Assembly (NCBI GenBank): GCA_030386875.1 | Contig: CM059564.1 | Span: forward strand, 70,513,436-70,577,435 | Source of the DNA: Morinoia aosen | Lineage: Eukaryota > Arthropoda > Malacostraca > Amphipoda > Talitridae | Direction: 5' to 3' | Length of the DNA stretch: 64,000 nt | Shown here: positions 1 through 64,000 of the stretch, one piece after another | Layout: each line of letters opens with the position of its first letter | Numbering within the stretch: the first letter of the stretch is position 1 | Position numbers and translations under genes: made by a program | The notes under the pieces: model-generated | What the model was told of the DNA's origin: nothing | What the model saw: the letters and a program-made list of their open reading frames with translations, nothing else | The model's database searches: none

Positions 1-143
1 AATCTGAAAACGTTTTCATTTAATTCGGTGGACTTCTTATGTAAACTCAGAACTTCAGTCATATTATTTAAACAATTTGAACAATTTATTTACCACAAGC
101 GATACAGCAATAGATTGTATCTTTAGTCTACACCTTTTTCACT

Positions 144-347
144 TCAAATTAATCCAAGTCAAGTTCAAATAAATCCAAGTCAAGTTCAAATTAATCCAAG
201 TCAAGATCAATTTACCCCAAGTCAAGTTCAAAGTAATCCGAATCGAGTTCAAATTAATCCAAGTCAAGTTCAAATTAATCCAAGTCAAGTTCAATTCAAT
301 CCAAGTCAAGTTCAAATTAAAATCCAATTAAGTCAAGTTCAATTTAA
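144..347. repeat. 21-bp minisatellite, about 9 degenerate copies
   Basis: A 21-bp unit close to AATTAATCCAAGTCAAGTTC plus A is repeated head to tail with point changes and one small insertion near 325. Because 21 is a multiple of three, the minus strand reads as a periodic peptide (LNLTWIN). I regard this as a by-product of the repeat and not as a gene. Confidence 0.9.
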
Positions 348-759
348 CATTTGACCCTAAGTTGAGTTAAGAATTGACATAATCACTCGTTAATTTGTGA
401 GTTTTTGTGTTAACCATGTATCTATTGGATGTGATGAGCAAGAAAAACGTTTTTCGTTTCAGCAAGGAATACATACAATTTCTGCAATATAATAATTAGC
501 TGTAGTAAAATGTGGTAAGTATCCAGCATCAGGAGGCAGAGTTTGATTCAGATCTTTCAGCGGAGTAACACATGGAAGTCAATTATAAAGACTTCGTATT
601 ATTCTACATATTAAAGTGGTTTTAGAATTGTAAATTAATGGCAGTATGCATCCGTTCAAATATTTATGTTAAGGGTAATTTCACGTTACACTCACACAAA
701 GTAGTATCGAGGATTTATCTACACTCGTATAGAAATTTTTATGAGTGAAATTCTACTTT
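348..759. other. Intergenic, nothing recognised
   Basis: AT-rich sequence with no long reading frame, repeat or recognisable element. Confidence 0.6.
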
Positions 760-1222
760 TTGGCTTTCAGTATTTTTAGCTTTTGAATGAATCATTTGTG
801 GGAGCATTAAATTTTAATTTCACTATCGCTCGAAGGGTTCTTTTTTGCAATTCAAAGAGCGAATTGGTTTTATTTTTATCAGTTCCAGGCCAAGCTTCTA
901 TCGCGTATTGTAGATATGGTGAAATGATCATTCGATAAAATATTTTTAAGTCTTCTTCAGGCAGTATATTTTTTACTTTATGACGGATTCCAACGGATTT
1001 TGATAATTTAGTACTGATATGTGCAATATGCTCTTTGAATGTTAGATGTTTATCTAATATAATGCCCAGAAATTTACAGGAGTTGGTTTCTTCATTTTAT
1101 CCATTACCAATTTTAATGTGTGGAAGAGACATATTTCTCTTGTCTGAGAATATGATATATTTTGTCTTATCGATATTGAGACATATTTTATTGGCTTTAA
1201 GCCACATTGAAACATTTTGCAG
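760..1222 (-). pseudogene. Non-LTR retrotransposon reverse transcriptase, C-terminal part (decayed)
   Basis: Read on the minus strand, the segment translates piecewise into the region that follows the catalytic core in Jockey/CR1-like reverse transcriptases. Visible blocks are LQNVSMWLKANKICLNIDK, then FLGIILDKHLTFKEHI, then a stretch around KNILPEEDLKIFYRMIISPY, and last LFELQKRTLRAIVKLKFNAP. A stop and small frame changes break it near 1080 and 770. It is the direct continuation of the reverse transcriptase core at 4016-4385: the upstream block ends INNEL and this one resumes QNVSMW, so the two were one gene before the 1223-4018 block arrived. This is a dead copy; the exact clade cannot be settled without a tree. 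Confidence 0.85.
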
Positions 1223-1569
1223 CGGTTATGTTCCTTAGTACATAACTGAAAAAACTCAACCGCCATAAGAGTGAGGACCGTTACGTCTGGTCGTTTCGTA
1301 ATAAATACAGCAAGCTCCGCAAGCCATGGCTCAGAGGCGCCGGTGTAGCAACAGCGAAACGAACGGAGGAAAAAATGCCTAATCAGAGAAATTCCTAAAG
1401 CCTGGCAACCTCTACAAAAACTGCCGCAGTAACGCTTCCAACCGACAAAACCGATCTACAAACAGCGGCAGCTTCTACAACAGCTCGACGGCCGCAGCAA
1501 CGGGGTTGGCGATAGCTTACGAGCAAAACGTCAACACAGCTGGGTGACTCGAATCTGAGAGAGCTCTAC

Positions 1570-2050
1570 CAAGGAAGTTGGATACATGGAACCGGCATCA
1601 TCGCTCTAAAGTGAGGCCAATTTTCGGTAGCTGTAGGCAGACGGCCCGAGACACGGAGATGGGGCTCAGTCGTGGAGGGAGTATATAAATCCTAGCTCCA
1701 TGGGCTCAGTTCGCAAGTGGCACTCGGCGTGGAAGGGTGCAGCTTATCCATGCTGCGTTCAAGGACTACTTTCCCAATATGCCGAGCTCATGCATTATAC
1801 ACATGTGCAGTTACTTTCAAAAAAGATTCAGACATAAGTTTTCACGTGTACGTACAGAAATTTCATGAATTGCAAACGGTGCTCAGTTCTTGATGTTGGA
1901 GGTGGTGGTACACCTCCACTGCCACACCACCTCCACACCAGGGCCAAATGCCGGGTGGGCGGAGCTTGGGACGGCAGAAGTGGCTTCACTCGCTTGACTG
2001 GCAAAAGATAGCGATGCCGCCTCTATGTATCCAACTTCCTTGAGCGCTAC
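1570..2050. repeat. Inverted repeat, arms about 40 bp, spaced about 400 bp
   Basis: The sequence AAGGAAGTTGGATACAT and about 25 further bases at 1570-1612 recurs as its reverse complement at about 2010-2050 (ATGTATCCAACTTCCTT). It lies inside the 1223-4018 block and may represent a folded or rearranged duplication. Confidence 0.6.
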
Positions 2051-3152
2051 CAACGAACTCGAGCAGCCGCGGCAGAGGCAGCAGCTACGTCGATGGTTAG
2101 GAAGATTCATTAGAGCTCACGATTTCGTCTTAGTTAGGTCTCCTTGGGGCCTCTAGATTAACTTATTGATTTTGAACTTGATTGGCATTCTAAGATAGTC
2201 TGCGATATTCCTGTGTTATTAAGTAATTCGGATATATTTAATTTAACGTAAATACAAGACACTTTTATTTGTCGTTGTCAGCGCAGAATACTCCAAGTTA
2301 CGTAATTATGGATTATCCATTGATTTATCATCCTCCATTTGTTAGTTTCATCAATCCCCTGTCATCCTTCATTAAAACATTAATGTATGAAATCAGATTT
2401 CATCCCCTATTTCATATTGCCGGGTGCGGGAGTACGATGGAGAGAACAAGCTCTCTCGTGCGATGATGAAATAAAATATTTCATGCCGGCTATAAAACTA
2501 GAATTGGAGCCTCGAGTCGCCGATGACGTTACCACATTTAGCTGGGATAAAATTGTTGCGCTTGTCTGCAGCGGTTACACAGTCGGGAGACAATGAGCCA
2601 TAAAGGGCAATAAGCCATGAAGACGCCGCAGGGCTCGTAGCGCCGACCACGAAATTTGTCAAGGACCATATAAGTTATTAGAGTGATATAAAAACGATTT
2701 GCTGGCTTCGGTCACTCGGACGAAGGACGGAGCGTGGGATGAATATTATTGTTGAATTAGCCCTGGCTATAGAGAAAGCGGGGCCCCCACCAGAGTATAC
2801 CCCCGCATTCCTTCGCCCCAAAAACCTACCCCCCTTTGCCCAACCGCACTTGCAGGACGATTTGGAGTCACTAACTAAGTATCCGGTCGGTATAGAGAGC
2901 GGTCAGGCTCCGGAGTGGGAGGTGAACTATCTTAGGCCGAAAAACCTTGCGCGAAGCATAGTCCGGGAGAGATCTTTAGTCGGAAGGTTAAATCCAGCAC
3001 CCGAGCGAGTTTGTGAAGTCAGAGTTTTAAGGCTGGTGTTGCCTTACTTGTGGTTGTTTCTTGTGATTGGGTTTCATACCCATCCTTGATTTGCGTCCTG
3101 TCGACTTTAATAAAAACCGACCGTTCAAATATTCAGGGTTTATTGATTCGTG

Positions 3153-3360
3153 GCTCGAGTTTAAGTGTATGTGAAATACTCTTGAGGGTTCGAGATTTAA
3201 GTGTATGCGAAACACTCGTGAGGGTTCGAGATTTAAGTGTATGCGAAACACTCTTGAGGGTTCGAGATTTAAGTGTATGCGAAACACTCTTGAGGGTTCG
3301 AGATCTGAGTGTATGCGAAACACTCTTGAGAGCTCGAGATTGAGTGTATGCGAAACACTA
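3153..3360. repeat. 36-bp minisatellite, about 6 copies
   Basis: The unit begins GAGGGTTCGAGATTTAAGTG and continues TATGCGAAACACTCTT. Copies differ by a few substitutions. As 36 is divisible by three, both strands give open periodic frames (12-residue repeats such as RVFRIHLNLEPS on the minus strand) that are not evidence of a gene. Confidence 0.93.
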
Positions 3361-4015
3361 TTCCGGCCTCAAAGTTTTGGGCTCGTCGTTGGCTGCTTGA
3401 ACCCGGTCATCTCATTGTCCTTCTGAGAGCGTAATTAATGACGGTCCCGGTTCGAGACGATAGCGGACGTGGAGCCTTGAATATCATGGTAACTGGTATG
3501 TGCCTCAATCTCGCCTGTGTGTCTTTACGTCCAGCGTTGCTCCCAGTAAAATACGAAAAACCTTCAGGCCTCGTTCATAACCTCTCTCTTTCTCTCGTCG
3601 CTTGCCACAAAGGAGGAACACGTGCCAGAAACTCGGATTTTACACTGTATCTTTCACGCTACCTTAAATAATTAATTAAATTTTAGATTCCGGGTTAAAA
3701 CATGGTGGTGGCAGCCCTTAGATTAACTGGTCTATATACTACTTTACCCTTAACGTAAGATTCCTTGCAGTCGGTTGATTCAAGACAAATCGTTATGCGT
3801 ATGGAAGGCGAAATGTTCATTACTGATCTAAAAACTTAATTGAGGAAGACTTAGAGCCATTCATTAGAGAACATTCATTAAAATGTATGGCCATGCTTGA
3901 TGTGTGTTTCAAAACCTACTGAAAATAAGTCATAAACTAGAAGTTAACTCTGGAAATGATCTATAAAGTAAGACGATCGATTTATAGGATTTGAAAATTA
4001 ACGACGACTACAACA

Positions 4016-4385
4016 CAGCTCATTATTTATACTCTCCGCAATTAAAATTGGATTTTCATTTAGAAGAGCCTCAGAAAGCGTGCTGTTGTCGGCCAAAAAG
4101 TATGAATCTGAAGAATGAAGTAGATTTAACAATATCGTTGATAAAGATCAAAAAGAGAAGAGGCCCAAGGACCGACCCTTGCGGTAATCCATGGCTGAGT
4201 GTCAGCAGTTCCGATTGTGCATCGTCAATGCCAACATATTGCTTTCCATTTGTTAAGTATGATTTGAACCAATCGCGTGCAACTCCTCTGATGCCATAAC
4301 AGTGGAGTTTCGATAGTTAAATGTTATTGTCCACGCAATCGAATGCTTTTCGAAAGTCAAGAAATACGGAGAAAACAAGCTGAAG
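4016..4385 (-). pseudogene. Non-LTR retrotransposon reverse transcriptase core (decayed)
   Basis: On the minus strand this translates to the palm of a Jockey/CR1-like reverse transcriptase. Motif A is FLDFRKAFDCVDN near 4350, followed by GIRGVARDWFKSYLTNGKQY. The motif B region reads LPQGSVLGPLLFLIFINDI near 4150, and after a frameshift motif C appears as FLADNSTLSEAL near 4060. The usual second catalytic Asp of the ADD box is Asn here, and a stop follows the motif A block, so the copy is inactive. It ends at the CAG junction with the 2.8-kb inserted block and continues at 760-1222. The 5' part (endonuclease, gag-like ORF) is absent. Confidence 0.88.
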
Positions 4386-5293
4386 AAATGACTTCAATAA
4401 AAATTTTCAAGCAACATAACACGGTAAATAAAATTTACGATTTCACATAATTTCATATTATTAATGACATTTCATTATCAACATGTTTCAAGTATAAATG
4501 TTGATACACTGATTTAGATATCAGTTGAACAGCATCTAAATAACCCAGTACATACAGCATGGAAGATCACTACCTAGAACCACTTTGAATGAGTCAAGAG
4601 TAAATTTAAACTGCTGAGTGAGATATAAAAACTAGAAAAAATAAAATTTATAAGACATTGGAATTCATAATGTACAGGAGTTGTAAGTTGATACACCAGA
4701 AGTTAGAAAATTTAGAAATAAAGCACATTATCTACTACAGTATACATGATTGTACGCATACACAATATTATGAGTCGGAAACGGTTACCTATAATACATC
4801 AAAACGCTAAAATAGTGTAACTGCATGTGATGAAAACGGTTAAATTTTTTACCGCTTATGTATGACCACTTGTTGACCACTTGTTGCGAAGATCTTAATG
4901 GAAGCCAACTTTTTAGACAACGAGCATTCACTGTAAAATAAAATACATATTTCAGCATTGAGAAAAAATGTAAAACCTTTTACTGACGCTTCTCGGCGAA
5001 GATAAAATATAATATTTAACTGTCCTTCCTAAACTGTCCTTCCTACTTTACGAGATGTCGTTCAAGTAGCCGCGCTAACCCCGTTGCATTGTGGGAAATT
5101 GGTTCCAACATTATACTCATAAATTAGTGCAAGTTCAACTTGAATTCATTTTAATGTCTTTTTCGTGTGACGAAATATACGTAAAGAAAACTTTGTTTTT
5201 AACTATTACATTTGACTTTTTCAGACCTCTTTAAATAACAGAGGAACTTTGGGAATTTAATAGTTATTCTTATCATAAAGTAAATTCACATGG
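4386..5293. other. Noncoding, nothing recognised
   Basis: AT-rich. No open frame with recognisable content; only short scattered ACGGTTA/TAACCGT-type motifs. Confidence 0.6.
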
Positions 5294-5468
5294 GAAACTG
5301 GCTTGCCTAAGCCGAGACGGTACGGAAACAGTTTTCTGTGAACCACATAAATTTCTCGATATACCTATCCGACTCGCGCGCCGTCATAACACATTACTTT
5401 ACCCAGTTGTAACTATTGAAAGAATGCACCTATCGACTTCAAATTACTCTGAAATGAAAGATTGAAAT
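5294..5468 (+). repeat. Long inverted repeat, left copy
   Basis: About 170 bp beginning AACTGGCTTGCCTAAGCCGA recur as the reverse complement at 10955-11131 with roughly 85 percent identity by eye, including the core GACGGTACGGAAAC and ATACCTATCCGACTCGCG. The two copies face each other over 5.5 kb. They may be two copies of one dispersed repeat or the long terminal inverted repeats of one element; no matching target duplication was found outside them. Confidence 0.8.
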
Positions 5469-5784
5469 ACTCTTCAGGGAAAATCAGGCATGCCGACATT
5501 TCCTGAGCACTCACTTACAACAGAGGACTACGCTTTCGTTATCTCCTAATTTTCAGAAAATAATTCCCTAATTCCCATGAGGCATTAATATACACTAAAA
5601 TTGCAGATAATAAAATCCATCGTCCAGTGAGCTTCAAACGTACATACATTATCAAACGCTTAATAGGTTGAAACTGCAGATATTTTTCACAACTGTAAAA
5701 TGCTTGCAGTTTTTATTATAAAAATAACAAAAAACCTGCTTTAGTGAGGTCGGAACTATCAAGACTAGCGCTAACATTGGCGCT

Positions 5785-6690
5785 CGATGAAATTTTTGTT
5801 GCAGTAGAAAGTGTAGATCAGTTGGAGATGCTACAGGAATTGATGACAGATAAATAGGTATTGAATTTAACTTGCGAGTTGGGCGTGGACGGGAAACTAC
5901 CATTTTTAGATGTCTTCGCGCAATAGAAACTATAAATTGTGATTGCAATGCTCCGCAAATGTACAAAGAGGGTGTCATACATAATATGATAAATAGAGCG
6001 TATAAAGTGTGCAACAACTGGGCTAGTTTTCATTCTGAGATGAGTAGAGTTGAACGCTTACTAATAAATAACATTTTCTCTAATTCTCTGATTGACAAAA
6101 TTATTGCTAACTTTTTGAACCGAATTCAGAGCCCTAAAAATATTCGTGAGCGTAATAAACTTCTTATTAAATACATTTTTTGAAAGCCAAATGCGCAATA
6201 ATTACAAATTGATGAACGAGTCTCCAGGAACATTGTCAAGATTTTTTTCAAACCTTTAGATCCAGATACAGGAATTAAAGTTTAGATGTATTCCAAAAGT
6301 TGGAAAATTTGTAAACTCTTTGTACAAAATAAAGTTTTTAGATCCAGGGTCGGTGCAATAGACAGAGCCAGTGTAATATGTCAATTCAAGTGTGACAGAC
6401 GAGAACGTGTGTCTCTTAATAAATGTTACATCGGCATGACTGTGATGATACTAAAACAAAGACAAACGCGCATAAATATCAAGGCTCTAATTTTTAATAA
6501 TTTCCGTATTGACCATGGTTGTGAAGCCCTTAAATGAAGATCGTAATTCGAACACAAAAAAAAACTATATCATGTAGTTAAAAAAGAGCATATTCAAATT
6601 ATAGAGCATTACTTATTCACAAGCTTGAGCCAGCCCTCAGTGAAAATACTAATGATTTCGTTGCTTTAAAATTATTCAATGTGAGTGCAG
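5785..6690 (+). pseudogene. Penelope-like element remnant (reverse transcriptase end plus GIY-YIG)
   Basis: Plus-strand pieces in shifting frames match the C-terminal half of a Penelope-like reverse transcriptase. DEIFVAVESVDQLEML (5785-5832) replaces the usual DD box, LNLTCELGVDGKLPFLDV follows after a stop, and then comes a block around HNMINRAYKVCNNW (5970-6030). The GIY-YIG endonuclease linker lies near 6370-6480, with SVICQFKCD and CYIGMT. A last block, SLSPALSENTNDFVALKLFN, ends near 6690. Penelope-like elements use the GIY-YIG nuclease for insertion. The stop near 5855, the frame changes and the altered catalytic Asp mark it as dead. Confidence 0.8.
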
Positions 6691-6699
6691 CTTAAAAGT

Positions 6700-7856
6700 T
6701 TGAAACATACGCTTGTTTGTCCATTTCGCCTGTGTCTCTGGTGCAATGAACTTGTAACTGCTATTCAATATTAGCTAGTCTGCTGGTGCTCGGTATTTTT
6801 ACAAAAACTTTTCATTTCTAGTCGTGCTATGATTTTATATTTTGGTGTTTTTACTTAGCTACTTTTGCTTCAACAATTGATTAACATTTCTATCAATGTG
6901 ACTGTTTAGCACATAGAAAGCTTAAAACGGGTTACAAGCTTACTCATAGATAAATACTTATAAAAGTTTGACTTTGAGATGCTTGTAAGAATGCATATGG
7001 CGATTTCAAGTTTTTCGTTCATCCCAAATGTATTGTTCATCTCATGTGGAGACGAACGATCGGGCTGCGTAAATGCTTGCACGTTCTAAGGGTACACATT
7101 TATTAGTTTTCTTTTCTTTCCGTTTAACGCGAGAATTGAGCTCAGAAATAATTTGCCGAATGGCATTGCCTCACAACTTTATTTTGGACAAATGAGAATA
7201 AGTCAGAAGAACTCACCTTTGCTCACAGCCCCGCAGATGCTGCGGCATTTGCTCCGTGGAGTATTCGTTCAGGCGAACTCCTCCAGTAGGAGGTTGTTTG
7301 CTTATACCGCATTTAATCTGTTGCGCCTAGAAAAACGAACATAAGTGGAAATCAGACCACTTAATTATTGTATCATGAGATTGTCATGTATAGAAAATAT
7401 AAATTAATCATATTAAAGTTACTATTTCTTTTCTTCAGTCTTTTCTACTTTGATGTAAGACAAACCTCTCATACTTCTAAACGCTTCCCTATACAAAAAT
7501 ATTATCGTGGAAATCAGACGCTTAGCTCGTTTCTTTTCCTTTGGAATTTATACATAACTAATAAAACACTAGTCTCTCCATCATAAATCAATATGAATGC
7601 AGCTAAGCGTAATCAAGGAAAGTAATTCTATTTTCTCGCAATCCTGTGCTGCGATCGGGACACCCTTCTTCCCGGTCGCATGTAACTCCTTTTGACACCA
7701 ACTGGCTTAGAGTAAAATTAATTCATGTTTATAAATTTATTTGAACTATTCTGGTCACTTGGCAGTTCAATGCTGCACTCGTCTCTTCCAATCTTCTGAA
7801 GCGAGATCTGTCTTTTTTGTATCACCTAAGTACTAAATTAATAAGTAACTAGCAGG
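6700..7856. other. Noncoding, nothing recognised
   Basis: Short open frames near 7150 and 7370 show no domain or codon pattern that I recognise. The left part may be 3' untranslated sequence of the Penelope-like remnant. Confidence 0.5.
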
Positions 7857-8905
7857 ACCCGTGGAAATTCCACGGACAATGCCATCGTTACGCTAGGTGG
7901 ACACGTGGAAAAAGATTCGGTAAACATTACCACACCAATTCCAGCATTACATTCAGTAACCTAACCTATCCTATTCTATTCCAGCCGAACCGATCCTGAT
8001 AATATGCCGAACATAAAAAACCGTGGACCCGTGAAAAAAAATCCGTAAACATCAATCTATGCTAATCTATCCAATCCTAACCTAACATGTCCTAACCTAC
8101 CGTAACCGAACCTATCCTAATAATACGTCAAACATAAAAAACTGTGAACCCGTGAAAAAATTTCATCAACATTACGTAACAAATTCTAACATAACATATT
8201 CTAACCTAAGCGATCCTAACCTAATATATTCTAACCTATCTCTAACCTGAACTAGGCTAACCGAACCTATCATGATATGTCAGATACAAAAAACGTGGAC
8301 CAGTGAAAAAATTCCGTTAACACTACCTAACCTACGTTAAACTAACCTATTCTATTTTAACCTGTCCTATCCTAACTTAACCAATATCATCATTAGGCTA
8401 GGTGAACCCGTGAGAAAATTCGGTCAACATTACCCAACAAATTCTAACATAACAAAATCCAAACGAACCCATCCTAACATAGTATATGCGAACCTATTCT
8501 ATGTTAACCCAAGCTTTCCTGATATGTCAATAAAAACGCTGACCCGTAAAAAATGTCGTCAACTTAACCATCCTGACCTATCCCATCCTAACCTATCTCA
8601 TCCTTACCTATCATATCCTAACAAAATTTAACCTTTACTAACCCATACTATCCTAAATCGTTTGAGTTGTCGTAATCAATGGGAAATGTCATCGTTTAGC
8701 TCAGTGGACCCGTGAAAAAATTCCGTCAACATTACCTAACAAATTCTAACAAAACAAATTCTAACCTAACCCATCCTAACCTAACACATCCTACTATCCT
8801 ATCCTAACAAAAGTTATCCTGATAATGTATCAAACCTATAAAACCATTAACCCGTAAAAAATTCATCATTCTTACCTAAACTATGCTAACTTGTTAAAAT
8901 GTCAT
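7857..8905. repeat. Tandem array of 110-170 bp units rich in CCTAACC
   Basis: About eight units, each opening with a variant of ACCCGTGAAAAAATTCCGTC (starts near 7857, 8027, 8147, 8294, 8405, 8541, 8704 and 8850). Each continues with runs of CCTAACC/CCTATCC pentamers and heptamers and closes near TATCCTGATAATATG and AACATAAAAAAC. Unit length varies mostly through the number of CCTAA-like motifs. CCTAA is the complement of the insect telomere repeat TTAGG, but the motif also occurs in the tails of the SINEs in this window, so a telomeric origin is only a possibility. Confidence 0.85.
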
Positions 8906-10040
8906 ACGTATCAATGCATTTACAAGCTATTTTTTCATGTGACACTCAAGAATTCGGTATCCATGGTACCGCTAACTCGGATGAGAGCGTTGCACAAGAA
9001 CAAAGTTGTAAAAATATTAATATAGAGATAAAAAGTAAATAGAAACAGGAAATTGAAAAAGTTGACTATATAAAGAAATGAAGGAAATAGAAATGGAATA
9101 AAAACAAAAAATGAGAAAATAAAAAAGACAGAAAAATGAAAAATAAATGAAAAAGGACAAGAAAAAAATGCAAAAATAATAGCAAACTGAATGAATGGAA
9201 AATAAAATAAAATACAAATTGAATAAAAAAATAATAAATAAAAAAATAAATGAAATAATTATATCAAGGAAAAAATTAAAAAATAAATTCCACAAAATTG
9301 GAAATAGTGGAGAAAATTCAAAAAAATATCCCTAAAGTGAATAAAATGAATAAAAAATAAAAATGATAACTAAAAAAAATGTAAACAATTATAGAAAATT
9401 CTATAAATTAAAATCTATATTGAAATAAAATGAATAAAATATTGACATAAAAACTGAAGAAAAAATATTAAAACTATGAAAGAAGTAAAAAAATATTACA
9501 AATATAAAGCAATGAAAAAGAAAAACACAAAATTTGAGCAAATAAAATAAAAAAAATGAAAAAATGAAAAATATTAAAATCAATACATATAAAAATGATA
9601 AACGAAAGATTTGAAAAGTTGAGGAAGTAAATCAATAAAAGAACAAATAAAAGTTAACATTAAATAAATAAAATAAAAACCACAAGGAATCGAAAAACAA
9701 TTAAAAAGTAAAACATAAAAAAATTAAAATGAAAACAAATAAAAAAATAATAAATAAAACATAACAACAATGAAAAACATTAGAGAAATTGAGATGAAAA
9801 ATTGAAAAAAGCGAAGTAGGAAAAGAAACAATAAAAAATATATATATAGATAATAAAAATAAAAAGATAATTAATATCCTAACTTAACCTATCCTACCTA
9901 TCCTATCCTGATAAAATGTGAAACATATCAATATCCATCTTTTTTGAAACACTCATGAATTCGGTATCCATGATACCGCAAGCTCAGATGAGAGCGTTAC
10001 CTACGAACTTAGTTCTAAACGTATTAATCTATAGATATTT
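8893..10040. repeat. Direct repeats (about 135 bp) flanking an A-rich tract
   Basis: The left copy (8893-9030) and right copy (9911-10040) share the core GAATTCGGTATCCATG(A/G)TACCGC, then GATGAGAGCGTT, and end in a TATTAAT..ATAGA motif. Both are preceded by CCTATCC-type sequence, so the tract between them looks like an expansion or insertion within one repeat family. Confidence 0.8.
9025..9884. repeat. A-rich low-complexity tract, about 850 bp
   Basis: The plus strand is almost entirely A with scattered G and T (repeated AAAATAAA, GAAAAA, AATAAAT) and almost no C. The minus strand therefore gives long Phe/Ile/Ser/Leu-rich open frames (9017-9295, 9401-9583) that I regard as composition artefacts. 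Confidence 0.9.
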
Positions 10041-10954
10041 TGTGCAGTTCACGTTTGCTTTTAATGATTTTGCTGGACAAAGATTTTAGGCGCTCGAGTT
10101 CACTCTTCATTTTTACAGAACAAGGCATAAAATAATACACGTACACTTTTCTATGGTCTTAATAGCCTAAAGTTTTAATCTATGATAAGCCGCATTTCCG
10201 ATTAAGGTCTCCCTCCTGTGGCCAATGGAAAGGACAACCTGACATCAAAACGCTTGAAGTATAACTAACGACGTATGCACAGAGCAAGAAGACATCCGTT
10301 GCACAAATGCAAGGATCTCAAAACATCCCCAGTGCAAGTCTTGGGTCCCAAAACAGTGTAAGGGCTTGGTCATCTGACGTATGCAGTGCCAGTTTACGTT
10401 GGGCGCCTAGCTATCACTCGAAAACATTTGTTAGAAGTGAGATTAAGACTCTCCCTGTGAATGTGAACAAAAAACAGAAACGTTTATTTCTAATAAAAGT
10501 TTTACAGTTTCATATGCCTATGCTGAAATCTGTCATCCATTCATTGTTTTTTTAAAACCTGAAAACTTCAACGAAACTCGCCCGTACAAATGAAAAATTA
10601 AAGCTGACAAATCTTCATCTCCAAAATTCTGATACGATGAATCTATACATCAGGATGTATGGATGATTGAATATTAAATTGAAGTGTTCAAATTAGAATC
10701 TGAAATAAATTCGACCAAAATATAAAAATTCATTTGGTAGTGTTATATCTACGGCAATTAAAAAGGAAAATATGCAGTTCTAATTCGTTATGAATTAGAA
10801 TTAGCGAAACATGGAAACTAGATGTGGATAAATTAAATTCTAAGTAAAATATGCAATAAGCCCGATAATACTCCGAGAACGTTAATGTATATCGAGAAAT
10901 TGACTTAATGAACAGGAAACCGTTACCGTAAAATCTACAAAACGAAAAGAATGA
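10041..10954. other. Noncoding, nothing recognised
   Basis: AT-rich unique sequence with small frames only (10307-10555 plus, 10730-10963 minus); none has a recognisable motif. Confidence 0.6.
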
Positions 10955-11131
10955 ATGTTTCAATCTTTCGTTTGCGAGTAATTTGAGTTCGATAGGTGCA
11001 TTCTTTCGAAAGTTACAAGTGGGTCTAGTAATGTGTTATGACGGGGCGCGAGTCGGATAGGTATCTCCATAAATTTATGTAGCTTACAGAAAACCGTTTC
11101 CGTACCGTCTCGGTTTAGGCGAGCCAGTTAA
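10955..11131 (-). repeat. Long inverted repeat, right copy
   Basis: Reverse complement of the 5294-5468 copy. Its outer end reads GCGAGCCAGTTA, matching the outer end AACTGGCTTGC of the left copy. Confidence 0.8.
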
Positions 11132-11925
11132 GAGAATAAAATTATTTTCATCTCATGAAGCAAATTCATTTTTCAGAGTTTCTATCAATGGAACATTTTA
11201 TAACCTCACGTCATTTCTGAGTTGAATTTAAATTAATCGTATTCGATAAAATCTACGAAAAAAACTGGACTGATTTCATCTCTTACATTACGGTCTTCTA
11301 CCGTTTATTACTACAAGAACGGTAATTTGTGGTAAACGGTAATATACCGTTTTTTATGTGGTGTTCGACAAAGAAAAACATGGGAATTTTTTACAGTGTA
11401 TGCTGCTACAGTTAATGTTAAGCACAAATCCTTCCTGGTAAAAATACAACGAATTGTTTCGAAGAGAGGGATTGGTAGGGCCTACCTTCGGTATCAGTGG
11501 ATATGATGTCGAAGAAACTTTTCACCGCAACCGATTACGAAAACTTCGGAGTCTATGTTCGATCACTAGCGATAGACTTATCACCAATAAGGCGATACAG
11601 GATTTATTGTTAAACCCTGAATTCGGAACTTATGAAAACAGTATTGATATGTACATACATACGAGAAATGCGAAACCCAAATTTTCGGTACTAATGGTAA
11701 TGGAAAATATTCTCCACCTTTCATTTGTAAGCAATTGCATGAGACTATTTAATTTTAGTACAGTTGTTGTAAAATTAAATATTCGGTAGTTTTATGTAAC
11801 CAGGTTATAACTATTTATTTTTAATGCAAAGTAAGATAAAATGAGGACGTACATGTTCTATTTCATTAACTTGAGCATGTAACTGATTTTATCTGATTGC
11901 AAAATCCTCTTTGTTTTGTACACAG
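11132..11925. other. Noncoding with one unrecognised 111-codon frame
   Basis: The frame 11454-11789 on the plus strand opens on TTG; I recognise no motif in it and doubt that it is a gene. Several ACGGTAATATACCGT-like palindromic motifs occur near 11300-11350. Confidence 0.4.
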
Positions 11926-12598
11926 GGTGACCGGGACTTTGTTTTAAGAAACCTTAACATCAGGTTGGGACCATTGAGACAAACACTTTTCACCATAATA
12001 ACAGTGTGTACGTAAGTGCTTCGTTAAAAGAATTAGAGGATACGAAATATTTATTCGACTTTATGAATTTTCCATTACTTCAATGAAAATACATTTGTTT
12101 GCTCATATTGATGATCACGTTATCGGCAGCGAAGGTATTATCGGCAATGGAGCGAGTATTCAATGTTAAATAAACATATGCATGTGTACATAGCTCATGA
12201 TGCATCGAATGGTAATTCTAGGGAGGTTCCCCGAATTTACGCGGCGAGTTATCCCAACAGATATGTTTCATCGCACAAACAATCGTGGCCACAAACCGGG
12301 GATTGTGTGAAGACGGAGCACTGCACAAAGCACAACCTAAAGCAGGTTGCCGTAGAAGATAAGGAGATCCAGACATGGAGGAAAAAATAGAGAAACATTT
12401 CCGAAATAATGTAACCATTGTAAGATTTTCACTCTGAGTAAATGGAAACAATTTAATTTCTATTCAGTTTAATTGAACGGTTTTAAAATAGCCGTAAAGA
12501 CCTAACACATATATATTTTATTAGTTTTTTATTGGAGGTATTTTTGTTTTGTTTTTATTAGATATATTTTATTATTTAATGCAAAGGACCTTTGTAGC
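11926..12598 (+). pseudogene. DUF4817-type transposon remnant, N-terminal part
   Basis: Starts around CACAGGGTGACCGGGAC, a terminal sequence of a kind often seen at insect transposon ends. The plus-strand frame at 12163-12390 contains GNSREVPRIYAASYPNRYV followed by SSHK, the helix-turn-helix signature of the DUF4817 family that binds transposon ends. The rest of the frame is degraded. A SINE at 12599-12885 separates it from the catalytic part downstream. Confidence 0.7.
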
Positions 12599-12885
12599 TC
12601 TCCGTGGCACAGCAGTTAAGGGATCGGACTTGTTTGCTGGAAGTCGCGGGTTCGTTCCCAGCGCTGGCGCGGAGATTTTCCCCGTTGGGTATAAGGGAAA
12701 GCTCAAGCACAATACCCCACTCAACCCAGGTGTCGGAAATGGGTACCGGCTTTACGGGGGAACCGTCATGGTGCCCTATATATAGGGTTAGTTATAAGAC
12801 ATTTGAAAAACCAATGCTAAGATCATATGTATCAGGCTTGATTGGAAATAAAGCATCCCAAAGATGCCGATGTTAACCTTAACCT
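12599..12885 (+). mobile_element. tRNA-derived SINE, copy 1
   Basis: The head carries RNA polymerase III promoter boxes: A box in CCGTGGCACAGCAGTTAAGG, B box in GCGGGTTCGTTCCCAGCG. The body has the conserved GCGGAGATTTTCCCCGTTGG and a 3' part ending AAGCATCCCAAAGATGCCGA with a TTAACCTTAACC tail. It is the same family, nearly full length, as 22699-22997 and 27144-27428. The open frames across it arise from the repeat. Confidence 0.92.
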
Positions 12886-14335
12886 TTGTAAAATAGAGCT
12901 TCAGCTCTAATTCAAACCTGTCACATTGACATGGCTGCTCGTAGGATTAAAATGAAGTTTTACGCAGCAGTAGCTGTAGCAACCGTTGGAAGTTGAGGTA
13001 GGTAGGCAAGTTTATGCACTTAAATTAGCGGCTTGAACTGACTGATCAGCCCCCTGGAACAAATAAAAATAACGTGAGTTTGTGAGCATATAAGCACCTG
13101 AGAAAGTTGTATATTTTCCATTTTGTACGAAGATAAACCGACCGCCACATATCACCCCACAATAGCGCCAGCTCTTCCCAGAGTCGCAGACGAGTCAGGC
13201 CAAAACCTCGGCAGGAGCGTTACGGGGAAAGCAGCCGACGGCAGCCTCCCAGAGTACGAAGCGGTAGCAACAGCACCAAGTTAAAGTCGCAGGAGGTACT
13301 GCGAGTAAAAACTATCGCACAATTTAACTTGGAGTGCTGACACAGCGATGGAGTGCTGACACTACAACTATTCAAAAATTCTCTCTCTACCATTCCTCCC
13401 TCCAGTCCCAGATCCGTGGCAAACAGTTGAAAGCGCGAAAGCGACGTACGGCTCGCTCCACAAATGTAACATCTAGAGCACGTGGGAAGAATCGCCCACA
13501 CCATAAGTACTCGTTTTTGTGCCCGTATTTCTCATGTACGTCAAAATACAGGATGATAAAGTCAAATTTAGGCAAACTAAGTACTATACGATAATTGTCA
13601 ACATCAATTTAAGAAATTGAGTGTACAAGAATTAACCGAAGAAGATTTTCCATATTGTGTTAAACTTTCGAGGTGGTTTCTACTCAAGAGATTCCAAAAA
13701 TCTCTGTTGCCGTCAGCAATTTCATTCACTGACAAAGCATCTTCCATGCAAGAAAAAAATTGTAAGCGTCTATGATCTGCAATACTGGTTTGATGTACAT
13801 CAACATGTTACGCTACAAGGTAAACATTATGTTAGATTCTCGGTAATGTTTTGGCGGACATTCTTGGCGACCTTCTGATTGGGCCATACATAACGTCACA
13901 AACAGTAAATTGGACGGAATAATTGGATTTTTCTCAATGAAATGTTGCTTGAGTTGTTCGAAAATGTTCGCTTTGCAAACTTCAGAGGAATGTGGTTCCA
14001 ACACGATAGTGCACCAGCGATTACTGCGATTACTGTTAGGCACTTTTTGGATAGACGATTTCCGAATCGCTGGATTGGTCGTGACAGCGCAATCACATGG
14101 CCTCCAAGGTCTCCTGATATTACGCCCTAGATTTTCACTTGTGTGAACATTTGAAGAGTAGGTGTTCGAAACACCGATTCATTCCAAAGAAGACCTCATC
14201 GGTAGTATTGTTCAAGCGTCCGCTAGGATTCGAAAGTCGCGACCGGCTATCATCGCATCGGCTTCTGAACGCCTGCATCTCAACAGAGGAGTATTTTGTT
14301 GGAAATCTCTTGAGAATACCTAACCTACGTTGAAA
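12886..14335 (+). pseudogene. DUF4817-type transposon remnant, DDE catalytic part
   Basis: The recognisable part begins near 13610 with ELTEEDFPYCVKLSRWF and SFTDKASSMQE, where the first catalytic Asp is expected. It continues with ADILGDLLIGPYITSQTVNW near 13855 and WFQHDSAPAITAITVRHFL (second Asp) at 13994-14050. Next comes RWIGRDSAITWPPRSPDITP (14065-14130, the third acidic region), and decayed C-terminal sequence with RTEEYFVGNL-like content runs to about 14335. Stops and frameshifts occur near 13770, 13920 and 14130. The part 12886-13600 shows no family similarity and may include an unrelated GC-richer insertion around 13140-13500. Confidence 0.72.
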
Positions 14336-16072
14336 ATTTACTTCTCGTAGTCATAATAATTAAGGCTGTTAATCTGTTTCTTGTGTTCATCATAAAAATA
14401 ATTTCCTAACTTTTACATTACATTTCACTAACTTTCTCAGAGTACGAATTCATCTGCAATACGTTTCAAATTTCAATTCCTGGCAACTCTTTGATGCAGC
14501 ATTTTCGATGCGCAATTATCGAGAAAAGAAGTGATTATTTCAACGGTCCCAATGTTATGGTAAAGTTAGTTCAGCAAAGTACCAGTCAACCTGTACGCAT
14601 ATTCATGCTTAGGGAGAATAATGGTTCCACTGCCGCGCTCGATGAGATTGTTATGCTACACCTCAAGAAGACATGAATCGGCCCTTTCTCAAAGTTTCAA
14701 AACCCCGGTCTACCGCGTTGTCGGTCGTTTTGGCCTGCAGCCACACCTAATACTGTGAGCAGTTTTGTACTCGGTTGACCTTTCAGCCTTTCTTGCTGTC
14801 ATCTTCATCACATATGCCGGAGCCATAACGCACCATCTGGTGAAAGGAAAAGGGTCAGAAGGCTTTTTTACCCCTCAAAAGTGCTGGCAAACGTCCCATC
14901 GACGGCAGCAAGTAGAGTGCGCACCAGGAATTGGTACAACAGGGGATTGACGAATAACCTCAAGTAGACCAGCTTCTCTTTGACAATAATTTGGATGAGG
15001 ATCAGCAGCCCAGGTAGCATTTCCTCTCCCCTTCGATTCGATCCACTACAACGGTGAATGGTGCCATGACCGGACAATAGATGGAAATTAAAAGAAAAAT
15101 TACTATTAAAGATAATTGTTCCACGATGAAAATGTCTGCTCCATAGTAAAACAAAATAAAGCATCGCCGTAACGTCACACTTATTCATCTCAAATTTATT
15201 TTTGAATATTCAGGCACGATTTTAATGCTTGTGTGAACAAACCCTAGATGATTTCAACGAGGGATCATGCATCTGGTCAGTTCGTTTCTCTGCCCTTTCA
15301 ACGCATAGTTCAGAACCACCAGACTGTCACAAAGGCTGTTCAACGTTGGTTTGTTGAGCACATTGAGTAGCCTATTGATCGTGTCGTGATTTTTCTCTGC
15401 AAACTTTGTACTCGATCCTAAAGAAATTTTTACATTATTTTACATTTGTCTTGTCGCAACGCCAATTTTCCCTAAAATATATCACTATTCTCCTTCATCT
15501 TCATTTGTTTATTTTCACAAATTTAATTACATAATTCTGAAATTTTACCACACTGGCAAGCCTTGATCAATATTGTCATATACATTAGTTAAAGGTTTAC
15601 CCCTTTTTTTCCCTGTGCTTGTACTTTCACGATAGTGGTTAGTAGAACCGAAAGTTCTAGCATGTGCTTTGTGGTTCCGGGGAGGTACATGATTTGTCCT
15701 AATGAATTCTGTTTAAATGGCCCTTCAGGTGGGCCTGAAATAGTGCTCTAGTGGAACATGTACAAATTTCTAGGCTTAGTTCGGCATGCTGTCTTGTTTA
15801 TTTCATTCTGCCAGCTCGCCTATTAGATTTAAGCTAGATTTAAGAGCATCAGGTTAGTAAATTTATTTTCATGATTTAAAGGGCAGGATGTAGGAAACAA
15901 TATCTTGGTCCGGCAGTTTCCGTTCTTCTTAGCGACTGACGATCGATAAGAAGTATGTATACTCTAGCGTGCGTTAGCACCGAATAATCAGACTTTTCAC
16001 AGCCCTCCACTCGGGCAACACCATCGGCGTAAACTGCTCATTTAATGCCATATCCTACGTAATCTACGGGGA
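14336..16072. other. Noncoding, nothing recognised
   Basis: Small frames only. The 106-codon minus frame at 14868-15188 has no motif I can name. Confidence 0.5.
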
Positions 16073-16155
16073 GCACGCTGCTCCACACTTACCTGCTGGA
16101 GGCGCTTGACTTCCACGCTGCTCCACACTTACCTGCTGGAGGCGCTGGACTTCCA
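16073..16155. repeat. Tandem duplication, unit about 42 bp
   Basis: The sequence CACGCTGCTCCACACTTACC and the following 20 or so bases (TGCTGGAGGCGCT(T/G)GACTTC) stand twice in tandem; a third, shorter start (CACGCTGCGTCCACTTAC) follows. Confidence 0.9.
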
Positions 16156-16486
16156 CGCTGCGTCCACTTACGAGACTGGGGACAGGCGGACGTAAATCCA
16201 CTACCAGGGGATCTACATCTCGTGGCGTTATGCCTTGAGGTGAGGAAGCTTGCCGGACTTGCCAAACCCCTAAAGTTTCCGAACCCCTGCCATTTATATC
16301 ATGGAGATTTCCTTTAGGACTCGAACCATTATCACGCATTATTCTGAGCAATATATTGATGGATCGCGTTTGATGGTGGCTCATCAAACAAACTAAAATT
16401 AATTACGTAAATTCTTTTCAGGCAATTAAGGATCAAGTACCTGTATGTTCACTCTCATTCTTTACTTCCAGTGCTTGGAGACTCAA

Positions 16487-16706
16487 GGAGGGAACGGCGA
16501 GCGGCGGGCCTGGGCAGTGAGGTGGCTGCTCGTGTAGCCTGCCCCCCAACTCGTACCATTTGCCGCCAAGCGCAAAGTTCCGGCTCGATTTATAGTTCTT
16601 GGATTGTGGATTGAGTTGGAACGGCGAGCGGCGGGCCTGGGGGGTGAGGTGGCTGCTCGTGTAGCCTGCCCCCAACTCGTACCATTGCCGCCAAGCGCAA
16701 AGCTTC
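16487..16706. repeat. GC-rich direct repeat, two copies of about 95 bp
   Basis: GGAACGGCGAGCGGCGGGCC and the next 75 bases up to GCCGCCAAGCGCAAAG occur at about 16491-16586 and 16619-16702, separated by about 33 bp of AT-richer sequence. The copies differ by a few bases (CAGTGAGG versus GGGTGAGG). Confidence 0.88.
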
Positions 16707-16815
16707 CACACAGTTTAAAATTCATGATAACTTGCTCGCAGAACAAATAGATTTCTGAAACGGTACTTTTTCTTGATCCTTTACACTGCGATCCCATTTT
16801 ATTTGCTAGAACAGC

Positions 16816-17300
16816 AGTGACCTTGGGGCGACTTGAAGTGACTTTGGGGAGAAGCGCAGTGACTTTATGGAGAAGTGACATGACCTTGGGTAGAAGTGAC
16901 ATGACCTTGGGGAGAAGCGTAGTGACCTTGGGGAGAAGTGCAGTGACCTTGGGGAGAAGCGCAGTGACCTTGGGGAGAAGCGCAGTGACTTTATGGAGAA
17001 GTGTAGTGACCTTGGGGAGAAGTGCAGTGACCTTGGGGAGAAGTGCAGTAAATTTATGGAGAAGTGACATGACCTTGGGGAGAAGTGCAGTAAATTTATG
17101 GAGAAGTGACATGACCTTGGGGAGAAGTGTAGTGACCTTGGGGAGAAGTGTAGTGACCTTGGGGAGAAGTGTAGTGACCTTGGGGAGAAGTGTAGTGACC
17201 TTGGGGAGAAGTGCAGTAACTTTATGGAGAAGTGACATGACCTTGGGGTGAAGTGTAGTGACTTTGGGGAGAAGTGCAGTGACCTTGGGGAGACTATCAA
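16816..17300. repeat. 21-bp minisatellite, about 23 copies
   Basis: The unit is close to GACCTTGGGGAGAAGTGCAG plus T, with variants GACTTTATGGAGAAGTG and GTAAATTTATGGAGAAG interspersed. Since 21 is a multiple of three, frames stay open on both strands (280, 179 and 144 codons), giving peptides such as VTLGRSA or LLPKVTT. Nothing outside the array supports a gene. Confidence 0.95.
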
Positions 17301-18592
17301 ACGAAGGAAAATGTAGCTGGTACAAACTGTTCTCTTGAATTTCACCCCATAGCTCGGGAGTGGCCGGGTTGACTTAAAATAATAATTAGGTTCTCAGTTG
17401 CTCAGACTCGGTAGACTTTTAGTCTAAGTCCCTTCTGCTTGACGACACATTCTTTTGCAATTTCATCATTGAATGAATAACAACCTTGGCCTAGAAAGAT
17501 ACTTCTGCTGCTTGCTGCACTAGACCGCTAAACTGAATTAAAAATATTTCTTGGATGATTTGCGTAGGAATTGACAGAGAACACAGTTAATTAGATTATT
17601 GCAAAAAAATGAGTGTCTAAACAAATAAAAGTAAACTGAGTGTGAAGTGATTTGTAAATCAACCATCAGCACTTGCAGCACTTCGTATTTGTTAAACTTG
17701 CAGCAAATAATTGAAATATCGATTATTGTTAGTTTAGAAACAGAAGCATCGCTATACCTAACGAATCGCACATTTTTTCAAGATCACAGATATTCTGAAA
17801 TCATTGTTGCGATACATTAGCAAAGTAATTTCTTGAGACAATGTACCCTTATGCCAAAAATGCCATCTACCTGTCAATCAACAGATAAATTGTGGGGACT
17901 GCATAACACAAGATGACAAATCGTGTACGCTAACGGGCGAGAATAGTTGCAGGGCTTAGCTTGCGTGCTTGAAAGCCTGGCATGTACACGTGAGATGTTA
18001 CGAAGTGAAAACACAAGCTGGGAAGGTAGGAGCGTCTCATCCGACACTCCTACCTAACTCCTACCTAACTCAATCGTTACGTCATAGTCATAGTAAGCGA
18101 TTTAGCGCCTATGGGGAAAACCGAAATGATGAAATTGAACTAGCTCCAATCTATGGTTGATTTCTAGTAGTTTCACGACTGTTGGGCTCCCCGGGCCGAA
18201 TTATAGTCACCCATTGCTTTCTAGCTCCAGTTATTTTCTGCTTTCATCAATTGGTGTCCAAGGCTGTGACCGTAATTGAGGTTCTGTAAGACTTCTGAAC
18301 AAGAATCGATCTTCATTCACAGTTGGCAAGGCGTAGACTTGGTTTTCAGGTACTCTGGGACAAGGATACGAAAGCCAAACGTTTCTGAATGTCAGCAATT
18401 AAGAAGCTGTTGGGTTTATCTGGGCTAAAGGACACACAACGAAGGTAAAAGCGGGATTCCCTGGTGTTTTTTGTAATTCAGTTATGCAGGTCTACCAAGA
18501 ACAGAAACATTTTGGTATACAGAGTAATTGAAGGCAAAATAGTGGGCCATAGAAAATTCAAACTGATTAAGACCGCTGTTTTGTGTCCTTAA
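17301..18592. other. Noncoding, nothing recognised
   Basis: Unique AT-rich sequence. Near 18035 there is a short local repeat of CTCCTACCTAA. Confidence 0.55.
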
Positions 18593-19283
18593 TTATTGTT
18601 GGTCAATGTGAAGTTTAATGCAATCACGGAAAATAAGAATTCCGATCTTAGGAATCACTATAGGAACCCATTTAAGAACGTTTTACATGAATGACATTCT
18701 GCTCGCTGATGCGTTATTTTCGAATAATTGAACTTTGAAGTTGGCCTTGGCGCCAAAGGAAGCGAGCGCGTGAAACGGAATTTAATTAATAACGGAAGCT
18801 ATTACAAACGTAAAGAGGTTGGGTCGTGAGGGGGAGGCACAGTTCTTCTAGTGAAAATTATAAATAAAGCTCGTAAACCACCCATTAGGGTGACGACCGC
18901 AATCTTGTTGACATCGGGTCCAAGATGGCGGCGCCCATGGTGGTCGCCATGTTAGACCCGATGTAAACAAGATTGCGGTCGTCACCCTAATGGGTGGTTT
19001 AGAAGCTTTATTTATACTTTTCACTAAAAGAACTGTGGCTACCCCTCACGACCCAACCTCTTTATGTTTGTAATAGGGGGTTAGCTTCAGTTTTTGATTA
19101 AATTAAGCTCGCTTCCTTGGGCGCGCGACGGCCAACTTCAAAGTTCAATAATTCGAAAATAACGCATCAGCGAGCAGAATGTCGTTCTTGAAAAACGTTC
19201 TTAAATGGGTTCCTTTAGTGATTGTTTGGAATATAATTATATATTTCCGTGATTGCATTAAACTTCACATTGACCTTATTGTT
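18593..19283. mobile_element. Foldback/MITE element, 675 bp, 330-bp arms, 8-bp target duplication
   Basis: The element proper is 18601-19275. Its arms 18601-18930 and 18945-19275 are reverse complements with roughly 85 percent identity by eye, separated by about 14 bp. The termini read GGTCAATGTGAAGTTTAATG. TTATTGTT stands immediately outside both ends (18593-18600 and 19276-19283), a perfect 8-bp target-site duplication. There is no coding sequence. Eight-bp duplications are made by hAT, P, Merlin and some Mutator-like transposases; the termini do not look like hAT, and very long arms fit Mutator-like or P-type foldback elements better, but the superfamily is open. Confidence 0.93.
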
Positions 19284-20729
19284 AACCGTAATCGCTTGGT
19301 ATCAGCGATGCAAAATGTCAATTATGGTTCTTCTCCTGCTGTTTCTGATCGAGCTCTTCGTTATGGACTCTATGCATTGGTAGAACAGGGTGGCTTGAAG
19401 ACGGCCGATGTAAGCTCGATTAAATCAGGCCATGCAAATCATCTGTAAAATTATGCTCAGATAAATTAAGATTCTGTCTATAGCATTGATGCCCGCTCTC
19501 GTAATCATCGTAAGCCTCATGGAGCCTTCAACGGTGCCTGTGCGCATGGGGAGATACAAGGAGGAGAGAACCCTTTTATGTTCTGTGGCTACTTCAACTA
19601 CACAGCAGTGGGCCTTTTTACTTGAAGAATCCGTCAAACTGACCCAGGAAGGCTTCGTTGAACTGCTAGGCAGTCATATTTTATTATTTGCACAATATCT
19701 GAATGAACTTAGGTTCGTTATTTTATGTATATATATGAATGACAGTTGAATCGACAGACAGACGCTTGAATCAGAATAGAATTGTAATAAATTGGCAGTA
19801 AATTCATTTAGGATATACGACTCATTTAGATTTGCGAGCTATGTCACAAACGTTATTCCAATAGAAAATTTATGTGACTTCCTAGAACAAGTTAACCATC
19901 GAAATCATCCACGTATTATGGCTGCGATACGAGATCGGTTAATACAAGAGTGGTTACATATGTACCAGATGTACATTATACCTCAACTAAATTCAAGACA
20001 GCGCAGAATTGCCGCCATCATCCGTAGCCGTGGAGGAGAATTCTGCACCATATTAGAGGCAGGTGACTCATTTTTCACCCGGCGAGCCTATGAGAAGCTT
20101 CACTTACATTTCAATGTCTGCAACGATGATAAAAATAACTTTTTGTGTGGTACTACTATCCTGAATAAATAATTTCTCAAATAATTCCTAGCACCTTTAT
20201 AAGACACTGTGTATGAACATCGCCACTCGCCAAGGGTCATCAGCTGCCAGTTTGTTACCTCAGGTCCAATAGCTCTCCCATCGATGTCCTTCAAGATTGT
20301 GCTGCACTCATTCCCGGTTCTTGAACTAAACCTTACGACAACGTGTTAGTATCTGACACGTTCCATTCGCGTCGAAAATACATTTAGACAAGCGCAAGTC
20401 TGTGTACGCACAGACCTATGATTCGATAAAGACAACGTGTGTTCGCATTCAAACGTCGTATAAATAAATTGTTTACTTAATGTTGTGAATTTCCGCCATG
20501 ATGCATTCATAAAAATATTAAATTCCTCTCAGTTTAGTTTCATTGTGACCAAATTACATGGGATAATAACTCACCTCTATGGCAAAGTTTGTGAGAATGA
20601 ACGGATTTTGAACTTTTGGGGAACCCAATAAATATTTCACAAAATAACACGGGATCCTGAGACCACGGAAGGGAAAACCAAAGCTAAGAATAGATGAACA
20701 ACAACTATAGATAAGCCCGGAACTGTTGG
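19284..20729. other. Noncoding with one unrecognised 126-codon frame
   Basis: The frame 19792-20172 on the plus strand (opens on TTG, first ATG later) has an ordinary mixed composition and an Arg-rich middle (SRQRRIAAIIRSRGG). I do not recognise it, and no splice or promoter context supports it. It could be a decayed element fragment. Confidence 0.35.
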
Positions 20730-21150
20730 CACAGTTCGTTCCACTTTATCTCATTTCGTTTGTTCTAATTCTGCTCTGTCCCTCGAGACGCTTCATCTGA
20801 GCCTTTTCTGTTACATCATTCGTCCAACGCCATTACATTCCGTCACATTTCGCTCTGTCCCTTTTCGTTTTGTCCATTTCGTCTATTTCCTTTGTTTTCC
20901 AGTCCACTCCATTCAGTACTTTTTCGTCCCGTGCCAATTCCCCTGACCTATTATTCTCGTTAATGCTCTTTTTCGTTTCATTTCACTGAATTCCATTTCA
21001 TTCCTCCTATTGCGTTCCATTTCACTCCATTACATTCCACATCACTACTCCATTCTAATCACTTTATTTTATCTCAATCTGTTCCTTCACTCTATTTCTA
21101 CTTTGTTTTGTTCCATTACATTGTTTCCATTTTCCATACACATGCGCAGA
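20730..21150. repeat. Pyrimidine-rich degenerate repeat (TTCCATTTCATTCC-like)
   Basis: About 400 bp in which the plus strand is dominated by C and T with recurrent TTCCATTTCA, CATTACATTCC and TTTCGTTT motifs. The period is irregular, suggesting an old simple-sequence expansion. Confidence 0.75.
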
Positions 21151-22698
21151 ATTCAGTCTTGTGAACATCCTTTAGAAAATAAGTTTTCGCATTAAGTTTT
21201 CTAAGTTTTCAGTTGGTCTCAACCTATCAAAAAAAAAGTGCTGTCGCACTCCAGTATATCACATCAGATAGGTAACTAAGGTAAGATCAGTTAGGTGCCT
21301 GATAACGAGATGAGCCTTCCGAATGAAATGCATTTACCCATTTCTAGGGGCTGTAAAACGAACTTAAACAGGAAAGTTGAACCCATCTTCTGCCACTAAC
21401 TGGTGTTTGCATCCGCCACGATGGGCTGCAAGCTGTCGAATAGATCGCCCAGACAACACACAAGCTGATTTAATTCTCTACTTCGTATGTTAGCAATTTC
21501 TAAAATTATTAAAGCTATAAAATCGTGAACTGTTTTCTCTCTAGCGCAAATTACTGAAACGCTATTACGAGATATTGTTACATAATCAAAGAGTACTTTA
21601 TGACAAAAGAATGCAACGTTGGAAAAATAATGCGTCATTGGAATGCATCATTAAATCAACTCTAGGAGTATTTCGTTTCTTTATCCATGAGACATGATTT
21701 TCGTCATAAACGTGAATGAGCTAAATTTTGCTGCTAAACGTCGCCTGCGCGAAACTCGTATAATCGAAGAATCTTCTCACCATTTCTATGCTAATGAGGA
21801 AAGAGAGCTTTTTGCAAGTCGCTTGCGGAAAAGTTGCGTCGAACATCAGGAAGTTTTGCCATCAAACTTCTACGACATCAAACGAAGGGCTTAGCGGGCA
21901 AAACCTGGAGCAGCGACGCCCGCAGTGAGAGTCTGCTTCATATCTGCCTAATTGCTGACGAGACAATTTTTGCCTGTTTGAATAACGTTCTTTGAGCGGG
22001 CCCCTTTCCTAATGAATGTCAGGCCAAAAAACGAAATTTCTTCTGGACGAGAGGGCAAGGGGTGATGACGAAAGGAGAACGCTACTTCGCGTCACTTCAG
22101 AATGACTTTGAGATCTTAGATAAATTGGGAAATCGGTGAGAAATTCTGTGCTGACACGTGGACAATGCAGAGTGAGGATAAATAAATTGCAAGACTTCGC
22201 CATCAGAGCGAAAAGCCATTCTCGTATATATTAACACAATCATTTGGTATGAATTATAGAGGTGGATCAGAATAACTTCCAAAACAAATTTTAGAACACC
22301 TAAAATTAACATTCTTCTGAGAAATCTTTCAACTGAAAACTTGGAAAAAATTCAAAATATTAGGATTTTAAAATTTTCACAAGATCTTCAACATTGAAAA
22401 AGTCACAGAAATACTAGTTGCATATGTATGAAAATGTATTCGCAAAACTGCACAATGTTTGAAGACCATTAGACGTCTATCCAGTCTCGTTTGGAACGGT
22501 CATAAAAAAATATAATTTTTTCGCGGCCATTTAACTGAACGTTGAAAGGCAAGTCAACAAACATTGTATACAATTAAAATATTGGTAGAATTAAAATAAA
22601 AAGTTATAGAAAATTAATATTTTCCCAGTGTATCATTCCTGAAGAAACTTTTTAAGTGAAGGCAACAGAACCAGAAAATCCAGAAAATAATGTCATTC
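21151..22698. other. Noncoding, nothing recognised
   Basis: Small frames without motifs; no repeat structure noticed. Confidence 0.55.
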
Positions 22699-22997
22699 TC
22701 TCTCCGTGGCACAGCGGTTAAGGGATCGGACTCGTATGCTGGAAGTCGCGGGTTCGTTCCCAGCGCTGGCGCGGAGATTTTCCCCGTTGGGTATAAGGGA
22801 AAGCTCAAGCACAATACCCCACTCAACCCAGGTGTCGGAAATGGGTACCGGCTTTACGGGGGAACCGTCATGGTGTCCTAGCTATATATAGGCTTAGTTA
22901 TAAGACATTTGAAAAACCAATGCTAAGATCATATGTATCAGGCTTGATTGGAAATAAAGCATCCCAAAGATGCCGATGTTAACCTTAACCTAACCTA
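22699..22997 (+). mobile_element. tRNA-derived SINE, copy 2
   Basis: Nearly identical to the copy at 12599 over its whole length: A box CCGTGGCACAGCGGTTAAGG, B box GCGGGTTCGTTCCCAGCG, core GATTTTCCCCGTTGGGTAT, tail TTAACCTTAACCTAACC. The high identity of the copies suggests fairly recent activity of the family. Confidence 0.93.
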
Positions 22998-23559
22998 TCC
23001 ACGCAAGGAAAAATAACGATAACCCATCTGTCCATCTGTGGATAATAATATTGTAAGGCATTAATTCCATACAAAGGATTTCTGCACATTGGAAATTTGA
23101 AAATTGTTGCACACGCAAAGTATTTTGCACTTTTTGTGGCAGTGACAACCCAACATATCGAAAAATTTATTTACCACAAGCATGTACATATTTACAGGTA
23201 GGGCATAAGATTACTAACATGTTCATTTACTGATAAACAACAATATTAGCGCTTATGCACAAAGATGCTTGAAGGCTTCTATAGTACAAAGGAAAAGTTT
23301 GCTTTTATTTCATAATCTTAAAGTGAAGAACTACATTGACTAAAATATGCAATAAAGTTTTTATTCAATTCTGTGCAAACCTGCTTCTTGTTCCTAATCA
23401 GGGTCATTAAACTATAAAAATTAAATTGCTCTTCAAAATAACAAAGCTGTTTATGGGAGCGAGAACAAAAGACGTTTATGGAGGATGGAGTATTCGAATC
23501 ATGGCTGATACGGATAATTTTGTGCATTATGTTTTCGATAGACTTCTAACTGATAGTAC
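22998..23559. other. Noncoding, nothing recognised
   Basis: AT-rich unique sequence with no supported feature. Confidence 0.55.
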
Positions 23560-23745
23560 GCAATAACGATAGTTCTAGGTCGAGGCAATACCTATTTCTG
23601 ACCTCTGTGTGGTGTGGGCAATTTTGGCATTCCTTTTCTCTAACGGGGAGAATCCTCACGGAAACATTGCTGGGAATCGAACATTCTCGTGAGAAGAGCG
23701 CGCTCTCACCCACTTGACCAAGGTAATGAAGTGCAACTTCATCGA
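23560..23745 (-). mobile_element. Second tRNA-derived SINE type
   Basis: On the minus strand, A box CTTGGTCAAGTGGGTGAGAG, B box ATGTTCGATTCCCAGCA, then GAGGATTCTCCCCGTTAG. The head differs from the SINE family at 12599, but the stretch after the B box shares its GA(T)TnTCCCCGTT core, so the two families probably have a common body or ancestor. Confidence 0.7.
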
Positions 23746-24351
23746 GAAAGACCACTAAAAATGATCAAATTATCAACTAAATGATCGAAACAGGAGATAA
23801 AACGGCTTCAGAGAACGACGAGAATGTTCGAATAGAATTGTACGAAAATATATACAGTAATTGCATGAAAACAAAGTTTTGAAAAGAGCATGTTATCAGT
23901 GTCTTTAGAAAATTTGTTTTTCATAGAGGTTTTAGCAGAAATATAACTTTCGTGTGATTCATCTGTAGTATATAAAGGAGCGAAGGAGAATTATAAGAAT
24001 CAAACACATTAATTTTTCTAGTAAATTGAGGTTTGTAAACGTGCACGGAAAGAACAAAATCAAAATGGAAATCATGAAGTCGAACATGCTCAGTATTAGA
24101 AATGACACAAAGCCGAAGTGATTGTTTAGTGTCTGTTTGAGCTTATAAAATAAAATAACTTCAAAAATGCGTACATTGTGTCAGGTGAGCAGTATGCGAT
24201 TATTCTGAAGTTTTGTTCAGAATAAGATGATCATAACCTAAAGCATGGTTCCTTATGTTACTCAGGAGAGCAGAAGCTAAATATCCATCGCTACGAGGAG
24301 AGATATACTGTAGATACCCATACGTTTCACAACGAGCTCATGGAGGCGGCA
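23746..24351. other. Noncoding, nothing recognised
   Basis: AT-rich unique sequence with no supported feature. Confidence 0.55.
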
Positions 24352-24353
24352 TA

Positions 24354-25101
24354 CGAGGCCTGTCGAAAAAGTATCCGACCTTTGGCCAGAAAAAATAATT
24401 CAACAACCTGACGGGGTTGGGACCCTAATCCCCTTCAAAGTAGGCTCCTTGTGCTTCCACACACTTAGCCCACCGATCCTTCCACTGCCGGAAACACCTC
24501 TGGAAGTCTTCTTTTGGAATGGTGTTCAGCTCTGTCGTCGCGTTCCGCATTATCTCTTCTCTACTCTCAAAACGGGATCCTTTCAGTGGTGTCTTCAATT
24601 TTGGAAACAACCAGAAGTCGCAAGGAGCCAGGTCTGGAGAGTAGGGAGGTTGGCGAACGGTCGTAATTCCATGTTTGGCCAAGAAATTGCGGATCAAATG
24701 GGATGAATGTGCGGGCGCGTTGTCGTGATGCAAGTGCCAGTTGTTCGCAGTCCACATGTCTGGTCTTTTGCGCCGAACTGCATCACGAAGTCGCCGGAGA
24801 ACATCCTGATAGTACTCCTTTGTCACTGTTTGTCCTTCCGGTGCGTATTCGTGATGCACAATTCCACGGACATCAAAGAAAACAGTCAGCATCGAAGGAG
24901 TCAAACAGGCAATGCGACGATGGAGCTGAACACCATTCTAAAAAAAAACTACCAGAGGTGTTTCCAGCAGTGGAAGGATCGGTGGGCTAAGTGTGTGCAA
25001 GCACAAGGGGCATACTTTGAAGGGGATTAGGGTCCAAACTCCGACAGGTATTCGAAATATTTTTTCTGGCCAAAGGTCGGATACTTTTTAGACAGGCCTC
25101 G
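24354..25101 (-). mobile_element. Rearranged mariner element with two 3' ends
   Basis: Flanked by TA at both sides (24352-24353, 25102-25103), the mariner target. Both ends read CGAGGCCTGTC followed by AAAAAGTATCCGACCTTTGG inward. The left arm contains the 3' end of the transposase gene on the minus strand; the right arm (24905-25101) contains a second copy of the same 3' end (last 45 or so codons, stop, UTR and terminus) on the plus strand, roughly 12 percent diverged. The normal 5' end and DNA-binding domain are absent. The structure arose by joining two copies tail to tail, or by aberrant repair. Confidence 0.9.
24425..24904 (-). pseudogene. Mariner transposase, C-terminal catalytic half
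   Basis: About 159 codons without a stop, covering most of the catalytic domain of a mariner (IS630-Tc1) transposase. FFDVRGIVHHEY holds the first Asp, LHHDNAPAHSS the second, and YSPDLAPCDFWLFPKLK the third. The spacing between the last two is 34 residues, the D34D signature of mariners. The family end AQGAYFEGD is present before the TAG stop. The paired-type helix-turn-helix N-terminal domain is missing: upstream the frame runs into the inverted second 3' end, and the first codon is TTG. The element cannot make a full transposase, but the clean frame indicates a fairly young copy. Confidence 0.92.
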
Positions 25102-27143
25102 TATGAAGGGTGGAAAGCATTAGTCTTCGGCATGAAAATTTTTACGGTTTTGAGAAAGTTGGCATGTACCTTGGATGAGTTCTTCATTCACAGGACTACA
25201 AGACCCGGATACGATGGTGCAGATAGCCGACTCCTATCATTAGCGTCTCTCTCATCTGTAGTCCTTATTTTAGTTTATCCGCCATCCTTTGCTTGCTTGT
25301 TACAAGAGCTGTAATGAACCACTGTTTATTAGACGGAAACAAGTATTTATTTTAAGAGTAACTGCAACAAGTTTTTAATTTGATGCCTTTTTCAGAAAAA
25401 GTTTTTGATGTTTTAGTTATTGAAACTCCTTTTTTCAATTCAGGAACCCCAAGGCTATTCTGGCTTTATCCTCAATTCTAATTATACAGAATTCTTCTCT
25501 TTTGGCCTTATGTTATGTTTTTGCAACAGAATGCAGGTCAGCATATTTCTCTAACTGTTTTTTAACTTATTGCAATTCCTTCTTCACAATTGAGCTACGG
25601 GGTGCAACGTTTTCATTTTCGCCTAAGAAATCTTTCCTTACATAAAAGTAATTGTTGAATAGATCAAATTATAAGTTAGTTTATGCCTCCCAAACCACAC
25701 CAAATGTATTGCCATGAAAGGAAGGCACTGGTGAGATTTGTTCCTTTCTTGGGATTTGACCTCGATTGATGCATTGAGTTGGAGTATATTTGTATGCTGT
25801 TTACTGCATGCTCTTCCAGTTATGTTCCCAAGGAAAAACACCAACTCAAGCAAGCATCGAGAAAGAAATCTAACAAATTGGAACAGAACTTACCATCGCC
25901 GTGATGAACGCCCTCCTTATAATCGGGCCGATCCTTGTGTGCGCTCAAAGGCGGCGGTACATGAAGAATATTGTATATAAAAAATAAACAAAATGGGACT
26001 AGTAGTTTGTCAGGATTGTGCAAATGTTTTTTAATCCACATAATATAGGGTATTGTGGGAGCTATTGAAGATTTTTTAAGGTACATATGTAAAAATGACG
26101 GACTCAGGAACTTAAAACGAGGAAAATGCCAAGGATTTGACTCATATTTACTTAGAAAGGAAATATTTTACTTGCAAACAAGAACGCGCAACAGAATCCA
26201 TTAGCTGTAAAATATCTAAGTAAAAATTCAAATAACCAAGGAGCGACAAACAAAGAACCTGGAGTTTAATTCCATAAAAGTGGGCTTTTGGAGCACTGAT
26301 GTCTGATACTGATTTTTATCTTTTACATCCCACTTCTAGAGTAAACTTTTCTTTCTCGATCTATTTCACTTCCACGTTAAGCTCGTTTGAATTTTGCATT
26401 TAATTAAAGCAGTTCAAAAATTGTTAAACGTGCGATGAATGTTCAATTAGATGAAAAGTGTCAAATTAGGGATTGTAAAACACTGACTTAAAATCAGAGA
26501 CCCATTTTTGTACCAATTTGTTTCACGAAAACATGACAAAATATTGACATGTGATTGTGTTAATGGAATTCTCATAGCTAGACCATCTATTTGTTTGTAA
26601 AGTTTGACTCTAATCGTAAAAAAAGTGCATTGCTAATAAGTACAGCATAATTTTGAACAGCTTGCGATTGAAACCATAAATTTTAAGTTGGGATACTAAA
26701 GCAGTAATTGAAAAATACTTTCACTCACTACTCTACAAGTCTACATACTAGCTTACGTTTTATCCAAACACTTTCTAGTATGCGCACGTGATGTGATCTT
26801 TGGTAAGCTATTACGTATTATGAGAGCACGCACGGTAGTTACGGAACAATTGCTAAACCATTGACATGCGATTTTCATTTTATTATAAACGGTGCACTTC
26901 TTCCATTAACCATCAATTCATTACGTTGCTTGACTCATCACTCAACTACATCCTCATTGTCGCGCTCATGGGCCAATTTCCGTGAATACTTCAAAACTAA
27001 AAGTAAATTAAGAATTTCAGATGAGGGATGCACTGAAACTTCAATTTGAACCAGCAATTTTCTGGATCTTGGACATTTCAGAAATAATAATAAATAATAA
27101 TGAAGGCATCTACGGATGCTTTATTTCCAATTCAAGCCTGATG
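25102..27143. other. Noncoding, nothing firmly recognised
   Basis: One GC-richer stretch on the minus strand near 25895-25975 reads SAHKDRPDYKEGVHHGDG and ends in a consensus-like donor (GATG|GTAAGT), but I find no good acceptor before it. The rest is AT-rich with no feature. Confidence 0.45.
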
Positions 27144-27428
27144 CTCGCCGTGGCACAGTGGTTAAGAGATCGGCCTTGTATGTTGGAGACGAGGGTTCGT
27201 ATCCTGGCGCTGGCGCGGCGATTTTCCCCGTTGGGTATAAGGGAAAGCTCAAGCACAATACCCCACTTAACCCAGGTGTCGGAAATGGGTTCCGGCTTTA
27301 CGGGGGGAACCGTCATGGTGTCCTATATATAGTGTTGACAGTTGACATTTGAAATTTAAAAAACCAATGCTCAAGGTCATATGTATCAGGCTTGATTGGA
27401 AATAAAGCATCCCAAAGATGCCGATGTT
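27144..27428 (+). mobile_element. tRNA-derived SINE, copy 3
   Basis: Same family as 12599 and 22699: A box CCGTGGCACAGTGGTTAAGA, B box GAGGGTTCGTATCCTGGCG (one change in the usual GTTCG-TCC context), core GATTTTCCCCGTTGGG, 3' part AAGCATCCCAAAGATGCCGA. It runs tail to tail into an inverted fourth copy. Confidence 0.92.
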
Positions 27429-27665
27429 TATTTGTTTTGTTTTGTTTGATACATATCATTTTGTACATTGGATTTTAAAAATGCCTTATATCTAACACCA
27501 GGACGCCATGACGCTTTCCCCCGGTCAAGACCGGTACCCATTTCAGACACCTGGGTAGAGTGGGGTATTGTGCTCGGAATTTTTCCCCTATACCCCATAG
27601 AGAAAATCGCCACCAGCGCCGGGACTCGAACCCGGGTTTGCCCGCACGGGGGCGGATTCGAAAGA
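27429..27665 (-). mobile_element. tRNA-derived SINE, copy 4, inverted and 5'-truncated
   Basis: The reverse complement shows the B box CGGGTTCGAGTCCCGGCG, GCGATTTTCTCTATGGGG, then AGCACAATACCCCACTC and a diverged 3' part with ATGATATGTATCA and an AACAAAACAAA tail. The A-box region is lost or replaced. It forms a tail-to-tail inverted pair with copy 3. Confidence 0.85.
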
Positions 27666-30600
27666 AACACGGCTATGCTAATTTTTCTTCAATTTTGATT
27701 TTCCTTAGTTGATCACTGCCTCTCAGCTGGCAGCAATTATTTGTTGATTCTTTTATTCAAATGAAACCTACTTTTAATTGCACATTTTCGCATACTTTCA
27801 CCTTTAACCATTTAACGCTTTACCATTGCTGAGAATTCGGTTGCAAATCCATTCCAGCAGTGTAAATAAATCGGTACTGACATATTGGCTCAACAGTGAA
27901 AGTGTATATATTTCATTATTTTATTCGTGTCATATTATGTCCTTGTTAGCCTTTTGTGAAATTTCATTCATGTTTTTCACGATTGGAAATTTTTTATGCG
28001 AGTACTATTTAGGTACAAAAATTATCCGTCTTTTTTGAGTAAGTACCAACTAGTTAGATTTGTACAAGCGAAAAGTGCGTTCTCAAGCTTCCGAGCAGTC
28101 ATCATTTCAGTTTTTAGTACATGTAGAATCATTTACTTCCTCTCACTATACTTCTAACAATATCAACAACTATGGCTTCAGTAAAATAACGTTCAAATCA
28201 ATAAAAGTGGAGACTGTCCTCCAAAGCGTTCCACGATGTGTCACTGTAACCAGTAACACATTGATGTGTTTACGTATATTCTCAAAGTTAGAATAAAGAA
28301 ACAAACGAAATTCATTTTTATATTTCTCTCACAATCTGTTATTTCATTCATTAACATGGCAACAGCGCTATGTTTTCCATATAAGGTTATTAAGATTGAG
28401 ACACTTTATAAAAAACACGTACGTCTGATTTGTCACCTTATAATTTTAAAATTATAGCGACTACCATTATATAACGATATAACATCATGAACAGTTAGAT
28501 TGTAAATCAACACCGTGCAAGTATGATAATTAAGATTGTCACATTGACAAAACTGACCAAATATTTATTCCCCTATTCTGTGTTCGCAGTCCATCATGTT
28601 TTTATTTAAACTTGCTCGACAACCTTTCCTCGTTTCTCAATCTCGAAAATTTGCTTTGCCGGATTCACATACGCAGTAAATATGTTTGCCTACCATGTTC
28701 TATCTCTGATAGAGCCGCGCATGATCCTAAGTGTTGTTGATTTGTATGCACTAGAAGCTAGTTTCAAGTTTCTTCCTGTTGTTCTTCTACATTTCATTGA
28801 CCGTTGATCGATTAGCAGTTTGATGCGTATGCCATCACGTGGGTGTGTTTAGGTAACGCGTCTTGTGTGGATAGTTCTCGAGTTAGAGCTGAACAGCTAA
28901 GGCTGTGACATGCGTTTTGAATCTAAACGCGATATCTTTTCATCAACTATTAAATCACTAGTTTTAAGCATCCTTTCGTTATACGGTCGTTGATAAGTCA
29001 TTGTCTAAAATCATTGTGGAAATAAATATAATGAGTAAATTTGAAACCTCAAACGTAAGACAGCATGCAATTTTTACATGCACGGTAAATTCTTAAAGTT
29101 TAAACATGTCTGTAGTTGGCTGAACTTCATAATCTTTGTCTCTCAACTCCACCAGCATTCAAGTGAGAAGTAGGCTTTGAAAATTTTGATGAATAAATCT
29201 CATGACGGTGTACAATTTAGACATTCGATTAGAAATAAATAGTGTTCCTACATACTATTATTCTGCGCGTGCAATATCTTATTCCCGTTACCCATACCTC
29301 CTACAACATTAATTGGTTACCATCGCAGAATCGTCAAGCTCATCTACCCGGGTAAACATTATAGGAACTATGTTTCTCGAGGCATTCTTTTCAATGTTTG
29401 GCGCCTTCCTTCAAATTTGTGACCGATTTTAACAAGCTTTTGAGCATAAGGTGAACTAACCTTGGGAACATAGGGTTCGCCTCAATATTTTGTTCAACAA
29501 TTGACAAGGCTGTTATGATACCTATCATAGTTTACGCACGAATTAAAGACCAATGTTGTTAAAAAAAAAAACATTATAAAACAATGTTATGTCAAATTCC
29601 ACGTATAAATTTCATTGGAAATCAACTACTTTTTCTCCTTATATCATTTTTACTAATGTACTACAGAAATCGAACAATTTTCAAATTAGTTTGAGGCAAC
29701 CTAGACGCAGCCCCTAAAAATCAAAGGCCTTCACAAAAGCTGCCATCAATGAGCCAACGCGCGCGCGATCCGCTGAATAGACCCCGAAAAAACGCTCGCA
29801 TTTTCCGTCTGAAATTTTAATGCCTATTGAACGACATGGAAATTCTTGCTTTTCGCGCAGGATGCCTATGGGAGGACTGAAATAATAATTACTGAACACT
29901 GAAAAATACACTCACTTCAGCGTCGGAATTATAATTTTTTCATCATTAAGAAGAAGGCTGTTTATGATGGAGCTATTTTTTCGTGTGCAGTGTCCTCGCT
30001 TCATTTGCATATAGATGACAGAAGAGCTTTTTGAGAGTTATTTAGAGCGACGTAAGCCCCAACTTAAAAGCATATTTGATGACCAGTGTTCTCAAAATTC
30101 CCCGTTCAATTCTAAAGCTCAGGGTAAGGTTCCATGCCTTATTTTTTAATTTTTTTTTTTGCAGCGCTCTACGAGAATTTTGCCTGAAATGACACGAGCA
30201 AAGTAAGGAAAAAGTTAAAACATATGTAGGAGCAAGTAAAGAAATGCTGCGGATTGTCGTGTCGTACATAAATTGTTTATAGTTATAAATGAATGAATTA
30301 TTAACGAAAAGTTTGCGAAAGAGTTTTTTAATTTAGGAAAACTTTAAAAATAAAAACTTTTGCCTAAAAAACTCCTTCTGACAGAAAGCTCCTCCGTAAC
30401 GTAAGAAATTTCATGAGACGCGAGCTACGAAATATGTGTTGCGATAAAAGTACTATGATTAATACTTGACATCGAACGCAAAACGAGTTATATTAAAAAG
30501 CCTCATCATATATTTCTGAATGAACGACATTTTCAAATTCTGCATACTAAAGAATAAGCATTGATACAACGAATAATTGTTTTAATATCATCTGAAGCAT

Positions 30601-33075
30601 TTTTTATTAATACTCCCAAAATGCTGCCTCTTTAATAGCTCTCTCGCACTTCATTGTTGTATAATTATAAGAAAACGATTACATAGATTATAAGTATCCA
30701 TCATAAGTATGAATTCTGATCACGATTAGATCCACAGGTTACAATCACGCGCCAAGAACTGTTTGTAATCCCATGAGGTGGACACGCGACAGTTCCTGGT
30801 AGATCAATTCGACTCTGTGGGTCACCTTTATAGCGGTCGTGGGACAAGTGTTCGCTGCCTGAACCTCGCAGCTAGTGGCAGTAATGAAGCAGATATTCTC
30901 TCGAGTTGCTCAGTTGGTTGAGGCAGATGTATTTGCCTCCAGAGCCGACCTGGGGACTACGTCACTTCGCTGGCTCTGCACTTCTGCGCTAGTAAACTCT
31001 GCAGTGTAAGTCATGGAACTGCGTTGAAACTGCCGCGAATTTTAACTAGGTTGTTTAATTTCACCTACATAACCCATTTTAAGCACGATCAAGTGCACGA
31101 ACAGTAAATATTTCTCCTACCATTTCATTAAAGCCTTGGAGTGGCCTGAAGGACTCAGATGAAATGCATAGGAATGTCTGGATTTCATTTGTAATTAAGT
31201 AACTGCGGGTGAGGTATATAGATTTGTAAAGTTTCTAATTTCGCCCTTCTATCCCTCATAGTTTGATTTTTACATTTTACGTGCTTTTGGTACAGCACTG
31301 AAGTTAGAATGAAAAAATTCAAGTTTGTGAAATTTTCACTCATCTTTCTCCTCAGTTTTCATTGCAATACGCAGGCTCTGCTCTAAAAAAACATTCCGAG
31401 AGGGTTGCGATGCATGTTGGTGGTAGTTATGGAATCGGCCATATCCTAAGTTTTCTGTCGCGTTCCAGTGATAGGCCACATTGCTCGAATAGTTCATAAA
31501 TTTCCAATTACTAAATTCCAAATTCTAGCTCCTACTCTGTGTATTTTCATTTCACCCTCTGTGCATACACCGGTACACACCCTGTGAATGTGTAATTCTT
31601 TGAATCGTGTGTTTGTTCATTTCATTTTTTATTGCTTATGTACAGATTTATTAGAATTTTCCAGCTGCTTCTTAGAAGTGATTTCTTAAAAAATTTTGTG
31701 GTTTGATTTTGGTGAACAAATGGTTTTATTATCGTATGGAGAACAAGGAGCTTAAAATAGATGAGTGTTTAAAGCATACTGATTTAATGTTTACAAAATA
31801 CACTGAAAGTACTTCAACAACACGTCTTAAATCTGAAACAAAAAATTGCGATACCTGCACAATTTTAAAAAAGCCGATGGTGGGCCCAACCAAACCATCT
31901 GTTGTATTAAGACCCTTTAAACATGGTAAAAAAATAATTGGAGCAAAATGGCATCACTGAATTCACTTGCTTACGGAAAAAATCGTAATCATTGCCGACT
32001 TTCAGTAATCTTAGTCCTGATTTGACACAATTTTTCACTGATCTTCTCAACTTATTGAAATAAAAATGTGTTCATGTGTTTAGAATTTGAAGAGCAACGG
32101 TGCTTACAATTAGATATACATTCGATTTTTCTAAAACCAGATGGTATCTCTGAGGCACAATAAGACAGGACACACCAGGAACTCACCGTCAGGGAGATAG
32201 AATTTGCAAAGGCTGCTTAACAATCATGTCTGTCAGCTATGAAAATCAGGCTGATTTTCATACGATTACGATAGCCATATATCATGAATGCCATTTTTTT
32301 TAAGTTTTTGCGAGCTCTTACGTGCATTTAAAATCGTAACCGGCACTTCGAAACCACGAGGATGCATAAGCGAAGAAAATAAATTGTATTTCGGGTTTAA
32401 AGATTTTGTAGGGTTTTTAACCGGAACACAGGAAATAACGCACAGAAGAACTCGAACTTTTAATAATTCAAACTTATACGACACGACAAATTTGTTAACG
32501 CTAAGCTTCCCAATTGGGAGAATTCACAGAATTAAATGGTCTTCATAGTGGCAGAAGACTCAACGAGTTCTACGGCGTATCTTGTTACGTCTTGACGTTT
32601 AACAAAGAGAACTGGAGACCAATATAGTTCCGGCACCTCCCAGCCCAACACAGAACTGCAATTTAATAAGGAGGAATGAATTAGTGATTAAATGAGGTAC
32701 CACCGCGACAGATCATATATCACTTTCACTTCATTATTAGCAAGTTTCATTAGTATTCACATACGAACCTAGGCACTATACCCAGAATCGAAGAAATTAA
32801 ATTTGGAGATAAAACACACGCTGGAGAAGAGAAGTTAGGCTTGGTAAACCAAAGAAAGTGGCCTCTTAAAGGAGCATCCCATCCAGATCTCGCTCGCCAA
32901 AGGATTCTGAGGGAGAACAAAAAGCCACAACAGAAAACTAGAACCTTTTCACGTTTGGCGTTTATAGGAAATCTCATATGATCATCGGCTCACCTTGAAA
33001 TAGTGCCTAAATCACTTATGATTTCAAGAGGGCAACGTAGAGCCACGGGTAGTATGATAGTGAAAATAGTTTTAG
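27666..33075. other. 5.4 kb of noncoding sequence, nothing recognised
   Basis: No frame longer than about 86 codons and none with a recognisable motif; no tandem or inverted repeat noticed. At 30905-30930 TTGCTCAGTTGGTTGAGGCAG resembles a tRNA A box but no B box follows. Confidence 0.55.
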
Positions 33076-35134
33076 TAGTTTAAAGTCACAAGGACCGAAT
33101 AGTTTAAGAGTCACAAGGACCAGGTAGTTTAAGAGTCACAAGGACCAAGTAATTTAAGAGTCACAAGGACCAAGTTGTTTAAGAGTCACAAGGACCAAGT
33201 AGTTTAAGAGTCACAAGGACCGAATAGTTTAAGAGTCACAAGGACCAAGTTGTTTAAGAGTCACAAGGACCAAGTAGTTTAAGAGTCACAAGGACCGAAT
33301 AGTTTAAGAGTCACAAGGACCAAGTTGTTTAAGAGTCACAAGGACCAAGTAGTTTAAGAGTCACAAGGACCGAATAGTTTAAGAGTCACAAGGACCAAGT
33401 TGTTTAAGAGTCACAAGGACCGAATAGTTTAAGAGTCACAAGGACCAAGTAGTTTAAGAGTCACAAGGACCAAGTAGTTTAAGAGTCACAAGGACCAAGT
33501 AGTTTAAGAGTCACAAGGACCAAGTAGCTTAAGAGTCACAAGGACCAAGTAGTTTAAGAGTCACAAGGACCAAGTAGCTTAAGAGTCACAAGGACCAAGT
33601 AGTTTAAGAGTCACAAGGACCAAGTTGTTTAAGAGTCACAAGGACCAAGTAGTTTAAGAGTCACAAGGACCGAATAGTTTAAGAGTCACAAGGACCAAGT
33701 TGTTTAAGAGTCACAAGGACCGAATAGTTTAAGAGTCACAAGGACCAAGTAGTTTAAGAGTCACAAGGACCAAGTAGTTTAAGAGTCACAAGGACCAAGT
33801 AGTTTAAGAGTCACAAGGACCAAGTAGCTTAAGAGTCACAAGGACCAAGTAGTTTAAGAGTCACAAGGACCAAGTAGCTTAAGAGTCACAAGGACCAAGT
33901 AGTTTAAGAGTCACAAGGACCAAGTAGTTTAAGAGTCACAAGGACCAAGTAGCTTAAGAGTCACAAGGACCAAGTAGTTTAAGAGTCACAAGGACCAAGT
34001 AGTTTAAGAGTCACAAGGACCAAGTAGTTTAAGAGTCACAAGGACCAAGTAGTTTAAGAGTCACAAGGACCAAGTAGTTTAAGAGTCACAAGGACCAAGT
34101 AGTTTAAGAGTCACAAGGACCAAGTAGCTTAAGAGTCACAAGGACCAAGTAGTTTAAGAGTCACAAGGACCAAGTAGTTTAAGAGTCACAAGGACCAAGT
34201 AGCTTAAGAGTCACAAGGACCAAGTAGTTTAAGAGTCACAAGGACCAAGTAGTTTAAGAGTCACAAGGACCAAGTAGTTTAAGAGTCACAAGGACCAAGT
34301 AGTTTAAGAGTCACAAGGACCAAGTAGCTTAAGAGTCACAAGGACCAAGTAGTTTAAGAGTCACAAGGACCAAGTAGCTTAAGAGTCACAAGGACCAAGT
34401 AGTTTAAGAGTCACAAGGACCAAGTAGTTTAAGAGTCACAAGGACCAAGTAGCTTAAGAGTCACAAGGACCAATTAGTTTAAGAGTCACAAGGACCAAGT
34501 AGTTTAAGAGTCACAAGGACCAAGTAGTTTAAGAGTCACAAGGACCAAGTAGTTTAAGAGTCACAAGGACCAAGTAGCTTAAGAGTCACAAGGACCAAGT
34601 AGTTTAAGAGTCACAAGGACCAAGTAGTTTAAGAGTCACAAGGACCAAGTAGTTTAAGAGTCACAAGGACCAAGTAGTTTAAGAGTCACAAGGACCAAGT
34701 AGTTTAAGAGTCACAAGGACCAAGTAGTTTAAGAGTCACAAGGACCAAGTAGTTTAAGAGTCACAAGGACCAAGTAGCTTAAGAGTCACAAGGACCAAGT
34801 AGTTTAAGAGTCACAAGGACCAAATAGTTTAAGAGTCACAAGGACCAAGTAGTCTAAGAGTCACAAGGACCAAGTAGTCTAAGAGTCACAAGGACCAAGT
34901 AGTTTAAGAGTCACAAGGACCAAGTAGTTTAAGAGTCACAAGGACCAAGTAGCTTAAGAGTCACAAGGACCAAGTAGTTTAAGAGTCACAAGGACCAAGT
35001 AGTTTAAGAGTCACAAGGACCAAGTAGTTTAAGAGTCACAAGGACCAAGTAGTTTAAGAGTCACAAGGACCAAGTAGCTTAACAGTCACAAGGACCAAGT
35101 AGTTTAAGAGTCACAAGGACCGCGTAGCTTAAGA
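33076..35134. repeat. 25-bp minisatellite, about 82 copies (2.06 kb)
   Basis: The unit is AGTTTAAGAGTCACAAGGAC plus CAAGT, with discrete variants (CGAAT for CAAGT, GTTG for GTAG, GCTT for GTTT, rare CTAAG). At the left end three variants alternate with a 75-bp period. The 300 bp starting near 33301 are repeated essentially unchanged from 33601 to about 33900, a 12-unit segmental duplication. Copies are nearly identical, pointing to recent homogenisation. The 25-bp period shifts frame each unit and every frame closes quickly, so there is no coding potential. Confidence 0.97.
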
Positions 35135-36291
35135 TGGGTAGAAAAGAGGTTGCGAACATGCAAGATAAATAACTGAACAAAAAGAACAGAAAACGCGATC
35201 GCGATCACAAATTAAAGTAGTAAAGAAAAGGCGATCACATACTCCCTGACAGGTGCTACGCACAAGAGGCCAAGACCCTCCTCACAGCGCGGTTCATTTC
35301 AATCTCATTTGTCACAGACAAGGCACCTGTCGAGGTTAGTGTTGCCACAAGCCGCAACTTTAGCGAGATTTCGCTTGAAGAAAATTAGCGACTTTTCCAT
35401 AAAAAAAACATTTTAAATTCAAATTTTTTACAATTTCATGACAGTCGAACATTTTTTTTCAACAATTGCGACTCAAACATGAACTGCTCGCTGGTGTTAT
35501 CTATGGCCTGAAATTAAAAATCAGGACTAATCGCACTCCCATCGCATCTGATGGAGGCACTTTTTCCTAGACAAGAGTGCACCGAAGGGGTGGTACACTC
35601 TCACTCTGAAAAGTACGTGAGGGGCCAAATGCCCTCAAAATCACTTTATTCAACTTCTCGCTGCAATTACTCTCCTTCAATCCTCGAAGCAGTAAGTGAT
35701 GAAAGGAGACAAGCTCCCTCCAGATATTCTTACGATAGAGGACAACTATCGTAACAAGAAAATTCCCAGATTGATGGCTGACTTCTGCTGTGCTTTTGTC
35801 AGATATCGAAGAAAAAAAATACACAAAATGATTAAACAATTATTTTCTTATTCACTTTAAAATCATAGGTTCATAAATACATTTCAAAATCATTGCTGGA
35901 ATACGATTTTGCGTATATAATTATCACACGAGTAATTTGATCACAGTAATGGTTTCATCGATGTGTGTGGTTTTCATTCGTAATTGTAATGCAAAGCGTG
36001 AGCACATTTTCCCATTTTAATAGTCGTAAAATAAAGATGGGATAATAAAATACACGAAAGTAGAAGTTGTAAAACAAACCCGCCGAGAAATTTTAATTCA
36101 CTACTTTAGTATTACGGAAAACATTCTCCCAACTACAGCTCAGAGGAATGTTTAAGTAAATTAGTGAAAGTAGTTTTTCGTAACTCGGACAGTAAGAAAA
36201 CACTTACATCAAAGCTTCTCTGTCAACTGCCTAGGTGAAGTTACTTCACCAGCGGTAACTGCTCGAACTGATGAGAGGACTACAAGGTTCC
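35135..36291. other. Noncoding, nothing recognised
   Basis: Small frames only. A GC-richer section near 35240-35340 has no recognisable motif. Confidence 0.55.
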
Positions 36292-36296
36292 ATACA

Positions 36297-36328
<32 letters not shown>

Positions 36329-36848
36329 CCGGGCTTATCCTCCCTATGGGAGGGTAGCCGACAACAGGCTACAATCACCACACTTAGTCACTAGGAGGCG
36401 AGAGAGGCAGCAATGGCCGCACCTGAACTGCCAGGATCAGCAGCAGCCCAGCACAACCACCTTCCACAGTCAGGCCCGACAGCCATAGCTGGTTTACCCC
36501 GACCGCTTCATTGAGTGCAGCCCCTCCCCCCGCACAGGACAGGTCAACCTCATCACACGCGGGCAGCTTCCAGTACCGCGTCAAAAATAAAAATTACCTT
36601 CTTATGCACTGCTCCCACTCACTTCTGTCCGCAGCCATCCCTCTCGGCACGTCCACAGTCAGACCCCTCTCATACAAAGCACGTTTCACCCCATTCATCC
36701 AACTCATCCGTGGTCTACCTCGCGCTCGAAGACCACTCACTTCCGACATATATATCTTTTTCACCAGCCGCTCAACATTCATTCTTTCAACATGCCCAAA
36801 CCATCCAAGCACTCTTTCAAACCTATAATTAAAACTAACCTTGTAGTG
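36292..36848 (-). mobile_element. 5'-truncated non-LTR retrotransposon, 3' end
   Basis: The minus-strand frame ending at 36594 shows the C-terminal tail typical of many arthropod non-LTR polyproteins: VLGWFGHVERMNVERLVKKI near 36800, then RARGRPRMSWMNGVKRAL, and MAADRSEWEQCIRR just before the stop. It is followed by about 260 bp of 3' UTR ending GGATAAGCCCGG and a (TATG)n tail of about 9 units (36292-36327 on the plus strand). A short tandem tail of this kind is the usual 3' end of such elements. Everything upstream of this tail is missing, and the 5' breakpoint is a hairpin (36816-36901). Confidence 0.85.
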
Positions 36849-36901
36849 TAGTACCCAAACCATTCAAGCACTACAAGGTTAGTTTTAATTATAGGTTTGA
36901 A
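36816..36901. repeat. Perfect hairpin, 33-bp arms, 20-bp loop
   Basis: Arms 36816-36848 and 36869-36901 are exact reverse complements (core AACCTATAATTAAAACTAAC). The loop 36849-36868 together with the start of the right arm repeats the nearby CCCAAACCATCCAAGCACT as CCCAAACCATTCAAGCACT. It sits at the 5' breakpoint of the truncated retrotransposon. Confidence 0.95.
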
Positions 36902-37222
36902 ACACATTTATTGTAATTTGACTCCTCATGAGGGTAAATGAGAAGAGATTTACTCTTTTGCCATTGATTAATACAACTTACAAATGTATCCTCCAATATA
37001 ATACAAAAATTCATTTAAGTTCTCACTGATTTGGTCAAACAGTTTTGCATACCATATCACGAAACTGACATATACTGAATTCAAGTGAAAACAATTGAGG
37101 AAAATATACGGTTAATATATTCTTGAAAATAAGAAATAATAGTGAAGGCTATGATGTTATTTGGAATCAAATAATAAATTATCAAGAGCTAGAATAATTT
37201 AGCTCCAAACCAGATACTACTA
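36902..37222. other. Noncoding, nothing recognised
   Basis: AT-rich sequence between the hairpin and the left end of the large transposon; the last two bases are the TA flank. Confidence 0.6.
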
Positions 37223-37337
37223 CCCAGTCGGAAATTATGGTGTGCATCGTCGATGATTATGGTCGAATATGGCCTACAATATTGGTTGTTTATTATCTAC
37301 GTACCTACCATGTTCAACCAAATATGGGGTCGAGTAT

Positions 37338-37653
37338 GGCCGGAATGTCCCTAATTTTTTCCATAAATAACCATAATACAATACCATATTTTCACCATTA
37401 CCGACCATTGCCGACTATATACATTTCGTCCGCACAGCCATGATCGACCATAGTACTACCTATATATACCTAAATCTACTATTTCCAACCTTATATGGGA
37501 AGCCATTAAGGCCGGGATGTCCCTAATTATTTCCATAAACAACCATAATACAATACCATGTTTTACCATTATCGAGGATATAAATTTCACCCGCTCAGCC
37601 ATGATCGACCATAGAACTGCCTATATATACCTAAATATCTTCTCTTTTCAACC
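37338..37653. repeat. Subterminal tandem duplication, left end of large transposon
   Basis: Two units (37338-37490 and 37510-37653) starting GGCCGG(A/G)ATGTCCCTAAT and containing CATGATCGACCATAG(T/A)AC. Motifs such as GACCATA and CAACC recur within and between units. Confidence 0.88.
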
Positions 37654-38380
37654 ATATACCGTATGAGGTGATATTATAGGTAGGATATCAAAATTTATTA
37701 TTAAGCAACTTTATTTTAAACAAAAATATTTCCTATGCAGCCCTTTATCTAGGGGTTAGATGTATATTTATTACATAGTTAATTTTTTTTTTGGCAAGGG
37801 CGAATAAAAGATTTCACATCAATAGCAAAATTTATTGCAAAAACCACATCAATAATCCTCTTCTTTCATATCACGCAGAAATTCATCTCTTCTCAACCCA
37901 ACAGCTTGCGAATGCTGTAATATTGAATGCAATAAAGTCATCTACCTAAACATAAAATACTGAAAACAGAAAAGTGGTTAAGGAAACAAGTATAATCGAA
38001 CAAAAATCAATTTTACAATCTATAGCCTATGTAAAATATCAGGTATACTTATCGCAAATACAGAAGCTTTATGTTTACAAGAAAACGTGCCCTTTCTTGA
38101 CATCAATAGAAAATAATTTACATTGATTCTTTGGAGTCAACGACTATTTTCACATCCAGTTTTCGTATACAACTAAACTCGTGCAGAAAAAAAAATCAGT
38201 TGAATGGACTCCCTAATTCCTTACAATATTAGTAGGAAAGTAAAATACAAATAATATAACCTCTAGAGCAAAAGGAAAATAGTGGGCACTGTTAACAGAT
38301 ACTAAACCACAAAAAATTGGTCAAACAGAGGCGCTTCAGACAAGTACACAAATCACTGACATAATGAACAATTTCTAGAA

Positions 38381-38779
38381 ATTTTAGTTAAAAAAGGAAG
38401 ATTAAGGACACAAATTTTGAAACCATTTTTTACGAAACTAGAATAAAAAAAATAAAAGTGAACGTTTCGACCAAAACAGTGGTCATTTTCAACACTGGAA
38501 AAGACAAAACACAAATAATCAAAAATCAATTGAAAGTAGTCAATACGAAAAGAATAGATAGACAAGTAACTCGTAAGCTGTAGTTTTTACTTGCCAATCA
38601 ATTCATTTTGTATTGACTACTTTCAATTGTTTTTTGATTATTCGTGTTTTGTCTTTTCCAGTGTTGAAAATAATCACTGTTTTGGTCGAAACGTTCACTT
38701 TTTTATTTTTTTTATTCTAGTTTCGTATGAAATGATTTCATGAATTGTGTCTTTAGCCTTCCTATTTTTAACTAAATTT
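38381..38779. repeat. Foldback repeat, arms about 187 bp
   Basis: Arms 38381-38567 and 38590-38779 are reverse complements with roughly 88 percent identity by eye, with a loop of about 22 bp. Each arm contains GTGAACGTTTCGACCAAAAC and GTTTTGTCTTTTCCAGTGTT. The CGTTTCGACC context resembles motifs near the ends of Penelope-like elements, but no coding part is present. It is probably a nested insertion in the large transposon. Confidence 0.88.
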
Positions 38780-39533
38780 TACTGACATGTAAAAGACAGC
38801 AAACAAAGCAACCATTTCATAAGTTACACAGCTAGCCACGGCAGTACAATAATTGCATTGGTAAGCGGAGAATAATTATTGACCTATCAACGCAGTAAGT
38901 ACGATAGAAATGACAAGCTTCTTCAAAATAACTCTGCAGTCAAGAAAACAAAAGGACAAAGAACATAACCTCGGTGAGTTACGAGTTCAAGAGCAGGGAT
39001 AGAAAATTGAACGAAACACTCGCCCAATGCAAAATTCGCTATTACACCCAGTCGTAAACATCTCAAATCACTAAGAACAACATCACCTAGCTAATTAAGT
39101 TCAATGAAGTACATGTTTCGACAAATTTCAAGTCTAGAAGATATCGTTACAAAATTACCCGTTCACCAGAATGTGTCACAATGAGGGTATGCCGCCTGGC
39201 TGCAGTAAAAGAAAATAAAAAAGAAAATATTAATAATAATAAAAATTAATGAATGGTTGAATGAAAGGTACTCCTAAGCAGGCCTCCAGATGACAATAAA
39301 TTTTGATCAACGAGTACAGTATATTTGAGTCAAATTCATAACCTAATTGATAATACTCAACATAGGAAGCCGGAGTTTAGAAATTTCTAACTCAAGCAGC
39401 CTGCTATGAAATCCATTCTACCTAAACTGGGAAACACTAGAAAGCGTTCTGAAAGGTTAAATAGATCAGAGCAAAACGAAAGTGTGATCGCTGTTATGGG
39501 ATGCAGATGAACAACCTGCAGATAAAGATTTAA

Positions 39534-39786
39534 ATAATGAAGGGACCATCTAGTATGGACACGTACACGGGGAATCTATGCGCGAGGTGTGTATCCCACA
39601 CAGGATACCAAGTGCATAGAAACAGCAAGTCAAGAAAGAAGTTCGAACAAGAAAAAGTTCAAGAAGAAAGTAGGAGGTACTGCAGAAAAGGATAGCAGTG
39701 AACCGGAAAAGCGGGTCCTTAACTAAACAAAACCTATTCTATTTCAACTAAAGGAAAGCCTACCTAACCGTCACATCGGGACAATC
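39534..39786. repeat. Direct repeat copy A (pair with 44581-44834)
   Basis: About 253 bp starting ATAATGAAGGGACC and containing CCAAGTGCATAGAAACAGCA are repeated in the same orientation at 44581-44834 with about 85-90 percent identity. Copy A lies just past the stop of the DUF4806 gene; copy B lies in that gene's first intron. Confidence 0.9.
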
Positions 39787-39840
39787 TACTTGGGAGCGTG
39801 AATGCCCATAGATACAATAGTTGTATCCCCCTGGGGGGAC

Positions 39841-39990
39841 CTGCAGATAAAGAACCTGCAGATTAAGAAACTGCAGATGAAGAACCTGCAGATGAAGAAC
39901 CTGCAGATGAAGAACCTGCAGATGAAGAACCTGCAGATGAAGAACCTGCAGATGAAGAACCTCCAGATGAAGAACCTGCAGATGAAGAAC
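39841..39990. repeat. 15-bp coding minisatellite, about 10 copies
   Basis: The unit CTGCAGATGAAGAAC is repeated almost perfectly. On the minus strand it encodes GSSSA in the last exon of the DUF4806 gene; on the plus strand it would read EPADE or NLQMK. A related single unit (AACCTGCAGATAAAG) stands at 39513-39530, outside the array. Confidence 0.95.
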
Positions 39991-42900
39991 CCGCCGGTGC
40001 TATTTGTTGGTCATCCGTGTCTCCACTGAAAAAAAATATTAATTGAGACATAAATTAAATTCAACTTTTGTGATTTAAGATTCCCTGCCAATTACTAGAA
40101 GCAATCTGTACAGGAAAGCACAAGGCACCATGAAGAAAACTGCTCAACACGGGGAATCCATTTGAAGAACCATGTACCACAGTGGAGGTTCAGCGCATAT
40201 AAACAAGGTATTCTGCAAGTAGAATATGACTTATCCTTTAAGAGCAGCATAGTAGAAATTCTGGGAAGTTATGAAGAGGGCATGAAAGACATGTTATAGA
40301 GACCTAACTAGTACGATTTAGGGACTCGTACGTATGACCGGGACATTCGGAAAGCCTTTACCGAAATGGAGAAGCTATCTTCCTACATGTCACCGACGCA
40401 TCCATCAAAGTCACAACATTCTTCCAAGGCCATGTGCGCACGTTTCTGTTTGAATTTTTATTGATATAATTTATTCCTATTGCTTTTCTACTACACAACA
40501 TGCATTAACAAATAGGGTTTTCATCAAGAGAATTTGAATACTACGTATCAAACGAGGGACATATTGGATATTTAGTGTGTCTTACAATTGTCATAAGATT
40601 ATAGAATTATTCTCATCATTCTTATTACTGGCAAAACCGACGCAGATTCCACAAAGTTTTTCCAAGTGTACTCGGACAGTAGAAAATAACTTTGAGTAGC
40701 TAATTCATCTGTAGAATTTGTATTACCAATTTTCAGTTAATATTACATTTATTGAATGAAACAACATCCATACACTTAGGCTCAGATTATACCCCCAACA
40801 TTATATCTCTACAATGATATATATATATTATCATAAAAACTAACAAATATTTCTATATAATTATAGGAAAAATATGTTGTTAATGAAGCTTAATATAACA
40901 ACTCACATTACGTTCCCCATTGCTACGGAGCGTCGACCGCCATCCCAGTCAGGGACAGATTTGAAAACGGCTACTACAGCAGTGGCGAAATCCTTCAGAG
41001 CAAGCTCAGGGTGGATGAATTTCCACGCATCTGGTAAATTGAGATGTTATGAGTGTTCAGACACGTTAAATCATCACGGGTGCCAGCGCATTAACACTAT
41101 ACAGGGGGAGATCATGTCTTGAAAATAATGCAATGGTTATCATGTTAAAAAAATGAGATACTTAACCTCAGATAAACATACTGAAATTTTTAGATTTTTT
41201 TTATATGCATCGATCTTAAAATCTGCTATATGCATCTATCTTAACATCTGCTATGGATTCATCGTCAGACTGAGTCAAATCTAGTCTGTAAAGTGAGACG
41301 AACAGAGTGAATGGTTTTGAATTGGTTTGAAGTTGATAGATGCAATAAAATGTAGCAGCTATTCATGGCACACTGATGAAAATATTGTTATGAGTGATAA
41401 ATAACATTTCCTAATTATTTCAATCAATGACATTCCGGTCAGCTACCGTGGAAATTTTTTTGGCAGTAATGACCTTATTGTTAAATCATGACCATAATCA
41501 ACTTCAACATACCATGACAAAATTTCATAGCTTGATGGCTTCTGAAACTGAGTTTTGTTGGCTTTCTTAACGGTCCAAGTCCCGTCCAGCTGAAAGAAGC
41601 CGCTAAATGCTTCGTCATTAGCCTCCTAATGATTCGCCGTACTGTTTCACATGACGACCTGCCTCCAAGTTCTTTAAGAGCATCAAGCTGAAATTAGAAA
41701 GCATGATTACATTAGTTACTGAAATAATAAAACAACTTAAAGAATACTAAAACCCTACGCATGATATATGTATACCCCATGACATGGTCAGGGTTCAATA
41801 AAAAATTCATCACTCCCACTCCAACACTCACTTAATGATATGACTCAAAAAAAGTCTTGTTAAAAAAACGTATTTTTCTACGGAAAAAATACGCTCGCGA
41901 AAAAACTGTACAATTTTCGTTATTTTTTTGGGAAAAAAACGGATCAAACACCATGGAAATATGTTGTTTGTTAGATACTGTGTTTTAAATACTTCAGCAA
42001 TGAATAAAAACGTTTCTAATAAATCAGTGTACGCATCAGAGATAGTTCTATGTATATTTATGACAATCTAATATTCCCCTGATGCCGTGCAAAAATGTGC
42101 TGTATTCCATTTATTCCCTAATTACTCCATTCTTAAAATTAAATTAACCTAATCTTTTTAAGCAAAAAAAATCAATATTGTAATCATCTTTCCACTACTG
42201 TTGACAAATTTTACTTAGTGACATTCAGTCGAGTTCCAATTTGGCTAGCAAAACTTGGCAATTGACTACTGTGGACGATGCTCATGAAGATTCTCTCCCT
42301 GCAGTGCACATTAGGTAATCCCAAGTTGCAGTTTGACTGACTCAAAAAGTGATTCAGAACGTTCCCAGGGTTCCATTGATTCAAATTCTCTAGCTGCAGC
42401 TAGGCTCAGCAGCTTGAACATTTAAAAAGGTGGTAGCAATTACAATTTACTGATACTATGGTAGCGAAGTCAGAATCCGAGACAATCTGCAGGAATGAGA
42501 CATTTTTGGAAAGTATGGTCAGCAATGGGGGTGTTGTAGTCTTATGTGAGACCATAAAATATACGGAATCAGAATCAGAATTATTTCATTCAACTTTCCA
42601 ACCTCACAGTTACACAGCTAGCTATGTACTACACTATATTACTCCTACTTCAACTTTGATGGTTCTGTTTGCCACTTTGTTTACTTGCTTTTTTGAGCTC
42701 TCTCATAATAACATATATCTAGTCAAACATTCAGAAGGCGATTGAACAATAGGAATATCATATTAAATTAAATTCCTGAACAATGAATAGGGTCATAACT
42801 AATATACGTCTTGTTTTGAGTGTATACATAACTAGGTGATATATTATACAAATATCAAACTCGTTTTGTTCGAGGAATAAAACAGCCAAAGCATTTAAGG

Positions 42901-45733
42901 AAAACATTGTTATACATTGAACGTTTTTGGCACTCGACCCATCTTCAGCAAGTAATAACTGAAACAAAAATAATATGAATAACTGAATCTTTTTGAAACT
43001 GAAACTAACTCCTTTTTCAGCTATGTTTCTAGTCAGCCTTAGATCGCTCCGTGTACAGTGCACCTCCTAAATTGACGTTCCATATTATCAATAAGCAATT
43101 GAATCAACAAGCAACAAGTTCAGCACATTAATTAACTTACAAGTCCTGGAGTTTGAAGTAAAATGACAAGTTCTTGCTGAGTCTCAGCTGGTGGAGGCAG
43201 TCCAGTCTGCCTTGATAGCTGCTGCTGCTGCTGCTGCTCGGCATCTTCTTTGGCCAATTTTTCTTCATGAAGCATCTTCAGAATTTTATCCAACTTCTTG
43301 GAATTGATGTCTTGTGTTTTCTTCAAGGCTAGAATTTCCCTTGACATTTCCATCACAGATGCAAGCATTGACCTGTAGTTTAAACACACACCAGAACTAA
43401 AAGTTAGATGAAACATAACTATGTGTTTTCATGTTTTTTGCTTTTATGTTTGTAGTTACTTTCTGAATTAGGAATCAGCTAATTTGGTGCGTTGATTAAT
43501 GCAGATGCCAGAAAATTCTGGTAGAAATAAGGCAATCATTACCTAAACACACGTCTTACACAATGAAAGTACAAAGAACAAGCTGGAATACCTTCGATGT
43601 AATACATTTTGAACACAACCATATGATATACATGAACCACACGATCATGTTCCCCTGACGTTCTTCCAACAATGCCTTGATTTTATAGCTAAATATTGCA
43701 ATAACCTTAGCATTTATCAATTTCCTAAATAGCTACATATAGACGATATATATATATATATATATTTACATTGGTGTAAAGTTGATTTGTACCTACCAAT
43801 TACATAAATTATCTCATAGCTACAATGCTGCCCAAACAATATCAAAGAATGCAATACGAATGGATCTAAGTAGGGAAAAAGGTTTAGGTACTACCAACCT
43901 CTCTGGAGCAGACATAGCATTGTATCGAGGAAGTAGCGACACGGTGCTATTCAGCCTACTAGGGATTTCTTCAACAGATGACACACAATCTGTGCTAGTG
44001 TATCCATCTGTCTCTGCAGTTGTGTACAGTTTTTTCTTACATCCAGCAAACGTTTCTGTAAAAAAAAAACAATATAACATGGTTGCTTGACATAAAAATG
44101 CTGACATCAAATACAAATAATACAATACACATTTAATTACACTAAACTAGGTCATGTTTGAAGATTATATGACTATTCTAGATTGTTTGATCACCTGAAA
44201 ATATAATACTTTACTCAAGATTGTATTTAACTGTAGTAGATTATGAATAAATAATGGCTCACGTGCGATGGGTGCCATTGTCCGATATGCATTTGGCACC
44301 CTCTCTAACCACACATATATTAGTATGTACCGATACCATTTTTTTTTGTTGCTACTGCTAAGGCTACCTACTTTCTGGCTGATGCAGATACTCTGACACT
44401 TGAAAATACCAACACTTTAACGAAAATATTAAAATAAAGCCAGTAGCTATAAGCCCAACAATGATTTTTTAACACAATTAGCTATTGGAAAGTTTTCCAT
44501 TGAGGTCGGTGATTAATAGAAAAAAATATTTGGTTGTTTAAGCCTCCCAATCTGCTATAAAGGCAATCTAAAGAGAGGGAATAATGAAGGGACCTTCTAG
44601 TATGGACACATACATGTGGAATCTATGCGCAAGGTGTATGTCCCACACAGGCTACCAAGTGCATAGAAACAGCAAGTGAAGAAAGAAGTTCGAATAAGAA
44701 AAAGTTCAAAAAGAATATAAAAGGTGCTGAAGAAAAGGGTAGCAGTGAACCGAAAAAGCAGGTCCTTAACTAAACAAAACCCTATTTTATTGCCACACAA
44801 AAAGGCCTACCTAACCATCCCCTCGCGACAGTCGGTGAATAATTGTCAATGTTTTTATGTACAAACATATACGAAGACATTTTGTACAATAAGAATTTCG
44901 GAGCAAATGCATCGTTATCAAGTCAGAGCGCATTCAAGTTTAATGGCAATAGCACTGGCATAATTCCACAACAAACAGAACTGTTCAGCTCACATCTAAG
45001 CTTGGTGACGTTAGGTTACTGTGCAGTGCTATTCTTTCTGCAAAATTTATTGCACTAACAATATCTCAAAAAGGACTTGTTTGTGGCAAGATTGTTGGCT
45101 ATTTATGTTAATATATCTAATAATATAATATTACCCATACATTTTAGATAGGCAATAATAAACTGCAGTTGCTATCTTGACCATATTGTGGAGAAAAATA
45201 ACAATGAAATCCATTATATGGAGAAGTGTTGACATTGAATGACTATGGGTAAAATATCTGCCAGATTTTGACAAAACTTGACACCAATGAAAATCGCAGA
45301 TACTTCCAATACCAATTCATTGGTACATCACTATAAGGTAAACAAGATTTACAACTCTAGTTTCAGTGTGGACAACTTGTAAATAAATATATAGCTACCG
45401 TAAGTTGCATCATGAATAAAACAAATAAAGAATATGAAACTCCTAAACAATGACTTATTTTAACCCATGGAAATGAAATAAGTGGTAAGATAAAAAATTG
45501 ATAACTTACTTGAATGTGTAAGTAATTTAACTGAAACTGGTACCCAGTTCTCATCTGCTGCCAGGCCTTCAGACGCTCGAGCTCTAACTTGTTCCAAGTC
45601 GTTATTCTTTGGCCACAGACATTTCAGTTTGTTTTTTTTTCATTAGGAGCCACTGCTTGGGGATAACTTCATGACTATTGTCACAAAATTGTACTCCACA
45701 GTATTTCTTGGTCTCAGCACTGTCAAAATTCAT
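39863..45733 (-). CDS. DUF4806-domain protein, six exons, in the large transposon
   Basis: Exons on the minus strand: 45733-45510, 44055-43899, 43372-43141, 41687-41513, 41030-40907, 40025-39863. Introns are GT-AG and all five phases agree (1, 2, 0, 1, 2); total about 357 codons if one A is removed from the A9 run at 45632-45640, which otherwise breaks exon 1. Exon 1 holds the N-terminal family pattern (VIPKQWLL, then KCLWPKNNDLEQVRARA). Exon 3 is a coiled coil with seven Gln. Exon 4 holds the DUF4806 domain (LGGRSSCETVRRIIRRLMTK, FSWTG). Exon 5 ends near VPDWDGGRR. Exon 6 is a GSSSA repeat. DUF4806 has no established biochemical role; it is frequent in arthropod mobile-element-associated proteins. 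The ATG lies 20 nt past the transposase stop. Exons 5-6 rest on splice phase more than on homology. Confidence 0.75.
43742..43766. repeat. (TA)n microsatellite
   Basis: About 11 TA dinucleotides, in the second intron of the DUF4806 gene. Confidence 0.9.
44581..44834. repeat. Direct repeat copy B
   Basis: Second copy of the 39534-39786 sequence, same orientation, starting ATAATGAAGGGACC and ending around CTACCTAACCATCCCCTCGC. Confidence 0.9.
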
Positions 45734-45753
45734 TATTCGTCTTTCACTTCTAC

Positions 45754-47940
45754 TTAGTTGTTGTGGGAAAGAACCTGCACAACAAATTTGATTTTATGAG
45801 GGAAAATTATCATTTTTGATGAAACATTTTTGAAAGACACCCAAGTTGCATTACTTGTTAAATTGTATACTTTGAAAATGCCTACTTTTGATGAAGGCAA
45901 AGGCTCGGTAAAGAAATCTAATTTTCGCGTGAACTGTGAGAACAATAACATTATTTCATTTTCACACTGATGGATTTCAATCACAAATCCAATGGTACCG
46001 TCTGCAAGCTGTACACAACTGTTTTTTTTCCGAGTAAGATTTTATTTTAAGACAGGAATTGTTTTTCATGGTTATTTTTTTGTAGCATCTTCCAGCTTGT
46101 GTCCTTTCACTGCACTCTTTGTTCAATATTTTGCAGCAGTTCACCCATTTTTGTTCTGTCTCGTTCTCGTGTTTCCAGTTAGAGTTAGTATAAGCAATAT
46201 GTTTACAGATTTGATTGAGGGGCTTATAGCCTGATCTCACAGCACTTTTAATGTGAGTACCTAAAAAGATTTCAAACGGAAAGCAAGATATGTTTTCAAG
46301 ATTTCCATACTTGAGGTAATCTTGTGTGAGATGAATCATAGAGTGGACATTGTAAGAAATGAAGCCTCTCCCGAATAGCTTAGCTGATTTTTCAATGAAT
46401 ACATGGAGAAAACGTTCAATTAGGTCAAGATTATTTTCTTGATTATCTAGTAAAAGCAACCTCATTGCCAATGAGAAATGCAAGAAGCTTTTATACACAT
46501 CCTTACTCACAATTTTAGAGCTACACAAAACCACAACACCACAGTATAATAGGAAAGTCCTGTACTCAGATGCTTTCCAGTGCACCATTTTTTCGATACC
46601 ACCTTCTAACTTTCTTGAAAAATCATCAGGTAAATACGTGGAACACTGTAGCAACTTTTCATTAAATTTCATTTTTCCTTGTGTATTCATATGCATTTTT
46701 TTTGGCATGCTCTACTAGACTTGAGTCTGTTCAAAAATCTTTTGATGGAACCTAGTAGGCAACAGTGCATGTAATCAATCACAAAGTTGCTCACCATATT
46801 ACATCCAAATTCTTCTAATGGAGACTTTGAGGATGACTTGTGGTGATCTTCATCTCTGCGCTGCAAAAAGCTGTCATCTGTCCTTTCAGCAGAGTGAAGT
46901 GCAGGGAAGACAACAGTGCCATCATGGTACTAGCCATGTTGAATGCAGCGCTCACAGCTTGAATAGCCACTGTGGCTGACTATTTCTTTGAGCGTTGATC
47001 TCACAGGGGCATCGCACACAAATGGTCCTAGGTTCACTACAAATCCTTTCACTGCCAGAGATTGTCGTAACTGAACAAAATCACTCAAGAACTGTTCAAG
47101 AAATTCGTTGGTTGGAGGCATGTGATGAGCACATATCTTATTAGTGCAAAATATTGCTGCACAGAATATATGACTGGGAATTTCTAGTACTTGCAACAGG
47201 ATTGGATATGAATTGTATCTAATAGAAGCATTAGTGATTGGTAATCCATCGATGTTAATTTTGATATGTAATATTTCAGGTTGATTAGCTGCTGAATAAG
47301 CTGAAATATATTCTTCTAGCTGAATCCACCAGGATGAAAAATACGCAAACTCACCATTACCCATGTTTCTTACGTTGAACTCGTCAACTTTGGGACACAA
47401 AGTTTTTACAGAGATAGCCAAGCCTGGATATCGTGGAGCTAACATAGTTAATAATCGATCTACTGCTGCATGGGGAACTTGTTTCTCTGCCTCAATCCAT
47501 TTTTTCATGGTAGTTTGAAGAAAATCAGCACAATCAATAGTGCATGTATCAGCAGCGTGCACAGTGTCACCAAGGATGTTATCAAATAAATTGTGTGATT
47601 CATCACTGGAACTCTCACAACTGCTCAACTGAATAAACCTAGCTGGTTCTAGAGGTGGCTCACTGCACCTTACTTCATCTTCAGAAGTTGAACTTTCTAC
47701 ACCACTCTCTTCTCTATCTATTGATATAGGTCCACTTGTCCCTTTACCAGTTAATAATGGAGTAGGAATGATGATACAATTATCTTGATAAGCATCACAC
47801 CTTTCACAAGTACAATCATCTCTACCAACACACATACAATCACTACTACTAAGCTTAGGCCTTGTTTCACCATCATCACTGTTTTCTGTTGATATTTTAA
47901 TGCTTTGTTTCACTTGTCGTCGCTTTTGCTTCTCAGACAA
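45754..47940 (-). pseudogene. EnSpm/CACTA-like transposase (DUF4218/Tnp2 type), broken
   Basis: About 730 codons in one line of homology. The N-terminal third is Ser/Cys-rich (CMCVGRDDCTCERCDAY) and acidic. The catalytic part has IKINIDGLP near 47260, FVCDAPVRS near 47010 and GYSSCERC just before an in-frame TAG at 46930-46932. It continues with DGTVVFPALH, FVIDYMHCCLLG, then after a frameshift at the A8 run 46696-46703 with KASEYRTFLLYCG, FISYNVHSMIHL and FPFEIFLG. A second A8-run frameshift at 46022-46029 leads into FTEPLPSSKVGIFKVYNL and a stop at 45754-45756. There is no ATG at the front: a splice acceptor (TTTTCATCAG|TTG) precedes 47940, so an upstream exon is expected. The protein would excise and integrate the element. 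One nonsense codon plus two homopolymer shifts mean either early decay or partly assembly error. Confidence 0.85.
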
Positions 47941-48010
47941 CTGATGAAAATATTTCCTTTCCTCATTTTTGTCAGATTAAGTCACGCCTTCACACGAAAG
48001 GTCACTCACG

Positions 48011-51000
48011 CCGAGAAGCTCTCAACCGAATCTTTGTACCGTCAGATGTAGTACAGGATGAACGTTTCTACTACAAAGACAACATACTTCTATCATATAT
48101 GCAGAGTATGGCCTAATTTTTTGCTCATTTCAATGATTTCCAAGTTGCCAAATAGCCTGTAGAAATGTTTCACTGTTTTTCTGTTGAGAGGCCTTCTTAA
48201 ATAATGAATGAAAAATTTAAATTATGGTTTAGTCCATAAGCAATCTGCTATAATAGGAATTTGAAAACATAAGCCTACTTTGATCACACTTGTTACATTT
48301 TTCTTGTTTCATACAGTGATGGACTGACCCATTTTTGGGCCAAAACAAACATACATTCTTTAGAGAATACTGATGCTCCAATACTTGAAAATACCAATAT
48401 ATTGACCAATCCTGATACATTTTTAAGTTGGAAAAAAATTAGCTAGAAGCCCTACATGGGTTAAGACGAGTGTTATAATGAAATTATTTACTACTAGACC
48501 TATTCAAAATATCATAATGTCAACATTTAAGTTGTAAATAAGGAATGAAAAAATTACAAGCACTATGTGAACCATATTTTTAATAAAAAATGATATGAAA
48601 TAAATTCAACCGTGAAGTATTAGCTGTGCGTCTAAAAAGAATCAGTCAGATTTTTCTCATACCGATAAATTGGTACATAACTAGTAGGGATGTACCAAAA
48701 CCTGAATTTTGCCAAAGCCAAAGCTTAGTCCGCAGCAACTTTGCTGAAGACAAAGCTTTGGCCAATTCCGCAGCTTTAGTTTCATTCCCACAACTGTAGC
48801 TATTTAAGCAGATTTATAACGTTTTTATTAGTACAATAACTGCTAAGTTGTTATAGCCGGTCATTTATTAATGGTAATTTGCTGTTAACAAGTTAAACTT
48901 TGCAGTCATACATGCTGTGTATCAATTTATTTTCTGATCATACTATTCTTGAGAATGTTTGTTAGCAATGCTTGCATGGGTTTAAAAACCTAGGTTTTAG
49001 AATAATTTCCTTACATAACAGAGCTGACAATCCCAGCCAATTATATGAAAAGCTATACTTAACATTATGAGTTGCTATGGCAAATAGCATATAGACAGCT
49101 ATGCACAATCAAAAAAGTATTTCATTGACAGATGTATCACGGTTCATTTCTGAACAGACATCTCATAAAATTATCAATAAAAATTAGGCATTTGGCATAA
49201 TACACTAAATTAAAGAATTGAAGTATGAATGAATGAAAGCACTATTTACAATAACCTGTTGACTGTAGCCATTCATTGGGTGAGAAAAAGGTCAGAAAAT
49301 ATGACACATTGACATGATGCAATCAATCCTGTAGTAAGTGTTGTGTCACAGCTTGGTTTTGAATGGGATGCAGTTTTCATCAAATTTCTCTACACAGTTG
49401 TAGCTGATACATTCATACTACAATAAGCTTATGTAAATCTGCTAAACATTTTGTTTCCATGTAGATATTGAAACCCATTAGTAGTCCCCTAAACTTGCTT
49501 TTTAAACTATAAAAAAGATATGATGTGACTACTACATTTACCTTAATTCACTTAGGCCTATACACGTAGGGTAACGAATCAAATGGCGTAAATACACAAT
49601 TGCCGTACGAAACTCCATGAAAATCATATACTAACGCTTCAATCAGTTGCTTGATGGTGGTATTCAAGGGAATGACAGTCTGAGCTACTGCACTACCTCC
49701 ATCAGGTTAACTGAACATAGCATTATACAGTAGGATTAAAAATGCATTTTATTCGCCAATTGTATACATATGCTAACTGAGTTGTTACCCTAGCCTATTG
49801 GTATGTGTTCCTTATCACAAATGTAAGTGCACATGAAGTGCAAAATTTTTTTTTCAACTAAAATTATTGAAAAACAGTAAAATACACACACACACACAGA
49901 TCAAGAATAGTTAAGGCAAGCTTTGTCAAGTTCTAGTCCCTTCATTTTTGCACAAAAAAATCTAAAAGTGAGAAAAATCTAAAAAAAGTGGAAAAAATAT
50001 TAAAAAAAGAAACAAAATTTTCTTTTCACACTTGCATTTGAGATAAGGAACACAATTTAAGTGAATTATATCAATATTCAGCTTCTAATTAGGGCCTAAG
50101 TACTCTTTTTGGAAGAGTGGCAGTCTATAATATTGACAATAATTTCTAACAAAATTCTTCACACACAGGTCTAGACCAATTGAGCACTATTTCTTAAATC
50201 ATCATTTATAAAGTCTGCAACTAATTAGGCATTGTTAGAGAAATTAAACGAATGTCTAGCCTAGTAAGGCCTAACTAGCTAAGTTAGGTAGTGCCTAACT
50301 AGCTACTAGGGTAGCTACACCCATGATTTACTGGCCCTGTTGTCAGTAAATAGGTAATGGTCTCCTTAACAAAAAGCAATAGGAGTAAAAAGACCTCTTT
50401 TTCCTAACTGCTTTTTTGTAAATAAGGCCAGGCCAGTATTTGCGACAGGGTCAGTAACTCATGCATTTATAGCTTACCCGGGTGACAAATTTAGGTAGGA
50501 GGGCCTACCTAGGGCTAGGCACACCGTACCTACGCCAAGAATGGCGATGGGCTCGCTTAGCAATAACACAGATTGCAAAAATATTGTCTGTACTAAGACA
50601 ATACACAACCTTTTATTGTTCAATAAGCAACAAATGTATGAAAATAAAAACAACCCACATACAGTAGGCCTATATTTAAAACAAATTCTCACTGCGCACT
50701 CAACTAAGCGAATAACTGATATGGCTCTAAACGACTGCTTGGACGCGGGAAATTTGTAGAACGGCTTTCGATTCAGGGTAAAAAAACAATCTTCAGGAAA
50801 TTTAACATCTCAAAGTAGTGATTACCCTAGATTAGGGTAATTTATGTAATTTTATGCACCAGTTTCAAACAGTGAACTGCTATGTTGAAGCTGTTGATAT
50901 ACATTTGAATTAGAAATAGTCTTGAATCTAGGGTAGAGTTCAAGATGGTGCTGGTGGCCCGGCAGTTTGTTATTCGTTCGTTATTCGACACTGACTGTTG

Positions 51001-52664
51001 CAAACGTGTTCAAACTGCGTTGGCGAATCGTATTGTCATTAGTTCTCAAATAAAGTATGATTTTAGTCGTGTCATATTCTATTTGCTTCATTTTATTGAT
51101 TCTGTTTCAATAAATGTATTATAATACAGGACAAATGTACTATTTAAATTCGCGAAGCTTCTTATAACATCATTGAGCCCTAGGCTATATGAATTATCCT
51201 TGAAAATATTCAATACCATAAACAATATGAGTGTTTTTTGATAAAGTGGGAATTTCTAGAAAGCGTTCCCTATCAGTGCATTCGTATTTTCAAAAATAGG
51301 CATATTCGTAGTTACACTCTCCATCGAAGGTTTCTAATTAAACCTATAGGTAGTACAAGGTGTATAAAGTTTTTCGATAAACTGTGGGTAGTATATAAGC
51401 AAAAAAGATTGAACGGCGAACCGGAGTGCCCCTTTATAACCCTATGTAGCCAGAAAATGCTCTCAGAAGTACAATATCTTCAATGGCTCATGGAAAACAC
51501 AGAAATTGTTTCCATATCTCATAGCTCTTTCCAATGTGAATAAAATGAATTAAGTACTATTTTCTCCAATGAATGGAATTTTCAAGACCAGCTTTAGGAG
51601 CTTTATATACATTTATTACGCAATCACGCTGGAGCTTCAATGCTACAAAATTTGTAATATATAGAGCGTTACCAGATACAAATAGGCCTTAAGCCTTAAA
51701 TATAGTCTGGTGGATTGCCATCTTTAAATCATTCGTGGCGCTCTCCGATGCTACACGTCATGTTGAACTGTCATGGATTTTGAGACGTGTTTTCAGAGTA
51801 TAATCGAAGAGATGGCCTTTTCTGCAAAAATATATCTAAGATACACAGTTTCTCTCTTAAATCATTGCTGTTCCAGCGAAAATTTCTGATTGGGCCTCAC
51901 TTAATGTTGTCACAAAGAGAACCTGTAGTATCACTCTAATTTCACTCTCTACTAGTCTGTAATATGCATTTTTCATGCCTTTTTTTATTGATAAGTCGTG
52001 AAATTCTTTTCTTTTTCTTATTATGTCACCCAATAGGCTATTTTTTTTAATTAACAACGCATTTCTGACGCAACTACGTCAGTTGTTGTACTCTAACTGA
52101 GCGGGGTTTAAAGGTTGACCCTTGCTGGCGGAGGCACGATCGAAATGTTGCCCTGAATACCACATAGGATTGAATAGTGATCTTGGGCATTGCGTCGTAA
52201 AAACTTCTGGTAAATCTCATGTTAATGTTTATATATAACAAGCAGAAGATATTTAGAGAAGAAAGACATTCATGTTCTGTCATACATACGATACACTGCA
52301 TACAAATGCTGTAACTGTAAATTTGTCCCATTCTCATTTCAACATAGACGTGTTCAGATGAAAGTAATACCAGGTACTCAAATGGTGTAAAATTTCACTG
52401 AAAAGTTGCTGTTCAAATGTGAGTAAACATCTGATGTTGCCTTAATTGTATCGAAAATTGGTATTCCTATTTATCGAGCATATTCCAAATCTTGCCATTG
52501 GGTAAGAAACGAACGCGTGCGTAAATTTTAAATATGATTAGCTTCAATGAATCAATTTAAGTGAACTTGATTATCATGTCATATTATTTTGATGTTTCTT
52601 TCAAGGTTACTCTGACATAAAGAATAACTTTACACTAGCTACGTTTTATATACATATATATCAT
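48011..52664. other. Transposon interior without recognised genes
   Basis: Presumably the 5' region of the transposase unit. A donor-like CTCGGC|GTGAGT at 48010/48009 pairs with the acceptor before 47940 (69-nt intron), but the exon before it has an in-frame TGA, so it may be untranslated. A (CA)n stretch lies near 49887-49900. The 101-codon plus-strand frame at 51238-51543 opens on TTG and is unrecognised. Confidence 0.4.
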
Positions 52665-52895
52665 CAAGCGCGAAGTCCCGGGGCACATGGAAATGTATCC
52701 AGGAAGAGTTCATCCGCCTCCTTGGTGCATAAATAGGCGGATGAACATACGAGTAAATAGGCGGATGAAGAAGTGCAAGCGCGGCACGTTACCCACTGCG
52801 CCACCGTCTGCAGACGGTGGCACAGTGCGTAGCGTGCCCCGTGCACTTCTAGGTCCCCGGGTTCGAGTCCTCGTCGGGCCCCCCTGAGAATATAT
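52665..52895. mobile_element. Head-to-head tRNA-like (SINE head) palindrome
   Basis: Centred near 52807 is a perfect 22-bp palindrome whose half is GCCACCGTCTG. Rightwards it reads GGTGGCACAGTGCGTAGCGTG (A-box-like) and CCCCGGGTTCGAGTCCTCG (B box), a tRNA-type head. Leftwards on the minus strand it reads GGTGGCGCAGTGGGTAACGTG, a second head. ATATATATCAT stands at both flanks (52654-52664, 52896-52906), compatible with an 11-bp target duplication, although the flanks are low complexity. Confidence 0.7.
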
Positions 52896-53221
52896 ATATA
52901 TATCATTTTACAACATCTCACGCAATCATTAACTGGTACTACATACGGATGGAACTTGAATTAGCAATACATGTAAAAACGCGGTAAATAGAAGTACATT
53001 GCTCAATTAAAGAAAAAAATGCCAGTTTACATACCTTCGTAATGCAGGAAGAAAACGTCCTGCATGTTAAAAATTTATCAAATTTGAAGTTTACAACGAA
53101 AAACTAATTTGTTTGATCTTCATAACTTACATGCTGCATGCGTATGTTAACACATGCATACTATACATATATTCTTGAAATATCCATGTACTCTCAAATT
53201 GGCTTCCTGACAAATCTTGGA

Positions 53222-53430
53222 CTACCGAATTTTTCTCCACCAATATCGACCTAAACATGCCAAAATCAACGTTGTTCCCGCCAACCATAAACAAGCAATA
53301 TTTCCTTCTCTTATATCGACCTAAATTTACCAAAATCATCGTTGTTATCACAAACCATAAACAACCAATATTTCCTCCACCGAAATCGACCAAAATATGC
53401 CAAAAGCAACGTTGAGTATTGGTCGGCATC
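53222..53430. repeat. Subterminal repeats, right end of large transposon
   Basis: Three units of about 55-70 bp built from TATCGACCTAAA, GCCAAAATCAACGTTGTT and CCATAAACAA(G/C)CAATATTTC. They lie just inside the right terminal inverted repeat. Confidence 0.85.
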
Positions 53431-53523
53431 TCGACCATAATGTTTTCATAACCATAATCGACCTTAACTTCTCATACTCTACTATATTCTGCTATAAGCA
53501 CAACCATAATTTCCGACTGGGTA

Positions 53524-56500
53524 TAAAGGCTAACATTTTCGAGAATACCATCCAAGCCCACTGTATAGCACTGTACATCAAAATGGAGTCGGTAACTAGT
53601 AGTTAAGTAGCTCACAAATTTTACTACACCAATAGTAACATCAACCTCATGAATTAAATATAATTAAGAGCTTTAGAACAGCTCAAAGCTACCCGGAGTT
53701 CCCGGCCACTCGTGAGCTGTTCAAAGTCCCCAATTTATTTGGAGTGCACCTCCCCCTTTTATCGTGAAGCCTAAGGAGGCACAAAAAATTATTGATAAGC
53801 TAATGATATTATCGAAATTCGAATACTAGAGCCCTCAATAGAGAAAACGACTACAAAATCTAGAAATACTCCTTTACTTCCCACTGGCAGCCAGAAAAGA
53901 CCGCTTTCAACTCGAATTTCACTTCATCAGGCCCATCAAGTATTACTTCACTGGACGCCTCCAAGGGCAAAACATGATGGATCTGTAATGTTTGGTTTTC
54001 GAAATGTTTTAAACTCATTAGGACTTTAATTTCTGTTCCACTCTTAGTTGAGTTTGGAAATTTTTTGAAAATTCATCTTGCAATCTCGCAGCGTGAGCTG
54101 TGCAAGAGGCGAGAGAGTGCCCTAAAATTCAACTCTATATATACAAGTGAGGCACTGAGGGAGAAGTACGTGCGCAGCGATTTCTTAGGGCGAGAAAAAA
54201 AGACAGTGCGTGCATAAGTTTTTCCCTCACACCAGTCATTCGCGACACTTTATTTACTAAAAGAGTTTTTAACTGTTATCAATATATACTGTTATAAGCC
54301 CATAGTAATAAAATGAGTTTCAATTGTAATTCGTAGGAACTCAGTGCCCGCAGGGAAAGAGAGAATTTTTTTAAATTCACTTGCTCCCTTCAATATTGAT
54401 TCTATATGGTAATACAACGTACCGTGTTCTATTGATGGAAAGAGACAGTCTGTTGCAAGAAAGACACTCATATCGGGAAATGGTAAAATACGCATGGTAC
54501 TGCACCCATTTGAGCCACAAAGCTTCACATAGTTGACTTCAAATGTAATCAGTAAGAGAAACTGAACAATCGGTAGCCTTGGTGGGCTCTGTAATTACCT
54601 GATAGTTAAAGACAGGCTTGAATTAATTGATTGATAGTGATTTTCTTGCTTCAATACTCTATCTTCAAAGTGGATAACTGAACACGATGCAAAGGATGCA
54701 AATCTTTCGTTTCCGATTGCAAATTATCAAATTTAAATATATGTTTCGAGTCAGAAAGTAAAAATGATCACACTGAAGAAGGCTGAAGAGTTATTGAAAC
54801 ATCCATCACTGACGCCTTCACCACGATTTTTCCCCTGAAGCAATTACTGAATAATTATTCGAAAATTTTAGCTGCGGACTTAATAAAGAGGAGAAATTTC
54901 AAGCTATTAAACGTAACTCAGGAGACAAAACCTAAACAGTCGTTTCTGTCGATAGAGTGTTCGTACACTTGTGCAAAAGTAGTTAAAAGAATGCAGGTCC
55001 CAGAAAACTTTAAGGTTGTTAAATGTAACAAACGTCCACTTCGAATTCAGATCTTCTGCTTAAAATTAATGGTTGAAGAGTTCCCACAAAAACGTAACAT
55101 GTTGGATAATCAAACCGTTCAGCAAAAAATGAAACAGCAACAAATTTCAAAAGTTGTAGTTCAATTCCTACTCGTTTTGTAAATGACGTTTTGGTTTGTT
55201 TGAAGATGGAGACTAATTTCATAGGTGTAATACTAAATATTCATTTACTACTGAACTTATTTAAATATCCTATTCAATAATTACTTCTATGGATTTTGTT
55301 TGAAATATCGAACATATTAGCCCAAAATTATTTTTTTTCATTATTCGTCATGAAAATCGGCCGAATGTCTCCAATGGTTTTCTGCAGTTGGGCGCAGTCA
55401 AGCGATTTATGGTAGATTTACAGAATTAAACCATTAGTGCTTTCAACAGCAAAGATCGATTGCATCCGCTTTATGATCAGTGCCGTGAATCCTATACGCA
55501 CTCTACAGTAGTATATCAGTTGACCTAGGTCAATAGGTCAATAATAGATATCACTGTATAGCGGTAAACTGCGGTTCGTTTCCAATCAATGAAGTTAAAA
55601 CCTTGCGGACACACAGTCACAACGGAGAGGACTGCAGCAATATAGCCGGTGTGACATCTGTATCGCATCATTATTACGTAATCGCACCATTGCAGTACTG
55701 CATTTTTTTAAAAGAGATGAATAACTAATTAGGCTGTCGGCTTTTTATTTAGTAACCAAAAACTTTACATTAATCAAACGACGTCTCTAAAGAGGTGCAA
55801 TTAGCATGGTCCTTCATGTACCCCATGAAGGCGTTTTCGATAAGATTTAATGCAATTGTATGCATTCTAATTTTCTGTTTCGGTACGATATATTAATTCA
55901 TCACTAAAAATAACAGCTTCAGACTCAAAGAATGAGGCGTATATTAAATCTACGAACATTATTTGGTATCATTCAACAGTCATATCGTCATATAAGTAAT
56001 AGAAATTATTTATATTTTGCGAAATTTCTCACATGAATTAAGAACGAAAGCAGTTCATTTGAAATAACGAATGATTACCATATTATTGTGCACGTTACAA
56101 CGGTATGAGACCAATAAATTCAGAAATAATACCTCGTAAATACTTAAGTTTTTAAATACTTATGTATGAGATGTGCAGTGATTGATAATTCCACGTAATG
56201 TAAAGAGAAAAACTGAAGTCAAGTAGTTTTTCTTGAATAAGTTTCGGTTAAATAAACTTTTCTACATTCGATATTCTCAAAATTAAGCATCTTGAACTTA
56301 AAGGAGGGACGTTCTGAAAAGTGGAAACCATTTCGTTATACCTTCATTACTGTCTTTTCATTGATACATCATGGTTAAGACTTGGCTCAAACGTTTTTAA
56401 CACATTTGAGTGTGGTCTCTGAGTGATGTTCGTGAATTAGTGATTGTAGAAGTAATTTTTTCCAGTATGGTTTAACATATCTGACTATTTTTTCATTATT

Positions 56501-59385
56501 CAGTAGCTGAGTAATTCTTCTTTTGCGTAGAATAACTTGAAAAAAATATTACAATTTTTTTCTATGATACAAATACATGCACAACTATTCGATATAACGT
56601 AAAGAAAACGCCCCAATTTTAACACTTCATGTTTTCCGCATCGGGAAGTACATAGCATTTCGCATTAGATCTGATAATTCTTCATTCTATAAAGGAAGGA
56701 GTGGCTTTTTTAAGCCGAACTTGACATATATCAGATCTTTCGATTTTTCAACTTCTTCGATATCATTGGATTCGCTATAAACGTGAGTTCTCATTTTATG
56801 TTAATTTTTTCTGCGGTTTATTCATTTTCTCCACGTTGTGCTCTTTTTTGTTCATACAAATTTCACGTATTTAATTAATTAAGTTGAATTACAACAGTTT
56901 CACTCCTCGCCATTTTGATTCGATTATTTGATTCTATCTCTTAAACTATCACATAGCGTTTCGATATTCATATTAAGTGTGTCCTTACTCAACACAACAT
57001 CAATCAGTGTTCTGGAGGTAAAATCTTTAGGTAACTTCTCCTTTTCTCGAACAAATATTTGACAATAATAAATTCCTCTAACCGATTAGTTGTTGCCTAA
57101 AATGACAAAATAAATCCTCACGAAATGTGACGTGAATACAATTAGAAAAGCTTGAAAATGAACTTAATAACAACTGGAATACTTGAGATTGTCGAGATAA
57201 ACTGAGAATGAAATGGTACATCTCTAAAAAGTTAGTAAAGAGTTCATTTTTCAAACTAATTGTTGCTTCAATGGGTCTTCACGAAATTTTCTGATATTAG
57301 AGCAATGAATCTTTTAATAAATAAATAGAGATATAATAATACGTTCAAAGCGAGAGCACGATGTATGCAAAAATTTAGTACAATCAGCGTGTGTTTACTG
57401 TTGTAGTTCCTTACTTTTAAATATAAATGATGTCATAACTTTAGCGCAGAGTGCGGTATCATAGTTTGAAGAGCCTTCTTCAAACCCAATTGTTCGTTAT
57501 TATGAATGCGTTTTGTGAGGGCAGTAACAACTTAGCTAGAGTTATTTCTATTTACGCAGTGATAGGAAGAAAGCAAGCCACCATTGTTCTGCGTTTGCTC
57601 AGCGGATAAGAACTTCACGGGAGCTTCTCCTGACAGAGTAAATGCTGAAGGGATTTGATGTCATCATTGGAGCTTCCTAATTGCCTTGTAAACATGGGAT
57701 AAGACCGTTTCCACAACGACGTTTAACTCACAAAAGTATTTATAGGTATTTTATTCACCCGCGAACGTACTAGTGCCCTATAGTACTCATGTTTGTCAAA
57801 GTCCAAAATCATGTTTCCGCCTGAAGATTTCTAAAGATAAATAGGTGCTTAATTATCTTTCATTTTATCTTTGGGAATTTCAAATGAATTCAGTGTAGGC
57901 TCTTACTCACATCTTTGCAACGAAAATAATTCCAGCCACAATTGGCTGAGATAACTTCGACAAATACCAGTGTCTCTAATTCCAGCTGGAGTGATGTGCT
58001 TTTCAGGTAACCGCAAAAAACAATGTGACAGGCGTCTTATCACAACAATAAAATAAACCAGTCTTGTCGCCATATCCGTAAACTTAGAGCGCTTAGGGAG
58101 ATGGCTATAGTTTATAAATTAACTCGCTGCTGTTCAACGTAGACGATTTTAGTTATTCGATTTTTTTCATGCATTTTCAAGAAAAATTAATGGAGCATTT
58201 TAAACTCCCAATTTCAGACAGTGGATAGTTTACAAGCGTTTAGTTTTCCGACCTTTAGAAACAGTTAAGAAATAATAACGTTTGAGTGACAAGCGACATG
58301 CCGAGTTATTATTCTTGTGAACATTGCTCATTTCACACTAGAACAGCTTTGCAAGGTTCTTTACATGACCGTTCAGCGGCCCAAATTTCTTGTTCAGCTC
58401 CTAATTTTAGAAATTTTCAAGCCCTCTAATGACTTCAAAATAATCTACTCCTGACAACTGGCATTTGAGAGTTTCCGCAAATTGAGCGAGCATTTGTATA
58501 TTGACATGAAAAAAGTGGATTTTGTTTAAACACAGCTGATCAACCGGGATAAATTTTCATAAATTAACTTTCAGGTTATACGAGTCAACTTCTTTCGAAT
58601 GCTATCTGCTCCACCAAACCTTACTAATCAATTTATTTACCATTCGAAGGCGACAGATTTGTGTTTGTTAGTCAATGCAGTGAATTGCAATCATTATTTT
58701 TTTCGCATTTGCATTCCAACTTTTAGACAATTTCACTCCAATGAAATATAATTCGGCCTGCATTGGTAGTGTAATAAGAATTTGAAAACAGGAACATCTT
58801 TGCAATGTTGTAACAATTGCAAATGTTTTGTGGAATTTATGATTACTCAACATGGTAAATCCGTACTCCAGCGCTCGATCATCAACGTTCGAGTGAAATC
58901 TTTGAAATTGTTTCTGCTTCGTTAATTCTTTATCAGTCAGCTAATACCAAGGACACAACCCGAAAATTGCGTCAAATGTCTTTGTTGAGAGTAACTTCGA
59001 TTGCATGACACAAAGAACGCTATCAGATAAGTTTGAACAAATATGTCCTGGTAAATATTTTTCCTTTCTCGATTCTTTGTGATGACAGCCTCGCTTATCA
59101 AGAGGTAGTCGGGTTCACTTTATATATCCTAGGCAACTAGACGAGGATCCCTTTAGTTGCTTCTCGTCCTTTCAGTAGCTATCAAGTCCTCTAACTAACC
59201 GACCACTCGACTTTCACGTTCAGACTTTCGACTTTCGACTTCAAGGAATATTTGATCGACTTTCAGGCGAAAGACAGAATTTCCCTAACGCATACTAACA
59301 TATAATCCATTCCGCTTTTTCACACCAACGACGAAAATCTCATCCGCTTGAAGACTTCGAAATACATGTTTCTATCGCCTCTGTG
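53524..59385. other. 5.9 kb of noncoding sequence, nothing recognised
   Basis: AT-rich. No frame longer than 80 codons and no repeat noticed. The last part should include the promoter and 5' UTR of the gustatory receptor: a TATA-like TTTATATATCC lies near 59119, about 265 bp before the start codon. Confidence 0.55.
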
Positions 59386-61019
59386 ATGACAAATATGGAA
59401 GCTCCAGGAAAAAAAATTTCTGTGCATGGTGCCAAAATTTTTTTCGCTATTGCTCGTTGCTTTGGATTTTATCCTTATAAATTGAATTTTGAAAAGCTGC
59501 CACTCTACGTCCAAAGAAAGAACGAGCTTGCAAGCCTCAATTCTGGCAAGTCTTGGTTTTGGAGGGGCTGGAGCATCTTGTTCACTTTGCTCACGCTCTT
59601 CATGATGGCATGCGACATTTACTTCGCTCTCACGCAACCGAGAGGACAGGAGATAGGATATCAAACCGTCGTGGTGATCCACAAAATTTACGACGTTACA
59701 ACGGCGATGTCGGTGATGCTCCTGGCGGTGATCTTGTGGTGGCGGTGCAGTATGGTCACTCCGATCATACTCGGCTCCAGCAAACTGGACAGCCTCAAGA
59801 CGTCTCCCAACATCACGCAGTTTATTGTTGGCTCTGTGATTGTCATAACTCCACTAAAGTGCGTCATGTACTACTTTCATCTGAAACGATTTTACGAGTT
59901 CAAGGCCCTCATTCCCCTCTTTTACAAGGTAGTTACTAGCATTTACATGTTCCTTTACATTGGAATCCAGTACAACGACAACCTTGCTCTTATTGGTAAA
60001 AAACTTGCAAAAATATTTGATCCTCTTTTTGATACATACGATGCGCAACTGTCGAGGGGGAAAATGAGTAATAGGAAAGAAAATGATCAAACTAGCGCTT
60101 ACCAAATTCATTCTGAAATAAAGGTCGTAGGCGATGTTAGAATACGTGAAGCGGATAACTTCTCAAAGAAATCAATTCCAGCCTTAGGTCCAGTCAATGT
60201 TTTTCGACCACCGAAACTTTCTATCGCTCCTCAAGGGCTGAAGACAGTTCGAGTACAATGGAATGAACCTATAAAGTTTGAAGAAATGGAGCAAGATATT
60301 CTATCAGTATTTGAGTTTCAGCAGGAGTTGAATGCCTACACTGCCCTACCGATGGTTATCATTATGTTCTGTCTAGTTACTTGGCTGATTACATCGGGCT
60401 TCTATGCTTCTTTATGGAACATGCTCTCAATCGGGCAAAAATTTTTCATCACTCTCAACTTCTGCGCCACCATCATTCCCGTGATGTACTTCGCCAACTC
60501 GACGGACTACCTCACCAATGAAGTAAGCCACTATCTTTGTTTTTCAATTTGCAACTCTAATTTATTTGCTCTGTCTTACAATATTTGTTGGATGCATAAA
60601 CTCACTTATTCACCTCGAAATAAATTTAAGCATCAGAAAATTATTCCATTGGAGTGCGATTAACTTCATACATGTACTGCCAAAGTTTCATCTTTCGCTT
60701 TAATGATAATGAACGGTCTAGTTTGCTAATATAAATACATCTTCCAGATATTTTTTTAGTGTTGAGGTAAATGTAAACGATTTACGCTCAAATTGTATCA
60801 TTTCCATACGCGATTAAAATAATTGTAATCATATTTAGAGTTAGAGCTCGCATTGAGAGTTGACTGTTTGGGCCGGCTCGTATCCTACGCTATTAATCTT
60901 CTCACCCAGCAAGTATTTACCTCAACAACCTATGTTACGTTATTTATCAGGTGAGCGAGATCGACTGGAAGTTAACACTCCTCATACATCATCCCGCCAT
61001 GAAGAACCAATACAACAAC
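59386..61019 (+). CDS. Insect gustatory receptor, first two exons (3' end outside window)
   Basis: Exon 1 is 59386-60522 (379 codons), exon 2 is 60951-61019 (23 codons); both introns are phase 0 with GAA|GTAAGC, TTATCAG|GTGAGC and AAC|GTGAGT. The protein has at least six hydrophobic segments (about residues 62-82, 95-118, 144-166, 175-196, 320-343, 352-370), a cytoplasmic N-terminus and a long loop before segment 5, the layout of 7tm_7 gustatory receptors, ligand-gated channels for taste or related cues in sensory neurons. Exon 2 starts VSEIDWKLTLLIHHPAMKN. The final segment with the TYhhhhhQF signature is not found by 64000. The frame that continues past 60522 is intron. Start: ATG at 59386 or 59395; an in-frame TAA lies at 59296. 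A small divergent family member; the ligand cannot be inferred. Confidence 0.85.
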
Positions 61020-61847
61020 GTGAGTACGTTTTGAAAACTAGAAAGAGTCTAAAAGACGTAAGAAGAGCATTGCGCGAACATTATTATTAATTCGGAGCAA
61101 CAGGATTGTGAAAAGAACCTACGAAGCTTGTAGGTCCTTTGTTTTTTTTCATTTTCACCAAGTAGGCATATGTTTGTCTGATCAGGGTTTTCAAATTTGT
61201 TGAGTTTCTAAAAGGCAAACGAGAAAAGCAACGCTCAATTACAGCAAATATTTAGAAAGAAAACGTATAAACATTTTCACCAGGCGTGTCATATGAAATT
61301 AATAATGTTAATTAATACTCCCACAATTGTGTTCCAAATGAAGTTCAAGCGTAAACATGAGTCCAATGTAAAATTAAAGAAACAAATATGATATTTTGCG
61401 TTCATTAGCAGATGCAAAGGACGTAAAACTACGATTTTGAAGAGCGTTACAACACCTGCATTGCAATTCGAGCATGTATCGGGAAGGCGTGGTGGGCTTT
61501 GGAAGAAAAAAACTAGTAGTGTGAGTTTATTGTAGCAACGATATTTTAAATTAACACTATTACTGTACATTCGAAAAATTATTGACCAGTCCTGCGTTTG
61601 AACCTTAATACTCGTACTTAAACTCAGAAGGTTTTATTACTAGGGTGAGTGACATTTCCAAGTGCGCATGATTCTCGTTATGTCACTGAACGCTGGTGCA
61701 CCCAAGTAGGCATGACATCACACTTATACGATGACATACTACGCACTCAAGATTTTTAAAACACAAAATGATCAAAAGAATAGCCTATCACTGAAAATAG
61801 AGAAAGATCGTCATATGAGACGTAATCGAATTTAACAATAATTTTAT
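61020..61847. other. Intron of the gustatory receptor, nothing recognised
   Basis: AT-rich; presumed start of the second intron. Confidence 0.5.
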
Positions 61848-61849
61848 TT

Positions 61850-62700
61850 GCTTCAAATGAGTTCGACGGAGAATTGGATTCATTTTTCATATTCTGTTAC
61901 TAAGGACAAATTAAAAAAATTGCGACAGCTGCACTGTATTATAAAGATTACATTTGAATGCACTATTCGTGCGTTTTTACATGATGAGTTAATATTTTTA
62001 AAGTATTTTTTCAGTAAGAAGGGTTTTTCAACACGACTTATAGAATCTCACATTGGTAAATTTTCGGGAAAAAGTTCAATAAGCTGCCTTCTCTGGAATC
62101 AATCTGTGAGGACATTCGCTTTGTTTCGTTTTCGTATTTTGGGCTCAGTCGGAAGAAATGAAGAAACAAATTTTAGAATTGTTTGCTAAATTCTTCCCAT
62201 GAATGACCTTCGATGTGGTTTTAGCTAATAATTTCCAAATAGGCTCATTTTTTCGTCTCAACGGCATACCCCCTACCGCAATCCAGGTCTCCCTAATTTA
62301 CAAATTTTGTTGTGCACGATGTGCATCTGAGTACGTCGGTTTGACGTCGCGTACTCTAGGCTGTAGGGTGGCCGAGCATCGAGGTAGGAGTTACCGCACA
62401 GGAAATATTTTATCTATTCCTTCGCACTCAGCTATTAGGGATCATTCAGAGCATTGTGATAGCCCATTTAACAGTAGTAATTTAAAAATTCTTACTAGAT
62501 CTAAATTTTCCTTTGATTTAAGGATATTAGAGTCTATATTCATATTAAGAAATTAGTCAATTTTAAACAATCAACTTAGTTCTTTTCCGTTGTCAATATT
62601 TAACAGGTAGTTTTTAAGGTTAGTTATTTCAATTTATCATCTTTCCAATTAATTTCATGTTTTTCCAGGGACATGCATTTTGCTGAAGATGAGCGAATGC
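61850..62700 (+). pseudogene. Penelope-like element remnant with GIY-YIG domain
   Basis: The plus-strand frame 61848-62189 carries the reverse transcriptase tail TIRAFLHDELIFLKYFFSKK and RLIESHIGKF. The frame 62203-62556 carries the GIY-YIG nuclease: SLIYKFCCARCASEYVGLTS, then RTLGCRVAEHRG and HSAIRDHSEHCDSPF. A frame break separates the two near 62195. Downstream, CTGAAGATGAGCGAATGCTGG (62680-62700) resembles the conserved 3' sequence of such elements. It lies in the presumed second intron of the gustatory receptor, same strand. It is a different lineage from the copy at 5785. Confidence 0.83.
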
Positions 62701-64000
62701 TGGAAGCGTTAAATTTTATGTTTTTACGTGCAATTTTTAATAACTTTTTGGTAACTTTTTGCTTTTTAACCCGATAACTTTTTTGATCATAGAAGGCTTG
62801 GGTATTTCGTATTCTGAGATTGCAATCCCAACCTAATTAAAAGAATATTCAGCATTTTCAATTCAACGCATAAGATTCATTTATGGACATGTTATCATAT
62901 CATTTCTGAATACAATTTAATTTCAACATTCTTATTTTTCGAAGTAGTTCAGTGACCGAGTGGAACAAAGCCACACTAATTTTCGCTGTGCAATAACACA
63001 CACTTCAAATTACGCTAAGATCTTTTTATGAATATAGGCCTTTCTGTTGGCTGGGATTCCTAAATGCTTAGCTGTTAACGAGCCCCGTGAAAACTCAGCA
63101 CTAAACTAGCTCATTGTTTTTGTGTCGAAAGGAAAGAATTCTTTGTGCCGACTCCGATAAAAGGCAAGACGGACGCCATTCTAGGATATTCGTCACTTTC
63201 GGAGATGTGAACAGTTCTGCCGAACTTGTTGAGAGGTTCAGGTCACGGACTATATCATTCAGTTCTCCCTGGGAGAATAGCTAAGGCTACATCTCAGTAG
63301 AAAAGTCTTAATCTACCGTGTCATACTCAGGGGCTGAATTTTTGGTTAAAGGCAAAGTTGTTTGAGGGGAATCACCGAAGACAGAAACGGGAAGCTCTTC
63401 ACTTTGTTGCAGAGGCAAGGTTCGGATAGATGAGCGTTCGTCGCTTTTTCCTGTTAATCCTCTTCAAAAATTTTGCTAAAAAATAGCTGTCACCCACGGT
63501 ATTATTGCGCTACCGCCATATCATTGCCAGAGTGAACTGTATGCTTTTCCATGTATCTGTGGTCTACTAATGTACAAGTTCTGAGCATTGGGTCACAGAA
63601 GTTCTGCGCAGACACTAAGAGAGACCAATACTTATCTTGTTGTACACGCTTAACACCCAAAGAATGATAAATTTAAACTTCGAATGAAGTTCATGACATT
63701 TTTAGATTTGATGGGAATGAGTATCCTTCACAAACATAAAACACCTTTGGTCAATTAATGCAACATTCAGTGCTTTAACATGACACCTCGTTCCTATTCT
63801 ACCATTTACTTCGCAATATCATTAATAAAAATCGAGAATGAGCAACAAAATCAGAATTGAAAAAGGTAAAGAACCCTATATAGTGGACGTGTGCAATACG
63901 TAATGAGTAGAAGGACGTTTTAAGACTGAAAATCTAAATCTAATAGATCAAATTGAAGGTTGTTTCTTGAATTAGGAAAGCAATTTAGTATAAAATTCAT
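62701..64000. other. Noncoding, nothing recognised
   Basis: I looked for a gustatory receptor third exon (phase 0 acceptor and TY....QF ending) and found none. Confidence 0.5.

Follow-up and report, generated by a model that had tools for sequence, protein, structure and literature searches.

CACTA elements of plants duplicate 3 bp of their target, and the plant En/Spm element carries repeats under both ends. En/Spm needs two proteins for its movement, TnpA and TnpD, which arise through alternative splicing or in tandem (PMC1636069). The TRC elements of animals, SmTRC1 of Schistosoma mansoni and the TRCs of Aedes aegypti and Tribolium castaneum, have CCC ends (CCCAGTCAAC in Aedes), 2-bp duplications and sizes of about 4.5, 5.2 and 9.2 kb; a TnpA-like second protein was postulated for them, and SmTRC1 has a transcript with two tandem frames, whose second protein is reported, in the available part of the description, to be without relatives (PMC1636069). 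Spongebob (EnSpm-4N1_HM) of Hydra, with CCCAGCC... ends and a 2-bp duplication, is likewise placed with TRC/CACTA; it measures 5.8 kb, and stops or frameshifts kept its authors from defining the transposase (PMC4298943). The available text on this element names no second gene (PMC4298943), nor is one seen in that on the CACTA elements of Daphnia (PMC2884549).

Here, we describe a transposon with two genes in a 64,000-nucleotide stretch of DNA from Morinoia aosen (the window; Table 1). It resembles the TRC elements in its CCC ends (CCCAGTCGGAAATTATGGT) and 2-bp duplications, but at 16.3 kb it is considerably larger. From plant En/Spm, with which it is likened by description, it differs in having CCC instead of CACTA ends and 2-bp instead of 3-bp duplications. 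The left border was located against the copies on contigs C2 and C12 and both borders at five further loci. Eight copies were inspected for duplications, six with both ends and two with one end only; one of the six has the flanks of the window copy itself, and the five independent sites that remain are flanked by TA, TA, CG, TA and AT. Since the transposase of the C12 copy does not match Pfam Transposase_21 (PF02992) at E ≤ 10, the type was assigned by ends, duplications and transposase motifs, and by these the element is of the animal TRC type of CACTA/EnSpm (CMC).

The first gene encodes a DDE transposase. Its only Pfam match, DUF4218, is below threshold (16.5 and 18 bits, cut-off 27). The motif series expected is D..D..C(2)C..H(3-4)H..E, its C(2)C and H(3-4)H taken from the available part of PMC12730594. 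The C12 transposase has IDG, CDAP, CERC, HSMIH and PFE in this order and that of L066 the same order with HSMAH; which D and E of these are catalytic is a putative choice. The coding start would lie in one or more first exons upstream of 47976. In the window the gene is broken by an in-frame stop at 46932-46930 and by shifts of frame at about 46700 and 46025.

Table 1 Features of the two-gene transposon, in positions of the window
Feature	Position	Strand	Remarks
Whole element, TRC-type (CACTA/EnSpm) DNA transposon	37223..53521	-	16,299 bp; genes on minus strand; from inverted ends and copy comparison
Target-site duplication, left	37221..37222	.	TA
Target-site duplication, right	53522..53523	.	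TA
Terminal inverted repeat, left	37223..37241	+	CCCAGTCGGAAATTATGGT; behind 3' end of genes
Terminal inverted repeat, right	53503..53521	-	in front of genes
Left subterminal region	37261..37610	.	four TCGACC/GGTCGA motifs and ACCATA repeats
Right subterminal region	53231..53463	.	five TCGACC motifs, three in 70-bp tandem repeat (53231-53414)
Transposase coding region	45754..47976	-	broken in window copy; reading ends at stop 45756-45754 (position by eye)
Second gene, exon 1	45510..45733	-	224 nt; frameshift in window copy at A-run 45632-45640
Second gene, exon 2	43899..44055	-	
Second gene, exon 3	43141..43372	-	coiled-coil-like stretch with poly-Q (by eye); DUF4806-related region begins
Second gene, exon 4	41513..41687	-	core of DUF4806-related region
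Second gene, exon 5	40907..41030	-	conserved C-terminal extension
Second gene, exon 6	39863..40025	-	GSSSA tail from 15-bp tandem repeat

Behind the transposase, the initial annotation had joined six exons into one gene. The exons are found where they had been placed, and all five junctions are GT-AG. A single joined frame is open through the second half of exon 1 and the five exons that follow, ending with the stop at 39863; the frame read from the ATG meets a stop inside exon 1, and the open frame shifts at the A-run of this exon. The claim that all phases are consistent is thus wrong for the window copy, whose breakage had not been mentioned. The phases 1, 2, 0, 1, 2 do hold in the C12 copy, where exon 1 has 223 nt, and in one copy each of two further families of the same genome (families 2 and 3). 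The six-exon model is essentially right and the window copy is broken; that the transcript is spliced at these borders we infer from the gene structure in the DNA.

Matches listed in a search of the genome comprise, with the window included, 24 to exon 3 at 88-96% identity and 25 to exon 4 at 89-94%, along with a diverged group. Families 2 and 3 have the exon order, splice borders and phases of family 1, that of the window. Of two CAGs at the acceptor of family-2 exon 3 the frame-keeping one was chosen, and in the family-3 copy the acceptor and first codons of exon 6 can be made out by eye. In comparisons of one family with another, all five exons align; introns gave three matches, short or non-corresponding. 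With one copy per family, protein identity is 54-64%, dN/dS is 0.22, 0.30 and 0.32, and the synonymous distance is near 1. The family-2 copy L067 is frameshifted in exon 1, so its values were dropped and L065 was used for the codon comparison. By these values the second gene is under purifying selection across the families. A chance joining of frames is ruled out by the recurring borders and phases together with dN/dS in three families. The second gene that these six exons form in a large CACTA-like animal transposon is real and conserved, and the recurrence of its structure in families 2 and 3 supports the view that an intron-containing gene belongs to the element.

The encoded protein had been called a DUF4806 protein. 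At the level of Pfam (PF16064) this does not hold: at E ≤ 1 nothing matches the joined window protein behind the frameshift, and at E ≤ 10 nothing matches the full-length protein of the C12 copy, whereas the C-terminal region alone reaches 13.5 bits (E 0.091) in the window, 17.0 in family 2 and 14.4 in family 3, all under the gathering cut-off of 25 bits. A score below threshold had been named beforehand as the outcome that speaks against the assignment and, to the letter, this is what was obtained. A relation to DUF4806 is nevertheless indicated by the three families, the N-terminal region and the gene position. An N-terminal profile of canonical DUF4806 proteins, built from three sequences of which one (L029) had been noticed through its likeness to window exon 1, gave E 4e-7 for the C12 protein of the window family, 1.3e-7 for family 3 and a weak 0.037 for family 2; a C-terminal profile of canonical proteins gave E 0.0013-0.0022 for all three. 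The best of 900 shuffled proteins reached E 0.54 and 0.85, respectively, and with both profiles the three families are the top three of 903 sequences. A comparison by hhalign gave E 2.2e-4 with a probability of only 45%. Judged by these profiles, the protein is a diverged relative of DUF4806 proteins and no Pfam-level member. It differs from DUF4806 by the additional conserved extension encoded by exon 5, and from the second protein of SmTRC1 it is set apart, by description, by its DUF4806 relation and its six exons.

DUF4806 is described as a subtype of the BEN DNA-binding domain in the available part of PMC11075544. Profiles of the window type and of canonical DUF4806, run against solved structures, had one match and three matches, respectively, at E ≤ 10; no BEN chain was among them, and no match was convincing. 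A fold model of exon 4 alone was poor (pLDDT 59). A search for relatives in viral contigs confirmed none.

The linkage of gene and transposase is seen directly in the DNA. Within the 20 kb upstream, a transposase in the same orientation accompanies all 25 family-1 exon-4 matches listed and, among the transposase matches listed, 32 of the 46 of family 2 (14 have none). The linkage extends to canonical DUF4806: at least 64 of 138 matches in the genome lie behind a related transposase within 10 kb, compared to a mean of 0.12 and a maximum of 2 in 1000 random placements. The other 74 have no transposase nearby among the matches listed. At one of these (L081), the 3.5 kb upstream hold an N-terminal exon and no transposase, and the same distance at L082 contains neither.

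On balance, the second protein is probably the TnpA equivalent of a two-gene animal CACTA transposon of the TRC type, binding the repeats at its ends. Its gene is on the strand of the transposase, with an ATG that follows the transposase stop after 20-47 nt (20 nt in the window, counted by eye). Since the two genes are in tandem, a single transcript probably serves both, either alternatively spliced or with two tandem frames, as in maize En/Spm. In the mechanism that we infer, the protein would combine a conserved N-terminal region and a coiled-coil-like middle, through which it would dimerise, with a C-terminal DUF4806-related region that would adopt a BEN-type DNA-binding fold. Working like plant TnpA, it would most likely bind the repeated TCGACC and ACCATA under both ends and pair the ends for the transposase; it may also regulate the element promoter. 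In the window copy, each terminal 400 bp contains ACCATA and CCATAA five times or more, a number that no 6-mer reaches in any of 4734 interior pairs; one of the ACCATA copies at either end belongs to the inverted repeat. TCGACC occurs only four times in the left end, a count matched by some 6-mer in 20 of the 4734 interior pairs, and three of its right-end copies belong to the tandem repeat. Motifs common to both ends and the classification of DUF4806 as a BEN subtype make binding of the subterminal repeats plausible. By analogy, the gene occupies the place of the gene for the end-binding protein in plant CACTA elements and may do the same job.

The protein could instead act on chromatin or transcription of the element, by anti-silencing, promoter control or repression, without pairing ends. 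Plant TNPA acts also on the element promoter (PMC1636069, available part), and the repeats that precede the genes could be elements of a promoter. However, the motifs are found under both ends, including the one behind the genes, and we regard a pure regulator as possible but rather unlikely. The association with a transposase is compatible with either role.

That the transposon captured a host gene and carries it as a passenger would fit the fact that papers on animal genomes (of Hydra, zebrafish, a beetle and Anopheles, as far as the available parts go) list DUF4806 in tables of genes or domains. It is very unlikely in view of the agreement of three families in position, order and phases at a synonymous distance near 1, the purifying selection, and the linkage of canonical DUF4806 to related transposases. 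Hardly credible is that the exons are dead relics everywhere in the genome: the window copy has a frameshift in exon 1 and a broken transposase, and four of the 14 exon-1 matches listed, the window included, have a short frame of 59 residues, but eight of the 14 have frames of 109-110 residues, transposase frames are open in copies elsewhere (some with 741-742 codons), and two copies compared over their full length are about 98.5-98.8% identical to that of the window. Relic is a true description of the window copy, not of the family.

In 2006, animal TRC elements were expected to need a TnpA-like DNA-binding protein, and one without recognisable relatives was described (PMC1636069, available part). 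A DUF4806-related, BEN-subtype protein at the TnpA position, as a TnpA equivalent would be, puts a name to the missing partner and supplies candidate binding sites. In the available parts of the open-licence literature that names DUF4806, no link to CACTA elements is stated; the Hydra paper has DUF4806 in one table with transposase-related domains. It is tempting to speculate that DUF4806, far from being a scattered domain without an assigned role, is the equivalent of TnpA in animal CACTA/TRC transposons generally, a partner of the transposase that binds the ends and is of ancient origin, that many "host" DUF4806 genes are element copies or their domesticated descendants, and that BEN-type regulators of this subtype are transposon-derived; this wider proposal is tentative and somewhat doubtful. 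A domain of many animals whose role was so far unassigned gains a likely home and job, and the "family expansions" of DUF4806 in genome papers may be counting transposons.

The six minus-strand exons that the initial annotation had joined into one gene inside the transposon (here gene 2) are present in the window where it placed them, and its assertion of GT-AG borders is true for all five junctions. The phases 1, 2, 0, 1, 2 that it described as consistent are so in the copy on contig C12, which is open from the ATG, but not in the window copy: read from its ATG, exon 1 already contains an in-frame stop, and from an A-run in this exon onwards a different frame stays open across all later exons to the stop at 39863. 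The gene model is right, and the window copy is frameshifted in exon 1. At the A-run the C12 copy and another on contig C2 both differ from the window, and the latter has additional differences in exon 1. In exon 6, the 15-bp GSSSA repeat varies among copies; in the C2 copy, no stop is found at the window's stop position within the compared stretch.

Coordinates of features in the window
Feature	Position	Strand	Length
Exact inverted repeat, left	37221-37241
Exact inverted repeat, right	53503-53523
Exon 1 of gene 2	45733-45510	minus	224 nt
A-run in exon 1	45632-45640
GSSSA repeat region, exon 6	39839-39991
CAG/GT in last transposase codons	~45775
Repeated unit in intron 1	44580-44833		~250 bp
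Repeated unit behind exon 6	39533-39786		~250 bp
Inverted-arm insert within element	38379-38779
Mariner-like fragment	24350-25105
Tandem array outside element	33074-35134
Open frame	59299-60663	plus	454 aa

The C2 and C12 copies are 98.5-98.8% identical to the window in long aligned stretches, and their alignments start at the left border at 37221 and 37223, respectively. Ends were inspected in eight element copies, six with both ends visible and two (on C22 and C4) with one end only. A 2-bp duplication flanks CCCAGTCGGAAATTATGG at all five independent sites: TA in the window, TA (C2), CG (C12), TA (C21) and AT (C18). The sixth copy with both ends, near C9:72836642-72852940 and 2.29 Mb from the window on the same contig, was left out, since its 14 flanking letters are identical to those of the window at both ends; the surrounding region is therefore duplicated or assembled twice. 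Within the CACTA superfamily, CCC ends and 2-bp duplications characterise the animal TRC elements, and the end of the Aedes element is CCCAGTCAAC, as compared with CCCAGTCGGAAATTATGG here (PMC1636069). Within the element, a repeated unit in intron 1 recurs behind exon 6 (86-88% alike between copies), and a small hairpin or MITE-like insert has inverted arms measuring 125 nt (91%) and 79 nt (82%). Outside lie a tandem array of ~82 copies of a 25-bp unit, a Mariner-like transposase fragment (Transposase_1, DDE_3) flanked by 195-nt inverted arms, perhaps a palindromic insertion, and an open frame that matches nothing in Pfam at E<=1 and, by eye, looks like a membrane receptor.

The transposase of the C12 copy carries the motifs IDG, CDAP, CERC, HSMIH and PFE in this order. 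Pfam Transposase_21 gave no match at E<=10 and DUF4218 only 16.5 and 18 bits, below its cut-off of 27, so that the assignment to TRC is based on ends, duplications and motifs. The window transposase is broken by one in-frame stop and two frame changes; in other copies of the window's family (family 1) the frame is open for up to 742 codons. Between families 1 and 3, transposase dN/dS is 0.16. Many near-identical 728-codon transposase frames of the third family (73-80% identity) are found in the host genome; this family, of which one copy (L066) was read, looks to have spread recently. The transposase ends 20 nt (window, by eye), 43 nt (family 2, by eye) or 47 nt (family 3) before the ATG of gene 2. 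A CAG/GT after a T-rich stretch in the last transposase codons is present in all three compared (window, L065 and L066); it could be a splice site for gene 2, or mere coding conservation.

When the genome was searched with the joined gene 2 protein, the best 136 of 1738 candidates included at least 24 exon-3 matches covering most of the exon (88-96% identity) as well as two groups of exon-4 matches, at least 25 with 89-94% and at least 46 with 75-80% identity. Outside family 1, two copies of the 75-80% group (family 2; L065, L067) and L066, with its own transposase type, were read. All three have exons 1-5 in order with splice borders at corresponding places; the acceptor of family-2 exon 3 was picked from two by open frame. 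The exon 4 donor is GC in L065 and GT in L067, and in L066 the beginning of exon 6 can be made out by eye. L065, L066 and the C12 copy each have phases 1, 2, 0, 1, 2, at protein identities of 64, 61 and 54%. Over exons 1-5 their synonymous distance is 0.93-1.15 and dN/dS is 0.22, 0.30 and 0.32. Between families (L067 for family 2) all five exons align, and the only intron matches are 309 nt in non-corresponding introns, 54 nt shared by families 1 and 2 in intron 3, and 136 nt shared by families 1 and 3 in intron 4. By these comparisons gene 2 is under selection for its protein, and its transcript is predicted to be spliced.

Gene 2 is linked to transposases. Among the matches listed, 25/25 family-1 and 32/46 family-2 exon-4 matches have a same-strand transposase within 20 kb upstream, with one off-pattern neighbour in each group, and exon 4 lies downstream of 25 of 27 transposases with >=95% identity. 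Of the 24 with 73-80% identity, none has an exon-4 match among those listed; L066 belongs to this group and has gene 2, and thus the listed matches miss genes. The genome also holds at least 138 canonical DUF4806 matches at E<=0.001 (best 150 of 224 candidates). In 64 of these 138 a related transposase on the same strand precedes the match by no more than 10 kb, with one off-pattern, as against a mean of 0.12 and a maximum of 2 when the 150 transposases were placed at random 1000 times; the other 74 have none among the transposases listed (best 150 of 1212 candidates).

The initial annotation had named gene 2 after DUF4806, which Pfam does not bear out: scores are 13.5 (window region), 17.0 (family 2) and 14.4 bits (family 3), all below the cut-off of 25, and with the full-length C12 protein no DUF4806 hit was obtained. 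Profiles built from canonical DUF4806 sequences do recognise it. The N-terminal profile (exons of L002, L029 and L081, of which L029 is a non-independent choice, first noticed by its likeness to window exon 1) gave E values of 1.3e-7 (family 3), 4e-7 (C12 copy) and 0.037 (family 2), and the C-terminal profile (regions of L002, L003 and L015) 0.0013-0.0022 for all three families; the best of 900 shuffled proteins reached 0.54 and 0.85, respectively. By profile similarity the protein is a diverged DUF4806 relative and no Pfam member. DUF4806 is described as a BEN DNA-binding subtype (PMC11075544, citing Pan et al. 2023). A fold model of exon 4 alone had a pLDDT of 59.

Both 400-bp ends of the element carry repeated short motifs: ACCATA (7 left, 5 right), CCATAA (6 and 5) and TCGACC (4 and 5; 9 of the window's 16 sites). 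Among 4734 interior window pairs, no 6-mer occurred at least five times in both members and 20 pairs reached four, a comparison that is not a clean probability because the inverted repeat itself supplies one ACCATA at each end, and three of the TCGACC on the right lie in a 70-bp tandem repeat. In maize, transposition needs both TNPA and TNPD, and SmTRC1 has several spliced transcripts, one carrying two frames in tandem; the SmTRC1 study anticipated a DNA-binding protein of the TNPA kind and could match it to nothing (PMC1636069). TRC elements, DUF4806 and the notion of a TnpA are all known already; what would link them, a DUF4806-related gene in the place of TnpA in animal TRC elements, did not turn up in the open-licence papers searched, passages from those that name DUF4806 included. 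Most simply, gene 2 would be the animal TnpA: its product would bind DNA and coat both ends of the element, may pair them, and would help the transposase.
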